DNA of 64,000 nucleotides from Acholeplasma sp. OttesenSCG-928-E16 (GTDB lineage Bacteria; Bacillota_I; Bacilli_A; Acholeplasmatales; Acholeplasmataceae), in the NCBI GenBank assembly GCA_030266845.1, contig JAJDIT010000001.1, positions 62,001-126,000 on the forward strand. The letters are read 5' to 3'. The position numbers were made by a program, and so were the translations under genes. The first letter of the stretch is position 1. Every line of letters starts with the position of its first letter. A model generated the notes under the pieces. That model was given only the letters and a program-made list of their open reading frames with translations. It had not been told where the DNA came from and searched no databases. Shown here piece by piece: positions 1 to 64,000 of the stretch.

Positions 1-1
1 T

Positions 2-154
2 ACGAGTGTTAATATTTGGACTTGGTTAATCAAAGCGATAATTTCATTGATAGTGTCTCTAATTATTTCCACCACATTGTCCTTTAAAAACAAATACTTT
101 AGAGAAATTGTTATGAAGATTGGCAACTTCAAAAAAAAACCTAAAAAAATATAG
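2..154 (+). CDS. C-terminal end of a membrane protein, possibly a polysaccharide flippase (partial)
   Basis: The frame opening at base 2 runs without a stop to TAG at 152-154 and encodes about 50 residues. It contains one hydrophobic helix (around IKAIISLIVSLIISTTLSF) followed by a basic tail rich in lysine, which is the way multi-spanning membrane proteins such as MATE/Wzx-type exporters often end. The downstream genes for polysaccharide precursors fit a flippase, but the fragment is too short to identify by itself. The 5' part lies outside the window. Confidence 0.5.
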   Translation, partial: TSVNIWTWLIKAIISLIVSLIISTTLSFKNKYFREIVMKIGNFKKKPKKI

Positions 155-162
155 ATATAATG

Positions 163-191
163 TTGACACTAAGAAGCACCCGTGTTATAAT
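163..191 (+). promoter_or_regulatory. Consensus sigma-A promoter for the ABC importer operon
   Basis: TTGACA at 163-168 and TATAAT at 186-191 are separated by exactly 17 bases, and the -10 is preceded by TG at 183-184 (extended -10). The predicted leader to the ATG at 287 is about 90 nt, and no obvious terminator hairpin is seen in it. Confidence 0.8.
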
Positions 192-286
192 TTTCGTGTT
201 CATAAATTGTAATACACATCTTTTTTTTGAACGAACTTTAATTGATTGAATTGATAAAACTGCTTATAATGACACGGGAGGTCAAA

Positions 287-1288
287 ATGAAAAAAACTAG
301 TATTAAATTGCTTTGCATTAGCTTTTCTTTAGTTGGAGCGTTAACATTATTAGCTTGTAATGGTAACGATAATATAGTTACTATTTACACTTCGATGGAA
401 GATTACTGTATTGAATACCTTCAAGAATGTGTAGACGAAGAATTTCCCGAATACAAAGTGATTATAGAATATATGGGAACAAGTAATATTGCTGCAAAAG
501 TTCTTGAAGAAAAAGATTCATCTGAGTGCGATATAGTTTTTGGCTTGGAATATGCCTTGCTGGAAAAACTAGCAAAAGAAGAAGCGATATGTGATATGTC
601 AGACTTATACGATAAAAATGACTATCTAGACGATACTGTTGCTAGCAACTATTCTAGTTACTTTAGTCCGTGTGTTCGACAAGGTGGTGCGGTAGTTGTG
701 AATAAAACGGTATTATCAAATAAAGGATTGCAGAAACCTACTTCTTATAACGATTTACTTGAGTCTAGCTATAAGGGGCTTATTTCAATGCCGTCTCCAA
801 AATCATCTGGAACAGGCTATATGTTTTATCTTTCATTAGTTAATTCTATGGGAGAACAAGCTGCATTAAATTATTTCGATTCCCTTTCATCTAATGTGCT
901 TTCTTTTACTGCTTCCGGCTCTGGACCGGTTAATTCATTAGTACAACGTGAAGTTGCTGTAGGGCTTGGTATGATATCCCAAGCAGTGGAAAAAATAAAT
1001 TCCGGTAATACAGAATTAGAAATATTATTTTTTGATGAAGGGGCACCGTTTAATTTATATGGAAATACTATTGTTATTGGAAAGAATAGAAGACAATGTG
1101 TAATTGATGTAATGAAGTATATAAACAACACATTTACTGACTTGAATTGTGAAAAGTTCTATCCTGAACCGGTTTTGAAAGATACGAATTACTCTGTAAG
1201 TAACTACCCGATAAATATTAATTATTCAAATATGAGCGGAAACACAATTGAAAAGAAGGAAGATTTACTATCAAAATGGAGCCATTAA
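287..1288 (+). CDS. ABC transporter substrate-binding lipoprotein (2-aminoethylphosphonate/iron/thiamine type)
   Basis: This is a 333-residue extracytoplasmic binding protein. The start is set at ATG 287, because GGGAGG lies just upstream and the protein then begins with a lipoprotein signal: MKK, a hydrophobic core, and the lipobox LLAC with Cys near residue 24. It belongs to the family that binds Fe3+, thiamine or 2-aminoethylphosphonate. Segments such as SGTGYMFYLSLVNSMGE and SGSGPVNSLVQ resemble binding proteins annotated as 2-aminoethylphosphonate-specific. It heads a four-gene overlapping operon with ATPase, permease and an NTP transferase, driven by the promoter at 163-191. The ligand is inferred mainly from the partner gene at 3696. 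Confidence 0.85.
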   Translation: MKKTSIKLLCISFSLVGALTLLACNGNDNIVTIYTSMEDYCIEYLQECVDEEFPEYKVIIEYMGTSNIAAKVLEEKDSSECDIVFGLEYALLEKLAKEEAICDMSDLYDKNDYLDDTVASNYSSYFSPCVRQGGAVVVNKTVLSNKGLQKPTSYNDLLESSYKGLISMPSPKSSGTGYMFYLSLVNSMGEQAALNYFDSLSSNVLSFTASGSGPVNSLVQREVAVGLGMISQAVEKINSGNTELEILFFDEGAPFNLYGNTIVIGKNRRQCVIDVMKYINNTFTDLNCEKFYPEPVLKDTNYSVSNYPININYSNMSGNTIEKKEDLLSKWSH

Positions 1289-2127
1289 AAAAACTAGAAA
1301 TTATTAATATCAGTAAGATTTATGATACAAATGAGGCAGTTTCAAATGTCTCTTTTGATATTTATGACGGCGAGTTTTTATCTATTTTAGGCCCTTCCGG
1401 GTGTGGGAAAACCACATTACTACGCATGTTGATTGGATTGATTCAACCAACATCAGGAAAAATTATAAAAGATGGGAGAGACATTACCAATGCTTCTCCC
1501 TCGTCAAGAAAAATGGGGATTGTGTTTCAAAATTATGCTCTTTTTGAAAACATGTCAGTTTTAAAAAACGTTGAGTATTCTCTTAAAATCAAACAACCTA
1601 AAGAAGAAGATATAGATGAGGCAAAAAAACTATCCTCAAATGGAAAACCTACTCGTTTTAGAATCAAAGCTGAAAGAAACAAAAGAGCTAGAAAAGTTGC
1701 TACTGACTTGTTAAAAAAACTAGGTTTGGAAGAACACATGAATAAAAAACCAACCGCTTTATCAGGTGGTCAGCAACAACGTGTTGCAATAGCTAGAACC
1801 CTTGCATTAAATCCTGAGATTATTCTTTTTGATGAACCAATGTCAGCATTAGATGTAGAAACAAGACTTTCTTTACGTCAAGAATTAAAGAAAATTCAAA
1901 ACGAATTTAAGACAACAATGATTTACATCACACACGATCAAGAAGAAGCCTTTGCCATGTCCGACAGAATTATGGTTATGGAAAAAGCAGTAACAAGCCA
2001 AATTGGAACACCTGAAGAAATAATTGCAAATCCAGCAAACGAGTATGTCAAAACATTTGTCATAAAAAATTTACAAATAAAAATAGACTCCTTAAAACGG
2101 TTCATGGGAAGTAAAAATGAAGATTAA
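1276..2127 (+). CDS. ABC transporter ATP-binding protein (PotA/FbpC/PhnT-like)
   Basis: The 283-residue ATPase energises the importer encoded with it. The Walker A motif GPSGCGKTT is near residue 40, followed by the Q-loop at VFQNYALF, the signature LSGGQQQRVAIAR, Walker B IILFDEPMSALD and the switch histidine in ITHDQEE. Between the Q-loop and the signature there is an insertion of about 25 charged residues (around 104-130) compared with a typical PotA-type subunit. It lacks a long C-terminal TOBE domain, keeping only a short tail. The ATG overlaps the end of the binding-protein gene by 13 bases, with AAGGAAG upstream, indicating translational coupling. Confidence 0.92.
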   Translation: MEPLKKLEIINISKIYDTNEAVSNVSFDIYDGEFLSILGPSGCGKTTLLRMLIGLIQPTSGKIIKDGRDITNASPSSRKMGIVFQNYALFENMSVLKNVEYSLKIKQPKEEDIDEAKKLSSNGKPTRFRIKAERNKRARKVATDLLKKLGLEEHMNKKPTALSGGQQQRVAIARTLALNPEIILFDEPMSALDVETRLSLRQELKKIQNEFKTTMIYITHDQEEAFAMSDRIMVMEKAVTSQIGTPEEIIANPANEYVKTFVIKNLQIKIDSLKRFMGSKNED

Positions 2128-3718
2128 AATTAATAGAGCCACACTAAGTAGGGTATGTATTGGACTTATTCTATTTGTAGTAATAATTATTCCTATTGTA
2201 AGGATGCTATTATATATTAAGGTAGAGTCTTTTGAAAAGATTTTTACATCTGGTGAATTTTATACTGCTTTATTAAACTCGCTGGCATCAACAATTGCTG
2301 CAACCATATGTTCTGTAGTCATTGCTTATTTACTAGCTCTTTGCTTAAAGAGAACATCAATAAAATTTAAAGGAATTTTTAATATCGTTTTAATATTGCC
2401 GATGCTTATTCCATCAATATCACATGGAATGGGGTTAATAGTTCTATTTGGAAATAATGGATTATTAACAAATTTCCTTGGAATCAAATCATCTATCTAT
2501 GGATTTACTGGAATATTATTAGGTTCTATTTTATACTCGTTTCCTGTTGCTTTTTTGATGTTCACCGATGTGCTTAATTATGAAGATAATACGCAACATG
2601 AAATGGCAAAAGTTCTAGGTTTTTCCAAAATTAGGCATTTTACTGCAATATCATTTCCGTACTTAAAAAAACCATTGATTTCCATCATTTTTGCGACTTT
2701 TACGATGATAATAACAGACTATGGTGTTCCACTATCCGTTGGAGGACAATTTAAAACACTTCCTGTGATGCTCTATGAAAACGCTGCTGGGCAACTCGAT
2801 TATTCCAGCGGTAGTGTAATCGGTCTTGTATTGTTAATTCCTGCAATTGCTGCCTTTTTAATCGATTTTTTAAATAAAGATAAGGGAAATTCCACTTATG
2901 TGGCAACCAGGTATATTGAAAATAAAAACACTGTTAGGGATGTGGTATCATATATTTTCTGTACCCTTGTATCAATGTTTGTTTTAATGGTTATTGTGTC
3001 TTTTTGTGTTCAAGCGTTTGCAAGAAGTTATCCTTTTGATATGTCAGTTACTTTTGACAACATTCAGAAAACCTTTCAAAAAAATGGTGGTAAATATCTC
3101 GTTAATTCTATCATTATAGCTTTTTTGACAGCGATTATTGGAACAGGTATAGCTTTCTTGACAGCGTATTTATCTGCAAGAATGAAAAACAGAACATCAA
3201 GATTTTTGCACTTAATGGCAATCACCTCTATGGCAGTACCTGGTTTAGTGCTTGGCTTGTCATACGTAATTTTATTTAAAGGGTCGTTTATTTATGGTAC
3301 TATAGTTATATTAATTATGGTAAATATGGTTCATTTCTTTGCCTCCCCATATCTTATGATGTATAATGCAATGAATAAAATGAATGAAAATTTAGAAGAT
3401 GTTGGTCATATTTTAGGTATTAATAGAATGCATATGATTAAAGATGTGGTTATACCTTTGAGTAAAGGAACATTATTAGAAATGTTCTCATATTTCTTTG
3501 TTAATAGTATGATGACAATCTCTGCAGTGGCTTTTTTATCAACTTCACAAAATAAGCCTTTGGCATTATTGATAAACCAATTTGAAACTTATAATATGAT
3601 GGAATGCGCTGCAGTAGTCGCACTAATGATTTTGACTGTAAATATCATGATTAAAGTAGTTATTTATGGAATAAAAAAAATAGGAGAAAAACAAAATGTT
3701 AACAAAAAAGCAATTTGA
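2117..3718 (+). CDS. ABC transporter permease, fused two-domain type
   Basis: This 533-residue integral membrane protein has about 12 predicted helices arranged as two homologous permease halves (roughly residues 1-260 and 270-525). Each half carries an EAA-type loop contacting the ATPase: EMAKVLGFSKIRHF in the first and EDVGHILGINRMHMI in the second. Such fused permeases are typical of FbpB/ThiP/2-aminoethylphosphonate importers, so one polypeptide forms the whole channel. Its ATG overlaps the ATPase gene by 11 bases. Confidence 0.9.
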   Translation: MKIKINRATLSRVCIGLILFVVIIIPIVRMLLYIKVESFEKIFTSGEFYTALLNSLASTIAATICSVVIAYLLALCLKRTSIKFKGIFNIVLILPMLIPSISHGMGLIVLFGNNGLLTNFLGIKSSIYGFTGILLGSILYSFPVAFLMFTDVLNYEDNTQHEMAKVLGFSKIRHFTAISFPYLKKPLISIIFATFTMIITDYGVPLSVGGQFKTLPVMLYENAAGQLDYSSGSVIGLVLLIPAIAAFLIDFLNKDKGNSTYVATRYIENKNTVRDVVSYIFCTLVSMFVLMVIVSFCVQAFARSYPFDMSVTFDNIQKTFQKNGGKYLVNSIIIAFLTAIIGTGIAFLTAYLSARMKNRTSRFLHLMAITSMAVPGLVLGLSYVILFKGSFIYGTIVILIMVNMVHFFASPYLMMYNAMNKMNENLEDVGHILGINRMHMIKDVVIPLSKGTLLEMFSYFFVNSMMTISAVAFLSTSQNKPLALLINQFETYNMMECAAVVALMILTVNIMIKVVIYGIKKIGEKQNVNKKAI

Positions 3719-4580
3719 TGTTTTAGATGTAATTATCGAATCAAACAAAATATTATCTCAAAGAGAAATTTCACAAAAATCATCTATATCCCTTGGTGGT
3801 GTCAATAAAATTTTAAATGAATTATCAGAGCTTCACCTTGTACAAAATAATGAAATTACAGAAAAAGGAATAGAACAGATGCAGAATTATCGTGTCAAAC
3901 GTGCGATCTTTATTGCTGCCGGCTTTGGTTCTAGATTAGTTCCGATAACTTTAAATACGCCAAAACCGTTAGTTCGCGTAAAAGGACAACGTATTATTGA
4001 CTCTAGCCTAGATGCATTAATAGAAGCTGGGATTGAAGAAATATATATTGTCAGAGGATATCTTTCAGAACAGTTTGATCAATTATTATACAAGTATCCA
4101 AATATTAAATTTATAGAAAATCCAATGTATAACGAAGCTAATAACCTCTTATCTATTGTTTGTGCAGGAGATCTTCTACAAAATGCTTATGTTTTGGAGG
4201 CGGATTTATTGTTATTTAATAAAAAAATAATCAAGAAGTATCAATATAGTTCTAATTATTTGGGAATACCAGTTGATAGAACTGACGACTGGTGTTTTTA
4301 TGTGACGGGTGGTATTATAGAAAAAATGTCAATTGGTGGAGAAAAATGTTTTCAAATGGTTGGTATATCATATTGGACACAAGAGGATGGAAAAAAAATA
4401 TCTCATGATGCAAAATTTGTATTCAGTTCTCCTGGTGGCAAAGAAAGATTTTGGGATCAAGTTCCTCTAGAATACTGTATAAAAAACTATAAAGTTGGAG
4501 TTAGGGAATGTTCCTTTTCTGACATCAAAGAAATTGATACGTATTCTGAGTTAAAGGAAATAGACGAATCATACCGTTGA
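3696..4580 (+). CDS. Winged-helix + nucleotidyltransferase fusion (LicC/PntC-like CTP:phosphocholine or phosphonate cytidylyltransferase)
   Basis: The 294-residue protein has an N-terminal winged helix-turn-helix (about residues 1-62) fused to a sugar-nucleotidyltransferase fold. The nucleotide-binding loop is FIAAGFGSRLVPITL with the downstream lysine of TPKPLV. Features shared with LicC phosphocholine cytidylyltransferases include IVRGYLSEQF, ENPMYNEANNLLSI, the acidic metal site LEADLLLF and GISYWTQEDGKKI. The expected reaction activates phosphocholine or 2-aminoethylphosphonate as a CMP derivative for decorating a surface polymer. ATG 3696 overlaps the permease by 23 bases, with ATAGGAG upstream. 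The HTH could let the protein regulate its own operon; this is inference. Confidence 0.78.
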   Translation: MLTKKQFDVLDVIIESNKILSQREISQKSSISLGGVNKILNELSELHLVQNNEITEKGIEQMQNYRVKRAIFIAAGFGSRLVPITLNTPKPLVRVKGQRIIDSSLDALIEAGIEEIYIVRGYLSEQFDQLLYKYPNIKFIENPMYNEANNLLSIVCAGDLLQNAYVLEADLLLFNKKIIKKYQYSSNYLGIPVDRTDDWCFYVTGGIIEKMSIGGEKCFQMVGISYWTQEDGKKISHDAKFVFSSPGGKERFWDQVPLEYCIKNYKVGVRECSFSDIKEIDTYSELKEIDESYR

Positions 4581-4648
4581 CAAAAAGAGTATTTCAAATT
4601 TTTTAAAATAGTGATAAACGATAATAAAATCGACTAAGTCAAAAATAA

Positions 4649-4695
4649 AAACATAGTAATCATGTGATAGGAATCATATACTTATTACTGTGTTT
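4649..4695. repeat. Long imperfect inverted repeat upstream of ugd
   Basis: Outer arms 4649-4660 and 4684-4695 are 12 bases long with one mismatch. Inner arms 4662-4668 and 4673-4679 pair with one G-T wobble around the tetraloop AGGA. No T-tract follows, so this is a poor intrinsic terminator. It ends just before the -10 box of ugd, so it may be an operator or an mRNA hairpin at the end of the importer operon. Confidence 0.55.
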
Positions 4696-4696
4696 G

Positions 4697-4705
4697 TGCT
4701 ATAAT
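4697..4705 (+). promoter_or_regulatory. Extended -10 promoter of ugd
   Basis: TGCTATAAT lies at 4697-4705, about 30 bases before the ATG. The -35 region is weak (TATACT at 4677-4682), consistent with an extended -10 promoter. Confidence 0.6.
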
Positions 4706-4736
4706 ACAAGAAAAACTTGTATTTTGGAGGGTGGAT

Positions 4737-5939
4737 ATGAAAATCGTTGTAGTTGGAACTGGATATGTAGGAATCTCTAACGCGATACTGCTTGCTCAAC
4801 ATAACAGTGTAGTTGCGGTTGATATAATTCAGAAAAAGGTTGATTTACTAAATAATAAAATTTCCCCAATAGTTGATAAGGAAATCCAAGAGTATCTCTT
4901 AACAAAAGAACTTGATTTCTTTGCAACAACAGATGGAGAATCAGCATACAAAAATGCTGAGTATGTTATTGTAGCGACTCCGACTGACTATGATCCTAAA
5001 AAAAATTATTTCAATACTTCATCTGTAGAAAACGTTATTAAGCAAATTTTAAAAGTGAATGATGATGCAACTATTGTCATTAAATCAACAATTCCAGTCG
5101 GCTTTACTGATGATATGAAAAGCAAACTAGGTTATGATAAAATTCTTTTTTCTCCCGAGTTTTTGAGAGAAGGGAAAGCCCTGCATGATAATCTTTATCC
5201 GTCAAGGATAATAGTTGGCGTTGATGTAGAAAACAGTGAATTAAAAAAAAGGGCAGAACTATTTGCTGATTTGTTAGCTGAAGGAGCCATAAAAAAAGAT
5301 ATTGAGAAATTAATCATTCATACTCAAGAATCCGAAGCTGTAAAATTATTTGCTAACACATATCTTGCCCTTCGTGTAGCATACTTTAATGAATTAGACA
5401 GTTATGCAGAGTTTCGTGGATTAAACACTAAGGAGATAATTGATGGTGTATGCATGGATCCAAGGATAGGAAATCATTATAATAATCCATCATTTGGATA
5501 TGGCGGATATTGTTTACCAAAAGATACAAAACAATTACTTGCAAATTATGAGGAAGTTCCCGAAAACTTAATACGTGCAATTGTTGATTCAAATAGAACA
5601 AGAAAAGACTTTATTGCAGAAAGAGTATTAGAAAAAGCAAATTTTCCCAATAAAAAGAATCCGATTATTGGTGTCTATCGATTGACAATGAAGTCTGATT
5701 CAGATAATTTTCGATCATCTAGTATTCAAGGAATAATGAAGAGATTGAAAGCGAAAGGAGTTGAGGTCGTTATTTATGAACCTACACTCAAGGAAAAAGA
5801 TTTTTTTAATAGTAGAGTTATTGAAAATCTTGACGATTTTAAGTCTATGTGCGATGTTATTATTTCGAATAGAATGTGTTCGGATCTAAATGATGTGAGC
5901 AGCAAGGTATACACGAGAGATCTGTATAATAGAGATTAA
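4737..5939 (+). CDS. ugd: UDP-glucose 6-dehydrogenase
   Basis: The enzyme oxidises UDP-glucose to UDP-glucuronate with two NAD+, supplying uronic acid for capsule-like polymers. It has 400 residues, normal for streptococcal HasB-type enzymes. The N-terminal Rossmann fold starts at VVGTGYVG, the central helix carries [11 protein letters not shown], and the catalytic cysteine is in [15 protein letters not shown]. The start is taken at ATG 4737, six bases after GGAGG; a GTG at 4731 is in frame but would overlap the ribosome-binding site. It could alternatively use a UDP-amino sugar, but the 'YPSRI' and 'CLPKD' segments fit the UDP-glucose subfamily. Confidence 0.93.
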
Positions 5940-5967
5940 TTAATGAATGCAATAAAAATGAGGAAAA

Positions 5968-7263
5968 ATGAAATATTTTGGCACAGATGGAATTAGAGGC
6001 ATTGCCTTTAAAAAACTTAATAGTAATCTAGCTTATAGAGTTGGCCAAGCAATTGGATTTCATGTCAAGCCTAATAGAATAGTTATAGGATGCGATACAA
6101 GAGAATCATCCAATTTACTTTCTTATAGTGTCGCATTAGGCTTGATAAATTCAGGCGTTAATATAATTTTCTTAGGCATTGTTTCTACACCGATAGTTTC
6201 CAAGTATTCGAAGGATAATAATATTCCGGGAATAATGATTACTGCTTCACATAATCCGTATTATGATAACGGAATTAAACTATTTATAAATGGATACAAA
6301 TCATGTGAAGAAGTAGAGTTAAAAATAGAAGACTTTGTAGACCATGGGACTCTCTATTATGAAGAAAAATTAGGGTCTTTCACTTTAGAAGATAATCCGT
6401 TTTGTGATTATTTGAAACTATACAATCAATTTGACCTAAGTAACACAATGCTGAGAATAGGATATGATTCTGCAAATGGAGCAAACTACAAAATATCCAA
6501 TATAGTATTTCATAAGTTCTTCTTAGAAGCCTTTCAAATCAACAATGCGCCAAACGGAAAAAATATCAACGAAAATTGTGGATCAACTCATACGAATGCA
6601 ATCACTGATTTTGTAAGAGCAAATTCTCTAGATATAGGTTTTAGTTTTGATGGAGATGGAGACAGATTATTAGTTGTTGATGGAAGCGGAAAATTATATG
6701 ATGGAGATGTATTGATATATATCATTGCTAAATATCTAAAACAACAAAACAAATTAACAAATAATACTGTAGTATTAACAAAAATGAGCAATCCAAGTAT
6801 AATAAAAGCACTAAATAATATTAATATTAATGTATCATTAGTGGATGTTGGTGATAAAAATGTTTTTGCTGAATTGGAAAGAGGCGACTTTATTCTTGGA
6901 GGCGAAAACAGCGGTCATATCATTATGAAAGACTTATTACACACCGGCGATGGACTATTGGTTGCGATAAGATTACTTCAAATTTTAAAAGATGCAAATC
7001 AATCATTAGCTCAACTTACAAGCGAATTAGAACTCTACCCACAAAAAACGGTTAATATCAAAGGGATTGATAAATCAGTTTTAAATAAAGAATCTGTTAA
7101 GCTAGCCTTAGAAGAAGCAAAAACAAAACTCGGAGATAATTCATTACTATTAGTTAGACCTAGCGGAACAGAACCATTGATTCGGGTTACTGTTTCACAT
7201 GAGTCAGAAAAACTTATGAATGACGTAATAACTTTTTTAGTAGATGCTATAAAAAACAATTAA
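5968..7263 (+). CDS. glmM: Phosphoglucosamine mutase
   Basis: The enzyme interconverts glucosamine-6-phosphate and glucosamine-1-phosphate, the step before GlmU in UDP-GlcNAc synthesis. In 431 residues it shows the four expected loops: FGTDGIRG at the N-terminus, the phosphoserine loop TASHNP near residue 93, the metal-binding DGDGDR near residue 230, and the phosphate-binding RPSGTEPLIRV near the C-terminus. It is slightly shorter than the usual 445 residues. GAGGAAAA precedes the ATG. It lies 28 bases after ugd and is probably cotranscribed with it, so here glmM is tied to polysaccharide genes. Confidence 0.93.
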   Translation: MKYFGTDGIRGIAFKKLNSNLAYRVGQAIGFHVKPNRIVIGCDTRESSNLLSYSVALGLINSGVNIIFLGIVSTPIVSKYSKDNNIPGIMITASHNPYYDNGIKLFINGYKSCEEVELKIEDFVDHGTLYYEEKLGSFTLEDNPFCDYLKLYNQFDLSNTMLRIGYDSANGANYKISNIVFHKFFLEAFQINNAPNGKNINENCGSTHTNAITDFVRANSLDIGFSFDGDGDRLLVVDGSGKLYDGDVLIYIIAKYLKQQNKLTNNTVVLTKMSNPSIIKALNNININVSLVDVGDKNVFAELERGDFILGGENSGHIIMKDLLHTGDGLLVAIRLLQILKDANQSLAQLTSELELYPQKTVNIKGIDKSVLNKESVKLALEEAKTKLGDNSLLLVRPSGTEPLIRVTVSHESEKLMNDVITFLVDAIKNN

Positions 7264-7338
7264 CGAGGATATTTGGTTTACAATCTAGATAGGTCCAAAG
7301 AAGAGGATAAAAAAATATTAATTAAATTAAACTGCATA

Positions 7339-7347
7339 TGATATAAT
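7339..7347 (+). promoter_or_regulatory. Extended -10 promoter of the chain-length gene
   Basis: TGATATAAT at 7339-7347 lies about 27 bases before the ATG at 7374; the -35 region is A/T only. Confidence 0.5.
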
Positions 7348-7373
7348 AAATTGTACAATTATGGAGGAAAACA

Positions 7374-8636
7374 ATGGAACAAGAACAACGCTTTACATTT
7401 ATAGATGGATTAAAAGAAATTTGGAAACAAAAAATAACTGCTCTAATAGTCTTGGTTGCATCAGGATTAATTATCTTCTTAGCTTTATTTATATATGGGA
7501 GAATGACCGCAACAGCAAAATCAGAATTTACGATGACTTTTGTAGGAGCATCTAGTAATACATATCCAGATGGAACACTCTTTGACTATAATACAATGGT
7601 TTCAAAAGAAAGGGTGGACGCAGTAAAAGCTAGCGATCAAAAATATAATAGTATTGATGTCGAAAAAATATTCGAAGAAAACGCAATCAGTATTAAAAGA
7701 ATAATCTATACAGAAGAAAACGCAATTGATTTTTCAACAATAGGCAATACATATGTTATTAAGATAGGTTTTAGTTACTTTACTGATAAAGAATTAGCAC
7801 AAGCTTTTATTGATGATTTAATTAATTTACAACTTGATGAAGTTAGTAAAAGAAGCAATTCAAATTTAGTGGACTACATTAGTCCTTTAGAAAATTCTGA
7901 ATTTGAATATCAAAATTATATTAACGCGATGAGTAATCAATATAATGCAATAATATCTGGATATAACTCAATCGTTTCATCTAATGGAACTACAATAACA
8001 ACAGACGGAGTGATTATTAAAAATAAGATTGAGGATATAAAAGCTCAATTTTTAGGAGGCTCAATTTTCAATATTTTAACTAATGAAGTCATTACTAATA
8101 AATATCTAAGGAATATTGAATCTTCCGATAGAATAATTAAAGCACAAATAGATTCTTTAAACAGACAAAAGGAGTTGGTATTATTAAATATTGCAGACTT
8201 GGAAACAACACTCGCAGATCTACCAACATCAATTTTTACTGCAGATGATTTAATTGCCAATATTGCCTCTTTAAAAATCACTCTGAACAATATTAATAAC
8301 GAATTAATACAATTGAATGCAATGTTAAATGGAATAAGTGCACCAAAAGACTTTCGTGATGAAATAAAGTACTATTATGATTTGTTGTCTGATTTGTCTA
8401 GTGAATATGCAACTAATTATTCGTTTATTTTATCTCAAAATCAAACTTATAATTATATTGGCGAAAATGGGCCTGTTGAAATATTAAAGCCGGTATCATC
8501 AATAATTGCTCTACTTATTGCAGGAATTGGTGCTATTGCAATTTCGCTTGTTGTAGTATATATAAGGTATGGCTTTAAAAAAGATAAAGAAATCAAATTA
8601 GCGCTAGAACAACCAATGAATAATGATAAAGCCTAA
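7374..8636 (+). CDS. Wzz-like polysaccharide chain-length determinant membrane protein
   Basis: The 420-residue protein has a short cytosolic N-terminus, a transmembrane helix at about 24-44, a long extracytoplasmic part rich in coiled-coil-like helices (about 170-360) and a second helix near 385-405 followed by a basic tail. This two-helix topology with an external helical hairpin is the plan of the Wzz/CpsC polysaccharide copolymerase family. Sequence identity to named members cannot be judged by eye, so the call is partly architectural. No BY-kinase partner is in the window. GGAGG lies seven bases before the ATG. The stop codon is built into the terminator stem. Confidence 0.65.
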   Translation: MEQEQRFTFIDGLKEIWKQKITALIVLVASGLIIFLALFIYGRMTATAKSEFTMTFVGASSNTYPDGTLFDYNTMVSKERVDAVKASDQKYNSIDVEKIFEENAISIKRIIYTEENAIDFSTIGNTYVIKIGFSYFTDKELAQAFIDDLINLQLDEVSKRSNSNLVDYISPLENSEFEYQNYINAMSNQYNAIISGYNSIVSSNGTTITTDGVIIKNKIEDIKAQFLGGSIFNILTNEVITNKYLRNIESSDRIIKAQIDSLNRQKELVLLNIADLETTLADLPTSIFTADDLIANIASLKITLNNINNELIQLNAMLNGISAPKDFRDEIKYYYDLLSDLSSEYATNYSFILSQNQTYNYIGENGPVEILKPVSSIIALLIAGIGAIAISLVVVYIRYGFKKDKEIKLALEQPMNNDKA

Positions 8637-8656
8637 TCTTAGGCTTTTCTTTTTTA
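8628..8656 (+). terminator. Intrinsic terminator of the polysaccharide operon
   Basis: A nine-base perfect stem (8628-8636 with 8639-8647) is followed by a T-rich tract. The stem overlaps the stop codon of the chain-length gene. Confidence 0.9.
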
Positions 8657-8818
8657 TAATTATTTTCTCATGCTGATGAAAAATTGGTAGATGAAATAGT
8701 AAGTAAAATTGTAAATACTATTAAAAATATATAGAGACAATCATTATAAATAGTGATAAAATAAACTTATAAATGAGTTTTATTAGTAAAAATATTCTAA
8801 AATTTAGGAGAGATAAAT

Positions 8819-10207
8819 ATGAAGACGTATGCTTTATTATTAGCTGCTGGTAAAGGGACAAGAATGAGAACTGATATGCCTAAATGTGCATATCCAATTC
8901 TGAAAAAACCAATGATCGAATATAGCATTGAAAGATTAGAAAATAGTCTAGTTGATGAGATCTGTGTTGTTGTTGGTCATAAAAGGGAAGTGTTAATGGA
9001 TCTTTTAGGTGATCGAGTTCAATATGTTGTTCAAGAAGAACAATTAGGAACCGGTCATGCGGTACTATGTGCTGAAGACTTACTTAAGAATAAACCTGGC
9101 AAGACTATTATTTTACCAGGAGATATGCCATTAATTGAGACAAAACTAATAAATAAAATCCTAAATGCTCATGATGATATGGGCAATGATTTAACCTTAG
9201 TTTCAACTTTATATGATAATCCAAAGGGATATGGTAGAATTTCAAGAGATAAATATGGTAATGTTTGTAGCATCGTTGAAGATGCCGATTTAACAGACAC
9301 ACAAAAACAAATTAAGGAAGTAAACACCGGTGTTTACGTCATTAATAATGATATTCTTTTTGATTGTTTAAAAGAGATAAAAATAAATGAGAAAAAAGGC
9401 GAATATTACTTAACTGATATCGTTAGTGTAATGAAACGAAGATTTAAAATAGGATTATTCCTTGTTAGAAACAGTATTTTAATGATGGGTATTAACGATT
9501 TATACCAAATAAGCATTGCTGAAAAACATCTTAGAGTTGAAATCAATAAATGGCATATGCTAAACGGAGTATCAATCATAAACCCAGAGACTGTAACAAT
9601 AGGACATGACGTAGAAATTCATCCTGGAGCTGTAATTAACCCTAATACAACCATTACAGGTAATTCGGTGATTGAAGCTGATACAATCATTGGGCCAAAC
9701 ACTGAGATACATGAATCAACAATTAAAAAGAATGCTCAGGTTAAACATAGTTTGGTTTATGATAGCGAAGTCGGTGAATTTTCAACCGTTGGACCATTTG
9801 CTCATTTGAGAAATCATGCAGTTATTGGTGATCATAATAGAATTGGAAACTTTGTTGAAGTAAAAAACTCTAAAATAGGCAGTAAAACTAAAGCCTCACA
9901 TTTATCATATATTGGTGATGCTGAAGTTGGAGATAGAGTGAACTTTGGTTGTGGAAGTGTTACGGTAAACTATGATGGAGTTAATAAACATAAAACAATT
10001 ATTGGAAGTGATGTTTTTATTGGATGCAATGTTAATATGGTAGCCCCTATTAATATATCTGATAATGTCTTCATCGCTGCGGGTAGTACAGTTACTGAGG
10101 ATATTCCGGCAGGAGCCCTAACAATTGCTAGATCTAGACAAATAAATAAGGATGATTATGCTAAAAACTTAGTTAAACCCCAAATAGATGAGAAAAAAGC
10201 TTTATAA
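8819..10207 (+). CDS. glmU: Bifunctional UDP-GlcNAc pyrophosphorylase / glucosamine-1-phosphate acetyltransferase
   Basis: GlmU acetylates glucosamine-1-phosphate and then couples it to UTP to make UDP-GlcNAc. The N-terminal uridylyltransferase domain (1-230) has LLAAGKGTRM, QEEQLGTGHAV and the metal site LPGDMPLI. The C-terminal half (250-450) is a left-handed beta-helix of hexapeptide repeats with the acetyltransferase segment HLRNHAVIGDHNRIGNFVE. The length of 462 is standard. AGGAG precedes the ATG. The gene stands alone between terminators. The 160 bases upstream hold no clear consensus promoter. Confidence 0.96.
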   Translation: MKTYALLLAAGKGTRMRTDMPKCAYPILKKPMIEYSIERLENSLVDEICVVVGHKREVLMDLLGDRVQYVVQEEQLGTGHAVLCAEDLLKNKPGKTIILPGDMPLIETKLINKILNAHDDMGNDLTLVSTLYDNPKGYGRISRDKYGNVCSIVEDADLTDTQKQIKEVNTGVYVINNDILFDCLKEIKINEKKGEYYLTDIVSVMKRRFKIGLFLVRNSILMMGINDLYQISIAEKHLRVEINKWHMLNGVSIINPETVTIGHDVEIHPGAVINPNTTITGNSVIEADTIIGPNTEIHESTIKKNAQVKHSLVYDSEVGEFSTVGPFAHLRNHAVIGDHNRIGNFVEVKNSKIGSKTKASHLSYIGDAEVGDRVNFGCGSVTVNYDGVNKHKTIIGSDVFIGCNVNMVAPINISDNVFIAAGSTVTEDIPAGALTIARSRQINKDDYAKNLVKPQIDEKKAL

Positions 10208-10230
10208 GATGAGATTTCTCATCTTTTTTT
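10206..10230 (+). terminator. Intrinsic terminator of glmU
   Basis: The stem 10206-10214 with 10217-10225 is perfect, with a two-base loop, and is followed by a run of T. Confidence 0.92.
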
Positions 10231-10231
10231 A

Positions 10232-10240
10232 TGGTATTAT
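10232..10240 (+). promoter_or_regulatory. Extended -10 promoter of gdhA
   Basis: TGGTATTAT at 10232-10240 directly follows the glmU terminator and lies about 28 bases before the ATG of gdhA. Confidence 0.5.
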
Positions 10241-10268
10241 ATTATTAACAATATAGGAGGGTTTTCTG

Positions 10269-11609
10269 ATGAATAACCAATACTTAAATAAGATATATCA
10301 AGAATTAGAGTTAAAAAATGGTCATGAAGTGGAATTCTTACAGGCAGTAAAGGAATTTTTTTATGGAATAGAAAAATATCTACTAAAAAATAATGAAATA
10401 GAAAAACAAGGCATTATCGAAAGATTGGTTGCTCCTAACCGAATAATTACTTTTCAAGTTCCTTGGGTAGATGATTTTGGTAAGGTTTGTGTTAACACAG
10501 GGTATCGTGTTCAATTTAATAATGCGATTGGTCCATATAAAGGTGGACTAAGATTTCATCCATCTGTTAATCAATCTATAATGAAGTTTTTAGGATTTGA
10601 GCAGACATTTAAAAACTCCTTAACTGGATTAGCATTAGGGGGAGCCAAAGGCGGAAGTGATTTTGATCCTAAAAATAAGTCTGATCAAGAAATATATAGA
10701 TTTTGTCAAAGTTTTATGATGGAGTTATATCGTCATATTGGGCATAATGTTGATATACCAGCTGGTGATATTGGGGTTACAGCTAAAGAAATAGGATATT
10801 TATATGGAACATATAAGAAAATTACTAACGAAGTAACTGGAGTATTAACTGGTAAGGGATTATCGTATGGCGGATCATTAGTAAGAAAAGAAGCAACCGG
10901 CTATGGATTATGTTATTTCACATTAGAGGGTTTAAAATACTACTTTAATGAAGATTTTAATGGCAAAAAGGTTATTGTATCTGGTTCTGGTAATGTTGCT
11001 ATTTATACAGCGTTAAAGGTAGTAGAACTAGGTGGAATAGTAGTTGCGATGTCAGATTCAAATGGGTATATATATGAACCTAAAGGGCTAGACATCAACC
11101 ATATAGTTGAAATTAAGGAAAATAATAAGGGAAGAATTAAAGAATATTTAAACAAATACCCTAAAACAATATTTAATGACTCATGTTTTGATATATGGCA
11201 AAATCCTTGTGACATTGCGCTGCCTTGTGCGACTCAAAATGAGTTAGACTTAAAATCAGCTCAAGCGCTAATTAAAAATGGCTGTATCGCCGTTTGTGAG
11301 GGTGCTAACATGCCATCAACAATAGAAGCAGTCAATTATTTTTTAGAAAACAAGATTTTTTATGGACCGGCTAAAGCGGCTAATGCTGGCGGTGTAGCGA
11401 CTTCTGGAATAGAGATGATGCAAAACTCGATGCGACAATCATTTAGTTTTGATCAGGTTGATAATATGTTAAAAGACATTATGAAAGAAATCTTTAATAA
11501 TTCATTAAATGCTGCAAAAGAGATGGGCAATGAATTAGATTTAGTAGTTGGTGCTAATGTCGCCGCATTTAAGAAAATTTCAGAAGCAATGTTAGCTCAA
11601 GGAGTATAA
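10269..11609 (+). CDS. gdhA: Glutamate dehydrogenase, NADP-type hexameric
   Basis: The enzyme aminates 2-oxoglutarate with ammonia (or the reverse), linking nitrogen assimilation to carbon flow. It has 446 residues. The glutamate-binding segment GPYKGGLRFHPSVN, the catalytic lysine region LGGAKGGSDFDP, DIPAGDIGVTAKEIGYL and the nucleotide-binding VSGSGNVAIYTA are all present. The length and the FEQTFKNSLTGL motif match the small hexameric NADP-dependent class. It is monocistronic: a promoter lies at 10232 and a terminator at 11620. AGGAGGG precedes the ATG. Confidence 0.96.
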   Translation: MNNQYLNKIYQELELKNGHEVEFLQAVKEFFYGIEKYLLKNNEIEKQGIIERLVAPNRIITFQVPWVDDFGKVCVNTGYRVQFNNAIGPYKGGLRFHPSVNQSIMKFLGFEQTFKNSLTGLALGGAKGGSDFDPKNKSDQEIYRFCQSFMMELYRHIGHNVDIPAGDIGVTAKEIGYLYGTYKKITNEVTGVLTGKGLSYGGSLVRKEATGYGLCYFTLEGLKYYFNEDFNGKKVIVSGSGNVAIYTALKVVELGGIVVAMSDSNGYIYEPKGLDINHIVEIKENNKGRIKEYLNKYPKTIFNDSCFDIWQNPCDIALPCATQNELDLKSAQALIKNGCIAVCEGANMPSTIEAVNYFLENKIFYGPAKAANAGGVATSGIEMMQNSMRQSFSFDQVDNMLKDIMKEIFNNSLNAAKEMGNELDLVVGANVAAFKKISEAMLAQGV

Positions 11610-11619
11610 AAAGATATCT

Positions 11620-11660
11620 AAAACTCAACTAAACATAAATTAGTTGAGTTTTACTATTTT
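11620..11660 (+). terminator. Intrinsic terminator of gdhA
   Basis: Thirteen-base arms 11620-11632 and 11640-11652 are perfectly complementary around a seven-base loop, followed by a T-rich stretch. Confidence 0.9.
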
Positions 11661-11683
11661 ATCGCCCAAAAAAATAAACCTTA

Positions 11684-11692
11684 TGGTAAAAT
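11684..11692 (+). promoter_or_regulatory. Extended -10 promoter of thiI
   Basis: TGGTAAAAT at 11684-11692 lies 16 bases before the ATG of thiI, giving a very short leader. Confidence 0.4.
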
Positions 11693-11707
11693 CTATGTGG
11701 TGGCATT

Positions 11708-12958
11708 ATGAATAAATTATTATTAGTACGCTTTGGCGATTTAATGCTAAAGGGCGATAACAGAAAAATGTTTTTAGACAAAGTTAATAGTTCAATTAAA
11801 GAAAAATTAGAAGGTCTTGATGTTGTAATCAATAGACAACATGACCGTGTTTTTTTAGAATTTGATGAAAAAATAGAAGAGATGGTTTTAAAGAAACTAT
11901 CATTTGTTTCTGGTCTTTACTCTTTTAGTTTTGTATATAAGTCAAGTGATAATCTCGAGGATGTCGCAAACTTAGCAATAAAGATGCTAAAAGAGGAAGT
12001 AAAAGAACCAATCACCTTTAAAGTAGAAACTAAAAGAGCCAACAAGAACTATTACCTAACAAGTCAAGACTTTTCAAAAGCGATTGCGCCGCTTATTTTA
12101 AAAGAAGTAGGAGACTTGTTAAAAGTGGATGTTAAAAATCCAAAACTAACCCTAACGATTGAACTTAGAAATGATGGAGCTTATCTATTTACTAGCGATA
12201 TTAAGGCAATGGGTGGGTTTCCAATGGGAACAGGCGGAAAAGCACTACTGATGATGAGCGGTGGTATTGATTCACCGGTTGCTGCCTATCTAATGATGAA
12301 ACAAGGAATTGAATTAGAATTGTTGCATTTTGAATCAACTCCTTTGACACCTTTAGAATCTGTTCAAAAGGTGTTAGATTTGGCAAAGATACTAGCTAAT
12401 TATCAACCAAAAAATCAGATAAAACTCCACCTAGTTCCATTTTTAAATATTCATCAAAACATCTTAAAAAACGTTAACGATTCATATGTAATTACAATAT
12501 TAAGAAGACACATGTATCGCTTTGCTGAAAGATTTTCTGCTATTAGAAAGGCTAAGGCATTAGCTAATGGTGAATCCTTAGGACAAGTAGCGAGCCAAAC
12601 CTTAGATAGCATTAATGTTGTTGAAAATGTTACTAATATTCCAATTTTAAGACCTTTAATTACCTATGATAAAAATGATATTATTAAAATATCTAGGAAA
12701 ATAGAAACATATGATATTTCAATTAGACCGTTTAATGATTGTTGTAGCATTTATGTTCCAAAACACCCGGTAACTCATCCTAAGGTTTTTTTAGCTAAAG
12801 AGTATGAGGAAAAGTTCAATTATAATGAATTAATTGAAGAGGCTATATCAAAAACGATTACTATAAATGTTACTGTCGACTTAGATTTTAAAATATATGA
12901 ACATGGTTTTGAAGTATCAGAAGCAATAAATAATTTTTTTGGAGAAAATAAAAAGTGA
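11708..12958 (+). CDS. thiI: tRNA 4-thiouridine synthetase ThiI
   Basis: ThiI adenylates U8 of tRNA and transfers sulfur from a cysteine desulfurase. The 416-residue protein has an N-terminal ferredoxin-like/THUMP region (about 1-165) and a PP-loop ATPase domain with SGGIDSPVAAYLMMKQG near residue 183. RPFNDCCSIYVPKHPVTHP near the end matches the conserved C-terminal region of the PP-loop domain. There is no rhodanese domain, as in Bacilli. No nifZ-type cysteine desulfurase is adjacent, so sulfur must come from elsewhere. Its TGA overlaps the GTG of the next gene. Confidence 0.94.
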   Translation: MNKLLLVRFGDLMLKGDNRKMFLDKVNSSIKEKLEGLDVVINRQHDRVFLEFDEKIEEMVLKKLSFVSGLYSFSFVYKSSDNLEDVANLAIKMLKEEVKEPITFKVETKRANKNYYLTSQDFSKAIAPLILKEVGDLLKVDVKNPKLTLTIELRNDGAYLFTSDIKAMGGFPMGTGGKALLMMSGGIDSPVAAYLMMKQGIELELLHFESTPLTPLESVQKVLDLAKILANYQPKNQIKLHLVPFLNIHQNILKNVNDSYVITILRRHMYRFAERFSAIRKAKALANGESLGQVASQTLDSINVVENVTNIPILRPLITYDKNDIIKISRKIETYDISIRPFNDCCSIYVPKHPVTHPKVFLAKEYEEKFNYNELIEEAISKTITINVTVDLDFKIYEHGFEVSEAINNFFGENKK

Positions 12959-13656
12959 TCTCATCAAAACAAAATCAGTCCTTTAAAACATGGATGAAAC
13001 TAAAGACTAAAAAGTACCGGGATATTTATAATCTTTTTTTAGTATTTGGTGATGATCTAATAGAAAAGGCCAGAGAATATGATGCAATCTTAGAAATAGT
13101 TACTAATAATAAAGACAAGGAAGGTGTTTTAATTTCAGATGAATTGATGAAACTAATTCAAGAAAATACGACTTTTGATTCTTTTGCAGTATGTAAGAAA
13201 GTAGAAAAAGATTTTTCATCTAATAGAGTTTTAATATTAGATGACATTCAGGACCCAACTAATTTAGGTACTCTATTAAGAAGTGCAGCAGCATTTTCTT
13301 TTATGAATGTCTATATTAGTAAGAAATCATGTGACCTATATCATGAAAAAACAATAAGATCATCAAAAGGCGCAATATTTGATGTTGATGTTAAAAGGGT
13401 GGATTTAATAAAGCAAATTGATATACTTAAAAATAGTGATTTTATGATTGTTTGTGCTGAGGCACATGAAAGTAGTGAAGTTAATATTGATAGAGATCAA
13501 AAACTCGCATTAGTCTTAGGCAATGAAGGACAAGGGGTTAGCAATAAAATAAAAGAAATGTGTCATTATTCTTATACAATAGAAACAAAGAATGTTGAGA
13601 GTTTAAATGTTGCTGCAGCAGGAGCTATTCTTATGCATTTATGGAGGGGACAATGA
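12955..13656 (+). CDS. SpoU/TrmH family RNA 2'-O-ribose methyltransferase
   Basis: The 233-residue SPOUT enzyme methylates a ribose 2'-OH in rRNA or tRNA using SAM. The three SpoU motifs are seen: LDDIQDPTNLGTLLRSA, LVLGNEGQGVS and SLNVAAAGAILMHLWRG, which form the SAM-binding knot. An N-terminal substrate-binding region of about 80 residues resembles the RlmB/TsnR-type domain. Translation begins at GTG 12955 inside the overlap GTGA with thiI, and the stop overlaps the next ATG, so three genes are coupled. The specific RNA target cannot be told from sequence. Confidence 0.9.
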   Translation: MISSKQNQSFKTWMKLKTKKYRDIYNLFLVFGDDLIEKAREYDAILEIVTNNKDKEGVLISDELMKLIQENTTFDSFAVCKKVEKDFSSNRVLILDDIQDPTNLGTLLRSAAAFSFMNVYISKKSCDLYHEKTIRSSKGAIFDVDVKRVDLIKQIDILKNSDFMIVCAEAHESSEVNIDRDQKLALVLGNEGQGVSNKIKEMCHYSYTIETKNVESLNVAAAGAILMHLWRGQ

Positions 13657-14573
13657 AATTAGCAATTACAGCATACTTAGAATCACTTGATGGTTCATTT
13701 GAAGGACAATTAAAAAAAGCCAAAGAGTTAGGACTAAATTATATTTCATTAAGAACTATTGATGGACTAAAAGTCCACGAAATAGATCAAAATGAAATAT
13801 TAAAACTAAAAGAAACATTAAAAAAATCTAAAATTAAAATTATGGAAATAGATGCATGCTTAAATACTTACAACTGTAGCGACAGCAAAGGACATAAAGA
13901 AGCCTTATTAAAACTTGATAAAATTGCTAAGATTGCTAGTGAATTAGGTGTTTTAAATATAGTTGCTTATTTACCAATATATGGAACTAAGGTCGAAGAA
14001 TACGACCAAGTAATTAAATTGGTTAATGCCTATTCATTGATTACTGATAGAGCTAAAAAGAAATTATTACTTAGAAGAAAACATGATGATTTAGGAACTT
14101 CAATTACCCATATCATCAATGGTATAAAATCAAAATATGTTGGACTTTCTTTTGATCCTTGTGTGGTTGCCTTAAAAAACGAGTCGGTAACAACTAACTA
14201 TCGTGTTTTAAAAAATTATATTCAATCAGTAGTTACAATCGATGTAGACGAAGAAGATAACCCACAACTTATTGGATATGGAAAAGCCGAAGTATTAGAA
14301 TTATTTAAAAGAATGATTAATGATGAATATAAAGGATATCTAACAATTGACGTTGATTTTAATGACATTGTTTTAAAAGTAAATCAAGAAACGACTCAAA
14401 AAGAAGCCAAAGGATTAAAAAAACTTATATTTGGTAGTGGAGCAAGAGTAAATAAGAAAAACGAAAAATACTTCTTATTTAAAAAGCGCCTTCTAGCTAA
14501 AGAAGACGCTTTGATTACATCAACTGATGCGATATTAAATCAAGTGCAAGTATTAAAAAAGATTTTTAAGTAA
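13653..14573 (+). CDS. TIM-barrel sugar-phosphate isomerase/epimerase-like protein
   Basis: This 306-residue protein belongs to the AP-endonuclease-2/xylose-isomerase-like TIM-barrel superfamily. Visible elements are the N-terminal strand KLAITAYLESLDG, the repeated ELGLNYISLRTIDG pattern, GLSFDPCVVAL where a metal ligand is expected, and a C-terminal DEYKGYLTIDVDF strand. The start is ATG 13653, placed after GGAGGGG and overlapping the preceding TGA. The substrate is unknown. It converges with def, with the two reading frames overlapping by eight bases. Confidence 0.75.
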   Translation: MKLAITAYLESLDGSFEGQLKKAKELGLNYISLRTIDGLKVHEIDQNEILKLKETLKKSKIKIMEIDACLNTYNCSDSKGHKEALLKLDKIAKIASELGVLNIVAYLPIYGTKVEEYDQVIKLVNAYSLITDRAKKKLLLRRKHDDLGTSITHIINGIKSKYVGLSFDPCVVALKNESVTTNYRVLKNYIQSVVTIDVDEEDNPQLIGYGKAEVLELFKRMINDEYKGYLTIDVDFNDIVLKVNQETTQKEAKGLKKLIFGSGARVNKKNEKYFLFKKRLLAKEDALITSTDAILNQVQVLKKIFK

Positions 14574-15153
14574 TAGGTTCCTGAGGATCTTCTTCTAATT
14601 CAAATGCTGGCTTAGCATTATCAATTGATTCATACATCTTAGAAGTATATAATATTCCATCTAGATGGTCTATTTCATGTTGTAAGACGATAGCGGCATA
14701 GCCGGATAAATTTATTTCGACCTTATAAACGTTTTGAGTTGGAATGTCTAACATGAAAGACTCTATCTTGATGCTTTCATATCTAGGTGTTAATAAGAGT
14801 TTAGTATCTCTATCTACAGATAAGCACCCTTCACCACCAGGAAGGTAGATTAATTCTTCACTGTGGCTTGTTATTAGCGGGTTGATTAGAGCTAGTTGAT
14901 AGTGCACACTATCAACATCAACAAAATCAACCGCTAACATCCTTTTTAAGACATTTATTTGGGGAGCTGCTAAACCAACTGCTCCTCTTAATTGATATTT
15001 TTCAGCGATCTCTTTATCTTGTGAATTCAAAATGAATTCCATCATTTGATTTAATGTTTTTTTATCTTTATCAGATAAAGGCAACTTAACAGGAGCAGCA
15101 ACTTTTAATAAGTTTTTGTGGCCTTCACGGATAATATCTTTCATAGTAATCAT
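14566..15153 (-). CDS. def: Peptide deformylase
   Basis: Peptide deformylase removes the formyl group from nascent proteins using a metal ion. All three motifs are present in 195 residues: GAVGLAAPQINV, EGCLSVD with the metal-binding cysteine, and HEIDHLDG with two metal-binding histidines. The insertion between motifs 1 and 2 and the length place it in the type 2 class of Gram-positive bacteria. GAGGTG lies seven bases before the start. It is transcribed divergently from ylbF and converges with the TIM-barrel gene. Confidence 0.96.
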   Translation of the reverse strand: MITMKDIIREGHKNLLKVAAPVKLPLSDKDKKTLNQMMEFILNSQDKEIAEKYQLRGAVGLAAPQINVLKRMLAVDFVDVDSVHYQLALINPLITSHSEELIYLPGGEGCLSVDRDTKLLLTPRYESIKIESFMLDIPTQNVYKVEINLSGYAAIVLQHEIDHLDGILYTSKMYESIDNAKPAFELEEDPQEPIT

Positions 15154-15175
15154 AATTTCACCTCTTGCGAATATA

Positions 15176-15184
15176 ATTATATCA
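15176..15184 (-). promoter_or_regulatory. Extended -10 promoter of def
   Basis: Read on the minus strand, TGATATAAT occupies 15184-15176, about 22 bases before the def start. Confidence 0.5.
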
Positions 15185-15217
15185 TAGAAGATGATAATTT
15201 TCTTTTTTTGGGTTTTA

Positions 15218-15226
15218 TGCTACAAT
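15218..15226 (+). promoter_or_regulatory. Extended -10 promoter of ylbF-ylbG
   Basis: TGCTACAAT at 15218-15226 lies 15 bases before the ATG of ylbF. Confidence 0.45.
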
Positions 15227-15241
15227 CTTCTTGGTGATTAA

Positions 15242-15625
15242 ATGAATGAACTGTTAAAACAAGCTAATAAAGTAGCATTAGAGATTAAAGAGTCAATTGA
15301 ATATATTGAATATAAAAAATTAGAAAAAACAATTCTAAGTAAATACAAAAATGAGATTACTGAATTTAATAAAACTAATAATGAGTATAATGAAGTTTTA
15401 AAATATGGTGATCATCATCCGGATTTAAAAATTAAAAGAGATGCTTTTATTAAAGCTAAGGAAAAACTCTACTTAATGAGCGAGGTTAAAAGATATAAGG
15501 AATTAGAAAACTTTATTCAAAGAGAGTTAGATAGCATTTCAAGAGAAATAGGAAGCATTGTTTCAGAAGAAATAATTACTCCAAACGAAATAGGGTTTAA
15601 TGTAAAGGTGAAAAAACATGGTTAA
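15242..15625 (+). CDS. ylbF: YlbF/YmcA family protein (Y-complex subunit)
   Basis: In Bacillus, YlbF, YmcA and YaaT form a complex that modulates RNase Y processing and competence or sporulation decisions. The 127-residue protein is almost entirely alpha-helical, with a repeated charged pattern such as YIEYKKLEKTILSKYKNEI and SEVKRYKELENFIQRELDSI, as in this family. Its overlap with a ylbG homologue reproduces the Bacillus ylbF-ylbG gene pair, which supports the call. Partner subunits are not in this window. Confidence 0.8.
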   Translation: MNELLKQANKVALEIKESIEYIEYKKLEKTILSKYKNEITEFNKTNNEYNEVLKYGDHHPDLKIKRDAFIKAKEKLYLMSEVKRYKELENFIQRELDSISREIGSIVSEEIITPNEIGFNVKVKKHG

Positions 15626-15878
15626 AAGAAGCGGACTTATCGTCCATTATCAAGGAAAAAAGGTTTTAGATAAATTAAATGAATTAGATGTACACGTCGT
15701 ATATACATCAAAAAAACAGCATTATTCTGTTTTTTATATTGATGCGGGCAATGAATCAAAAATAAAGAAAATCCTAAACAATACTAAAGGATTTAGACAT
15801 TTATCGCCATCGTTATTATCAATTGATGAGTATGATTTTGATGAAAATCAAAAAAGTGAAGAAATTGAGGCAAATTAA
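15618..15878 (+). CDS. ylbG: YlbG family protein (DUF2129)
   Basis: This 86-residue protein matches the YlbG family, of unknown function: RSGLIVHYQGKKVLDKLNEL and the later GFRHLSPSLLSIDEYDF are characteristic. The gene overlaps ylbF by eight bases, and the pair is followed by a terminator. A short acidic tail follows the conserved core. Confidence 0.85.
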   Translation: MVKRSGLIVHYQGKKVLDKLNELDVHVVYTSKKQHYSVFYIDAGNESKIKKILNNTKGFRHLSPSLLSIDEYDFDENQKSEEIEAN

Positions 15879-15905
15879 CCAATAAAAAAATATACAAGTT
15901 ATAAT

Positions 15906-15962
15906 AATAAACTGAAAGTTTTTAGCATATTAGCTATATGAAAGACTTCAGTTTATTTTTTT
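15906..15962 (+). terminator. Intrinsic terminator of ylbF-ylbG
   Basis: The arms 15906-15916 and 15947-15957 are perfectly complementary, the inner region can extend the hairpin, and T-rich sequence follows. Confidence 0.8.
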
Positions 15963-15993
15963 GCGTGAAAATATCTCTGTTATGTAAAAATAC

Positions 15994-16022
15994 TTGACAA
16001 GGCCTTATCTTTTATTTATAAT
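15994..16022 (+). promoter_or_regulatory. Consensus sigma-A promoter of the rpsP operon
   Basis: TTGACA at 15994-15999 and TATAAT at 16017-16022 are separated by exactly 17 bases, as expected for a highly expressed ribosomal operon. Confidence 0.85.
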
Positions 16023-16056
16023 GATAAAGGAATAAATAGAAATGGAGTTGAGAATT

Positions 16057-16296
16057 ATGGCAGTAAGAATTAGATTACAAAGATTTGGTACGCATAAAAG
16101 ACCTTTTTATAGAATAGTTGCTACTGAATCAAGCAATCCAAGAGATGGACGCTTTTTAGAAATTATTGGAACTTATAATCCACTAGATGGAGAAGTAAAA
16201 GTTGATAGTGAAAAAGCTAACAAATGGATTGGTAATGGTGCACAACCAACTGATACTGTTAAAAGTTTGTTTAGAAAACACAGCGTATTAAAATAA
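16057..16296 (+). CDS. rpsP: Ribosomal protein S16
   Basis: S16 is a small-subunit assembly protein. The 79-residue product begins [20 protein letters not shown] and continues [14 protein letters not shown], which is diagnostic. An in-frame earlier start at 16042 is rejected because GGAG lies between it and ATG 16057. It leads the rpsP-khpA-rimM-trmD operon from the consensus promoter at 15994. Confidence 0.97.
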
Positions 16297-16312
16297 TTAA
16301 AGGGGGTATAAT

Positions 16313-16561
16313 ATGGCGATAGATTTTGAAAAACTATTAAAAAATATTGTTGAGCCATTGGTTATGAACCCTGACGATGTATTAGTTAAAACTTTATCAG
16401 AAGATGATAATGTTATTACAATTCAACTTTTAGTGCACAGTGATGATTTAGGACGCGTAATCGGCAAGGGTGGAAAACTTGCTGGTGCTATTAGAACAAT
16501 TTGCTATGCCGGTGCAACTAAAGAAGGAAAACGCGTTCACATTGATATAGACGCATTCTAA
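16313..16561 (+). CDS. khpA: KH-domain RNA-binding protein KhpA
   Basis: The 82-residue protein is a single KH domain with the GxxG loop in VIGKGGKLAGAIRTI. In Bacilli it works as a dimer with KhpB in RNA chaperoning and cell-envelope control. Its place between rpsP and rimM is conserved across Firmicutes. AAAGGGGG precedes the ATG. Confidence 0.93.
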   Translation: MAIDFEKLLKNIVEPLVMNPDDVLVKTLSEDDNVITIQLLVHSDDLGRVIGKGGKLAGAIRTICYAGATKEGKRVHIDIDAF

Positions 16562-16564
16562 GAT

Positions 16565-17044
16565 ATGTATATCGTAGGTAAAATAGTTAATACTCATGGA
16601 ATTAGGGGAGAGGTTAAAATCATTAATATGAGTGATTTTGACCGTTTTTCTATTGGTAGTAAAATATACTATCATTTTAATAAAGAGGATAAGGAATTAG
16701 AAATAGAAAATCTAAGGAGTCATAAGGGACAACTAATCGTTAAACTAAAAGGTTATGATAATATAAATGATGTTTTATTTTTGAAAGGATTAGATGTATT
16801 TGTTTATGATAAAGTAATAGATAATAAAGATTCTTATTATTATGCTGATCTTATAGGGCTATCATGTTATACAACAGATAATGTATTAATAGGTATTGTT
16901 AAATCAGTCTTAGAGGTTCCCCAAGGACATATATTAGAAATATTTAATAATGATAAGAAGACTTTAATTCCTTTTGTAAATGAATTTGTTAAAGAAATTG
17001 ATGAGAAGAAAATCATCATAAAACCGATTGAAGGCTTATTGTGA
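16565..17044 (+). CDS. rimM: Ribosome maturation factor RimM
   Basis: RimM assists maturation of the 30S head by binding S19. The 159-residue protein opens with the typical VGKIVNTHGIRGEVKI and ends in a PRC-barrel with VPQGHILEIFNNDKKTLIPFV. It begins three bases after khpA and its stop overlaps the GTG of trmD. Confidence 0.95.
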   Translation: MYIVGKIVNTHGIRGEVKIINMSDFDRFSIGSKIYYHFNKEDKELEIENLRSHKGQLIVKLKGYDNINDVLFLKGLDVFVYDKVIDNKDSYYYADLIGLSCYTTDNVLIGIVKSVLEVPQGHILEIFNNDKKTLIPFVNEFVKEIDEKKIIIKPIEGLL

Positions 17045-17754
17045 AAATAGACATTATTTCAATCTTTCCGGAATTCTTTGACCGCTTCTTAGATAATTCG
17101 ATTATCAAGAGTGCATTAATTAAAGATAAGGTAAAGATCAATATCATTAATTTAAGAGACTACAGTAAAAACAAGCATAATAAGGTCGATGATACACCAT
17201 ATGGTGGTGGAGCAGGCATGCTCATGCAGTTTCCACCAATTTATGATGCCATTATGGATTTAAAAAAAGATAATACGAAGGTTATCTATCTATCCCCACA
17301 AGGAAAACTACATTCTCAAGGTATTGCCATAGAGTTAGCAAGTTATCAACACTTAATATTTATTTGTGGGCATTATGAGGGGATTGATGAAAGAGTTTTA
17401 CAGTTTGTTGATTATGAAATATCAATTGGAGACTATGTCTTAACGGGTGGAGAACTAGCGGCAATGGTAGTCACTGATTCGATAGTTCGGTTATTGCCAG
17501 GTGTCATTGAAGAAGAATCAGTGACAACCGACTCGCTTTATAATGGGTTATTAAAATACCCCCAATATACTAAACCAGAAGAATATATGGGGTATAAGGT
17601 CCCAGAAGTATTATTATCAGGTCATCACCAAAATATAGCTAAATGGCGAGAGTATATGAGTGTTAGTCAAACACTAAATAAAAGACCAGATTTATTAGAA
17701 GGCAAGGAGTTAAACAATTCCTTAAAGAAGATTTTAGAAGAATTAAAAAAATGA
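17041..17754 (+). CDS. trmD: tRNA (guanine-37-N1)-methyltransferase
   Basis: TrmD methylates G37 of tRNAs reading CNN codons, preventing frameshifts. The SPOUT knot is visible: TPYGGGAGMLMQ, ICGHYEGIDERV and SIGDYVLTGGELAAMVV. It has 237 residues. Translation begins with GTG 17041 in the overlap GTGA with rimM. Usually rplS follows directly; here a helicase gene comes between. Confidence 0.96.
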   Translation: MKIDIISIFPEFFDRFLDNSIIKSALIKDKVKINIINLRDYSKNKHNKVDDTPYGGGAGMLMQFPPIYDAIMDLKKDNTKVIYLSPQGKLHSQGIAIELASYQHLIFICGHYEGIDERVLQFVDYEISIGDYVLTGGELAAMVVTDSIVRLLPGVIEEESVTTDSLYNGLLKYPQYTKPEEYMGYKVPEVLLSGHHQNIAKWREYMSVSQTLNKRPDLLEGKELNNSLKKILEELKK

Positions 17755-17812
17755 ACTATTTAAAATACACCTAAATATTTTTCTTCTTTAAAAATAATTA
17801 TATGGTATACTA

Positions 17813-17821
17813 AGTAAGGTT
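17813..17821 (+). promoter_or_regulatory. Extended -10 promoter of the helicase gene
   Basis: TGGTATACT at 17813-17821 lies 22 bases before the helicase start; GAAGG serves as ribosome-binding site. Confidence 0.45.
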
Positions 17822-17843
17822 TAAAAAATAGAAGAAGGTATTT

Positions 17844-19478
17844 ATGAAATTTAATGATTATCAAATAAATGATTTAACAAAGAAAGCCCTAGAAGAAAAG
17901 GGCTTTTTGTATCCAACAAGAATTCAAGAGTTAACCATTCCAGAAGCGATTAAAGGGGTTGATATTTTAGCCTTAGCACCAACCGGAACGGGTAAGACAC
18001 TAGCATTTTTGATTCCGATACTAGAAAAACTAACATTCAGTGGCAAAATTGAAGCTTTAATATTATGCCCGACAAGAGAGTTAGCTATCCAAATAGAAAA
18101 TGAAGCATATAAACTAACTAAGTATTATAAAGAACTTAAAATGGCTTTAATATATGGCGGTCAAAGATATGATACACAGTTTAAAAAACTAAAAAGTAAT
18201 CCGGCTATTGTAATTGGAACGACCGGTAGAATACTAGATCATATCAATCGAAACACCATAAAACTTGATGGGTTAACAACATTAATCTTAGATGAAGCGG
18301 ATGAAATGCTTAATATGGGATTTAAAGAAGATATTGATACTATTTTAAATAATGCAAAATCCGCTAAAATCCAAAAATTATTTTTCTCAGCTACGATACC
18401 AAAAGAAATCGAAAACTTAAGCAAAACTTATCAAAAAAATCCTGTTCAACTAAAAGTTAAAAATGAGGTAAGCGAACTACCTAATATTAAACAATATTAT
18501 TTATTATTAAGAGAATCAGAAAAAGTGATTGCCTTAATTTCATTAATAAAAGAACATAACTTTAAATTAGTGTTAGTATTTTGTAATACCAAGAAAAAAG
18601 TCGATGACCTAAATAAAGACTTAGCCAAGATGGGAATGTCATCTGATGTTTTACACGGTGATTTAAATCAAAACCAAAGAGATAAGGCGATGAATGATTT
18701 TAGAAACAACAAAACTGAGGTATTGATTGCAACCGATGTTGCGGCAAGGGGAATTGATGTTTCAAATATCGAGGCAGTTTTTAATTATGATGTCCCACAG
18801 GAAAACGAATATTATGTTCATCGGATTGGAAGAACTGCTAGAGCCAAAAAATCAGGCATCTCATATTCATTTATGACCACGAGGACCAAAAAGGTCTTAC
18901 CGATGTTAGAAAAAATAACTAATGCAAAAATAGAACGAACTGAATATAAAAAATATGATTTTAACCAAATTGATGAATTTGATTTTAATAAAACAATCCA
19001 AATAGCATCAAATACCGATTTAACGCCTTATAAAGAGTTTATTGAAAATAAGGTTAGTGATAAAATGTCGGTTTTAGATATAGCGGCAAGTCTTTTAATG
19101 AAACAAACGGTTCCTGATTTTGTTTCCAAAGATATCAAAAATGATGATGAGGATTCGAAGGAAGAATTAAAAATAGTTAAATATTTTATTAATGTCGGTA
19201 AAAGAGAAAAGTTTACCGAAAAAGCTTTAAAAGAGTACTTAATAAAAGAAGTTAACCTCAAAAAAGATGACATCAAAGAAGTCTTTGTTACAGACATGTA
19301 TTCGCTTATTAGAGTAAGAAAAGAAGCAATGTCTAAGGTTGAAGGTTTAGGAGGAAAGGTTTATAAAGGCCGAATCATTAATGTCGAATTATCGACTAAG
19401 CAAGATAAATCAAAAAGACCACCAAGAAAAAACAAAACCGAAAAAAGAAACTATAAACCAAGAAGAGACCACAAGTAA
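17844..19478 (+). CDS. DEAD-box RNA helicase, DbpA/CsdA-like
   Basis: The 544-residue helicase remodels RNA, probably in ribosome assembly or at low temperature. Core motifs appear in order: Q-motif region YPTRIQELTIP, APTGTGKT, PTRELAIQ, GTTGR in place of the usual TPGR, DEAD, SAT, VATDVAARGID with the first residue as I, and HRIGRTAR. After a linker, residues about 445-520 form a DbpA-type RNA-binding domain (INVGKREKFTEKALKEYL to GRIINVEL), which in DbpA recognises 23S hairpin 92. A basic tail follows. The neighbours (trmD, rplS) fit a ribosome role. Confidence 0.93.
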   Translation: MKFNDYQINDLTKKALEEKGFLYPTRIQELTIPEAIKGVDILALAPTGTGKTLAFLIPILEKLTFSGKIEALILCPTRELAIQIENEAYKLTKYYKELKMALIYGGQRYDTQFKKLKSNPAIVIGTTGRILDHINRNTIKLDGLTTLILDEADEMLNMGFKEDIDTILNNAKSAKIQKLFFSATIPKEIENLSKTYQKNPVQLKVKNEVSELPNIKQYYLLLRESEKVIALISLIKEHNFKLVLVFCNTKKKVDDLNKDLAKMGMSSDVLHGDLNQNQRDKAMNDFRNNKTEVLIATDVAARGIDVSNIEAVFNYDVPQENEYYVHRIGRTARAKKSGISYSFMTTRTKKVLPMLEKITNAKIERTEYKKYDFNQIDEFDFNKTIQIASNTDLTPYKEFIENKVSDKMSVLDIAASLLMKQTVPDFVSKDIKNDDEDSKEELKIVKYFINVGKREKFTEKALKEYLIKEVNLKKDDIKEVFVTDMYSLIRVRKEAMSKVEGLGGKVYKGRIINVELSTKQDKSKRPPRKNKTEKRNYKPRRDHK

Positions 19479-19498
19479 TATATTATTAAAAATAATAG

Positions 19499-19527
19499 TT
19501 GAAACTAATCTTAATTTTTGTTATAAT
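19499..19527 (+). promoter_or_regulatory. Promoter of rplS
   Basis: TTGAAA at 19499-19504 and TATAAT at 19522-19527 have a 17-base spacer, with TG at 19519-19520 extending the -10. It gives rplS its own transcript, with a leader of about 70 nt. Confidence 0.75.
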
Positions 19528-19532
19528 TAAAA

Positions 19533-19590
19533 GGCCGTGTTAGGTAAAGCACCGTGGTCCGCTGATTATCTTATAATCATGAACATTGGT
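19533..19590 (+). ncRNA. Candidate rplS 5' leader (L19 leader-type)
   Basis: The untranslated leader between promoter and ribosome-binding site contains GC-richer, potentially structured sequence, including the hairpin GATTAT (19564-19569) with ATAATC (19573-19578) and the self-complementary ACCGTGGT. Firmicute rplS genes often carry an autoregulatory L19 leader. I recognise position and character, not a verified covariance match. Confidence 0.5.
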
Positions 19591-19603
19591 TAGGAGGAAA
19601 GAA

Positions 19604-19960
19604 ATGTCTAAATTGAAAGGGCAAGCATTATTTGCCGAAATTACCAAACCTTACATGAAAGATGCACCAGCATTTCAAGCGGGAGACAATGTTAAAGTCC
19701 ACGTAAAGATCAAAGAAGGAAACAGAGAAAGAATCCAAATCTTTGAAGGGCTAGTTATCAAACGCCAAGGTGCCGGCATTGCAGAAACTTTTACAGTTAG
19801 AAAAGTTTCATACAGTGTTGGAGTAGAAAGAACATTCCCTGTTCATTCTCCAATCATCGAAAAGATTGAAGTGACTCGTAGAGGTAAAGTTAGACGTGCT
19901 AGATTACATTACATTCGTAATCTATCAGCTAAGGCATCAAGAATTAAGGAAAAGAGATAA
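19604..19960 (+). CDS. rplS: Ribosomal protein L19
   Basis: L19 sits at the 30S-50S interface. The 118-residue protein contains [32 protein letters not shown] and [20 protein letters not shown], all diagnostic. The ATG at 19604 follows TAGGAGGAAAG; the in-frame start at 19586 lies before that site and is rejected. The gene is monocistronic, with its own promoter, leader and terminator. Confidence 0.97.
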
Positions 19961-19975
19961 CTTTAACAGAGGTTT

Positions 19976-20006
19976 AAAGACGCAAATTGATTTGCGTCTT
20001 TTTTCT
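19976..20006 (+). terminator. Intrinsic terminator of rplS
   Basis: Twelve-base arms 19976-19987 and 19990-20001 are perfect, followed by a T-tract. Confidence 0.92.
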
Positions 20007-20048
20007 TTATTCAGCTAAATAAAAATACCATATAGAAAGTAAAATATA

Positions 20049-20057
20049 TGCTATAAT
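20049..20057 (+). promoter_or_regulatory. Distal extended -10 promoter upstream of ccpA
   Basis: TGCTATAAT at 20049-20057 lies about 115 bases before the ccpA start, giving a possible second, longer transcript. Confidence 0.4.
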
Positions 20058-20109
20058 ATCTTTATGAAACAAAGCGATGAAAATTTTCATAAAAAATTAC
20101 ATTTTCTCA

Positions 20110-20138
20110 TTGAAAGCCTTTTCATAATGTGTTATAAT
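20110..20138 (+). promoter_or_regulatory. Promoter of ccpA
   Basis: TTGAAA at 20110-20115 and TATAAT at 20133-20138 have a 17-base spacer, with TG at 20130-20131. The -35 overlaps a cre-like site. Confidence 0.7.
20111..20124. promoter_or_regulatory. cre-like operator over the ccpA -35
   Basis: TGAAAGCCTTTTCA fits the catabolite-responsive-element consensus TGWAANCGNTNWCA at all but one defined position (the central G is C). Its place across the -35 suggests autoregulation. A second short palindrome TGAAAATTTTCA lies about 35 bases upstream. Confidence 0.5.
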
Positions 20139-20169
20139 GATTTTAAGCGTAGTAAAAGGGGGTTTTTAT

Positions 20170-21165
20170 ATGAGAAATGCTACAATTTATGATGTTGCTG
20201 GAGTTGCCGGCGTATCACTAGCAACCGTTTCTAGAGTTTTAAATAACCCAGAAAAAGTAAAAACGGAAACAAGAGAAAGAGTATTAAAAGTAATTAAAGA
20301 ATTAGGTTATAGACCAAATGTTATTGCTAGAGGATTAGCATCTAGAAAAACAACGACAGTTGGGGTTGTTATTTCTGATATTACAAGAGCTTCTGTTGCT
20401 GAAATGCTTGGTGGTATTTTGGATATCGCTAAAAAATACAATTACTCAATCAAAATTTTCCCGTTTGATGAAGAAGAAGACGTCATGGATGCATTATATA
20501 ATATCGTTGCTGAACAAGTTGATGGGGTTTTGTGTTTAGATGATGAACTATCAACTAAACAGATGGATGATGTTAAAAGAACATTAGAGTCCAATAATAT
20601 TCCTTTTGTTTTTGGTAATGTATATTCTAGTAATCCGGAAATACCACTTGTTACAGTAGACTATGAGAGAGCAGCATATGAATTAACTAAGGCGATGATA
20701 AAAGACAATAGAAAAAACATCTATTTATTATCAACTGCTAGAAAATATATGGTTAATGATCAAAAAGAAGCTGGTTATACTAAAGCGATGAAAGAGGCAA
20801 GACTAGAAGCTAAAATCTTTAGAACTAGCGGTGATGTTAGTATTAATATGGCCCATTTTGAAGAATTCTTTAAAGATAAGAAGATTGATGGAGCTATCGG
20901 TGTTAGGGATTCAATTGCTATTTCATTTATGAACATTGCCCAAGAAAATGGGTTATCAATTCCAAGAGACTTAGCGGTTGCTGGTTTCCAAAATACTAAA
21001 TACTCGGTTCTTTCGAGACCTAACTTGACATCCTTGGATATTCCAGTGTATGATATAGGAGCGGTTTCTATGCGATTATTAACGAAACTAATGAATCAAG
21101 AAGAAGTTGATAGTCAAAGTATTGTATTACCGCATCATATCATAAAAAGAAATTCAACAAATTAA
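20170..21165 (+). CDS. ccpA: Catabolite control protein A (LacI family)
   Basis: The 331-residue repressor has an N-terminal LacI helix-turn-helix (TIYDVAGVAGVSLATVSRVLN), the hinge helix in ARGLASRKTTTVGVVI, and a periplasmic-binding-like core. In Bacilli CcpA binds HPr-Ser-P and represses or activates carbon genes at cre sites. The start is ATG 20170 after AAAGGGGG; an in-frame start at 20137 lies upstream of that site. The tyrS neighbour reproduces the ccpA-tyrS order of Bacillus. Other LacI regulators are possible, but the hinge and context favour CcpA. Confidence 0.85.
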   Translation: MRNATIYDVAGVAGVSLATVSRVLNNPEKVKTETRERVLKVIKELGYRPNVIARGLASRKTTTVGVVISDITRASVAEMLGGILDIAKKYNYSIKIFPFDEEEDVMDALYNIVAEQVDGVLCLDDELSTKQMDDVKRTLESNNIPFVFGNVYSSNPEIPLVTVDYERAAYELTKAMIKDNRKNIYLLSTARKYMVNDQKEAGYTKAMKEARLEAKIFRTSGDVSINMAHFEEFFKDKKIDGAIGVRDSIAISFMNIAQENGLSIPRDLAVAGFQNTKYSVLSRPNLTSLDIPVYDIGAVSMRLLTKLMNQEEVDSQSIVLPHHIIKRNSTN

Positions 21166-21169
21166 TAAA

Positions 21170-21358
21170 TCGATGAGATAAGAATAGTAGTTATTAAGAG
21201 TCCGATAGAGAGTCTGTGGATGGTGGAAACAGATGGATATTAATAGATGAAATTACACTTATGGAGATTTTAAAACATTAAGTGCTAGAATTTATTCTAG
21301 AACTAAGGTGGTACCGCGGAAAAATATTTCGTCCTTAGCTTTTTAAGGGCGATTTTTT
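21170..21358 (+). ncRNA. T-box riboswitch, tyrosine specifier
   Basis: The leader has the conserved antiterminator element AAGGTGGTACCGCGG (21305-21319), stem III as the perfect hairpin 21285-21300, and a terminator at 21330-21358. The specifier is read as TAC at 21254-21256, followed by A, in agreement with tyrS downstream. Uncharged tRNA-Tyr should stabilise the antiterminator and switch on tyrS. No promoter of its own is obvious, so it may be read from ccpA. Confidence 0.92.
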
Positions 21359-21391
21359 ATTTAAAAATGAAATAATGGAGGTATAAATAAT

Positions 21392-22630
21392 ATGAGTTTA
21401 TTTGAAGAGTTAAAATGGAGAGGCCTAATCAAAGATGTTTCTGATGAAGCATTAGCTAAAAAGAAGTTTGACGGAAGTCCAATGAAGTTTTATGTTGGAT
21501 ATGATCCAACAGGTAAATCATTAACGGTTGGGCATTTAGTCCAGATAGTAAGAATGAAACTAATCCAATCATATGGTCATATGCCGGTTGTTTTAGTAGG
21601 AGGTGCAACAGGATTGATTGGTGACCCACGTCCAACAACCGAAAGACAACTATTAACACTCAATGAATCATTAGAAAATGCTAACTTAATCAAAGTTCAA
21701 ATTTCTAAGTTTTTAGATCCTAAGAATACGATGTATGTTAATAACTATGATTGGATCAAAGATATCGATATGATAACTTTTTTAAGGGATTTTGGTAAAA
21801 ACTTTACGATTAATTATATGTTAGCTAAAGATACAGTAGCTAAGAGATTAGAAACTGGTATTTCATATACCGAATTTTCTTATATGTTATTACAAGCCAT
21901 CGATTTTTGGCATTTGTATAAAAAAGAAGGAGTATCGATGCAATTTGGTGGTTCTGACCAATGGGGTAATATTACAACCGGTCTAGAACTAATTAAAAAA
22001 CTAGAAGGAGAAAATGACGCTGTTGGGTTATCTTCACCACTATTGTTAAAATCAGATGGCAATAAATTTGGCAAGTCTGAATCTGGCACAATTTGGCTAG
22101 ATGAGAACCTAACTAGTCCTTACGAACTATATCAATATTTTTTAAACACACCAGATAGTGATGTAGTTACATATTTAAAAACACTAACACTTCTAAAAAA
22201 AGAAGAAATAATAAACTTAGAAAAAAGTATGATATCAAATCCAGAATTAAGAGAGGCGCAAAGAGCTCTTGCTAGAGAGGTTACTTTATTCGTCCATAAA
22301 AAAGAAGGATTAGAAGAAGCTACCATGATTAGTGAAGCATTATTTAGTGGTAATTTTAGTCTGTTAAATCAAAAAGCTTTTGCTACTTTAACAAAAGGAA
22401 TGGATGAGATAAAGGTTAATTTAGGTGATAATATCTTAGATTGCTTAGTTGCCTCTAAATTGGCTAGTTCAAAAAGAGAAGCCAGGGAATTTGTCCTTAA
22501 TGGGGCAATTTTGATAAACGATTTGAAAATAGATGATATAAATTATATAATAAACAAGGAAGATAGTTATTTTGACAAATATATAGTAATCAGAAGAGGT
22601 AAAAAGAAATACGCTATTTTATCAATTTAA
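21392..22630 (+). CDS. tyrS: Tyrosyl-tRNA synthetase
   Basis: This class I synthetase charges tRNA-Tyr. The 412-residue protein has the HIGH-like TGKSLTVGHLVQ, tyrosine-binding MQFGGSDQWGNI, the KMSKS-like KFGKSESG, and a C-terminal S4 RNA-binding domain (about 345-410, SSKREAREFVLNGAILIN). It is preceded by the tyrosine T-box and GGAGG. A lipid-kinase gene starts 12 bases after the stop. Confidence 0.97.
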   Translation: MSLFEELKWRGLIKDVSDEALAKKKFDGSPMKFYVGYDPTGKSLTVGHLVQIVRMKLIQSYGHMPVVLVGGATGLIGDPRPTTERQLLTLNESLENANLIKVQISKFLDPKNTMYVNNYDWIKDIDMITFLRDFGKNFTINYMLAKDTVAKRLETGISYTEFSYMLLQAIDFWHLYKKEGVSMQFGGSDQWGNITTGLELIKKLEGENDAVGLSSPLLLKSDGNKFGKSESGTIWLDENLTSPYELYQYFLNTPDSDVVTYLKTLTLLKKEEIINLEKSMISNPELREAQRALAREVTLFVHKKEGLEEATMISEALFSGNFSLLNQKAFATLTKGMDEIKVNLGDNILDCLVASKLASSKREAREFVLNGAILINDLKIDDINYIINKEDSYFDKYIVIRRGKKKYAILSI

Positions 22631-22642
22631 TTGGGGCAATTT

Positions 22643-23494
22643 ATGGACATAATTTTTTATAATCCGTTATCAAAAAATGGGGATTCTAATAATTCTATTA
22701 GTAAGTTATTAAAAGTATTAGGAAAAAATGAAACGGAAGTAGCTATCCACAGTATCTTGGAAGTCGATGATATTGAGGCTTTTTTAAAGACTATTGATAA
22801 AGAAGATAAACTCATATTTGTGGGAGGCGATGGCACAATGCATCGCCTTGCTAATAAGATTTATGGCCTTACTATTCCAAATAGAATGTTTATTTTTGGA
22901 GCTGGTACTGGAAATGATTTTATTAGGAGTTTAAAATCAAAAGAAAAGCTTATTGAAATAACTGGCGTTTTTGATAAACTGCCTTATACGATCATTGATG
23001 GAAAAAAGGAACGCTTTATAAATGGAACGGGGATTGGAATTGATGGATTAATTTGCTACAAGGTTAATACCTCAACAGAAGCCAAAAATTCATGGAATTA
23101 TTTTAAAAACACACTAAGAGCCTTTAAAGAGTCCAAAAAAATCAAAGAGGCTAAAATCAATATTGATGGTAAAGACATCATCCAAAAAAAGGTTTGGCTT
23201 TGTGCGACCATGAATTCACAGTATTTAGGTGGCGGCATGAAATTAGCCCCAAAAGCCAGAAGAACTGATAAAGATTTATATTTAGTGGTTATAAAAAGAG
23301 TACCTAAATGGTTATTGGTATTAATATTACCTTCTGTATATATTGGATTACATAAATTACTATTAGGTTTAGTTAAAATATTTAAGGTAACAGAATCAGT
23401 AAAAATAGAATTTAGCGGTGATAATTATCTTCAAATGGATGGTGAAGTAGAATTTCCAGTTTCGAAAATAGAGGTATATACCTGGGAAGATTAA
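22643..23494 (+). CDS. Diacylglycerol/lipid kinase family protein, copy 1
   Basis: The 283-residue cytosolic kinase has the nucleotide-binding FVGGDGTMHRLANKI and GAGTGNDFIRS of the DAGK catalytic family (DgkB/YegS/BmrU). These phosphorylate diacylglycerol or similar lipids. The start ATG 22643 is chosen by alignment with the tandem paralogue, which begins with the same MDIIFYNPLSKNG; a TTG at 22631 is in frame. It lies directly behind tyrS. The substrate is unproven. Confidence 0.85.
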   Translation: MDIIFYNPLSKNGDSNNSISKLLKVLGKNETEVAIHSILEVDDIEAFLKTIDKEDKLIFVGGDGTMHRLANKIYGLTIPNRMFIFGAGTGNDFIRSLKSKEKLIEITGVFDKLPYTIIDGKKERFINGTGIGIDGLICYKVNTSTEAKNSWNYFKNTLRAFKESKKIKEAKINIDGKDIIQKKVWLCATMNSQYLGGGMKLAPKARRTDKDLYLVVIKRVPKWLLVLILPSVYIGLHKLLLGLVKIFKVTESVKIEFSGDNYLQMDGEVEFPVSKIEVYTWED

Positions 23495-23508
23495 AGGATA
23501 GCTAATTA

Positions 23509-24363
23509 ATGGATATTATATTTTATAATCCCTTATCAAAAAACGGAAAGACTTTAGATACTGTTAACGAGCTTATAAGAAAGCTTAATGTTAAAAGGGA
23601 AAAGATTAGTATTTATAGTTTGTTAGAAATAGAGAACATAGATGATTTCTTAAAGACGATTGATCCAACTGATCGTCTTATTTTTGTCGGTGGAGATGGA
23701 ACATTGCATAGATTAGCGAATGCAATTTATGATAAAAATATTAAAAATAAACTTTTTGTATATAAAGCAGGAACTGGAAATGATTTTTTAAGAAGTTTGA
23801 AAAAGAAAAAAGAGTATTTAGTTGATGCAACCGAATATCTTAAGAAATTACCAGAAGTTACTATTAATGGAAATAAACATTATTTCCTAAATGGTGTTGG
23901 AATTGGTATAGATGGTTTAATATGTTATATGGTTAATACATCAAAAGAGGAAAAAAACGCGATCAACTACTTTAAAAATACCGTTAGAGCTTTCTTTAAA
24001 ACCAAAAAAATTAAAAAAGTGAAAGTCAATATAGATGGAAACGATATTGAATTTAAAAATGTTTGGTTTTGTTCAGTATTAAATGATAAATATATGGGCG
24101 GAGGAATGAAATTCGCTCCTAAGGCTAATAGAAATAATAGTGATCTATATTTAGTTACGATAAAAAGTGTGCCTAAATGGTTATTACCATTATTGTTACC
24201 CTCCATCTATCTAGGGTGGCACGTTATTTTTAAAGGATTTGTCAAAGTAATAAGAATAAAAAAGAACATTAAAATAGAATTTGATCGAGATTCTTATCTT
24301 CAAATGGATGGTGAGGTTGAATATCCAGTAACTAAGATTGATGTTAAGCCATTTCAAAAATAA
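23509..24363 (+). CDS. Diacylglycerol/lipid kinase family protein, copy 2
   Basis: This 284-residue paralogue follows copy 1 after 14 bases and matches it along its whole length (MDIIFYNPLSKNG, FVGGDGTLHRLANAI, KAGTGNDFLRS, NGVGIGIDGLICYMVNTS, QMDGEVEYPV). Both keep the GGDGT and GTGND motifs, so both look active. The pair shares a bidirectional terminator with trpS. Different lipid substrates, or a heteromeric kinase, are possible. Confidence 0.85.
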   Translation: MDIIFYNPLSKNGKTLDTVNELIRKLNVKREKISIYSLLEIENIDDFLKTIDPTDRLIFVGGDGTLHRLANAIYDKNIKNKLFVYKAGTGNDFLRSLKKKKEYLVDATEYLKKLPEVTINGNKHYFLNGVGIGIDGLICYMVNTSKEEKNAINYFKNTVRAFFKTKKIKKVKVNIDGNDIEFKNVWFCSVLNDKYMGGGMKFAPKANRNNSDLYLVTIKSVPKWLLPLLLPSIYLGWHVIFKGFVKVIRIKKNIKIEFDRDSYLQMDGEVEYPVTKIDVKPFQK

Positions 24364-24375
24364 GGAGTAAAAGAT

Positions 24376-24421
24376 AAAAAAGGTCTAAAAATGAGATTAT
24401 CACTTTTTTAGACCTTTTTTT
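24376..24421. terminator. Bidirectional terminator between the lipid kinases and trpS
   Basis: Sixteen-base arms 24376-24391 and 24405-24420 are perfectly complementary, with A-tract and T-tract on the outer sides, so the hairpin can end transcription in both directions. Confidence 0.9.
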
Positions 24422-24422
24422 G

Positions 24423-25421
24423 TTATATTTTTCTTCCTAAACCAATTTTATTGTAAACTTTACTTATTTTTCTTGATGCCAATTTCTTGGCATAATTTTT
24501 TCCATCGTCTAGAATTTCATCTAGTTCTTTACTGTTAATGATCTCATTAAACTTTCTTTGAATTGGAAGCAGTGTTTCTTCGATGACATCTGCTAGATCT
24601 TTTTTAAAAGTAGCATAATTAGAGTCTTTATATTTTATTTCTAGGTCCTTTACCGAATAGGCTGTTAAGCTAGCGTATATTGATAAGAGATTACTAATGC
24701 CAGGCTTATTTTTTTTATCATATTTTATGATACCATCGGAATCTGTGACGGCTGATTTAATCTTATTTTTGGCTGTATTGATATCATCTAGTAATAAAAT
24801 ATATGATTTAGGGTTTTCGTCAGACTTTGACATTTTCTTAGTTGGATTAGTAAGTGACATAATACGGCTACCATTTTTTGTAAAATAACCATCTGGGACT
24901 ATAAAAGTATCTCCATAAGTATTATTAAACCTAATAGCTAAATCTCTAGTTAGTTCAAGATGTTGTTTTTGGTCATCACCAATTGGCACTAAATCAGCAT
25001 CATATAATAATATATCAGCCGCCATTAATGCTGGATAAGTAAGTAAAGATGACTTAACTCCTAAAACTTGTTTTACTTTTTTATCTTTATATTGAGTCAT
25101 CCTTTCTAATTCTCCAATATGAGCGGTGCATTCCATGATATAAGCTAATTGATTATGTTCATGGACCTCTGATTGGATGAAAAGATGGACCTTACTTGGG
25201 TCTAATCCGCATGCGATATAAAGAGCAGCTAACTCTTTAATATTTTTTCTTAGCTTTTCTTTTACTTGAGGGACAGTTATTGCATGCAAATCAGCAATAA
25301 AAACTAAGATATCTGCCTCACTTAATTCGTTTTGAAGTTTAACAAACTGTTTGATTGCCCCAATGTAATTACCAAGAGTAACTACTCCACTTGGTTGAAT
25401 ACCAGATATTAATCTTTTCAT
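24423..25421 (-). CDS. trpS: Tryptophanyl-tRNA synthetase
   Basis: This class I synthetase charges tRNA-Trp. In 332 residues it shows SGIQPSGVVTLGNYIGAI (HIGH region), GDDQKQHLELTRDLA and KMSKSDENP. AGGAGG precedes the start. Expression is under the T-box at 25442-25618 (minus strand), with the terminator shared with the lipid kinases. Confidence 0.97.
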   Translation of the reverse strand: MKRLISGIQPSGVVTLGNYIGAIKQFVKLQNELSEADILVFIADLHAITVPQVKEKLRKNIKELAALYIACGLDPSKVHLFIQSEVHEHNQLAYIMECTAHIGELERMTQYKDKKVKQVLGVKSSLLTYPALMAADILLYDADLVPIGDDQKQHLELTRDLAIRFNNTYGDTFIVPDGYFTKNGSRIMSLTNPTKKMSKSDENPKSYILLLDDINTAKNKIKSAVTDSDGIIKYDKKNKPGISNLLSIYASLTAYSVKDLEIKYKDSNYATFKKDLADVIEETLLPIQRKFNEIINSKELDEILDDGKNYAKKLASRKISKVYNKIGLGRKI

Positions 25422-25441
25422 AATTCCTCCTATAAATAAAA

Positions 25442-25618
25442 ATTCGTCCTTAAAATCTAAGGACGAATATAAATCCGCGGTGCCACCTTAGTTCTAGAAT
25501 AAATTCTAGCGCTCAAAGAATAATTGCTCCAAGGCCCATTCTTACAATAAGTAGTAGTTGGCTCTCACTATCCCAATTCGCTTTATACCCTTTTTTGTAG
25601 TACTATTCCTCTTCATTG
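25442..25618 (-). ncRNA. T-box riboswitch, tryptophan specifier
   Basis: On the minus strand the leader has the antiterminator element AAGGTGGCACCGCGG (within 25475-25493), the perfect stem III hairpin at 25494-25509, and a terminator hairpin at 25442-25468. The specifier codon is TGG at 25531-25529, followed by A, matching trpS downstream. A -10 box TATAAT lies just upstream at 25631-25626. Confidence 0.93.
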
Positions 25619-25625
25619 CATATTT

Positions 25626-25631
25626 ATTATA
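25626..25631 (-). promoter_or_regulatory. -10 box of the trpS T-box transcript
   Basis: TATAAT on the minus strand lies right after the pepF stop, about 8-10 bases before the presumed T-box start. Confidence 0.45.
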
Positions 25632-25634
25632 TCA

Positions 25635-27401
25635 TTATTTTTCTTTTAATACATCCTCTAATTGATCTAATAATTCATTAAATCTATTAACTACTGCTAA
25701 AAATGAATCTTTATTGGTTAAATCAACACCAGCCTTCGCTACCAAATTAATTGGGAAATCACTGCCGCCAGATTTTAACAGATCTAAATAGTTTTTCATC
25801 GCATTAGGCTCTTTCTTTTTGACGTTTTCATAAAACTTTAAAGAGGCACTATAAGATGTTGCGTATTGATATACATAAAATGGAGTCCCAAATAAATGTG
25901 GAATATATGCCCATACATATTGTTTTCCATCTTCTTTGGTAATATCTAGATCATAGTAATGCTTGTATAAATCTATCATTATTTTAGAAAGGTTATCAGC
26001 CGTAATAGGAACATTATTTTCAACTAGTTTATTTGCTTCATATTCATATGTTGCAAATAAAGTTTGACGATAGAAGGTTCCCATTATTGTATCAATTGCT
26101 GATTCTAATAAATTGATTTTCTCGTTTCTTGTTTTTGCCTTAGATAAAAGATAATCTAGTAATAAATGTTCATTGAAAGTAGAAGCTATTTCAGCTACGA
26201 AGATAGTATAATCTGCAGTAGCCATTGGTTGATTCTCATTAGAAAAAATCGTATGAGCACTATGGCCAGCTTCATGGGCAACAGTAAAGACAGAGTCTAG
26301 GGTTTCATCATGGTTTAATAAAATAAATGGATGTTGCCCATAAAAACCACTTGAATAGGCTCCGGTTCTTTTTCCATCTTTTGGATCAACATCAACATAA
26401 CCATCTTCTAAGGCTTGTTTCTCATGAAGAACGAATTCATCGCTAAATGCAGATAAACTTTCAAAGAACATTTTCTTAGCTTCTTCATAAGGATACTTTT
26501 TATCATCACTAACTAATCTTAAAAATCTATCATATGTATGGTATTCTTCTAAGTTTAGATATTGTTTACGTAAATTTAAATATCTTTTAACGGGGTCAGT
26601 GTTCTCATACGCGACATCTTTTAAATTTAGATAAACAGAAACGGGAATATTATTAGAGTCCAAAGCGGCTTCTAAAGCAGAAGAATAACCTCTTGAAATA
26701 TATGATGCCTTGAGGTTTTGTAATATAAGGTTATAGACATTGGCATACGACGTCTTATTTAAAGAAAACCTTTTAAACGCTGCTTCAAAAATTAATTTTC
26801 GATCATCAGCATTTAAAGCAGTTGGAATTAATGAGCGGTAGTTTGATAAAGTAACCGTTACTTCACTACCATCTGATAAAGCAACCTTTGTATCTTTAGC
26901 ATCAACAATCGATAATGATTGATAAATGTTAGAGGCGACACTTCTTATTCCTCCATAGTTAGCCATGATTTTTTCTTCTTTTTCCGATAAGATGTGTTTT
27001 TGATTGTAAAATAATTGTTGCATCGAAAAAGAGTATTGCTTTAAAAATGGATCCCTGGATAAAAACTTATTAATCTTTTTCTCGCCAATACTAATTAGCT
27101 CTGGATCAACATATGAAATAACTTGCATAAATTTCATCATTAAATTTCGAACTCTTTGGAAATTTGATGCATTATTGGTATCCTTTAGATTAGTGTCTCC
27201 TTTTAAACTAGCGTAAGACCACAGTCTAAAAAGAAGTTTATTAAAGGCTTCATAGTTTTCGTAAAACTCTTTTAATTTGTCAAGTTTATGTAGTTTTCCT
27301 TTAAAATTTTCAAAAGGATCAATTAGTGTTTCTAATTTTTTTAAATCATCTTCAAAATCTTCTTTTTTTTGATATAAAACATCTAGATTCCAGTTTTTCA
27401 T
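25635..27401 (-). CDS. pepF: Oligoendopeptidase F (M3B metallopeptidase)
   Basis: This cytosolic zinc peptidase cleaves short peptides. The 588-residue protein has the active site VAHEAGHSAHTIFSNENQP, in which HEAGH supplies two zinc ligands and the catalytic glutamate, and an N-terminal helical domain typical of PepF. The start is ATG 27401, preceded by GAGGTG; a TTG four codons earlier is in frame but lacks a site. It is a single gene, divergent from spx. Confidence 0.95.
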   Translation of the reverse strand: MKNWNLDVLYQKKEDFEDDLKKLETLIDPFENFKGKLHKLDKLKEFYENYEAFNKLLFRLWSYASLKGDTNLKDTNNASNFQRVRNLMMKFMQVISYVDPELISIGEKKINKFLSRDPFLKQYSFSMQQLFYNQKHILSEKEEKIMANYGGIRSVASNIYQSLSIVDAKDTKVALSDGSEVTVTLSNYRSLIPTALNADDRKLIFEAAFKRFSLNKTSYANVYNLILQNLKASYISRGYSSALEAALDSNNIPVSVYLNLKDVAYENTDPVKRYLNLRKQYLNLEEYHTYDRFLRLVSDDKKYPYEEAKKMFFESLSAFSDEFVLHEKQALEDGYVDVDPKDGKRTGAYSSGFYGQHPFILLNHDETLDSVFTVAHEAGHSAHTIFSNENQPMATADYTIFVAEIASTFNEHLLLDYLLSKAKTRNEKINLLESAIDTIMGTFYRQTLFATYEYEANKLVENNVPITADNLSKIMIDLYKHYYDLDITKEDGKQYVWAYIPHLFGTPFYVYQYATSYSASLKFYENVKKKEPNAMKNYLDLLKSGGSDFPINLVAKAGVDLTNKDSFLAVVNRFNELLDQLEDVLKEK

Positions 27402-27497
27402 AATACACCTCAACTTATCTCTTTATCTAAGTTTACAATAGTTTCATTTTTGAAACAAGAAAAAACGTAAAAACGTTCTCCTTTTGGGCAAAAATTA

Positions 27498-27525
27498 TTG
27501 TAAAGAAAAATAAAGGTAGTATAAT
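27498..27525 (+). promoter_or_regulatory. Promoter of spx
   Basis: TTGTAA at 27498-27503 and TATAAT at 27520-27525 with a 16-base spacer, 22 bases before the ATG. Confidence 0.45.
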
Positions 27526-27547
27526 AAGGGTGAAGGGGTTGATTTTT

Positions 27548-28003
27548 ATGTTAACTATATATACTACGCCAAGCTGCTCCTCATGTCGGAAGGCAAAAAA
27601 ATGGCTAGAAGATTATAAAATTCCATATCAAGAAAAAAATCTTTTCAACTCTCGAATCACGGAAAGTGATATTGACATGATGTTAGAGAATGCCGAAAAT
27701 GGATTTGACGACATCATTTCAACTAGATCTAAGATATTTAAAGAAGAAAACCTAGATATTGATAGTATGAGAACCAATGAATTAAAAAGGTTTATTATAA
27801 AAAATCCAAGTGTTTTAAAAAGACCGATTATGATTCAAGATGAGAAGATGCAAGTTGGCTATAACGATGATGAAATTAGAATATTTATTCCACGTAGGCT
27901 AAGAGAATTAATCGACTGTTCTTGTGCTCAAAGTGATTGTGACTATCAGTCAGAAGTTGAAAAGCAAATTGATGGTTTAAGAAGGAATTTAACAACATCA
28001 TAA
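27548..28003 (+). CDS. spx: Spx/ArsC-family regulator with a cysteine-rich C-terminal tail
   Basis: Spx binds the RNA polymerase alpha C-terminal domain and redirects transcription during thiol stress. The 151-residue protein begins MLTIYTTPSCSSCRKAKKWL, with the redox switch CSSC at residues 10-13, and later has IRIFIPRRLREL as in the family. The start ATG 27548 follows AAGGGG. Unlike Bacillus Spx, the tail carries three more cysteines in DCSCAQSDC (about 124-132). A terminator follows. Confidence 0.88.
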   Translation: MLTIYTTPSCSSCRKAKKWLEDYKIPYQEKNLFNSRITESDIDMMLENAENGFDDIISTRSKIFKEENLDIDSMRTNELKRFIIKNPSVLKRPIMIQDEKMQVGYNDDEIRIFIPRRLRELIDCSCAQSDCDYQSEVEKQIDGLRRNLTTS

Positions 28004-28014
28004 TAGTTGAATAA

Positions 28015-28037
28015 AAAAAGACCTTAGCGGTCTTTTT
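28015..28037. terminator. Bidirectional terminator between spx and the CYTH gene
   Basis: Nine-base arms 28015-28023 and 28029-28037 with A and T tracts on the outsides; it covers the stop region of the convergent gene. Confidence 0.85.
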
Positions 28038-28578
28038 ATTTGCCAAAAGCACGTTCACTTTTTTTCTTAGAAGTCATAAATGGAATTTTTTCTGCTTTTA
28101 AGAAATTATTGAATGTTTCTAACCCTTTTTGATAATCAAGGGCTTCGTATTCTATTTCATAATCGACATTATCATTATACACACACTTATCAAAAAATAA
28201 CTTTCCGTTTTCATACACGACACTAACTCGGTAATTATCTAAAGTTGCTCTGTGCTTTACAAAACAATCAAAATCAAAGAATTCATTCACATTAAATCCA
28301 TTTTCTAACATGTCAAGAGCCTGTTCTTTAGTGAGTAGGATATGTTTTTCAAATGTTTCCTCGTGGTGTTGACTTTTTAGTGTCACCTTATAATAGGTAT
28401 CACTTTTTTTTCTAATTCTTAATACTAATCTTCTACTCAATAAACTAAGCTTTTCATCATCAAAATAGTAGTTAGTTTGTAAGAAAATAGCATCTCTTAA
28501 GTTGAAGGCATCAATAAGTCTATTGTATGTTTTCTCATCGATTTTACATTTGAACTCGATTTCTATGTTTGTCCTCAT
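28036..28578 (-). CDS. CYTH domain protein (YjbK-like triphosphate phosphatase/cyclase family)
   Basis: The 180-residue protein is a single CYTH domain: the signature ExExK appears as EIEFK at residues 6-10, followed by basic and acidic strands lining a triphosphate tunnel (LVLRIRKKSDTYYKVTLKS, VSVVYENGKLFFDKC, YEIEYEALDY). Family members hydrolyse thiamine triphosphate or inorganic triphosphate, or bind such ligands. The substrate cannot be assigned. It converges with spx and diverges from gapA. Confidence 0.85.
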   Translation of the reverse strand: MRTNIEIEFKCKIDEKTYNRLIDAFNLRDAIFLQTNYYFDDEKLSLLSRRLVLRIRKKSDTYYKVTLKSQHHEETFEKHILLTKEQALDMLENGFNVNEFFDFDCFVKHRATLDNYRVSVVYENGKLFFDKCVYNDNVDYEIEYEALDYQKGLETFNNFLKAEKIPFMTSKKKSERAFGK

Positions 28579-28634
28579 ACTACCACCTCAAGTCAATTAT
28601 CTAACTTTTTTAAAAGTTTATCAAGAATAAAACA

Positions 28635-28648
28635 TAAAAACGCTTTTA
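28635..28648. promoter_or_regulatory. Possible cre site upstream of gapA
   Basis: TAAAAACGCTTTTA is a perfect palindrome with the core AACGCTT; it departs from the cre consensus at the two symmetric outer positions. It lies about 65 bases before the likely transcription start, where CcpA can act as activator. Confidence 0.3.
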
Positions 28649-28670
28649 TTTCATAAACAGAGATTTTTGG

Positions 28671-28699
28671 TTGATAAAAAAAATAAAAGAGAGTATCAT
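28671..28699 (+). promoter_or_regulatory. Promoter of gapA
   Basis: TTGATA at 28671-28676 and TATCAT at 28694-28699 have a 17-base spacer. A better -10 at 28724 is too close to the ribosome-binding site to give a normal leader. Confidence 0.5.
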
Positions 28700-28746
28700 A
28701 TATATGGTTAAAAAAACTGATTATATAATAAAGGAGGAACTAAAAA

Positions 28747-29760
28747 ATGGCTATTAAAGTAGCAATTAACGGTTTTGGTCGTATCGGCCGCTTAGCGTTC
28801 AGATTAATGGACGGAAAAAAAGAGTTTGACATCGTTGCGATTAACGATTTAACGGATGCTGAAACTCTAGCTTATTTATTGAAATATGATACTGCTCAAG
28901 GAAATTATAAAATTAATGAAGTTGAAGCGGTAGGTTCTGATCTTGTAGTATCTGGAAGAAAAATTCCTGTATATGCTGAAAAAGATCCTAAAGCATTACC
29001 TTGGGGTAAATTAGGGGTAGATGTAGTTTTAGAATGTACTGGTATTTTTACTAGTGTTGAAAAAGCAGGATTTCATTTAGAAGCAGGTGCAAAAAAAGTA
29101 GTAGTTTCTGCTCCAGCTACTGGTGATGGTGTTAAAACTATCGTTTACGGTGTAAATGATGATATCTTAGATGGTAGCGAATCAATCGTATCAGGTGCTT
29201 CATGTACAACTAACTGTTTAGCTCCAATTTGTAAAGTATTAGACGATAACTTTGGTATCGTTAAAGGCTTTATGACAACAGTACATGCTTATACTAATGA
29301 CCAATCATTAATGGATCAACCACACAAAAAAGGTATTTTCTCAAGAAGAGGAAGAGCTGCTGCACATTCAATTATTCCTTCATCAACTGGAGCTGCTAAG
29401 GCAATCGGTTTAGTTTTACCACAATTAAAAGGTAAGTTAGATGGTACAGCTTTAAGAGTTCCAACAATCACTGGATCAATCGTTGACTTAACAGTTGAGT
29501 TAAAAAGAGAAGTTACTTTAGAAGAAATTGATGCTGCATTTAAAGCGGCTGCTAATGAAACATTAGCTTATTGTTTTGATCCAATCGTTTCATCTGATGT
29601 TATTGGTTCTCATTATGGTTCATTATATGATGCTCATACTACTCAAGTTTTAAAGGAAGATCCTAAATTTGTAAAAGTTATGGCATGGTATGATAATGAA
29701 ATGAGTTATACTGCTCAAATGGTTAGAACTGTCACAAAGATGGCAAGTTTAATCAAGTAA
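28747..29760 (+). CDS. gapA: Glyceraldehyde-3-phosphate dehydrogenase
   Basis: This glycolytic enzyme converts glyceraldehyde-3-phosphate to 1,3-bisphosphoglycerate with NAD+. The 337-residue protein has the Rossmann start [15 protein letters not shown], the catalytic cysteine in [12 protein letters not shown] near residue 155, and the C-terminal [14 protein letters not shown]. Codons are enriched for GCT, ACT and TTA, as in a highly expressed gene. AAGGAGG precedes the ATG. It is monocistronic, with a terminator at 29780. Confidence 0.97.
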
Positions 29761-29779
29761 GATTACAATCTTAAAAACT

Positions 29780-29810
29780 AAAAGAGATTGCGAAGCAGTC
29801 TCTTTTTCTT
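29780..29810 (+). terminator. Intrinsic terminator of gapA
   Basis: The arms 29781-29791 and 29795-29805 pair with one G-T wobble around GAA, followed by T-rich sequence. Confidence 0.88.
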
Positions 29811-29836
29811 TATAATAAGATAAGAGGTGCATGATA

Positions 29837-32131
29837 ATGATTAATGATAAATATGTTTTGCCGGAGTTTAAACTTAACCAAAACGAAATTGCTAATAAGA
29901 AATATGTATTTAAAGGTAAAAAATATCGAATTTCTTTGATAAGTGAGCGTATTTTTAGATTTGAATATAGTGAATCTGGTGTTTTTTATAATTCGATTAC
30001 TAAAACTGTTTATAATAGAAACATTAAAGAGTTCGAGTTTTCTAAAAAAGAAGCAGACGGAACATTAATAATAAAAACAAGTTATTGGACCATTTATTAT
30101 AAATTAGATGAAAAATATAATGAAGAATCATTAAAAATTGAAAGTACTGATCAATCAATTATCTGGAACTTTAATAGTCAGAGCGCTAATGATTCATTGT
30201 TTTCATCAGAAGGTTATGTAATCATAGATGATAGTGATAGCGCGGTTTTTAATAGTGATTCTTGGTTTTCTGCAAAAAACAATAAGACAACAGACGTTTA
30301 TTTTTTTGGATATCAAAAAGATTATTTAAACGGATTAAAAGACTTTTATTTATTATCTGGAAATGCACCATTACTTCCAAGGTATGCCTTTGGCAATTGG
30401 TGGAGTAAAAAAACGGATTATAGCGATCAAGAAATAAGAAAATATATTGATGATTTCGCTAATAATAAGATTCCGCTTTCTGTTTTTATGTTAAATGAAC
30501 GATTAGATCATCAAGGCTTTGAAATGGACTTGTCTAAAATAAAAAAGCCAGTTAAACTTCTTGATGAAATTCACAAACAAAACATCAAAATAGCGCAAAG
30601 AATTAAACCACAAGACAACATTAATAGTTCATTAAGCTTTTATGATGAGTTTAAAGCGATGATGGACCATAAAGGGGATTCATACGATTTTGATGTTGAT
30701 GATCCGAAGATGGTTGCCGCTTATTTTTCATTAATAATAAAAAAATTAGAAAAAAGTGGAATCGATTGTTTACTTTTAAGTAACGATACAGCTAAAAAAA
30801 CTAAAATGAAAAATCTGGATACCCTATTTGCATTAGAACATTTACATTATCTATATAGTATTAAAGATAACAAAAGAGGAATCTTGTTAGCTCCAAGTAC
30901 TTTTTTAGGTTCTCAAAGATACGCCATTAAGGAAATTAATGATTCAGTTGTTTCTTATGAATCACTTTTAAAACAAATTAAAGATATGTTAGCTTTTTCT
31001 AATATGGGATTATCATATATAAGTTTTGATATTGGCGGAAGCGTAAAAGGAATTGAAGATAAAGAGCTGCTTGCTAGATGGGTTCAGTTTGGAGTATTTA
31101 GTCCGATTCTAAGGCTTTGTAGTGGAAATAGCTTATATCAAAATAGGGAGCCTTGGTTATATGATGCAGAAACTGACTATATTTTAAGTCATTATTTACG
31201 GTTAAGACATCGTTTAATTCCATATATTTATACAAAAAGCAGAAATTATTCAATTTTGGGCAGACCAATTGTATATCCACTTTATTTTAATTTTCCAGAT
31301 GATCAAAATTTAGCTAAAGTGGAAAATGAATATTTCTTTGGCGATGAACTAATAATCGCTCCTGTTACATCTAAGATTATTCCAAACCTTAATCAGGCAA
31401 AATCTAATATCTATTTACCAGAAGGAAACTGGTATGATTTTAATAGTGGTAAGCAATATCAAGGCAAAAAAAGATTCAATTATTATTCGACCTTAAGAGA
31501 TATCCCTATCTTTGCCAAAGAAGGGGCGATTATCCCTCTTGCGGTCTTATCTAAAATAAACCAAACCGATAATGCTAAAGAATTTGATGTTCACATCTTT
31601 CCAAATAAAGATAATGAGTTTTTATTATATGAAGATGATGGTACCACAATGAATTATCAAAAAAACTCATTTGTTGAAACCAAAATTAATGTATCTCATA
31701 ACAGTAACAATAATCTAGAAATCTCTTTTTCTAGTAAGGGAGATCTTAATTTAATCTCAGAGTTTAGAGTATATAACATCCATTTAAGAAGTGTTGAAGG
31801 ACGTTTTAAGGTAGATTCGATGAATTTGATTAGCGAGCAATACAATAAGGATAATAATACTTTTATTATTAGGGTTGTTCATGAGGTTAAAGAAGATATT
31901 AAAATAATTATTAATGGAATTAAACCTGCAAAAAATAAACCATATCAAGCAGAAATCAAAGACTTATTATTAAATACTAACTATAAAACAGAGATCAAAG
32001 AGCTTATTGGTTATTATAATAATGAAGGGTCTAGCGGATTATTAAAACTTGATAAAGCGGATTTTATAAAAGAACTTAAAAAGATAAAACTTGATAAAGA
32101 ATTAGAAGAGGCTATTAGGTCTTTAGTATAA
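29837..32131 (+). CDS. Divergent GH31 family glycoside hydrolase
   Basis: The 764-residue cytosolic protein has the GH31 layout: an N-terminal beta-sandwich, the segment PLLPRYAFGNWWSKKTDYSD, a TIM barrel, and C-terminal beta domains with YLPEGNWYDFNSGKQ. GH31 enzymes cleave alpha-glucosides or alpha-xylosides. The catalytic neighbourhoods are unusual: the usual WNDMNE nucleophile region reads LLLSNDTAKKT, and the acid/base WxGD region reads FLGSQRYAIKEIND, so the tryptophans are lost although aspartates remain. The start is ATG 29837, seven bases after GAGGTG; ATG 29831 is too close. Its stop overlaps the ung ATG by one base. Confidence 0.8.
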   Translation: MINDKYVLPEFKLNQNEIANKKYVFKGKKYRISLISERIFRFEYSESGVFYNSITKTVYNRNIKEFEFSKKEADGTLIIKTSYWTIYYKLDEKYNEESLKIESTDQSIIWNFNSQSANDSLFSSEGYVIIDDSDSAVFNSDSWFSAKNNKTTDVYFFGYQKDYLNGLKDFYLLSGNAPLLPRYAFGNWWSKKTDYSDQEIRKYIDDFANNKIPLSVFMLNERLDHQGFEMDLSKIKKPVKLLDEIHKQNIKIAQRIKPQDNINSSLSFYDEFKAMMDHKGDSYDFDVDDPKMVAAYFSLIIKKLEKSGIDCLLLSNDTAKKTKMKNLDTLFALEHLHYLYSIKDNKRGILLAPSTFLGSQRYAIKEINDSVVSYESLLKQIKDMLAFSNMGLSYISFDIGGSVKGIEDKELLARWVQFGVFSPILRLCSGNSLYQNREPWLYDAETDYILSHYLRLRHRLIPYIYTKSRNYSILGRPIVYPLYFNFPDDQNLAKVENEYFFGDELIIAPVTSKIIPNLNQAKSNIYLPEGNWYDFNSGKQYQGKKRFNYYSTLRDIPIFAKEGAIIPLAVLSKINQTDNAKEFDVHIFPNKDNEFLLYEDDGTTMNYQKNSFVETKINVSHNSNNNLEISFSSKGDLNLISEFRVYNIHLRSVEGRFKVDSMNLISEQYNKDNNTFIIRVVHEVKEDIKIIINGIKPAKNKPYQAEIKDLLLNTNYKTEIKELIGYYNNEGSSGLLKLDKADFIKELKKIKLDKELEEAIRSLV

Positions 32132-32778
32132 TGACATGGGAAGATATATTCAAAGAAGAACGAAAAAAGGAATACTATTTTAAATTAAGAGACTTTCTTC
32201 TTGAAGAAGATAAAAATAAGATAATCTTACCATCAAAAGAAAACCGACTAAATGCTTTCAAATTAACGCCTTTTGAAGATGTGAAGGTGGTTATTTTGGG
32301 TCAAGATCCATATCATAACCTAAATCAAGCTCACGGGCTTTCTTTTAGTGTTTTAACTAAGGATTACCCGAAGAGTTTGCTTAATATTTTTAAAGAGTTA
32401 ACTGACGATTTAGATATTTCTTATCCAAGCACTGGTGATTTAACTAAATGGGCAAAAGAAGGGGTCTTATTATTAAATACGATACTAACTGTTGAAATAC
32501 ATAAGCCTTTATCACATAAAGATAGAGGGTGGGAGGAATTGACTAAATCAGTAATCCTAGCCTTAAACAAAAAAGAAGGCAAAATAGTTTATATTTTATG
32601 GGGAGCAAATGCAAGAAGTTATAAAAAATATATTGATACTAATAAGCATTTAGTTATTGAAAGTGTTCATCCTTCACCACTTTCTGCTCATAATGGTTTT
32701 TTTAAATCAAAGCCCTTTTCAAAGACAAACGAATTTTTAATTAAGAATAATATTAAACCAATAGATTTTAGTTTATAA
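32131..32778 (+). CDS. ung: Uracil-DNA glycosylase
   Basis: Ung removes uracil from DNA. The 215-residue family 1 enzyme has the water-activating loop VILGQDPYHNLNQAHGLSFS and the leucine-loop motif HPSPLSAHNGFF. It is translationally coupled to the GH31 gene, a combination without an obvious functional link. Confidence 0.97.
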   Translation: MTWEDIFKEERKKEYYFKLRDFLLEEDKNKIILPSKENRLNAFKLTPFEDVKVVILGQDPYHNLNQAHGLSFSVLTKDYPKSLLNIFKELTDDLDISYPSTGDLTKWAKEGVLLLNTILTVEIHKPLSHKDRGWEELTKSVILALNKKEGKIVYILWGANARSYKKYIDTNKHLVIESVHPSPLSAHNGFFKSKPFSKTNEFLIKNNIKPIDFSL

Positions 32779-32780
32779 TA

Positions 32781-32789
32781 TGCTATAAT
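32781..32789 (+). promoter_or_regulatory. Extended -10 promoter of the folT transcript
   Basis: TGCTATAAT at 32781-32789 directly follows the ung stop and places the transcript start at the first base of riboswitch stem P1. Confidence 0.6.
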
Positions 32790-32796
32790 GATTTTA

Positions 32797-32868
32797 AGTT
32801 AGAAAGCGTTAAGTGTCTGATTTTTAGCGAAAAAATTAGAACGAACACCATGTGGCGGTTTTCTAGCT
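32797..32868 (+). ncRNA. Tetrahydrofolate (THF-I) riboswitch
   Basis: Conserved sequence blocks of the THF riboswitch are visible: GTTAAGTG at 32809-32816, AACGAA at 32840-32845, and GCGGT at 32855-32859. P1 pairs 32797-32805 with 32860-32868 (one wobble), and an internal stem pairs 32817-32825 with 32831-32839. The downstream gene is a folate-type ECF S component, the known target in Firmicutes. Directly after P1, 32869-32876 can pair with 32882-32889, which is also the 5' arm of the terminator, so an antiterminator is available. Confidence 0.9.
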
Positions 32869-32881
32869 GGTCGCTTGTTAT

Positions 32882-32906
32882 AAGAGACCCAAAAGGTCTT
32901 TTTTCT
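32882..32906 (+). terminator. Riboswitch-controlled terminator before folT
   Basis: The stem 32882-32889 with 32895-32902 is followed by T-rich sequence, 20 bases before the folT start. Confidence 0.85.
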
Positions 32907-32926
32907 ATACTAAGAAGGAAAAAAAT

Positions 32927-33466
32927 ATGAACAATATCTTAAAAAATCGATTTAAAATGAGAAAACTGGTTCTTCTTTCAACCTTTTCAGCCTTAGCGGT
33001 TGTTTTTAGGATATTTACATTTTATGTGATGGGCGATACTTCAAGAATTGTAATTTACAATATTCCAATAATGCTTGCTGGCTTTATCTTTGGTCCAGCA
33101 GGTGGTCTTGGTGCGGCATTAATCGCTGATGTTTCTGCTATCATATATGAACCAAGGTGGAATCCCTTTTTTATGATTCCCGCTTCTTTATGGGGTTTAA
33201 TACCAGGTATTTTTAAGTATTTCATCAATATTAGAGATATTAGGCATTTAGTAATAGTAGAAGTTCTTACTCATGTCTTAGTTACAATTATTAATTCATT
33301 TTTAATAGGTTCGCTTTTTGTACATAATCTAAGCTGGTCATTTTGGGCTGCAAGACTTTCGCTTGCTTTACCAATTATGATTATTAAAATGCCAATTGAT
33401 ATTATTATCTTAAAAGTTTGTATTAAAAGAGTTATTGATCCCTTAGTCCTAGAGGCTAAATATTAG
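32927..33466 (+). CDS. folT: ECF transporter S component, folate-specific
   Basis: This 179-residue membrane protein with about six helices is the substrate-binding component of an energy-coupling-factor importer; it recruits the shared EcfAA'T module encoded elsewhere. The pattern NIPIMLAGFIFGPAGGLGAALIADV is typical of the FolT family. The tetrahydrofolate riboswitch upstream independently points to folate. The organism therefore probably takes up folate. Confidence 0.9.
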   Translation: MNNILKNRFKMRKLVLLSTFSALAVVFRIFTFYVMGDTSRIVIYNIPIMLAGFIFGPAGGLGAALIADVSAIIYEPRWNPFFMIPASLWGLIPGIFKYFINIRDIRHLVIVEVLTHVLVTIINSFLIGSLFVHNLSWSFWAARLSLALPIMIIKMPIDIIILKVCIKRVIDPLVLEAKY

Positions 33467-33485
33467 ATGGGTTTTTTAGGTACTG

Positions 33486-33494
33486 TGATATAAT
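33486..33494 (+). promoter_or_regulatory. Extended -10 promoter of trmFO
   Basis: TGATATAAT at 33486-33494 lies 15 bases before the start codon region, giving a short leader with GGTGA as ribosome-binding site. Confidence 0.5.
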
Positions 33495-33509
33495 TAGCTT
33501 GGTGAAAAG

Positions 33510-34796
33510 ATGGTAAAAATTATAGGCGCTGGCCTTGCTGGTTGTGAAGCGGCATGGTATTTAGCTAACAAGGGAATAAAAATCAAATTATATGAAATGC
33601 GGACCAAAAAAAACACCCCTGCACATCAAACGGGTGATTTTGCAGAGTTGGTATGTTCAAATTCCTTAAGAAGTGAGGATATCAATAATGCTGCCGGATT
33701 AATAAAAGAAGAATTAAAAATGTTTAATTCATTAATAATGGAAGCGGCTTATTTAAATAGAGTAAAAGCGGGTTCTAGTTTAGCTGTTGATCGAAACGGT
33801 TTTTCAAAATATATCACAAATAAAATTAAGAATCATCCTAACATTGAATTTATTAACGATGAGGTTACAAAAATTGATACTGATGAATATACAATAATTG
33901 CGGCAGGTCCTTTAGTTAGCGATGAATTATTTATTAGTATTAAAGAACTATTTGGAATGGACTATTTACATTTTTTTGATGCTGTTGCCCCGATAGTTGA
34001 TGCATCATCGATTAATTATCAAATTGCCTATTTAAAATCAAGGTATGATAAGGGAGAAGCCGCCTATTTAAACTGTCCGATGACTAAGGAAGAATATACG
34101 ATCTTCTATAATGAACTTATTAACGCAAAGGTAGTGAAACAAAAGGATTTTGAAAATAACATATTTGAAGGATGCATGCCGGTTGAAGTAATGGCAAAAA
34201 GAGGTTTTGAGACTCTAACATATGGACCCTTAAAACCAGTTGGCTTAGAAATAGATGATAATAAGCCATATGCTATCGTCCAATTAAGACAAGATGATTT
34301 TAGTGCTTCAATGTATAATATTGTAGGCTTTCAGACTCATTTAACTTTTAAAGAACAGTTAAGAGTAATTAGATTAATTCCAGGGTTAGAAAACGCTAAG
34401 ATAATCAGGTATGGAGTAATGCATCGAAACTCATATATTGAAAGTCCAAAGTTATTAAATAACGGGTATCAAGTAATTAAGTATCCAAAGATTTTTGTTG
34501 CTGGTCAATTAAGCGGAGTAGAAGGATACATTGAATCAACCGGCAGTGGATTAGTTGCCGCTATTAATATGTATGAATATCAGAAAAAAGGCTTTATTAA
34601 GCCCCTACCCAAAGAAACAATGCTTGGGGCAATGGCTAATTTTATTGGAACACCAAATAACAACTTTGTTCCAATGAATGCTAACTTCGGATTAATTCCA
34701 GAGTTATCATTCAAACATAAGAAAAAAGAAAGAAAAGAACTATATTCAAAGAGAGCATTAAAAAAACTAAATGAATATAAGGAGGCCTTGTTATGA
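33510..34796 (+). CDS. trmFO: Folate/FAD-dependent tRNA (uracil-54-C5)-methyltransferase
   Basis: TrmFO makes ribothymidine at U54 of tRNA using methylene-tetrahydrofolate. The 428-residue flavoprotein has the dinucleotide loop IIGAGLAGCEAAWYLA, EMRTKKNTPAHQT and CSNSLRSEDINNAAGLIKEE, all specific to the family. Its position next to folT and before xerC/codV is notable: it uses folate, and the trmFO-codV order is that of Bacillus. The stop overlaps the next ATG (ATGA). Confidence 0.96.
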   Translation: MVKIIGAGLAGCEAAWYLANKGIKIKLYEMRTKKNTPAHQTGDFAELVCSNSLRSEDINNAAGLIKEELKMFNSLIMEAAYLNRVKAGSSLAVDRNGFSKYITNKIKNHPNIEFINDEVTKIDTDEYTIIAAGPLVSDELFISIKELFGMDYLHFFDAVAPIVDASSINYQIAYLKSRYDKGEAAYLNCPMTKEEYTIFYNELINAKVVKQKDFENNIFEGCMPVEVMAKRGFETLTYGPLKPVGLEIDDNKPYAIVQLRQDDFSASMYNIVGFQTHLTFKEQLRVIRLIPGLENAKIIRYGVMHRNSYIESPKLLNNGYQVIKYPKIFVAGQLSGVEGYIESTGSGLVAAINMYEYQKKGFIKPLPKETMLGAMANFIGTPNNNFVPMNANFGLIPELSFKHKKKERKELYSKRALKKLNEYKEALL

Positions 34797-35710
34797 AAGA
34801 ATTAGAAGCTTTTAAGGATTACTTATATTCAGAAAAGAATTACTCAAAAAATACAGTCATTAGTTATGAAACGGATATTATTGACTTTTATAATTTTATT
34901 CATAAAGAAGGATTTGCCGATTCTTTATTAGATGTTACAAGAGATAGAATTGCTAGAAACTATATATCTTATTTAGAGGATTTGAAATTTTCTAACAAAA
35001 CAATAGCAAGAAGAATATCAGCATTAAACAAATTCTATTCTTACTTAAAACAATTAAGGTTAATAGAGGTTAATGTTTTTGAAACAATAAAAGCCCCAAA
35101 AATCGGAAAGTCCTTGCCTAAATTTTTGAATGATGAAGAAATTAATATGCTTTTTGAATCGATTGATACTAACTCAGCTCTTGGAAAAAGAAATTATTTA
35201 ATTTTAGAAATGCTTTTTAGTTTAGGACTAAGAGCGAGCGAATTAGTCAATATAAATATAAAGGATATTAGATTATCATCAAATCAAATCTTAATTCACG
35301 GGAAAGGCTCAAAAGATCGCTATGTTCCACTTCATTTTAGATTAGTAGAAGAGATTCAAGATTATCTTACCTATACAAGACCAGTATTGCTTTCAAAGGG
35401 TCCAACTTTAGAGAATGAGCTACTATTCATTAACTATAAAGGAACGACCTTAACGGTAAGAGGACTAAGAGTAATTTTAAATAAAATTATTGAAGATAGT
35501 GGAGAAACATTTAAAGTGCACCCACATATGTTAAGGCATGCCTTTGCAACAACTCTTTTAAACCATGGTGCCGATTTAAGAGTGATTCAAGAACTTCTAG
35601 GCCATGATCACCTAAAGTCAACTCAAGTTTATACTAGTGTGTCAAAAGAAATTTTAAGAAAAAAATATAATGAGGCACATCCAAGAAATAAAAATGAAAA
35701 AGATAAGTAA
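34793..35710 (+). CDS. xerC: Tyrosine recombinase XerC/CodV
   Basis: The 305-residue recombinase resolves chromosome dimers at dif. It has the N-terminal SAM-like domain and the catalytic set: R in LGLRASELVNI, K in GKGSKDRYVPL, HMLR in HPHMLRHAFAT, H in LLGHDHLKSTQVYT and the nucleophile tyrosine at VYTSVS. It is coupled to trmFO as in Bacillus, so it is the housekeeping enzyme and not a phage integrase. Confidence 0.92.
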   Translation: MKELEAFKDYLYSEKNYSKNTVISYETDIIDFYNFIHKEGFADSLLDVTRDRIARNYISYLEDLKFSNKTIARRISALNKFYSYLKQLRLIEVNVFETIKAPKIGKSLPKFLNDEEINMLFESIDTNSALGKRNYLILEMLFSLGLRASELVNINIKDIRLSSNQILIHGKGSKDRYVPLHFRLVEEIQDYLTYTRPVLLSKGPTLENELLFINYKGTTLTVRGLRVILNKIIEDSGETFKVHPHMLRHAFATTLLNHGADLRVIQELLGHDHLKSTQVYTSVSKEILRKKYNEAHPRNKNEKDK

Positions 35711-36227
35711 AGTAATAGCTGAACAAAATATAAAAAAAGGCAAGTGGAATAAAAGAAAAACAGTTAGGGGTATTATCATAAAAGATGATTCTTGTTTATT
35801 AGTTTATTCAAAAATGTTTGATGATTATATGTTTCCAGGTGGTGGGATTAAGAAAAAGGAAAGTAAAAAAAATGCTTTAGCTAGGGAGCTAAAAGAGGAA
35901 CTAGGAGCCTTAAAGATTAAAATTAAAAAGCCTTTTGGCTATATTAAGGAAAAAAGATATAGTTCAAAAAGCGATCATTTAAAAATAATACAAACTTCAT
36001 ACTATTACATTTGTGATATATTAGAGTTTGGAAATCAAAACTTAGAGTATGTTGAAACAATTTATGGTGTTAAACCTATTTGGATTAAAATAGAAGAGGC
36101 AATTAAACATCTAGAAAAAATTAAGGATAATCAAATCCATAGTAAAAAAGGAATAAGAACAGTGATGATAAGGGAACTTATCGTCTTAAATAAATTATTA
36201 AAAAGGGGGAAAAATGAGAGCATTTGA
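35694..36227 (+). CDS. NUDIX hydrolase
   Basis: The 177-residue hydrolase cleaves nucleoside diphosphate-X compounds. The Nudix box is complete: GGGIKKKESKKNALARELKE continuing ELGA, with the REUXEE metal-binding core. The start is set at ATG 35694, overlapping xerC by 17 bases; the in-frame ATG 35670 lacks a ribosome-binding site. A role in cleaning the nucleotide pool is suggested by its neighbour dut. The substrate is unknown. Confidence 0.85.
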   Translation: MKKISKVIAEQNIKKGKWNKRKTVRGIIIKDDSCLLVYSKMFDDYMFPGGGIKKKESKKNALARELKEELGALKIKIKKPFGYIKEKRYSSKSDHLKIIQTSYYYICDILEFGNQNLEYVETIYGVKPIWIKIEEAIKHLEKIKDNQIHSKKGIRTVMIRELIVLNKLLKRGKNESI

Positions 36228-36657
36228 AGTAATTAGTAAATATCAAGAGAAAAATATTAATCTACCTAAAAGGTCAACAAAGTATAGTGCTGGGTACGAT
36301 ATTGAAAGTGCTGAGGATATTACCATTAATCCAAAAGAAATATGTATGGTTCCAACTGGCCTTAAAGTTAAGTTAGCAGATGATGAAGTGCTATTTATCT
36401 ACAACCGCTCATCAATGGGGGCAAAAAGAAACTTAATGTTACCTAATGGAGTAGGAGTTATTGATGCTGATTATTACAATAACGAGGAGAATGAGGGGGC
36501 TATTTCGGTTTTACTTTATAATTTTGGAGATACTCCGCAAGAAATAAAAAAAGGCGAAAGGATCGCCCAAGGAATTTTTTCTAAATATCTAAAAACTATC
36601 GATGATATACCAAAAGACAATTTAAGAAGCGGCGGTTTTGGTAGTAGCGGTAAATAA
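36214..36657 (+). CDS. dut: dUTP diphosphatase
   Basis: The trimeric dUTPase converts dUTP to dUMP, limiting uracil in DNA. The five motifs are seen in 147 residues: AGYDIESAED, NRSSMGAK, NGVGVIDADYYN, RIAQGIF and the P-loop-like tail GGFGSSG. It overlaps the NUDIX gene by 14 bases. Together with ung at 32131, uracil avoidance is covered twice within this region. Confidence 0.95.
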   Translation: MRAFEVISKYQEKNINLPKRSTKYSAGYDIESAEDITINPKEICMVPTGLKVKLADDEVLFIYNRSSMGAKRNLMLPNGVGVIDADYYNNEENEGAISVLLYNFGDTPQEIKKGERIAQGIFSKYLKTIDDIPKDNLRSGGFGSSGK

Positions 36658-36661
36658 TTAA

Positions 36662-37588
36662 TTAAACGCTAGAGATCATTAATGTTAGGTTTCCGGATAT
36701 CAAAATATTATCAAAAGTGGAAGGTATGATGAAACTCATACCTTTTTTTAAACTATAATTAAGAATTTTTCCTGTTCCTTCTAAGATAGTAACTAATAAA
36801 TAAGTATCAACTGCTAAATTAAAATCCCCACTAATGTCTATTTTTCTAACTGTAAAAAAATTATTACTAATAAACGTTTTTATAGTGGCATTTTGGTAAT
36901 TTTCAACCAAGTTATCTAATATAGGTTCTTTATGAGGAATAATGCACGCCTCAATTGCATCGTTCAAATGGAGAGTTCTTTTTAAGCCGTTTTCATCAAC
37001 TCGGTCATAATCGTATAGACGGTATGTGATATTAGAAGAAGTTTGTGTTTCTAAAACTAAAATGCCAGCTCCCATGGCATGTAGTGTCCCAGCAGGAACA
37101 TAAATAAAATCACCTTTTTTCACTCTTTTTTTTATTAAAAGATCATTCCATCTATTCTCATTAATCATCATCTCAAATTGACTTTTAGATAATGCATTAT
37201 GGCCAAAGATAATGTATGAATCAATAGCGGCATCAAGGATATACCAACACTCAGTTTTTCCTAAATCATTTGATTTTATCGCTAATGAGTCATTTGGATG
37301 GACTTGAACCGATGTTTCTTTATTAGAATCGATTATTTTTATTAATAATGGAAAATCAAGAGAACTAGAATTATTAAATAAATTCCTATTAGAAAAAAAG
37401 ACACTACTTAAGGTTTTTCCTTGATAGATGCCGTTTAAAATAGTACAATCTCCGTTTTTATGACCTGATATTGCCCAACACTCACCTGTTTTATCAGATG
37501 GGATATCAAATCCAAAAAAAGTCCTAAGTTTTTTTCCACCCCAAATCAATTCTTTATACACGGGGTTAATGATTAATAAATCTTTCAT
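36662..37588 (-). CDS. manA: Mannose-6-phosphate isomerase (class I)
   Basis: ManA interconverts mannose-6-phosphate and fructose-6-phosphate. The 308-residue cupin has IWGGKKLRTFFG, the zinc-binding VQVHPNDSLA and ECWYILDA, and FIYVPAGTLHAMGAGILVLE, matching the short Bacilli type. GAGGT precedes the start. It converges with dut with a gap of only four bases and no terminator seen. Confidence 0.94.
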   Translation of the reverse strand: MKDLLIINPVYKELIWGGKKLRTFFGFDIPSDKTGECWAISGHKNGDCTILNGIYQGKTLSSVFFSNRNLFNNSSSLDFPLLIKIIDSNKETSVQVHPNDSLAIKSNDLGKTECWYILDAAIDSYIIFGHNALSKSQFEMMINENRWNDLLIKKRVKKGDFIYVPAGTLHAMGAGILVLETQTSSNITYRLYDYDRVDENGLKRTLHLNDAIEACIIPHKEPILDNLVENYQNATIKTFISNNFFTVRKIDISGDFNLAVDTYLLVTILEGTGKILNYSLKKGMSFIIPSTFDNILISGNLTLMISSV

Positions 37589-37691
37589 AATACCTCTATA
37601 AAAAGAGTATCTTAAATACCATTTAGAGTCAAGGAGTAACTATTATTATCAAGTTTTTTATTGTATAAACAGCTTGTTAAATATAAAAAAA

Positions 37692-37700
37692 TGATATGAT
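37692..37700 (+). promoter_or_regulatory. Extended -10 promoter of nagA
   Basis: TGATATGAT at 37692-37700 lies 23 bases before the ATG of nagA. Confidence 0.45.
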
Positions 37701-37723
37701 AATATTGATAAGGAGTATTAAAC

Positions 37724-38845
37724 ATGAAAATAAAGAACATTAAGATTATCTTAGAAGACAAAATAATTGAATCAGGCATTGAAATTAAAGATGGTAAAAT
37801 CCAAAAAATCGGATTTGTGGAAGATGGTATCGATTATAGTAATTATTATTTGGCACCAGGATTTATTGATCAACATACGCATGGGGCTCATGGCAGTGAT
37901 GCGATGGATGGAACGATAGAAAACTTAGAAGAAATAGCGATATCTTTACTAAAAGAGGGAACCACTTCTTTTTTAGCAACCACAATGACAATGGAAGAAG
38001 ATAAAATTAAAAAAGCGATTCAAGCGGTAAATGATTATAAATCCGATAGAGGAGCTAACATTTTAGGCGTTCATTTTGAGGGACCTTTCATTAATAAAGA
38101 AAAAAAAGGAGCTCAAAAAGAAGAGAATATTAAAGTTCCATCGATTGATTTTATTAAAAGAGTTAATGTTGGTAACCAAATTAAAATAGTAACGATTGCT
38201 CCAGAAACAAAAGGAGCATTAGAAGTAATTAGGTATTTAAAAGATAATAATATAGTAGCATCAATTGGGCACACTGCAGCAACCGCAAATGAGGTTTTAG
38301 AAGCAATTAAGGCAGGAGCTACCCAAGTTACCCACGCTTACAATGCAATGAGTCCATTTACCCACCGACAAATCGGGGTAGTCGGAGCAATGTTATTGTA
38401 TGATGAACTAAAAGCTGAATTAATTTGTGATGGAATTCATGTTTCAAAAGAAGCTATTCAATTGTTGCTTAAAAATAAAGGGATATCAAATATTTTCTTA
38501 ATAACTGATGCCATGAGAGCAAAAGATATTGATGAAACCATTTCAGAATTAGGTGGACAAGCAGTTTATATTAAAGACAATTCTGCTAGATTAGAAGATG
38601 GAACTTTAGCTGGCAGTATTTTAAAAATGATAGATGGAATAAAAAACATTATTAAATTTACAAACGTATCATTAGTTGAAGCGATTAGAATGGCTTCAAC
38701 TAATCCGGCTAAAAATATTGGAGTATATGAAAATAAGGGTAGCATTGCAGTTAATAAGGACGCTGACCTAGTAATTTTAGACCAAAATTTGAAGGTTGTT
38801 AAAACGATTGTAGCTGGCAAAGTTTTATTTGAAAATAATAATTAA
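37724..38845 (+). CDS. nagA: N-acetylglucosamine-6-phosphate deacetylase
   Basis: NagA removes acetate from GlcNAc-6-phosphate. The 373-residue amidohydrolase has the metal and substrate motifs IDQHTHGAHGSDAMDG, GVHFEGPFI, IGHTAATANEV, THAYNAMSPF and the catalytic aspartate in LITDAMRAK. It precedes nagB and should receive GlcNAc-6-P from the sugar kinases of the peptidoglycan cluster at 46414-48557. Confidence 0.96.
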   Translation: MKIKNIKIILEDKIIESGIEIKDGKIQKIGFVEDGIDYSNYYLAPGFIDQHTHGAHGSDAMDGTIENLEEIAISLLKEGTTSFLATTMTMEEDKIKKAIQAVNDYKSDRGANILGVHFEGPFINKEKKGAQKEENIKVPSIDFIKRVNVGNQIKIVTIAPETKGALEVIRYLKDNNIVASIGHTAATANEVLEAIKAGATQVTHAYNAMSPFTHRQIGVVGAMLLYDELKAELICDGIHVSKEAIQLLLKNKGISNIFLITDAMRAKDIDETISELGGQAVYIKDNSARLEDGTLAGSILKMIDGIKNIIKFTNVSLVEAIRMASTNPAKNIGVYENKGSIAVNKDADLVILDQNLKVVKTIVAGKVLFENNN

Positions 38846-38931
38846 AAACCGAAAAAACTTGATAAAACATTAAATAAAAAAATTAATGGTCTATAATATA
38901 TTATATATGCCTAAAAAAGGAGATAAATAAT

Positions 38932-39654
38932 ATGAACATCAGAATTTTCAATGATAAAGAAGAACTGTATAGAGAAGCGGCTAATTTTTTTATTGACCAT
39001 GTTAAAGAAAACCCTAATGCTATTTTAGGATTAGCTACCGGAGCAACACCGATTCCCTTATATCAAAACTTAATTCTTGACCATAAAGAAAACAAAACCG
39101 ATTATAGTAAAGTTAAATCTTTTAATCTTGATGAATATATCGGATTACCAAAGGATCATAAAGAAACATACTATAATTTCATGAACGAAAACTTATTTAA
39201 ATATATTAACATTAAAGAAACATATGTCCCAAATGGAGATCCAAATAAAAAGGAACAATCATGTTTAGAATATGAAAATCTAATTAGCAATAATCAAATT
39301 GAAATTCAATTACTAGGATTAGGAGCTAATGGACATATTGGGTTTAATGAACCCTTAACTCCATTTGATTCAAAGACACACATCGTTACTTTGGCAAATA
39401 AAACCAGAGAGGATAACGCAAGATTCTTTAATTCACTAGATGAAGTGCCAAAAGAAGCAATAACCATGGGGATTGCTTCCATCATGAAAGCTAAGACTTT
39501 AATTTTATTAGCAGTTGGAGAAAATAAAGCTGACGCTATCTATGAAATGATTTATGGTAAGGTTTCAACTGAATGTCCAGCTTCAATCTTGCAAACACAC
39601 AGTGATTGTTATGTGTTTATCGATCGAGCTGCGGCATCAAAAATAAATAAATAG
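38932..39654 (+). CDS. nagB: Glucosamine-6-phosphate deaminase
   Basis: NagB converts glucosamine-6-phosphate to fructose-6-phosphate and ammonia. The 240-residue protein has GLATGATPIPLYQNL, SFNLDEYIGLP and the catalytic region GLGANGHIGFNEP. It lacks a long C-terminal allosteric extension, as in the short Bacilli form. Ribosome-binding site AAAGGAG. An acetyltransferase gene follows directly. Confidence 0.96.
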   Translation: MNIRIFNDKEELYREAANFFIDHVKENPNAILGLATGATPIPLYQNLILDHKENKTDYSKVKSFNLDEYIGLPKDHKETYYNFMNENLFKYINIKETYVPNGDPNKKEQSCLEYENLISNNQIEIQLLGLGANGHIGFNEPLTPFDSKTHIVTLANKTREDNARFFNSLDEVPKEAITMGIASIMKAKTLILLAVGENKADAIYEMIYGKVSTECPASILQTHSDCYVFIDRAAASKINK

Positions 39655-39668
39655 TGAGGGATAAAAAT

Positions 39669-40619
39669 ATGGAACTAAGAAGAGGAAGAGATCGAATATT
39701 AGATTTAAAGGCAGTTTTTGATGATGCAACTAAGGCAGAGTATTACTTTAAGCCGATGAGCGAGGACCAATTTAGGGGTAGAGTCAACAACAAAAACATC
39801 TTAGATGATGGAATTATTTATTGTGTAGAAAATGATGAAGTTATCGGTTATGGAATGGGCTATGTCAGTGACATTACAGGACATATTGATTCAATCGTCG
39901 TAAAAAAAGCATTCCAAAATAAAGGTGTTGGATCATTAATACTAAAAGAATTAGAAAACTATTTTAAACAAAACGGAGCCAAAAAAATAAGAGTTACATC
40001 TTATTACACCTGGTTGATTCCTGGATATGAGATGCATGATCACCCGAATTCTCCAGGGATTAGATATAACTCTAATCAATACTTTTTCTTTTTAAGAAAT
40101 GGATACAACGTAATTGGACATCAAGATGCATTTCATTTAGAACTAAAAAATTATGAGATGAGTGATTCTATTCAAAATATTTTAGAAGAAAACAAAAAAG
40201 ATGGTTATGTAATCGAACTATATGATGCCAAAAGACATAAGGGATTTGAAGAATTTTATCAAGCTATCCAAAATCCTGGATTTGAACATTCAATTAGATA
40301 TAATCTAGGTTTAGAAAATCCAAGACCATTCTTAGTCGTTTCTGATAAAGAAAATAATGTATTAGGATGGACTGGAGCCATTTGGAATGAAGAAAGCGGA
40401 AGAGGCCATTTTGATGGAATTACTATTTCACCAGAAATCAGAGGAAGAGGACTTGGTAAGGCTTTATTTTCAATGTTAGCATATGAATCTAAGAAAAATG
40501 GAGCAAGTTTTATGACTTTTTATACCGGATTAACAAATCATGCTCGTTATATTTATTTAGGTGCTGGATTTAACATTGCTCAATCATTCGCAATGATGGA
40601 AAAAGTATTAGTTAAATAG
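39669..40619 (+). CDS. Tandem GNAT acetyltransferase
   Basis: The 316-residue protein has two GNAT folds. The first (about 1-135) carries the acetyl-CoA loop VKKAFQNKGVGSLILKEL; the second (about 165-316) carries ISPEIRGRGLGKALFSML. The start is ATG 39669, nine bases after GAGGG; a GTG at 39654 is in frame. It is cotranscribed with nagB, so an amino-sugar-related substrate is possible, but none can be named. Confidence 0.8.
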   Translation: MELRRGRDRILDLKAVFDDATKAEYYFKPMSEDQFRGRVNNKNILDDGIIYCVENDEVIGYGMGYVSDITGHIDSIVVKKAFQNKGVGSLILKELENYFKQNGAKKIRVTSYYTWLIPGYEMHDHPNSPGIRYNSNQYFFFLRNGYNVIGHQDAFHLELKNYEMSDSIQNILEENKKDGYVIELYDAKRHKGFEEFYQAIQNPGFEHSIRYNLGLENPRPFLVVSDKENNVLGWTGAIWNEESGRGHFDGITISPEIRGRGLGKALFSMLAYESKKNGASFMTFYTGLTNHARYIYLGAGFNIAQSFAMMEKVLVK

Positions 40620-40664
40620 AGATAAAAATAACCAAAACTTGAAAAATAAGATAAAAATAAGAAA

Positions 40665-40694
40665 AAAAGTTGCACCTTTATGGTGCTTCTTTTA
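40665..40694 (+). terminator. Intrinsic terminator of the nagB operon
   Basis: GCACC (40672-40676) pairs with GGTGC (40682-40686) around TTTAT, extended by A/T pairing with an internal mismatch, and followed by T-rich sequence. Confidence 0.7.
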
Positions 40695-40746
40695 TACTAT
40701 GTATAAATCTAAAACATTTTGTTTATTTATGTAGGAGGATAATAAC

Positions 40747-41538
40747 ATGAAAATAATAACTTGTGTTAAACAGGTTCCAGCCACTACGGAGGTTGAAATA
40801 GATCCACAAACTGGTAATTTAGTGCGTGACGCAAATAATGTAAAAATGAACCCGTTTGATCTATATGGTTTAGAAATGGCATTTGAAATTAAAGAAAAGA
40901 TTAAAGATTCAAGTGTTCACGCTATTTCAATGGGACCACTAGCCGCATTAGGGGTTTTAAATGAGTCTTTATATATGGGAGCCGATGAAGCTACATTAAT
41001 AAGCGATCGAAGAATGGGAGGAGCGGATGTTTTAGCAACCGCTTATACTATTTCACAATTAGTGAAATTTTTAAAACCGTTTGATATAGTTATATGTGGT
41101 AAACAAACTACCGATGGAGATACTGCACAAGTCGGACCAGAAATGGCCGAATTTCTTGGGATTCCGCATGTTCCTTATGTTACAAATATTATAAAAGTTA
41201 CCGATAAATCGATAACATTAAGAAGTGCGTATGACGACTACGATGAAGAAGTTGAAGTTTCTTACCCTTGTTTAATTACAGTTGAAAAAGATTCTAATGT
41301 TCCAAGGCTTCCTTCTTATAAAAGAAAACAAGAAGTATTAGACTATAAAATAAAAGTTGTTTCTCTTGGTGATCTAGAAGATCAAAACCCAGCACATTAT
41401 GGGCTAACTGGTTCACCGACTCAAGTTGATGAGATTTTTCCGCCTAATAAAAGCGTTGATTCAAAATTAATCAAAGGTTCTAAAAAAGAAATAGCTAAAG
41501 AATTATTCGATGTTTTATTAAGTAATAAATATTTATAG
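40747..41538 (+). CDS. etfB: Electron transfer flavoprotein beta subunit
   Basis: EtfB carries AMP or, in bifurcating forms, a second FAD. The 263-residue protein starts KIITCVKQVPATTEVEIDP and has CGKQTTDGDTAQVGPEMAEFLGIP, diagnostic of the family. It heads a three-gene operon with etfA and an FAD-linked lactate dehydrogenase, matching LctB of the Acetobacterium woodii lactate operon. TAGGAGG precedes the ATG. Confidence 0.94.
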   Translation: MKIITCVKQVPATTEVEIDPQTGNLVRDANNVKMNPFDLYGLEMAFEIKEKIKDSSVHAISMGPLAALGVLNESLYMGADEATLISDRRMGGADVLATAYTISQLVKFLKPFDIVICGKQTTDGDTAQVGPEMAEFLGIPHVPYVTNIIKVTDKSITLRSAYDDYDEEVEVSYPCLITVEKDSNVPRLPSYKRKQEVLDYKIKVVSLGDLEDQNPAHYGLTGSPTQVDEIFPPNKSVDSKLIKGSKKEIAKELFDVLLSNKYL

Positions 41539-41547
41539 GTGGATATT

Positions 41548-42753
41548 ATGTCATATATTAAAATAAATCAAGAAAAAGTAACTAAAGAAATAGCCAAAGA
41601 ACTTCAACAACTATGTCCGTTTGGAGCTTTTGACTATCAAGATGGAGTTTTATCAATCAATGCCGGCTGTAAGATGTGTCGGGCTTGTATAAAAAAAGGT
41701 CCAGCAGGGGTTTGTGAGTTTATTGAAGATAAAAAAGTTTTAATTGATAAAACAAAGTATAAAGGGATCGCTGTTTTTGTTGAAATGCATAATAAAAAAG
41801 CACATCCAGTTTCTTATGAATTAATTGGCAAAGCTCAAGAAATAGCGAAGATAACGAAAGACGAAGTATATGCAGTTGTTATTGGGCATGATGTTATGCA
41901 TGTCGCAAAAGAAGCATTAACATATGGTGTTGATAAGGTCTTCCTATATGATGACCCTCAATTTAATGATTTTAATGTTGAGGTATATACTAACGTTTTT
42001 GAAAGCTTTTTTAATAAATACCAAAACAATATTATTCTAATGGGGAGTACGCCACTAGGTAGAAGTTTCGCACCAAGAATTGCAGCAAGATTAAAAACCG
42101 GGTTAACCGCTGACTGTACAATGTTAGATTTAACAAAAAATAATGACTTATTACAAATAAGACCAGCTTTTGGTGGCAATATTATGGCAAAAATCCATAC
42201 GCCAAACCACCGACCTCAAATGGCTACTATCAGATATAAAATGTTTAATAAACCAGAGATAGTAGAGCCATTTGGAGTAATCATTAAAGAGGAAACCGAC
42301 CAAATCAATAAAGATTCAAGAATTAATCTTTTAAAGATTGATAATAAGCCGATTGTAGATGATATTTCTGATGCTGAGGTTATTATCGCAGTTGGAAGAG
42401 CTTTTAAGAAAGAACAAGATTTAGCCTTAATTGAGCCATTAAGAAAAAAACTCAATGCCTCAATTGGTTGTACTAGACCTTTAATTGAAAACGGATGGTG
42501 TGATATTAGACAACAAATCGGATTATCAGGCCGTACAGTTAAACCTAAGTTAATCATCAATCTAGGAATAAGTGGAGCAGTTCATTTTATTGAAGGTATG
42601 AAAGAATCAGAACTGATTATTAGTGTTAATAATGACCCTAATAACAAGTTATTTTCAATAAGTCATTATTCGATTTTAGGTGATATCTATGATGTATTAC
42701 CAGAACTGAATGAATTGATTGATTCTTTATTGGAAGGTGAAAAAAATGTATAA
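41548..42753 (+). CDS. etfA: Electron transfer flavoprotein alpha subunit with N-terminal iron-sulfur domain
   Basis: The 401-residue protein has an N-terminal extension with Cys23 (in LCPFGAF) and Cys41, 44, 47 and 56 (in CKMCRAC and GVC), enough for a [4Fe-4S] cluster. Then come the EtfA N-domain and the FAD domain with the C-terminal IGCTRPLIENGWCDIRQQIG, GRTVKPKLIINLGISGAVHFIEGM and ISVNNDP. Such iron-sulfur EtfA subunits occur in confurcating lactate dehydrogenases (LctC). ATG 41548 is chosen over an in-frame GTG at 41539. Confidence 0.92.
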   Translation: MSYIKINQEKVTKEIAKELQQLCPFGAFDYQDGVLSINAGCKMCRACIKKGPAGVCEFIEDKKVLIDKTKYKGIAVFVEMHNKKAHPVSYELIGKAQEIAKITKDEVYAVVIGHDVMHVAKEALTYGVDKVFLYDDPQFNDFNVEVYTNVFESFFNKYQNNIILMGSTPLGRSFAPRIAARLKTGLTADCTMLDLTKNNDLLQIRPAFGGNIMAKIHTPNHRPQMATIRYKMFNKPEIVEPFGVIIKEETDQINKDSRINLLKIDNKPIVDDISDAEVIIAVGRAFKKEQDLALIEPLRKKLNASIGCTRPLIENGWCDIRQQIGLSGRTVKPKLIINLGISGAVHFIEGMKESELIISVNNDPNNKLFSISHYSILGDIYDVLPELNELIDSLLEGEKNV

Positions 42754-44140
42754 AAAAATTAATGAAAAAGACCTTGAGTACTTAAGAAAAATAACAAGCC
42801 AAGATCGTGTTTTTTCAAAAGATGAAATAGAATCAGATTATACTCACGATGAGTTAGGAACAGTCAAGGCAATTCCAGAAGTTCATGTTAAGGTGATTAA
42901 CAAAGAAGAAGTAATAGAAATTATGAAATATGCTCATAAGGAAGTAATTCCAGTCACTGTTAGAGGAGCTGGAACTGGTTTAGTTGGAGCATGTGTTCCT
43001 GTATCAGGGGGTATTCTTTTAGATTTATCTAAGATGACCCAATTTATCGAACTAGATAAAGAAAACTTAACATTAACAGTTGAGCCTGGTGTTTTATTAC
43101 TAGATATTTATGAATACGTTGAAAAAGAGGGATTATTTTATGCTCCAGACCCAGGAGAAAAGACAGCGACTATCGGTGGCAATATCGCGTGTAACGCAGG
43201 TGGAATGAGAGCTGTAAAATACGGTGTTACAAGAGACTGGGTAAGAGGATTAGAAGTTGTTTTAGCAAATGGTGATTTAATCCATTTAGGAGGCAAAGTA
43301 GTCAAAAACAGCACTGGATATGATTTAAAAGATTTAATTATCGGTTCTGAAGGAACGTTAGCGATTGTTGTTAGTGCAACCTTAAAATTGATTCCTAAAC
43401 CAAAGAGACTTACAAGTCTTTTAGTTCCTTTTGAAACGTTAGAACAAGCAATAGAAGTAGCTCCTAAATTAATGGTTGATCATGTTATTCCAACAGGATT
43501 AGAAATATTTGAGAAAACTTCGATTAAAAGTAGTGAGGAGTTTTTAGGAAAGAAAATTCCAAATGGTAATTATGAAGCATATCTTTTATTAAGCTATGAT
43601 GGAAGTAATGATCAAGCACTAGAAGAAGATATTGAAATTGCTAGTAAGCTTTGTGTAGAAAAATATGGAGCTATCGATGCTTTCTTGGTTGACACCGAAG
43701 AAAGAAAAGGCAATATTTGGACAGTAAGAGGTGGTTTCTTAGAAGCTATTAAAGCGTCTACAACGGAGATGGATGAATGTGATGTAGTATTACCAAGATC
43801 TAACATTTTAGAGTTCTTAAATTATACAAAAGAGGTTAGCAAAAACCTTAAAATGAGAATTCCTTATTTTGGACACATCGGCGATGGAAATCTCCATATC
43901 TATTTATGTAAAGACGATATTGAGCAAAAAAAATATGATGAGTTAAAACAAAAAGGTTTTGATTTATTGTATAAGAAAGCTTATGAGTTAGGCGGATTAG
44001 TTTCTGGGGAACACGGAATTGGATATGCCAAAAGAGAATACCTAGAAAAAATGACTGAAAAACCACACCTTGAATTAATGAAGTCAATCAAAAAGGTATT
44101 TGATCCAAAAGGAATCTTAAATCCAAATAAAGTAGTATAA
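42746..44140 (+). CDS. lctD: FAD-linked lactate/glycolate dehydrogenase (LctD/GlcD-like)
   Basis: The 464-residue flavoprotein belongs to the vanillyl-alcohol-oxidase fold family: an FAD-binding domain with VRGAGTGLVGACVPVSGGI and GEKTATIGGNIACNAGGMR, and a C-terminal cap with YFGHIGDGNLHIYL and SGEHGIGYAKREYLEKM. It oxidises lactate to pyruvate and passes electrons to EtfAB. The start is ATG 42746 after GGAAGGTGA; it overlaps etfA by eight bases. A terminator follows at 44165. No lactate permease is adjacent. Confidence 0.9.
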   Translation: MYKKINEKDLEYLRKITSQDRVFSKDEIESDYTHDELGTVKAIPEVHVKVINKEEVIEIMKYAHKEVIPVTVRGAGTGLVGACVPVSGGILLDLSKMTQFIELDKENLTLTVEPGVLLLDIYEYVEKEGLFYAPDPGEKTATIGGNIACNAGGMRAVKYGVTRDWVRGLEVVLANGDLIHLGGKVVKNSTGYDLKDLIIGSEGTLAIVVSATLKLIPKPKRLTSLLVPFETLEQAIEVAPKLMVDHVIPTGLEIFEKTSIKSSEEFLGKKIPNGNYEAYLLLSYDGSNDQALEEDIEIASKLCVEKYGAIDAFLVDTEERKGNIWTVRGGFLEAIKASTTEMDECDVVLPRSNILEFLNYTKEVSKNLKMRIPYFGHIGDGNLHIYLCKDDIEQKKYDELKQKGFDLLYKKAYELGGLVSGEHGIGYAKREYLEKMTEKPHLELMKSIKKVFDPKGILNPNKVV

Positions 44141-44164
44141 GAAACTAACAAGATAATAATTACT

Positions 44165-44202
44165 AAAAGTATAGTGATATTAAAATGCATTATACTTTTT
44201 TT
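44165..44202 (+). terminator. Intrinsic terminator of the etf-lct operon
   Basis: AAAAGTATA (44165-44173) pairs with TATACTTTT (44191-44199), the stem extending inwards, with further T residues to 44202. Confidence 0.75.
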
Positions 44203-44204
44203 AA

Positions 44205-44213
44205 TGGTATACT
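44205..44213 (+). promoter_or_regulatory. Extended -10 promoter of the Eis-like gene
   Basis: TGGTATACT at 44205-44213 touches the preceding terminator and lies 16 bases before the start codon, implying a very short leader. Confidence 0.4.
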
Positions 44214-44229
44214 ATTATATGAGGAAAAT

Positions 44230-45321
44230 ATGAGAGTAGAACTAGTTAAGAAAAATGAATATGAGCTGATGATTAAATGTGCGAATGAATGGTTTTCTTT
44301 TCAGCATGAGAAGAGTTTTGATTTTTTAAAGATACACCCAAAACTCTATAAAAAAACAGCAGATTATTACCTTTATACTTATTTTCTTAAAACTGATGAA
44401 AATGACTTAGTGGGACTATTTTCAGCTTATCCAATTAGTTATGATGATCTTAATCTTTTATGTATTGGGACGGTTACGATAAATCCTAAATATCGCAATC
44501 AAGGATGCTTGAAATTTATGTTTGATTATATAGATAAATTTCTTTCAATTAATTATGATTTTACTTTTTTATTAGGTGAAAACGTAAGATATCAAAGGTA
44601 TGGCTTTTATAAAACGGGACTTAAAAAAAGGTATTCAATACTAAAAAAGAATCTTCCATCAAACGATAAAATCAAATTGGAATTGGCTAAACCAAAAGAT
44701 AATGATATTTTATATGATTTTTACCAAGAAAGTAACAATAAAGTAATTAGAAGAAAAGATCTCTTTTACGATACAGTTACTGCCAGAAACACAGAAGCAT
44801 ATCTTGTATATAGTAAAGATCTCCTTGTGGGCTATCTTTTATATAACAATGAAAGACAACAAGTGTTTGAGATAATGATAAGTGATGATTTATTTTATGG
44901 GGCACTATTAGAAATATCAAACCTAAAGGATCATCAGATTTCGTTATCCATTGAACTAGATTTTGATAGTCATCAAAACCAATTGCTAAAGAGAGTTTAT
45001 GATAATGTCATGATTATTGGAGTTGCGAATCTAAAAATAAATGATTTTGTAGGAACCCTAAACAAGATGGTAAAAAATAAAAAAACAACATTAAAAGGAA
45101 GTATCATTTTTTCAATAGAAGACACTAATTATGAATTTTTAGTTGAAGACCAAATCACAATCAAAAAAACAAATAAAAAAGGAACCATAATATCATTATT
45201 TGAATTTTATGAGATTTTATTTTCTTTTGGCATAAATGATAAAAAGTACGATAATCCATTACTAAAAGAACTCTTTCCAATTATAATTCCAGGATCTTTA
45301 TCGACTATTGATAAAATATAA
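44230..45321 (+). CDS. Eis-like GNAT acetyltransferase
   Basis: The 363-residue protein resembles the Eis family: an N-terminal GNAT fold (about 1-145, with TINPKYRNQGCLKFMFDYI and YQRYGFYKTGL), a middle GNAT-like part, and a C-terminal sterol-carrier-like domain (about 270-350, LKGSIIFSIEDTNYEFLV). Eis enzymes acetylate amines in small molecules or peptides. The start ATG 44230 follows GAGGA; an in-frame ATG 44185 lies inside the upstream terminator. The substrate is unknown. Confidence 0.75.
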   Translation: MRVELVKKNEYELMIKCANEWFSFQHEKSFDFLKIHPKLYKKTADYYLYTYFLKTDENDLVGLFSAYPISYDDLNLLCIGTVTINPKYRNQGCLKFMFDYIDKFLSINYDFTFLLGENVRYQRYGFYKTGLKKRYSILKKNLPSNDKIKLELAKPKDNDILYDFYQESNNKVIRRKDLFYDTVTARNTEAYLVYSKDLLVGYLLYNNERQQVFEIMISDDLFYGALLEISNLKDHQISLSIELDFDSHQNQLLKRVYDNVMIIGVANLKINDFVGTLNKMVKNKKTTLKGSIIFSIEDTNYEFLVEDQITIKKTNKKGTIISLFEFYEILFSFGINDKKYDNPLLKELFPIIIPGSLSTIDKI

Positions 45322-45382
45322 GCCTTTTAATATATATTAAAATGTGTAATTTATCAAAAAAAATGGAAAGACTTTTTTATAA

Positions 45383-45391
45383 TGATATAAT
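45383..45391 (+). promoter_or_regulatory. Extended -10 promoter of the RpiR regulator
   Basis: TGATATAAT at 45383-45391; another TATAAT at 45378-45383 is also possible. The leader contains the palindromic CGATCGATC near 45420. Confidence 0.5.
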
Positions 45392-45447
45392 ATATAAGGG
45401 AACTTATAAAAACAGGCACGATCGATCTTTAAGGAGAGTTTAAAAAT

Positions 45448-46299
45448 ATGAGTGTAATGCTAAAAATGATTAAGAATAAAGAACTTCTTAGTGTCGCTGA
45501 AAAAGTTGTTTTAGATTACTTAATCGAAAATAAAGAAAATTTAAAAGATTTTAGTGTTAATAGAATTGCCGAAGCCGCTTATACCTCACCAGCTTCAGTG
45601 GTTAGGATGTGCAAAAAATTAGGGTATAAGGGATTTAAGGATTTTAAGATTGATTTTATTCTTTCAAACTCAAAAGTAGAAATTCCAGAAGAAAGAGAAT
45701 ACGCTGATGTCATTCTAACTAAAGATGAAAGATGTGGTATTGCCGCTATTGAAAATAACATAACAGCATTAGAAGAAACCTTAAAACTTTATGATGAGGA
45801 CGAATATTTAAAAGCCGCTGATATGGTTATGAGTTCAAGGAAAATCTTAATTTTTGGTAAAGGTTCATCATATTTAGCTTGTAAGGATTTAGAAATGAAG
45901 CTAAGAAGAATTAATAAATTTTGTATTGCGCAAGGTGAATCGCACGATCAATTAGTTGATGCAACGTTCATTAATGAGAAAGACGTGATCATCTTTGTAT
46001 CTAATTCTGGGAAAACAAGAGAAATAATCAATGCTGCTATGGTGGCAAAAGCAAACAAAACCAAAATTGTTAGTATCGTCAAATTTGGAACATCCCTTTT
46101 AGAAGAATTATCTGATGTTGTGTTATATACCACGGCACTAGAAGGAGAGTTTAGAAGTGCAGCGATGACTTCGAGGATTTCACAGATGTGTGTTGTTGAT
46201 GCATTGTTTGCTAAATGTGCTCAAAGAGATATTGAACGTTCTGTCAGAATGCTTGAGATGACGTATGAAACATTCAAAAAGATGAAGGATAAAATGTAA
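45448..46299 (+). CDS. RpiR-family regulator with SIS domain (MurR-like)
   Basis: The 283-residue regulator has an N-terminal RpiR helix-turn-helix (about 1-77; SVNRIAEAAYTSPASVVRMCKKLGYKGFKDFK) and a SIS sugar-phosphate-binding domain (about 125-255; FGKGSSYLACKDLEMKL, DVIIFVSNSGKTREI). MurR, GlcNAc and related regulators share this plan and sense MurNAc-6-P or GlcNAc-6-P. It stands first in the cluster of amino-sugar and peptidoglycan genes, and is closed by its own terminator. Confidence 0.88.
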   Translation: MSVMLKMIKNKELLSVAEKVVLDYLIENKENLKDFSVNRIAEAAYTSPASVVRMCKKLGYKGFKDFKIDFILSNSKVEIPEEREYADVILTKDERCGIAAIENNITALEETLKLYDEDEYLKAADMVMSSRKILIFGKGSSYLACKDLEMKLRRINKFCIAQGESHDQLVDATFINEKDVIIFVSNSGKTREIINAAMVAKANKTKIVSIVKFGTSLLEELSDVVLYTTALEGEFRSAAMTSRISQMCVVDALFAKCAQRDIERSVRMLEMTYETFKKMKDKM

Positions 46300-46300
46300 G

Positions 46301-46326
46301 GCAGAACGATAGTTCTGCTTTTTTTT
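46301..46326 (+). terminator. Intrinsic terminator of the RpiR gene
   Basis: GCAGAAC (46301-46307) pairs with GTTCTGC (46312-46318) around GATA, followed by eight T. Confidence 0.9.
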
Positions 46327-46372
46327 GAAAAAAAAAAACTAAATAGGAAACTTTACAGAGTTAAACAGTGTT

Positions 46373-46388
46373 GTATATTATAATATAC
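46373..46388. promoter_or_regulatory. Perfect 16-bp palindrome over the anmK -10, candidate operator
   Basis: GTATATTATAATATAC is perfectly self-complementary and contains the -10 hexamer TATAAT (46379-46384). The location between the regulator gene and anmK makes it a candidate operator for the RpiR protein. Confidence 0.45.
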
Positions 46389-46413
46389 ATAAGTCGCGAA
46401 AGGTCAATAAAAG

Positions 46414-47556
46414 ATGAAAGCTGTCGGTTTGATGAGTGGAACCTCTTTAGATGGAATAGATTGTGTAATCGCTAACATTAAAGAGGAAAACGGAAAAATT
46501 AAAATTGAAGAAATAGCTAAGAAGACCTATCCTTATGAAAAAGAAGTTATTTTAAAAATTTTGGATGCGATGAGCTTGGATAAATCATCTTCAAAACTAA
46601 TTTGTAGTTTGAATTTTGAATTAGGATATGTTTTTGCAAATTGTATTCAAAAACTGTTAGATGAGGCAAACATAAAATCAAGCGAAATAGACTTTATTGC
46701 CTCACATGGTCATACTATTTATCATAATGTCGATGAATCAAACGGTTATTTCTTTTCTAGCCTACAAATTGGTGAAGGAGCAGTTATCGCTAATACATTA
46801 AACATTACAACCATTTCAAACTTTAGGTGTGCGGATATAGCAGTTTATGGTACCGGCGCACCACTAGTTCCTTATGCTGACTATGTTTTATTTCATGATG
46901 ATAATAAAACAAGGGCTATTCATAACATTGGGGGAATATCAAACCTTACTCTATTAGATAAAAATTTTAATATAGACGATGTAATTGGGTTTGATACCGG
47001 ACCTGGTAATATGATGATTAATTATGCTACCAAGAAATTTTATAATCTAGAATATGATAAAGATGGACTAATCGCCTCTAAAGGGAACGTAATAAATAAA
47101 ATGCTAGATGAACTCCTAGATAATGATTATTTTAAAATGGTGCCCCCTAAATCAACCGGAAGAGAAATGTTTGGTGATGAGTATACCGAGTATATCATCA
47201 ATAAATACAAGTTAGAAAAAAAAGAAGACATTATTAAGACACTTACTCTTTTTACTGCGAAAACGATTAGTAATGCCTATTTGGATTTTATTATCAGCGA
47301 CCACGATTTAAAAGAAATCATATTTTGTGGCGGTGGGGCTTATAATAAATATTTAATAAAACTTATTCAAAAAGAATTACCAAAAATAAAAATTAGCTTA
47401 TTAGATGATTATGGGTATGATAGTTCATTTAAAGAAGCAATTGCCTTTATAATTTTAGGATATCTTACGATTCACAAGAGGCCATCTAATTGCATGGCAA
47501 CTACTGGAGCTAAAAAAAGAGTAATTCAAGGTCAAATCAACGAAGTAATTAAGTGA
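46414..47556 (+). CDS. anmK: 1,6-anhydro-N-acetylmuramate kinase
   Basis: AnmK opens the anhydro ring of 1,6-anhydroMurNAc and phosphorylates it to MurNAc-6-P. The 380-residue kinase begins AVGLMSGTSLDGIDCVI and has IASHGHTIYH, GTGAPLVPYADYVLF, FDTGPGNMMINYA and IFCGGGAYNKYLI, all typical. Its substrate comes from lytic-transglycosylase products of peptidoglycan. The next step, MurQ etherase, is not in the window. Its TGA lies within the leader of the next kinase gene. Confidence 0.95.
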   Translation: MKAVGLMSGTSLDGIDCVIANIKEENGKIKIEEIAKKTYPYEKEVILKILDAMSLDKSSSKLICSLNFELGYVFANCIQKLLDEANIKSSEIDFIASHGHTIYHNVDESNGYFFSSLQIGEGAVIANTLNITTISNFRCADIAVYGTGAPLVPYADYVLFHDDNKTRAIHNIGGISNLTLLDKNFNIDDVIGFDTGPGNMMINYATKKFYNLEYDKDGLIASKGNVINKMLDELLDNDYFKMVPPKSTGREMFGDEYTEYIINKYKLEKKEDIIKTLTLFTAKTISNAYLDFIISDHDLKEIIFCGGGAYNKYLIKLIQKELPKIKISLLDDYGYDSSFKEAIAFIILGYLTIHKRPSNCMATTGAKKRVIQGQINEVIK

Positions 47557-47561
47557 GGGAT

Positions 47562-48557
47562 ATGAATAAATATATAGTCGCCTTTGATGGTGGTGGAACT
47601 AAAACTGATATAGCATTAATTGATATTAACGGAAATGTTTTGTATTTTGAAACAGGACCAGGATGCAATCATGCATCACACGATGGTCGTCATTTTCAAA
47701 ATACACTACAAACACTATATTTAAATGCGCTTTTAAATACTAACCTAAAAAAAGAAGACATTAGTTTTATTTATTTAGGATTAAGCGGAGCGGATTTAGA
47801 GTCTGATTTTATAAAACTTAATAAAGGATGTAAAGAAATATTTAAGGATACACCATTTAAAGTTGTTAATGATGCATGGATTATAATGAGAAGCGGCTTA
47901 AAACAACCATACGGAGCAGTAGCTATCTGTGGAACAGGAACTAATTCCGCCGCTATTAACAAAAACAAAGAAAGAGCAATTTTAAGATCTCTAAGTTATG
48001 TTCTTGGCACCTATGGTGGTGGATTAGATATCGCAAGAGAAGCTTTGCATCAAGCCTTTGGTTATGAAGAAGGAACATATCAATATACAATGCTTTATGA
48101 TGAAATACCAAAGATTTATGGGGTAAATGATTTAAAAGAGGTAGTGGATTTTTTCTATCCAATCAATAAAACGACCAAAAAAGAATTAGGGGCTATTACG
48201 GCATTAGTAAACGAATTAGCTTTAAAGGGAGACAAGGCATCAATTTTTGCCCTAAGTAAAGCGGGGACTGCAGTAGGGATGCAAACGGCAGGAGTAATTG
48301 AGAGGGTAAAAATTCAGGATGAAGCAATCAATGTAGTTGTTGGAGGAAGAGTGTTTTCCTCAAAATCTGATGCGTTTATAAATGCATTTAAAGAAGCGCT
48401 CTATAAAAGAGTACCAAAAGCAAAGATTGTTAAACCAATGTTTAAACCGGTAATTGGTGCTTATTTCTCAGCACTAGATGAATTAAATATTAATCAAACG
48501 GATGAAATTGAAAAAAATATATTAGAAAGTTGTGAAAAAAATGTCAAAGAAAGTTAA
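47562..48557 (+). CDS. BadF/BadG-type amino-sugar kinase (GlcNAc/MurNAc kinase)
   Basis: The 331-residue ASKHA kinase has the phosphate loop AFDGGGTKTDIALID, GLSGADLES, AICGTGTNSAAI and GGGLDIAREALHQAFG. Members include GlcNAc kinase and the Clostridium MurK, which phosphorylates both GlcNAc and MurNAc. The start is ATG 47562 after GAGGG; a GTG at 47553 is in frame. It sits directly behind anmK, so free amino sugars from wall breakdown are the expected substrates. Confidence 0.85.
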   Translation: MNKYIVAFDGGGTKTDIALIDINGNVLYFETGPGCNHASHDGRHFQNTLQTLYLNALLNTNLKKEDISFIYLGLSGADLESDFIKLNKGCKEIFKDTPFKVVNDAWIIMRSGLKQPYGAVAICGTGTNSAAINKNKERAILRSLSYVLGTYGGGLDIAREALHQAFGYEEGTYQYTMLYDEIPKIYGVNDLKEVVDFFYPINKTTKKELGAITALVNELALKGDKASIFALSKAGTAVGMQTAGVIERVKIQDEAINVVVGGRVFSSKSDAFINAFKEALYKRVPKAKIVKPMFKPVIGAYFSALDELNINQTDEIEKNILESCEKNVKES

Positions 48558-49857
48558 GATTGTTACAATCGGTGGTGGTTCTTCTTATACGCCAGAATTA
48601 ATTGAAGGTTTTATCAAAAGATACGATGAGTTACCAATAAAAGAACTTTGGTTGGTCGATATTGAGGAAGGTAAAGAAAAACTAGAGATAGTTGGTAATT
48701 TAGCTAAAAGAATGGTTGAACATGCTGGTTTACCAATGAAGGTTCATTTATCACTAGACCGAAGGAAAGCATTAAAGGATGCTGATTTTGTGACTACCCA
48801 ATTTAGAGTCGGGCAATTAGATGCTAGAATCCTTGATGAGAGAATTCCAGGAAAATATGGAATGTTAGGTCAAGAAACCAATGGTGCTGGTGGAGTGTTT
48901 AAAGCATTAAGAACGGTACCCGTTATTTTTGATATCATTAAAGATGTTGAGGAGCTATGCCCAAATGCCTGGATTATTAACTTTACTAACCCAGCCGGTG
49001 TGGTAACCGAAGCAGTTTTTAAATATACTAAATTTGAAAAGTTTATTGGAGTATGTAATGTTCCAATCAATCAACAACTTCATTTTTCAAGAGTTCTAGG
49101 CTGTAACAAAGACGATGTCTTGCCTTATTTTGCTGGTTTAAATCATATGTCATATGTTTTACATGTTTATCAAAAAGGACATAAAGATGATAAACTTCCA
49201 CTCATTATCGAAAAAATCAAAGAAAAACAGATGACGATGGCTAATATTGATGCCGGAGAGTGGAAATATGATTTCATTAAACAATTAGGAGTCTATCCTA
49301 ACCCATATCATAAATACTTTTATTTATATGATGTAATGTTTGACCATTATATGGAACAATTTAACTCTAATAGGACAAGAGCTGAGCTAGTAAAAGAGGT
49401 AGAAAAAAATCTATTTGAAAAGTATAAAGATACATCTCTTTATGAAAAACCAAAAGAATTAGAAAAAAGAGGTGGAGCATTATATAGCGATGTAGCCTGT
49501 AGTGTAATAAGCTCTATATATAATGATAGAGGTGATTACCACGGTGTAAATACGATGAATAAGGATTGCATAGTTGGTATTAATGAAAGATCGGCTGTTG
49601 AAGTTACTTGTAAGATAACAAAAGACGGACCAATTCCAATCCATATTGGGGAACTTCCAATCCAAATTAAAGGAACCGTTTTAGATTTAAAAGCCTATGA
49701 AGAGTTATTAGTTGAGGCGATTTATGAGAAAGACTTAAAAAAAGCGTTATTGGCTTTCCAAATTCACCCATTTACAACCAATGTTTATACTGCTGAAAAG
49801 GTATTTAATGAATTAGTAGAAGCGCATAGGAAATATTTAACATATTACTTTAAATAA
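48541..49857 (+). CDS. Glycoside hydrolase family 4 (6-phospho-beta-glucosidase/chitobiose type)
   Basis: GH4 enzymes cleave phosphorylated disaccharides by an NAD+ and Mn2+ dependent redox mechanism. The 438-residue protein begins VKIVTIGGGSSYTPELIEGF (Rossmann loop) and has QETNGAGGVFKALRTVPV, the metal-binding CNVPINQQLHF and HMSYVLHVY. Since its neighbours act on GlcNAc and MurNAc, the substrate may be a phosphorylated amino-sugar disaccharide, as for chitobiose-6-P hydrolase ChbF, but this is inference. The start could also be GTG 48532. It overlaps the kinase gene by 17 bases. Confidence 0.9.
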   Translation: MSKKVKIVTIGGGSSYTPELIEGFIKRYDELPIKELWLVDIEEGKEKLEIVGNLAKRMVEHAGLPMKVHLSLDRRKALKDADFVTTQFRVGQLDARILDERIPGKYGMLGQETNGAGGVFKALRTVPVIFDIIKDVEELCPNAWIINFTNPAGVVTEAVFKYTKFEKFIGVCNVPINQQLHFSRVLGCNKDDVLPYFAGLNHMSYVLHVYQKGHKDDKLPLIIEKIKEKQMTMANIDAGEWKYDFIKQLGVYPNPYHKYFYLYDVMFDHYMEQFNSNRTRAELVKEVEKNLFEKYKDTSLYEKPKELEKRGGALYSDVACSVISSIYNDRGDYHGVNTMNKDCIVGINERSAVEVTCKITKDGPIPIHIGELPIQIKGTVLDLKAYEELLVEAIYEKDLKKALLAFQIHPFTTNVYTAEKVFNELVEAHRKYLTYYFK

Positions 49858-49871
49858 TAAGGAGCGTAAAA

Positions 49872-51083
49872 ATGAAACTATTTTATTTTAAAGACAAAGA
49901 AAAACCAGTTTGTTATTATAATACGGATAAACAAGTAATCATACCTGATGAATATAAGGAAAAAGAATTAAGGGGTATCTGGGTATCTAATGTCTTAAAT
50001 ATAGACATGCCAACGACTAAAGATTTAAAGAAATACGAAGATAAATGCCACGAGATTATTAAGACATGTAAGGAATATAATATTAACACATTATTTTTTC
50101 AAGTCAGGACTTCTAATGATGCATTTTATCAATCAGATTTAAATCCTTATAGCAGATTTTTAACTGGAAAAGAAGGAGAAAAACCACCATATGACGTTTT
50201 TAAATGGTTTTTAGAATTAGCTAAAAGTGCAAATATCGAAGTCCATGCTTGGTGTAATCCTTACCGTGTCTCATGCGCGGAGATGACACTAGATGAATAT
50301 TTAGCTACATGTGATGATCTAAACTTTGCAAAGAAACACCCGGATGCATTATGCGAAGTAGCTAAGGGATCAAAATTTATCTTAAACCCAGCTAGAGAAG
50401 ATGTAAAACAATTTGTGGTAGATTCATTAGTAGAAATTGCATCGAAATATGATGTTGCAGGAGTTCATATTGATGATTATTTCTATCCATATGAGGGACT
50501 AAAAGAAGGGTTTGATGACTCTAAAGAATTTGCAAATAGAATCGATAAGAGTATGAGCCTTGATGAATTTAGAAGATTCCATATTACTGATGTTATAAAA
50601 AGGCTTCATAAAGGAATAAAACAAGTTAATAAAAATCAAAGATTTGGTGTTTCTCCATTTGGTATTTGGATGAATAAAGCAAATGATGAGAGAGGATCAA
50701 ATACCGATCCAAAATGTAGCCAAAGCTTTGATAATCAATATGCGGATACATACGCATGGGTAAAAGAAGAAATCATTGACTATATTGTCCCACAACTATA
50801 TTGGGATTTAGGTCATCCAATCGCCCCGTTTGCTGATTTATGTGACTGGTGGGCAAATTTATGTAAGGGTTCAAATGTCGATCTTTATATTGGGCACGGT
50901 GCATACCGTCTTGGTAGTGATGGACAGTACCAAGACAAAGATGAAGTAGTTAATCAGCTGAAATATGCAAATCAATATGAAACTGTGAAAGGAAATGTTT
51001 TCTTTACATACCACTCATTTATCGATAAAGGAAAAATAGAAGATGGTATGAAAGAATTGAAAAAAACATTAAAAGGGAAATAA
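49872..51083 (+). CDS. GHL10 (DigH/DUF187-type) glycosyl hydrolase, cytoplasmic
   Basis: The 403-residue protein is one GHL10 TIM-barrel domain: ELRGIWVSNVLNID, NINTLFFQVRTSNDAFYQSD, EVHAWCNPYRVS, FILNPARE and VAGVHIDDYFYPY near residue 200, then FGVSPFGIW and DYIVPQLYW. E. coli DigH of this family cleaves peptidoglycan strands lacking stem peptides. No signal peptide or membrane helix is seen, unlike the next two genes, so it should act on imported glycans. GGAGCG precedes the ATG. Confidence 0.85.
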   Translation: MKLFYFKDKEKPVCYYNTDKQVIIPDEYKEKELRGIWVSNVLNIDMPTTKDLKKYEDKCHEIIKTCKEYNINTLFFQVRTSNDAFYQSDLNPYSRFLTGKEGEKPPYDVFKWFLELAKSANIEVHAWCNPYRVSCAEMTLDEYLATCDDLNFAKKHPDALCEVAKGSKFILNPAREDVKQFVVDSLVEIASKYDVAGVHIDDYFYPYEGLKEGFDDSKEFANRIDKSMSLDEFRRFHITDVIKRLHKGIKQVNKNQRFGVSPFGIWMNKANDERGSNTDPKCSQSFDNQYADTYAWVKEEIIDYIVPQLYWDLGHPIAPFADLCDWWANLCKGSNVDLYIGHGAYRLGSDGQYQDKDEVVNQLKYANQYETVKGNVFFTYHSFIDKGKIEDGMKELKKTLKGK

Positions 51084-51088
51084 TAGTA

Positions 51089-54000
51089 ATGAAAATTTTT
51101 AACAAATTAATTATTGGAATAGTGTTGGTGATGTCAGTTTTTGCATTACTTTCAACAAACAACTATAACAATGATCTAGATATTTATGATGCGGCAACTA
51201 CAGATTTAGAAGAATTGGTTATTAATGGAGATACTGTAACTCATAGAGGAACATCTAATCCGGTAATGACACCTAAAAATTATACCGAAAAAAACACGGA
51301 AGTTAGAGCTGTTTGGTTAGCGTATGTTACTAGTGATGGACCAAAATTTTCGACAGAAGCAAAATATAAACAAGATATTACAGCGGTCCTTAATCGGATG
51401 GTTGCTTTAAAGCTAAACACGATTTTCTTTCAAGTTAGGCCGATGAACGATGCGATGTATGAGTCTGAATATGCACCATTTAGTCGCTTTTTATACGGTA
51501 CTAGCGTCACTAATGAAGGAAAAGATCCAGGAATGGATATCTTAAAATATGTTATTGATGAATGCCACAGCAGAGGAATTGAATTCCATGCATGGTTAAA
51601 TCCATATCGTGTTTCTACAGGAACAGGAACTAAGGAAGCTCAATTAGCGACCCTTCATGATGATAACTTTGCAAAACAAAATCCAAATTTAGTTATTCAG
51701 GGTAGTGATGAAAGATTAATATTAAATCCAGGCGAGCCGGCAGTTCGTGATTACTTATTTAATGTGGTTGATGAGCTAATGCAAAAATATGATATTGATG
51801 GAATCCATTTTGATGATTATTTTTATAGCTATAGTGGTACCACTGATACATTAGACCAATCTGCTTTTGATAATTATAATCCTAATGGTTTAAGTAGAGC
51901 TGATTGGCGTAGAAATAATGTTAATTTACTTGTTGAAGGAGTCTCAAATTGTATTAAAAATCATAATGCAAACAATAATACTACTATTAGATTTGGGATA
52001 TCTCCATTTGGAATTTGGAAAAATGGTAATGGAACAATTACAGGCGGATCAAATACGGCTGGAAACAATAGCTATGCTGCTCAGTTTGCAGATTCAAAAA
52101 AATGGGTAGAAGAAGGATGGCTAGATTATATTTGTCCACAAACATATTGGGGCTTTAAATTAGCCGCTGCACCATTTGCCGACTTAGTAGATTGGTGGGC
52201 TTTAGTATGCGAAACATATGGAGTCGATTTAATTTTAGGATTAGGTTTGTACCGAGTTACTGAAACTAATGATGGTTGGAGCAAAAACCCTAATGAGTTG
52301 ATTGACCAAATTAACTATGCAAGTAAGCATGATGCAGTAGCTGGATTCTCTATTTTTAGCTACAACTATCTAAATAGTTCTAATACAACTATTAAATCTC
52401 AACTTAACACTTTAACCGCTAATTATTGGACTAAAATGCCAACAAAGATTTGGGATGTCAAGACAACTAAATTATCAAATCCGACAATAAATATTAAAGA
52501 TAACGTCATCACTTGGGATGAGATTGAAAACGCTGATGGCTATATTGTAACTTTAAACGGTACTAAAAATGCTAAGCAAACAGGAACATCATTTACCATG
52601 CCATCTCCTACTAATGGAGTAGAATATACAATATCAGTAGAAGCTGTTTCTAATGATGTTAGTCTATTTGAAAACAGCAGTACAGAAGAAACATTCACTT
52701 ATGGAAAAAAACTAAATACACCTTCTAATATATCTTTTAGTAACGGTACTATCTCATGGGATTCAGTAAACAATGCAGATGGTTATACTCTATATATTGG
52801 TGGAGAAACCGAAACAAAATTAGATTCTTTTGAAGCAACTAAAAATACAACAACATATAGTTCGGATAATTTATATTTTAGCCTTTCTGATAGTTCTATG
52901 CTTTGGAATAGAAACGATCTTTTAGTGAATGTGAATGATGACCATGGAAGAAGGGACCAAATCGTTTTAGTATTTGATGATCCTAATAAGGTTACTTACG
53001 ATTCATCGGCCTTATCGGCAACAGTTTTAGTTCATGTTGGAGCTGATGGAACTATTTTAGAAAGAGCATATGGTTCCAACTTTGAGACCCTTTTAAATAA
53101 TCTAAAAAATTCTGGTTTAAAAAAAGGCGAAGTATTAATGACTTCTTATGGTGGAGCTTCTGTTTTTGGTGGATCATCAGTTAGTACTTGGAATCCGAAT
53201 GAAAACCCATTAGTTGTAGGAGATAAAATATCATTAGATTGGTCAAATGGATTTGATTCTACTACTAATTCATATGCATTTTCTAATACGACTCCGGGTG
53301 TTTATGAAATATCGATTATGGCATACTCAAATAGCAGCAGTTATGAAAACAGCACCGTTTCAAGTAAATATGATTTAATTATTTCTAAAGCGTTAGCTGC
53401 TCCAGTGATAACATTAAATAATAATATAGTCTCATGGAGTAGAGTTGATAATGCTAGTGGTTATGTTGTTACTGTAAATGGAGTGGCTAGCGATCCACAG
53501 ACTAGAAGTAGTTATACCATCAACGCAGCAACTGCTGGCAATTATGTGGTGACAGTAAAAGCAGTTAGCAATGATGCTATGTATAGTGATAGTGTTTCTT
53601 CTAATTCAGTTACATATACCCATACAATAACTTCTGATACGCCAAGTATTGAAGTAACCGGAACTGGCTCAGATGGTTTTTATCAAGAGGCAACTATTAC
53701 GCTTAGTACAACAACCTCTTATGATATCTTATATAAAATAAATAGCGGGTCATGGCAAACTTATTCAAGTTCTTCTAAAATAACATTAGATGCTGATGGT
53801 GAATATACTATTTACTATAAATTAGATTTCGCTGGAGCTACTGAAAATAGTAAATTCATTACCATTGATAATGTTGCTCCTGAAGAACCAGCTATCATAG
53901 TTAATGGACAGAAAAATGATGCTGGAAAATACGTAAAAAATGTTTCATTCTCATTTGATGAAATTACTGATGGAACAATCTATTACAAAATTGACCTTAG

Positions 54001-55768
54001 TGGCAACAGTTATGTAGCAACTTGGACAGAGTTCAAAGCAGAAGTTTCCCTAAAGGCAAACGGTAGATATGTTATTTATTACCGAGCTGTTGACCAAGCC
54101 GGAAACGCATCTAAACAAAAGACAATCACAATAGATGTTGTTATTGAAATTGCTGAAGATAACGAATATGTTATTAGAAATGGCAAAGAAGTAACCTACT
54201 ATGAAACATCAACTCCAATTAAGTTACCTACTTACTCAGAAAGAGAAGCTGAAGTTAGGGCTTCTTGGTTATCAACTGTTTGGAATATTGACGTTCCAAT
54301 GGTTACAACAGAAGAAGAATATAAAGCAAAAATCATTACAATGTTAGATACTTTATTATCATTAAACATGAATACTATATTCTTCCAAGTAAGATCAATG
54401 AATGACGCCTATTATAAGTCTGATTATGCTCCTTATTCAAGGTTCTTAGCTGGTGCTCAAGGAGTTGATCCTGGATTTGATGCCTTAGGATTTGTTATTG
54501 AAGAAACCCATAAAAGAGGTATGGAATTCCATGCATGGATGAATCCATATCGGGTGTCTTCTGATACAGCTCCAAAAGATACTCAATTAGCAGCCCTAGC
54601 TGATGGCAATTTTGCAAAAATGAATCCATCATTAGTGCTTGCAGATCGAAGTGGGCAATTAATATTAAACCCAGGTGAACCAAGAGTTCAAAACTATCTT
54701 AAAAATGTCGTATCCGAAATATTGGGTTTATATGATATTGATGGAATCCATTTTGATGATTATTTTTATAGTTATGGAGGTACTGATAACCAACAAGACC
54801 AAGATGCTTTTAATAGATATGGCAATGGGTTATCAAGGGAAGATTGGCGTCGCAAAAATGTTGATGATCTTATTAAATTAATTTCTGAGACTATTAATGA
54901 ATACGAAGAACAAAAAGACAAAAATGTTAAATTTGGAATTAGTCCATTTGCGATATGGAGATCAAAACAAGAAGGTGTGCCTGAGGGATCTAACACTCCT
55001 GTAACTAATCTACAAAGTTATAAAGATCAATTCGCTGATTCTAAAAAATGGGTAGACGAAAAATGGCTAGACTATATTTGTCCTCAAATCTATGGTGGAT
55101 TTGACTATAAACCAATGCAATATGCTGATATGGTAGACTGGTGGGCAAACGTATGTAAGAATGCAGGTGTTGACCTAATGATTGGTCAAGGGATGCATCG
55201 ATCAGTAGATTCGTCTGTTCCAGATTGGAAAGATCAAAGTGAATTAGTAGAACAAATTCGTTATGCAAATCAATATGATTGTGTCATAGGTTATTCGATA
55301 TTCTCATATAAGAATTTACTTGGAACAACAACGGCAACAAAAGCAGCATTAACAAGGCTAGTAAATAGTTATTGGACAAAAAGAGCAACTTTCCCTTGGG
55401 GATCTGATGTTACTATCGACCAATATGAAATTACCCTAAATGTTGATCAAACAAAAGGCTCTGTATCAAGCTTAAGTAAAGACAAATTTGCTTACGGTGA
55501 TACTGTTAGTTTAACAGCAACACCAAAAGATAAGTATAAATTTGTTGAATGGCGTATTAATGGAATATCAGCTGGTAGTGAAGAAACAATAAGCTTTAAA
55601 GTTACTAACGATATCAGCGTAGAAGCAATATTTGATTTAGTTTCTAATAATGGAAATACACCAAATGATAAAACTCTAATAATTGTAATCTCGATAGCTT
55701 CAGGCGTCGTTTTAGTAGGTGGGTTAGTTACTGTTATTTTGGTTAGGAAAAAGAAAAAAGTAAAATAA
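51089..55768 (+). CDS. Exported, membrane-anchored protein with two GHL10 glycosidase domains
   Basis: This 1559-residue protein has a signal/anchor (residues 1-25), GHL10 domain 1 (about 66-445, motif GIHFDDYFYSY from residue 238), a set of fibronectin-III-like modules (starting near ITWDEIENADGYIV, ISWDSVNNADGYTL and VSWSRVDNASGYVV), two Ig-like modules (about 850-1030), GHL10 domain 2 (about 1047-1430, motif from 1219), an InlB B-repeat-like module (about 1445-1525) and a C-terminal helix followed by RKKKKVK. Both GHL10 domains keep the HFDDYF and NPGEP motifs. It is expected to be held at the outer cell face, trimming denuded peptidoglycan glycans. Confidence 0.85.
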   Translation: MKIFNKLIIGIVLVMSVFALLSTNNYNNDLDIYDAATTDLEELVINGDTVTHRGTSNPVMTPKNYTEKNTEVRAVWLAYVTSDGPKFSTEAKYKQDITAVLNRMVALKLNTIFFQVRPMNDAMYESEYAPFSRFLYGTSVTNEGKDPGMDILKYVIDECHSRGIEFHAWLNPYRVSTGTGTKEAQLATLHDDNFAKQNPNLVIQGSDERLILNPGEPAVRDYLFNVVDELMQKYDIDGIHFDDYFYSYSGTTDTLDQSAFDNYNPNGLSRADWRRNNVNLLVEGVSNCIKNHNANNNTTIRFGISPFGIWKNGNGTITGGSNTAGNNSYAAQFADSKKWVEEGWLDYICPQTYWGFKLAAAPFADLVDWWALVCETYGVDLILGLGLYRVTETNDGWSKNPNELIDQINYASKHDAVAGFSIFSYNYLNSSNTTIKSQLNTLTANYWTKMPTKIWDVKTTKLSNPTINIKDNVITWDEIENADGYIVTLNGTKNAKQTGTSFTMPSPTNGVEYTISVEAVSNDVSLFENSSTEETFTYGKKLNTPSNISFSNGTISWDSVNNADGYTLYIGGETETKLDSFEATKNTTTYSSDNLYFSLSDSSMLWNRNDLLVNVNDDHGRRDQIVLVFDDPNKVTYDSSALSATVLVHVGADGTILERAYGSNFETLLNNLKNSGLKKGEVLMTSYGGASVFGGSSVSTWNPNENPLVVGDKISLDWSNGFDSTTNSYAFSNTTPGVYEISIMAYSNSSSYENSTVSSKYDLIISKALAAPVITLNNNIVSWSRVDNASGYVVTVNGVASDPQTRSSYTINAATAGNYVVTVKAVSNDAMYSDSVSSNSVTYTHTITSDTPSIEVTGTGSDGFYQEATITLSTTTSYDILYKINSGSWQTYSSSSKITLDADGEYTIYYKLDFAGATENSKFITIDNVAPEEPAIIVNGQKNDAGKYVKNVSFSFDEITDGTIYYKIDLSGNSYVATWTEFKAEVSLKANGRYVIYYRAVDQAGNASKQKTITIDVVIEIAEDNEYVIRNGKEVTYYETSTPIKLPTYSEREAEVRASWLSTVWNIDVPMVTTEEEYKAKIITMLDTLLSLNMNTIFFQVRSMNDAYYKSDYAPYSRFLAGAQGVDPGFDALGFVIEETHKRGMEFHAWMNPYRVSSDTAPKDTQLAALADGNFAKMNPSLVLADRSGQLILNPGEPRVQNYLKNVVSEILGLYDIDGIHFDDYFYSYGGTDNQQDQDAFNRYGNGLSREDWRRKNVDDLIKLISETINEYEEQKDKNVKFGISPFAIWRSKQEGVPEGSNTPVTNLQSYKDQFADSKKWVDEKWLDYICPQIYGGFDYKPMQYADMVDWWANVCKNAGVDLMIGQGMHRSVDSSVPDWKDQSELVEQIRYANQYDCVIGYSIFSYKNLLGTTTATKAALTRLVNSYWTKRATFPWGSDVTIDQYEITLNVDQTKGSVSSLSKDKFAYGDTVSLTATPKDKYKFVEWRINGISAGSEETISFKVTNDISVEAIFDLVSNNGNTPNDKTLIIVISIASGVVLVGGLVTVILVRKKKKVK

Positions 55769-55774
55769 TCTAGT

Positions 55775-55796
55775 GAGGGCCAATCCTTTGGCCCTC
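55775..55796 (+). terminator. GC-rich hairpin between GHL10 genes, no T-tract
   Basis: GAGGGCCAA (55775-55783) pairs perfectly with TTGGCCCTC (55788-55796). The absence of a following T run makes full termination doubtful; it may stabilise or partially attenuate the message. Confidence 0.6.
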
Positions 55797-55841
55797 CTAA
55801 GATTGATTAATTAATGGTTAGCGCAAACAAGGAGGCAAAAA

Positions 55842-57854
55842 GTGAAAATGAAATCGATACATAAAAACATTATAATGATTCTTTTATTGTTTTTATCAGT
55901 GTTCCCCTTTTTTGGTAGTTATCACGCCGATAACGAGATTTCAGTTCCAAAGATCATTGTAACTGGCGATGTAAATGAAAACGGAAAATACACATCAAAA
56001 GTTGTAGTTACATTTGAAAAAGTAGATGGAATAGATATCTATTATGATCGTTTTACAAACGGAAATTTTACTCATGGATATGTCAAGTTTAATAATTCAA
56101 TCAACCTAACTACAAATGGAAGACATTTAATAAGTTATTATGGACAAGACTCTCTTTTAAATCAATCAACTAAAGGATCTATTACTATTGATATCATCTT
56201 AATTTCTACTGAGGATAATGAGTATGTAGAAAGAAATGGGAGCTATGTCAATTATTATAAAACGAGTACCCCAGTTAAACTACCAACCTCCTATAGTGAA
56301 AAAAGCAATGAGCTAAGGGCAGTTTGGGTTTCAACAGTTTCAAATATTGATATCGTGAAACATTCCTCAGAGGAACAATATAAAGGTGTTATTAATACCA
56401 TCTTAGATAATGTAAAAAATAATAATTTAAACGCAATATTCTTTCAAGTAAGGCCGATGAATGATGCTTTTTATGAGTCAGACTATGCACCATTTAGTCG
56501 ATATTTAACTGGTGCAGAGGGTGTTTCGCCAGGTTGGGATGTTTTAGAATACATAATAGATGAAGCTCACCGAAGAGGAATAGAATTTCATGCATGGCTA
56601 AATCCTTACCGAGTCTCATCCACAACTGGTGTTCCTAAGGAAACCCAGCTATCTTCTTTAGCTAATAATAATTTTGCGAGAATGAATCCTAGTTTAGTAA
56701 TGGAAGATAATGATGGAAAACTAATATTAAACCCTGGTGAACCAGAGGTTGTCGAATATATCAGTAATGTAGTAGATGAGCTTATTACAAAATATAAGGT
56801 TGATGGAATCCATTTTGATGATTATTTTTATAGTTATTCTGGGACTCCAACCCAAGAAGATCAAAGCGCATTTACAAATAATAATCCAAGTAAGTTATCA
56901 AGAGCTGACTGGAGACGTAAAAACATCGATGATCTAATCAAAGGATTATCAGAACTAATCGATGCTCATAATCAAGAAAAAAATGTTCATATAAAGTTTG
57001 GGATTAGTCCATTTGGAGTTTGGAGTTCGAAAAATTCAAGTTCTGGGATGCCTGATGGAGCAAATGTCGGAAATACAATGCAAAGCTATAGTGCTCAATA
57101 TGCGGATTCTAAAAAATGGGTTGAAGAGGGATGGTTAGATTATATTTGCCCACAATTATACTGGGGCTTTTCCCATTCTTCTGCGCCATTTGCTGACCTA
57201 GTGAAATGGTGGGCAGAACTATGCGAAAGAAGCAATGTAGATTTAATTATTGGTCAAGGATTTTATCGTTCAGTGGAAACACAAAGTGATTGGACTAATG
57301 CAAACGAGCTATTAGAACAAATAAGATATGCAAGCACATATGAATCAGTAAAAGGATTTTCATTATTTTCATATAAAACGATAATCAATCAATCTCAAAA
57401 TGTTTTACAAGCAGTAAAAAGATTAAATGATTATTACTGGACCGAACAACCAATGTTTCCTTGGCCATCAGATATTAGTGATCTTAGATATACTGTTACT
57501 GGGACTTCAAATATAGATCAAGGAATGATTGGTGGTCTTGATAAAGATGCTTACCTTTATGGAGAAGAAATAACGATAGAAGCTATTCCACAAACCGGCT
57601 ACAAATTTAAAAATTGGGTTATTGAAGGTTCAACAGTAGATAATTTAAAATCAAGAACAATTACTTTTAAAGTTACTGGCAATACAACTATCGAAGCTAT
57701 ATTTGAAGTAGATAAACCATTTGATTTTACCTTAGTTATTATCGGCTCGAGCATTATAGGAGGAGCAGCATTAGCAGCCTTATTCACGTTTATTGTTAGA
57801 AAAAGAAAAGGGGAAAGAAGCGATGATCCAGAAAATCCAAGCAATAGCGGCTGA
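55842..57854 (+). CDS. Exported, membrane-anchored GHL10 glycosidase
   Basis: The 670-residue protein has an N-terminal signal (about 8-28), an Ig-like module (about 35-125), one GHL10 domain (about 150-530; NAIFFQVRPMNDAFYESD, FHAWLNPYRVS, GIHFDDYFYSY from residue 322, FGISPFGVW, YICPQLYWGF), an InlB-like repeat (about 545-622) and a C-terminal helix with a basic and then acidic tail. It looks like the second half of the preceding protein, duplicated. Translation is taken from GTG 55842, six bases after GGAGG; ATG 55848 is the alternative. Confidence 0.86.
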   Translation: MKMKSIHKNIIMILLLFLSVFPFFGSYHADNEISVPKIIVTGDVNENGKYTSKVVVTFEKVDGIDIYYDRFTNGNFTHGYVKFNNSINLTTNGRHLISYYGQDSLLNQSTKGSITIDIILISTEDNEYVERNGSYVNYYKTSTPVKLPTSYSEKSNELRAVWVSTVSNIDIVKHSSEEQYKGVINTILDNVKNNNLNAIFFQVRPMNDAFYESDYAPFSRYLTGAEGVSPGWDVLEYIIDEAHRRGIEFHAWLNPYRVSSTTGVPKETQLSSLANNNFARMNPSLVMEDNDGKLILNPGEPEVVEYISNVVDELITKYKVDGIHFDDYFYSYSGTPTQEDQSAFTNNNPSKLSRADWRRKNIDDLIKGLSELIDAHNQEKNVHIKFGISPFGVWSSKNSSSGMPDGANVGNTMQSYSAQYADSKKWVEEGWLDYICPQLYWGFSHSSAPFADLVKWWAELCERSNVDLIIGQGFYRSVETQSDWTNANELLEQIRYASTYESVKGFSLFSYKTIINQSQNVLQAVKRLNDYYWTEQPMFPWPSDISDLRYTVTGTSNIDQGMIGGLDKDAYLYGEEITIEAIPQTGYKFKNWVIEGSTVDNLKSRTITFKVTGNTTIEAIFEVDKPFDFTLVIIGSSIIGGAALAALFTFIVRKRKGERSDDPENPSNSG

Positions 57855-58860
57855 GGCGGTTAATAAAAAAGATATTCCTGGTGCTTCATTTGCATTAGTA
57901 AAAAATGGTATAATTGAAACAGGATACGTTGGATACAAACAAATATATAAAAGAAAAATAAAAAATAGAGGCAATGAAGTTTATGATTGTGCCTCACTCA
58001 CTAAGGTTATTTCAACAACCACGATTATCATGAAATTGATAGAGGATAAAAAATTACGTTTAGATGACTTTGTTAGTGATTTTCTACCAAGATTTAAGCA
58101 TAAAAACATTACTATATACCATCTTTTAACCCATTCTTCTGGATTACCGGCAGATGTAAAAAGATCAAATACCTTAAAATCAAAAGAAGAGGTTATGGAT
58201 TATATATATGATGTCTCATTAATTAATGATTTAGAGACTAGTTGTGTTTATTCGGATATCGGATTTATTTTATTAGGAGAAATTATTGAAAAAATAACTA
58301 ATAAAAAAATAAGTGAAAATGCATTTGAAATGATTTTCAAACCGCTAAACATGATAAGCAGTTCATATTATCCGGATAAAAGATTTGCTGCCCCAACCGA
58401 ACTAAGAGAAGATGATGTTTATAATGGTCTTCTAAGGGGAATGGTTCATGATGAGAAGAGTTTCGCAATGAAAGGCGAAGCAGGACACGCAGGTTTATTT
58501 TCTAACGTATATGATATTTCCTTATTCATCAAGGCAATCTTAGAAGATAAATTTGTTTTAAAAAAAGAAACAGTGGATGAACTATTTAAGCACCGACCAT
58601 TAAAATCTAACAATGAAACAACAAGGGCTCTTGGATGGGATAAACCACAAAAAGGCGGACAAGTTGGTGATAATTTTGATTTTATAAACACGATTTGTCA
58701 TACAGGGTTTACTGGGTGTAATATGTTTATAGATAGAAAAAGAAAAATAGGGTTTGTTATGTTAAGCAATGCGGTACACTATAAAAGAGCAATGAACCAT
58801 ATATTTTCTTATCGATATAGGATTGGAAGCGAAATTATTAAAAAAGGAGTTGAGGGATAA
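57823..58860 (+). CDS. Serine beta-lactamase-family hydrolase (AmiE/YbbE-like muramyl amidase)
   Basis: The 345-residue enzyme has the active-site set of the beta-lactamase/PBP fold: Ser58-Leu-Thr-Lys61 (CASLTKVIS), YSDIGFILLGEIIE where Tyr-Ser-Asp replaces YxN, and HTGFTGC. In Bacillus the homologue AmiE (YbbE) removes the peptide from MurNAc during muropeptide recovery, which fits the neighbours. No signal peptide is seen, so it may work in the cytosol. The start ATG 57823 follows AAGGGGA and overlaps the previous gene by 32 bases. Confidence 0.85.
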   Translation: MIQKIQAIAAEAVNKKDIPGASFALVKNGIIETGYVGYKQIYKRKIKNRGNEVYDCASLTKVISTTTIIMKLIEDKKLRLDDFVSDFLPRFKHKNITIYHLLTHSSGLPADVKRSNTLKSKEEVMDYIYDVSLINDLETSCVYSDIGFILLGEIIEKITNKKISENAFEMIFKPLNMISSSYYPDKRFAAPTELREDDVYNGLLRGMVHDEKSFAMKGEAGHAGLFSNVYDISLFIKAILEDKFVLKKETVDELFKHRPLKSNNETTRALGWDKPQKGGQVGDNFDFINTICHTGFTGCNMFIDRKRKIGFVMLSNAVHYKRAMNHIFSYRYRIGSEIIKKGVEG

Positions 58861-58862
58861 AA

Positions 58863-61800
58863 ATGAAAAGAAAAGTTTTTTTAGCAATCGCGGTCTTAGT
58901 AACATCACTTTTAGTAGGATGTGGATCTAAAATCACTATTGAATGTAGTGAAAGAAGCGCGACAATTGGATCTTTCGAGACATATCAGATAGAGGCAACT
59001 ACTAATGATGATAAGGGACTAAACTATGAATCTGAAAACAAAGATGTAGCTACAGTCAATGACTCAGGATTAGTAAGTGCTGTTGCTGTTGGACAAGCGA
59101 AGATTAAAGTATCTTCAAAAAGTGATCCAAAAGTGTCAATAACTATTGATATCAAAGTAGAAAAGAAAGACTATGTCAATGTTACAACAACAGAGATAGA
59201 TCTAGACTTAGGTGATGAACACACTTTAGTTTATGATGCATCTGGAGCTGTTAATTTTACATCGAGCGACACTAATATCGCTGCTGTAAATACAAGCGGC
59301 ATTATTGTTTCGATTGCAGCTGGAACAGTTGATATTACCATTTCTTTAAAAACCGATGCTAGCGTATCAAAAGTTGTAAAAGTTAATGTCGTTCCACTAG
59401 CTTCAAAAATTGTTATTTCTGGTCCTACAGTGATAACTGTTGGTGGGACCGGGGAATACAAGATTACGGCAACCCCTGCTGGTTCTAGTAAGAATGTGGA
59501 ATGGGAAGTAAGCGATGAATCGATAGCTACTATCAATGAATCTGGTGTTTTATCAGGAGTTACTGCCGGAACGGTCACTGTTAGTGCGACTCATAAAAAG
59601 GACTCAACAGTTAAAAATTCTTTTGAAGTAGAAGTAAAAAGTATATTATTCGTTTCTGCTTCTAAGGGGGCTGGCGATACATTGACCATCAATGGTATTA
59701 CCTTAGAACACGGAAAGGGATTATACTCAAGTTTAAAAGAAGCATCCGAAAAAGCGATTGATGGAACGATTATTTATCTTTTTGATGGAGAATTCAGTGA
59801 CGCAATAAACATTAATAAAGATTTTGTTTCATTATTAGGTGTTGGTAATGGTGCTGTAATCAAAAATACTGTTACAATTAAAGGAAAAAATATATCAATT
59901 GAAGGAGTTAGATTCGAAGGTGCTGCAAGAATTGTAAGTACTGAGGCAGTTGAAAATCTTCAATTAGTAAATAACTCATTTAATAATATTACTGGAACAT
60001 CTGATTTAATTTCTCTTGCTGGAGTTAATGGGTTAGTTATTAAAGGTAATAATATAACCTTACCTTCAATCAATGGAATAGTGCTTTCAAACATTAGTGC
60101 AAATGAAGCATTAATAAGAAATAATACAATTACTGGTGGACAAACAGCAATAAAGGCAGCCTTTTTAGGTTCTGCTACAAGTACCACACAGTTGCATATT
60201 GTTAGAAATGTTATTTCAAACGCTAATCTACCACTTGATGTTAATACACTAAATTCAAGTTCATCTTACGCAAGATATAACCAAATAAGTGGTTTTGGAA
60301 GCAAGGCTGTTGTTGCAAACAGCGAAAATGCAATGGATTTTTCATTAAACTATTGGGGAAGTAAGACTGTTGATATTTCTAAGTTTGATAATGTTGCAGA
60401 ACACTTCTTAGCAGGAACATATGAATCTGCAGACGACATTCTTTTAGAAAAATATGAAGACCCAAGAGTTCCAGCTATGATGATTATTAATAACCCAATT
60501 GAGGATTTAAAAATTGGTGATAGCTACCAAATTGAAGTTTCATACTTACCTTATGATTATCAACATAGGAGTTCAAACGTCAGATTTGTAACTACTGATG
60601 CATCAGTTGCTTATTTTGGATTAACCGGTGTTTTAAACATTGTTAAATCAGGGTTAGTTCATCTAGGAGTTAGATCAACTGTCTTTACAAACTTAGAAAA
60701 TATGATGATAGTTTCTGTATTAACTGATCCAGGAGTAGAAATGAAACCTTCTAATATGGATGCTGGATTAATTGTTGGTGAGGCTTTATCGTTTGAAACT
60801 AAGGTTTTCCCTTATACAATCGAAAACAACCCAATAAGATTTAGTTCTTCAGATGCAAGTGTTGCAACTATCGACGCTACTGGAAAAGTTACATCACTAA
60901 AAGCGGGAACAGTAACTTTCAAAGCAGAAGTTGATGTTAAAGATGAACAAGGGGTCCTTTTGGAAACGGTTGAAACAACATATACATCTTCATTCTATGC
61001 AGAATTGGATGGAAACAATATCTTAGACTATCTTACTATGTATCACAATACCTATGCGCAAACAAAAAATGTTTTCGTTAATGGATTTAATGGTACATAT
61101 ACATATTATGGAATTCTTTCCGCTTCAATGTTCTTATACGATGAAGTTATTATTCATCAAGCGATTATCACTAATCCAGCAATTAGACCAGGATTGATGA
61201 CGGCATTACCTTCTAATGTCACTCCATTTAATGGGGATAACATTTATTGGGTAGTGGTACATGATACTGCTAATGCAGGTTCAGGAGCTGCCGGGCATGC
61301 GCAATGGTTATCAGGTGGTGGAGATTCAACATCATGGCACTACACAGTTGATGATAAAGAAACTTATCAACATTTACCAGAAAATGAAAGAGCATATCAT
61401 GCAGGAGATGGTTCATCTAGCCCAGGCAATAATGGTGGTTATTTAGGTGGTGGAAATAGAAATGGTATTGGAATTGAAACATCAGTCCGTAAGGGAGATG
61501 ACTTATTTAAGGTTTGGCAAAATACAGCTAAATTAGTTGCTGACATTTTAGTTAGAAACAATTTACCATTAAATCATGCGAAGTATCATAATGATTTTAG
61601 TGGTAAAAACTGTCCGGCTGCAATGCGTGATGCGAAGATGATCCCATATTTTGAAATATTAAAGGAAGTTGAATACAACATAAGAAGTAAATATCCTGAT
61701 GCAGTGATCACTTTAACTTCAAACAACACAGATTATCTTGCAAACTCAGGTAGAATAATTAAGCTTCCAGAAAAGGCAATGACAGTGACATACACTGTTT

Positions 61801-61868
61801 CAGTTACCAATAATAGTCAAACAGAGACTAGAGACTTTGCAATTTATTTGCCTGGAACAATAGCCTAA
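58863..61868 (+). CDS. Lipoprotein N-acetylmuramoyl-L-alanine amidase with Big2 and beta-helix modules
   Basis: The 1001-residue protein has a lipoprotein signal ending in LLVGC (Cys about 20), three Big2-like Ig modules (about 25-265, each with a pattern such as VATVNDSGLVSAVAVGQAKI), a beta-helix-like region (about 270-500), more Big2 modules (about 540-710, SSDASVATIDATGKVTSLKA), and a C-terminal Amidase_2 domain. Expected zinc ligands His800 (VVHDTA), His909 and Cys917 (HNDFSGKNC) and Glu872 (GIETS) are all there, with the PlyL-like H-H-C set. It should cleave stem peptides from wall glycan outside the cell, providing denuded strands for the GHL10 enzymes. It follows the serine hydrolase by two bases. 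Confidence 0.9.
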   Translation: MKRKVFLAIAVLVTSLLVGCGSKITIECSERSATIGSFETYQIEATTNDDKGLNYESENKDVATVNDSGLVSAVAVGQAKIKVSSKSDPKVSITIDIKVEKKDYVNVTTTEIDLDLGDEHTLVYDASGAVNFTSSDTNIAAVNTSGIIVSIAAGTVDITISLKTDASVSKVVKVNVVPLASKIVISGPTVITVGGTGEYKITATPAGSSKNVEWEVSDESIATINESGVLSGVTAGTVTVSATHKKDSTVKNSFEVEVKSILFVSASKGAGDTLTINGITLEHGKGLYSSLKEASEKAIDGTIIYLFDGEFSDAININKDFVSLLGVGNGAVIKNTVTIKGKNISIEGVRFEGAARIVSTEAVENLQLVNNSFNNITGTSDLISLAGVNGLVIKGNNITLPSINGIVLSNISANEALIRNNTITGGQTAIKAAFLGSATSTTQLHIVRNVISNANLPLDVNTLNSSSSYARYNQISGFGSKAVVANSENAMDFSLNYWGSKTVDISKFDNVAEHFLAGTYESADDILLEKYEDPRVPAMMIINNPIEDLKIGDSYQIEVSYLPYDYQHRSSNVRFVTTDASVAYFGLTGVLNIVKSGLVHLGVRSTVFTNLENMMIVSVLTDPGVEMKPSNMDAGLIVGEALSFETKVFPYTIENNPIRFSSSDASVATIDATGKVTSLKAGTVTFKAEVDVKDEQGVLLETVETTYTSSFYAELDGNNILDYLTMYHNTYAQTKNVFVNGFNGTYTYYGILSASMFLYDEVIIHQAIITNPAIRPGLMTALPSNVTPFNGDNIYWVVVHDTANAGSGAAGHAQWLSGGGDSTSWHYTVDDKETYQHLPENERAYHAGDGSSSPGNNGGYLGGGNRNGIGIETSVRKGDDLFKVWQNTAKLVADILVRNNLPLNHAKYHNDFSGKNCPAAMRDAKMIPYFEILKEVEYNIRSKYPDAVITLTSNNTDYLANSGRIIKLPEKAMTVTYTVSVTNNSQTETRDFAIYLPGTIA

Positions 61869-61896
61869 TAACTGAAAAAAAAAATCAAGGATTGAA

Positions 61897-61910
61897 AAAA
61901 AGCGCTTATT
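61897..61910. promoter_or_regulatory. Upstream cre-like half site
   Basis: The core AAAGCGCTTA resembles a cre but the outer bases do not fit; it lies 27 bases upstream of the better site at 61924. Confidence 0.25.
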
Positions 61911-61922
61911 TCCTAGTTTGGA

Positions 61923-61951
61923 TTGACAGCGCTTTCACTAAACGATATAAT
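61923..61951 (+). promoter_or_regulatory. Consensus sigma-A promoter of the terminal secreted-protein gene
   Basis: TTGACA at 61923-61928 and TATAAT at 61946-61951 are separated by exactly 17 bases, with GGAGG 29 bases further down. Confidence 0.85.
61924..61937. promoter_or_regulatory. cre-like operator overlapping the -35
   Basis: TGACAGCGCTTTCA matches the cre consensus TGWAANCGNTNWCA at all but one defined position and covers the -35, where CcpA would repress. ccpA is present at 20170. Confidence 0.65.
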
Positions 61952-61988
61952 TTTAATATAATATTCTTACAAGAATAGGAGGAGAAGA

Positions 61989-64000
61989 ATGAAGAAAAAA
62001 ATAGTTTCATTATTATTGATGGCTTTATTAGCGGTAGCCTTTATTGGTCCGAACGCTCAATATCAAGCTGCAGAAGGTGATTTAAAAGATTTTTATCCAT
62101 ATGAAAACGCAGCGTGCGTTGGATTAGCTGAAGAAGGTGCTCCAGCATGTAATGCTAGTGGGCTAACTGCTTCAAATTGGGTATTAGAGTATGATGGAGG
62201 ACGATACCATTTCCTTGCTGGTTTACATTCTCGTATGTTAAGCCAATATGCAGAAGCAATCAACAGTAAAAACGGTTTAGTGACTGCTACTGAAATCGGT
62301 GGATCTTCTGGATTTAATGCGTTTGCAACTCTTTATCACAATGACTCAGGTGTTGACGTAATTGTCCAAATTGATGATGACCGTACTAAAATGACTGCTG
62401 TAAGACATGCTGTTTATGTTTACTTTGATGAAAATGGCGTTTTACAAATGGCTGAATATAACGTTCAAACTTTCTACTTAACTAATGAAGGAACAGAAGC
62501 TGCTCCAGATTATAGATTCTCAACTGCAGAAGAAATCGCTGCTATTCCTACACCAGCTGAAGGAGAAAGCGCTGTATTACCTGATGGAATGGTTAATTCA
62601 ACTATTAGAATTATCAGAAGTGATAATGAAAGAGGTTATAAAGTAGAACCAATTACTTTCACTAAATGGACTTATACTGGTTATAATCCTGAAGATGCAA
62701 CTACAAAAGCATCAATCTTATTCCCTGATAAGACTGCTGCTGATGTAAATAACATTGAAATCCCTGCTGGATGGAATGTTATATCATTTGGTACTCGTGA
62801 TAGAGCTTATGGTTATGCTCCAGAACAATCATCAATTCCTTGGGTTAATAACTTAGCTTATACAGTAGGTTCTGACAAGGTTGCTTGGATTGATTATCTA
62901 GCAAGACCAGCTTCATTTAGCTTATTATCAGCAATCGATGTTGATGCTGAAGCTAAAGGTATTCAAGGTATTATTGATTATAGAGGTTCATTCTCATTAG
63001 TTGAACCAACTGCAAGTTGGACATATAAAGTTGTTGATCCAGACACTGGATTTGTATCTACAAAGACTGACAAATTAGACTATAAAGTTGTTGTATCTGA
63101 TGGAACAAATAGCGATACACTAACCTTTGCTTATGACTCAGCTGCTGATGCATATGTTAAGACTGGTGAAGTAACTATAGTTGATACTATGGAATTCAAC
63201 AAGGCTTATACTGTTACTTATTCTGCTGATCTACCAGAATCTTATGAAAGACCAGCTTCAAAAGAAGTAGTAGTTAATTACATTGTTGGTACTCTTCCTC
63301 CAAGATTCCACGGAGTAGAAAACAAGATTTATTCAGAATACGATTTTAATATTGATGTATTAGATGGTATTACTGCTGATGATGGCGAAGTTAAAGCAGG
63401 TGTTGCTGATTTAACTAGTGATATCGTAGTTACTTACCCAGATGGATTTAACCCATATGCTCCAAAACCAGGAGTATGGATTATTGAATTATCAATTACT
63501 AAGAAAGTTGAATATCCTGCAACATTAACTGATATGAAGATTAAAGATGTATTAGTTACTGATTGGGATCCTGCTGACTATAATACAATTTACACTAGTT
63601 CATTTGGTACTAAGAAACTATTAGTTATCGATAATAACGAAGATTGGCAAGCTCAACTTGCATCAGGTTTCCACTTTGCATGGTCTGGTAATAGATTCCA
63701 TATCCTAGTAATAGGAACTGATGGAAAAGTTAAGACTGGTGTTGCAAGAAGTTCTTGGATTACAGCTGACAAACCTACTGGTGGATGGGCTGCATCATCT
63801 ACATTAACATCGAATTTGGCTGCAATTACTCTTGCGGCTGGCGAATTTATCGTAGTTGGTAGAGACCTAAATACAGACGGTGCTCCAAATTATGCAGTTT
63901 ATGAAGAATGTTCAATTGCTGGCTTAAACTATGGTGACAAGGTTGAATTAATCGGTCTTCCTTATGAAGCTAAATATGTTACTACAGAAACATCATTCAA
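61989..64000 (+). CDS. Large secreted surface protein, unknown function (3' end outside window)
   Basis: The frame from ATG 61989 is open to the window end (670 codons). It begins with a classical signal peptide (MKKKIVSLLLMALLAVAFIG, cleavage likely near AQYQAAEG). The rest is rich in Asp, Ala, Thr and Tyr with alternating beta-strand patterns and few cysteines (two in the first 50 residues and one in YEECS near residue 640), without a family I recognise. A segment near residue 215 (TFTKWTYTGYNPEDATTKA) and the part from about 540 (LVIDNNEDWQAQLASGFHF) look like beta-sandwich domains. Codon use favours GCT, ACT and GAA as in gapA, and the promoter is consensus, so abundance is expected. A surface-layer or adhesin role is only a guess. 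Confidence 0.7.
   Translation, partial: MKKKIVSLLLMALLAVAFIGPNAQYQAAEGDLKDFYPYENAACVGLAEEGAPACNASGLTASNWVLEYDGGRYHFLAGLHSRMLSQYAEAINSKNGLVTATEIGGSSGFNAFATLYHNDSGVDVIVQIDDDRTKMTAVRHAVYVYFDENGVLQMAEYNVQTFYLTNEGTEAAPDYRFSTAEEIAAIPTPAEGESAVLPDGMVNSTIRIIRSDNERGYKVEPITFTKWTYTGYNPEDATTKASILFPDKTAADVNNIEIPAGWNVISFGTRDRAYGYAPEQSSIPWVNNLAYTVGSDKVAWIDYLARPASFSLLSAIDVDAEAKGIQGIIDYRGSFSLVEPTASWTYKVVDPDTGFVSTKTDKLDYKVVVSDGTNSDTLTFAYDSAADAYVKTGEVTIVDTMEFNKAYTVTYSADLPESYERPASKEVVVNYIVGTLPPRFHGVENKIYSEYDFNIDVLDGITADDGEVKAGVADLTSDIVVTYPDGFNPYAPKPGVWIIELSITKKVEYPATLTDMKIKDVLVTDWDPADYNTIYTSSFGTKKLLVIDNNEDWQAQLASGFHFAWSGNRFHILVIGTDGKVKTGVARSSWITADKPTGGWAASSTLTSNLAAITLAAGEFIVVGRDLNTDGAPNYAVYEECSIAGLNYGDKVELIGLPYEAKYVTTETSF

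Follow-up and report, generated by a model that had tools for sequence, protein, structure and literature searches.

Within the 64,000-nucleotide stretch of the Acholeplasma sp. OttesenSCG-928-E16 genome analysed here (the window), three co-directional open reading frames on the + strand, at positions 49872-51083 (403 aa; the cytoplasmic gene), 51089-55768 (1559 aa; gene A) and 55842-57854 (670 aa; gene B), contain one, two and one GHL10 domains (PF02638), with Pfam E values of 5e-60, 3e-117 and 7e-62, respectively. The four domains score 199-212 bits against a curated cut-off of 27.9 for PF02638, and a profile search of the whole assembly (1.13 Mb in 34 contigs, 86% complete) found exactly these four. 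As the sole GHL10 domains of the genome reside in adjacent genes, their arrangement is far from chance. Chance or assembly duplication as the origin of the four domains was ruled out by their identity of 38-57% and their conserved order. From the GH4 gene onward the intergenic gaps are 14, 5 and 73 nt, and the gene 3' of B overlaps B; these short gaps and the overlap indicate that, by layout, the GHL10 genes belong to an operon.

A preliminary description of this DNA had recorded four GHL10 domains in three neighbouring genes, one lacking a signal peptide and the others encoding anchored forms, and this picture holds, all four domains being intact. Maximal N-terminal hydrophobicity (Kyte-Doolittle, 15 residues) is 0.55 for the cytoplasmic protein, compared with 3.11 for A and 2.91 for B, and the C termini of both A and B consist of a hydrophobic helix followed by a basic tail. 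On these features A and B should be membrane-anchored and outward-facing. Gene A encodes a signal peptide, the GHL10 domain A_N (51299-52270, + strand; contig C1:113299-114270), Ig/FnIII-like modules, the GHL10 domain A_C (54251-55210, + strand; C1:116251-117210), an InlB-like repeat and the predicted C-terminal membrane anchor, while B comprises a signal peptide, an Ig-like module, its GHL10 domain, an InlB-like repeat and a predicted anchor of the same type. The shared InlB-like repeat and terminal helix are indeed present in both proteins, the divergent repeat lying at aa 1450-1517 of A and aa 555-623 of B (Pfam). The Ig and FnIII modules ascribed to A fared less well; there is support for one Ig-like/OmpL47 module (aa 963-1017), but no FnIII module reached the Pfam cut-off, and these are visible only as three copies of a W(D/S)xxxNAxGY motif at aa 472, 553 and 779.

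The nearest solved protein to the cytoplasmic copy is Cwp19 (PDB 5OQ2; phmmer E 8e-84), and structure prediction bore this out: the AlphaFold model (pLDDT 84) finds its best PDB match in 5oq2 (E 2e-38, TM 0.83 by query length and 0.92), the next different protein being at E 4e-12. A pocket of 13 residues has been proposed for Cwp19 (PMC5765458), and the positions compared were W36, Q77, W127, R132, D195, D196, Y197, S250, Q295, Y297, G328, F367 and S368 (Cwp19 numbering). A_N, A_C and B retain the full set of 13. The cytoplasmic copy retains 12 and carries the conservative change S368T; threonine at this position is the rule among cytoplasmic orthologues. A Cwp19-type fold with the proposed pocket residues is thus seen by sequence in the four domains and by model in the cytoplasmic copy. 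DigH (YddW) is taken here to be a further GHL10/DUF187 protein. Cwp19 is a peptidoglycan lytic transglycosylase that makes 1,6-anhydroMurNAc ends (PMC6016235), and Escherichia coli DigH degrades the peptide-free glycan made by amidases (PMC12288456).

The GHL10 genes sit in an island of 40-50 kb which, judged by its gene families, appears to encode a complete path leading from the cell wall into central metabolism; this neighbourhood, not seen in the preliminary description, gives the GHL10 genes a likely function and outweighs the history of the domains in importance. The window genes named below all lie on the + strand. Upstream are a MurR/RpiR-type regulator (45448-46299; HTH_6 and SIS domains by Pfam), the anhydro-N-acetylmuramic acid kinase AnmK (46414-47556; NF007142 490.5 against a cut-off of 435 bits, PF03702 E 4e-98), a NagK-like sugar kinase of the BadF/BcrA type (47553-48557; PF01869 E 4e-18, with a weak NagK match below cut-off) and a GH4 6-phospho-beta-glycosidase (48532-49857; PF02056/PF11975, 1s6y E 9e-163). 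Downstream, a beta-lactamase-fold serine hydrolase that lacks a signal peptide (57823-58860; PF00144 E 2e-47) probably starts at ATG 57823 rather than at TTG 57793, on the basis of start codon and ribosome-binding site; that it is a muropeptide amidase or peptidase is proposed as a guess. It is followed by a surface lipoprotein amidase (58863-61868) with the lipobox LLVGC, Big_2 modules and an XlyA-like Amidase_2 domain (PF01510 E 2e-18; XlyA 3hmb E 2.5e-23), and by the N-terminal 670 of 832 residues of a secreted C-anchored protein (61989-63998), orthologues of which stand beside the amidase in many relatives. The full gene for the 832-aa protein is L009:1989-4487, and a Pfam search of the protein gave no match. 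Further upstream lie genes for ETF-beta, ETF-alpha and an LctD-like FAD subunit (40747-44140; PF01012/PF00766, LctD 7qh2_C E 2e-173), which together form an LctBCD set in one cluster and are linked to the island in many relatives, and for a NagA-like deacetylase and a NagB-like deaminase (37724-39654; PF01979, PF01182), whose specific NagA and NagB functions are suggested by family membership. Outside the window the same contig carries ABC transporter parts, NamZ (PF07075/PF20732 E 6e-80 and 9e-38), NagZ (GH3 E 4e-67), a BadF-type, MurK-like kinase that matches the MurNAc/GlcNAc kinase 8zo3 (E 1.3e-19), a GH18 enzyme and, next to these enzymes about 18 kb past the window, MurQ (C1:144165-145031; TIGR00274 362 against a cut-off of 302 bits). 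By profile and sequence matches, the contig therefore holds the constituents of MurNAc catabolism, namely a MurQ etherase, a MurNAc/anhydroMurNAc kinase and exo-acting NamZ and NagZ. Between two of the island's transporter sets there is also a DUF5696 protein (L009:13344-15965; E 4e-145).

In a survey of 120 genomes of Acholeplasmatales, GHL10 and MurQ scored over cut-off in 33 and 31 genomes, respectively, and AnmK was present in 31; 31 genomes have both GHL10 and AnmK, and 30 have both AnmK and MurQ. PBP transpeptidases were found in 22 and MraY in 20 of the 120, both confined to two families, and only one of the 31 AnmK genomes (G004) has either (the contrast between AnmK and PBP gives p 0.013, a value that ignores, and is confounded by, kinship). 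More than 20 relatives share the core gene order, which is conserved across Acholeplasmatales without PBPs and MraY; Acholeplasma laidlawii PG-8A and A. brassicae 0502 appear to carry the island core. The genome of strain OttesenSCG-928-E16 itself yielded neither PF00905 (PBP) nor TIGR00445 (MraY) and, as the assembly is 86% complete, the absence of wall genes rests on the relatives as well. A working wall in this host was rejected, given that PBP and MraY are missing from the 86%-complete genome. Its Mur_ligase_M matches were likewise rejected as wall synthesis since, on our reading of the sequences, one is FolC-like and two are standalone MurE-like proteins outside any wall cluster. The MurE-like ligases (L011:1272-2666 on contig C10 and L012:4289-5698 on C30; 464 and 469 aa), whose presence weighs against the reading preferred below, each lie 3' of an uncharacterized protein. 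Outside the order, families f16 and f24 have the cytoplasmic gene, the two-domain gene and AnmK, with no PBPs in the four genomes tested, and family f12 has GHL10 together with PBPs, AnmK being present in two of three genomes tested. Since two f12 genomes and the walled relative G004 contain GHL10 with AnmK, walled bacteria can have the pair too: its distribution extends beyond wall loss, and the full island is characteristic of wall-less groups. PMC10868615 counts peptidoglycan-deficient families among the Acholeplasmatales and proposes that intermediate lineages scavenge muropeptides; its passages on these subjects do not describe the island.

Taken with the enzyme families, this gene content makes it probable that the island feeds wall-less bacteria on foreign peptidoglycan, and that the GHL10 genes supply its glycan-cutting part. 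The computation itself shows the gene content and order, their conservation, the enzyme families, the wall-gene status, the cell compartments (from signal sequences) and the intact pockets, with function assigned by homology throughout. From these we infer the individual reactions in Acholeplasma sp. OttesenSCG-928-E16, the origin of the peptidoglycan from other bacteria and the sequence of the steps, which would be as follows. The surface lipoprotein amidase would strip stem peptides off foreign peptidoglycan, and the membrane-anchored A and B would then cut the glycan by lytic transglycosylation into fragments ending in 1,6-anhydroMurNAc. These fragments would be imported by the ABC transporters and trimmed inside the cell to monosaccharides by NamZ, NagZ, GH4 and the cytoplasmic GHL10, which may thus act on imported oligomers. 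AnmK and the MurK-like kinase would generate MurNAc-6-phosphate, from which MurQ would yield GlcNAc-6-phosphate and D-lactate. NagA and NagB would pass the former to glycolysis, and the ETF-linked lactate dehydrogenase would recover the latter. MurQ is known to release D-lactate from MurNAc-6-phosphate, and the presence of lactate dehydrogenase genes within this block, a linkage kept in many relatives, would therefore make sense. GH4 chemistry requires a free C3 hydroxyl on the released sugar and, because O3 of MurNAc is blocked, the likely target of the GH4 enzyme is a phosphorylated GlcNAc end; the substrates assigned to this enzyme and to the serine hydrolase are guesses.

The proposed route has counterparts in characterized systems. 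MurNAc recovery in Bacillus subtilis employs MurQ, MurR, NamZ, NagZ and AmiE, and the island likewise has MurQ, a MurR-like regulator, NamZ, NagZ and a beta-lactamase-fold hydrolase. In B. subtilis, however, NamZ, NagZ and the hydrolase AmiE are secreted, whereas here all three lack signal peptides, AnmK and GHL10 are added, transport is of the ABC type and the host is wall-less. AnmK, which acts on anhydroMurNAc and shares the operon with the GHL10 genes, is missing from the B. subtilis control. The Gram-negative recycling of anhydroMurNAc by lytic transglycosylases, AnmK, MurQ and NagZ resembles the proposed route in that anhydroMurNAc is made, phosphorylated by AnmK and split by MurQ, but that pathway serves the cell's own wall, and here apparently none is made. 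Cwp19 of Clostridioides difficile has the same domain, fold and proposed pocket residues; in contrast with the proteins described here, of which the secreted forms appear membrane-anchored and one form is cytoplasmic in an apparently wall-less host, it is an autolysin held on its own wall through CWB2 domains. DigH, likened here by description, works on peptide-free glycan from amidases, and a similar pairing with an amidase is possible in the island, although DigH has a division role in a walled cell. The LctD match and two adjoining ETF genes recall the electron-bifurcating LctBCD of Acetobacterium woodii; here the predicted complex is tied to a peptidoglycan island, with MurQ the likely source of D-lactate.

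It could be argued that the enzymes are mainly a weapon, anchored lysins that break open the live walled cells they touch, the uptake of sugars being a side benefit. The amidase and the GHL10 proteins are apparently displayed at the surface through lipid or transmembrane anchors, Ig/InlB-like modules of the adhesion type are present, and the target is absent from the host; lysins of this kind would do no harm to a wall-less cell that makes them. The operon, however, runs on into dedicated sugar catabolism under a MurR-like regulator, as nutrition predicts, and DigH works on peptide-free glycan and not on the intact wall (PMC12288456); we therefore consider a primarily offensive role unlikely. 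The related proposal that several wall-less families attack living walled bacteria with self-harmless surface lysins and eat the wall sugars released is given a small but real chance.

A different substrate is less probable again. GHL10 proteins differ in their loops, and the family has been suggested to act on a range of substrates, maybe other glycans among them (PMC5765458); a paper on a Deinococcus GHL10 protein is reportedly about starch, and GH18 and GH4 enzymes occur in the same island; the MurNAc genes could then be incidental neighbours of a system for some other GlcNAc-containing glycan, such as an exopolysaccharide, a chitin-like polymer or a host glycan. Against this stands the near-perfect co-occurrence of GHL10, AnmK and MurQ in the 120 genomes, which, together with the amidase and NamZ, points to a MurNAc-containing glycan, and we regard the alternative as quite improbable. 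As AnmK, MurQ, NagZ and amidases are recycling enzymes of walled bacteria, and as walled G004 has AnmK, MurQ and GHL10, the island might also be viewed as a remnant of own-wall recycling retained after wall loss. Yet the copies read are open frames conserved in wall-less families, which also possess the surface anchors and two-domain enzymes, and no PBP or MraY is left for wall making; a host recycling its own wall would make peptidoglycan with PBP, MraY and Mur ligases, a set not found in the 86%-complete genome. Such an origin is thus very improbable, and foreign peptidoglycan as a nutrient remains the preferred explanation.

Acholeplasmas are generally portrayed as saprophytes or as parasites whose metabolism is reduced. 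If the nutritional proposal is true, a wall-eating route would explain the food of free-living acholeplasmas and the retention of AnmK and MurQ in a wall-less lineage, and GHL10, a common domain of which few members have been tested, would gain a nutritional role and a cytoplasmic form. If instead the lysin reading were true, wall loss would have become a predatory or scavenging niche. A cultured mollicute appears to carry the island, making the idea directly testable. No description of the island was found in the open-licence literature on acholeplasmas, Izemoplasma, mollicutes and MurNAc/AnmK metabolism, a silence that is weak evidence of novelty.

The history of the four domains was followed in a tree of 99 GHL10 domains and a reduced, careful tree of 59. 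Cytoplasmic and secreted domains separate in both, and the cytoplasmic clade, with orthologues at about 30 loci, has support of 100/100 in the 59-domain tree. A_C groups with B as its sister (bootstrap 99, SH-aLRT 92), and aa 36-656 of B align in a single piece of about 620 residues with aa 934-1556 of A at 50% identity; B thus duplicates the C-terminal half of A, as the mirrored architecture had suggested. The segment EDNEYV, cited as part of that mirrored half, is present there but belongs to a short stretch that also stands ahead of the other GHL10 domains, including that of the cytoplasmic gene. It had also been proposed that the whole array grew by tandem duplication, with the four domains as closest relatives. 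Growth of this kind is evident in B, but the AU test rejects a clade of the four window domains (p-AU 0.0033) and the cytoplasmic domain, one of the four, falls elsewhere; an origin of all four from one local tandem array, in spite of the A_C/B sisterhood, therefore has next to no probability, and the cytoplasmic gene represents a distinct, old lineage. A_N joins A_C and B at 91/74, and the alternative of grouping it with N-type domains is not rejected (p-AU 0.565), such that both a local copy and an old N-type domain are allowed. The commonest arrangement across families is a cytoplasmic gene plus one two-domain fusion gene, which indicates that only B is clearly a local addition. Elsewhere, a 1979-aa frame in G008 (L044, contig C18) encodes a fusion of three GHL10 domains; the first two are sisters (100/99) and reflect a duplication that occurred independently. 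The second GHL10 domain of L056 in G053 is very diverged, with several pocket residues lost (WKWRDHEAQYSLD versus WQWRDDYSQYGFS), and is possibly inactive.
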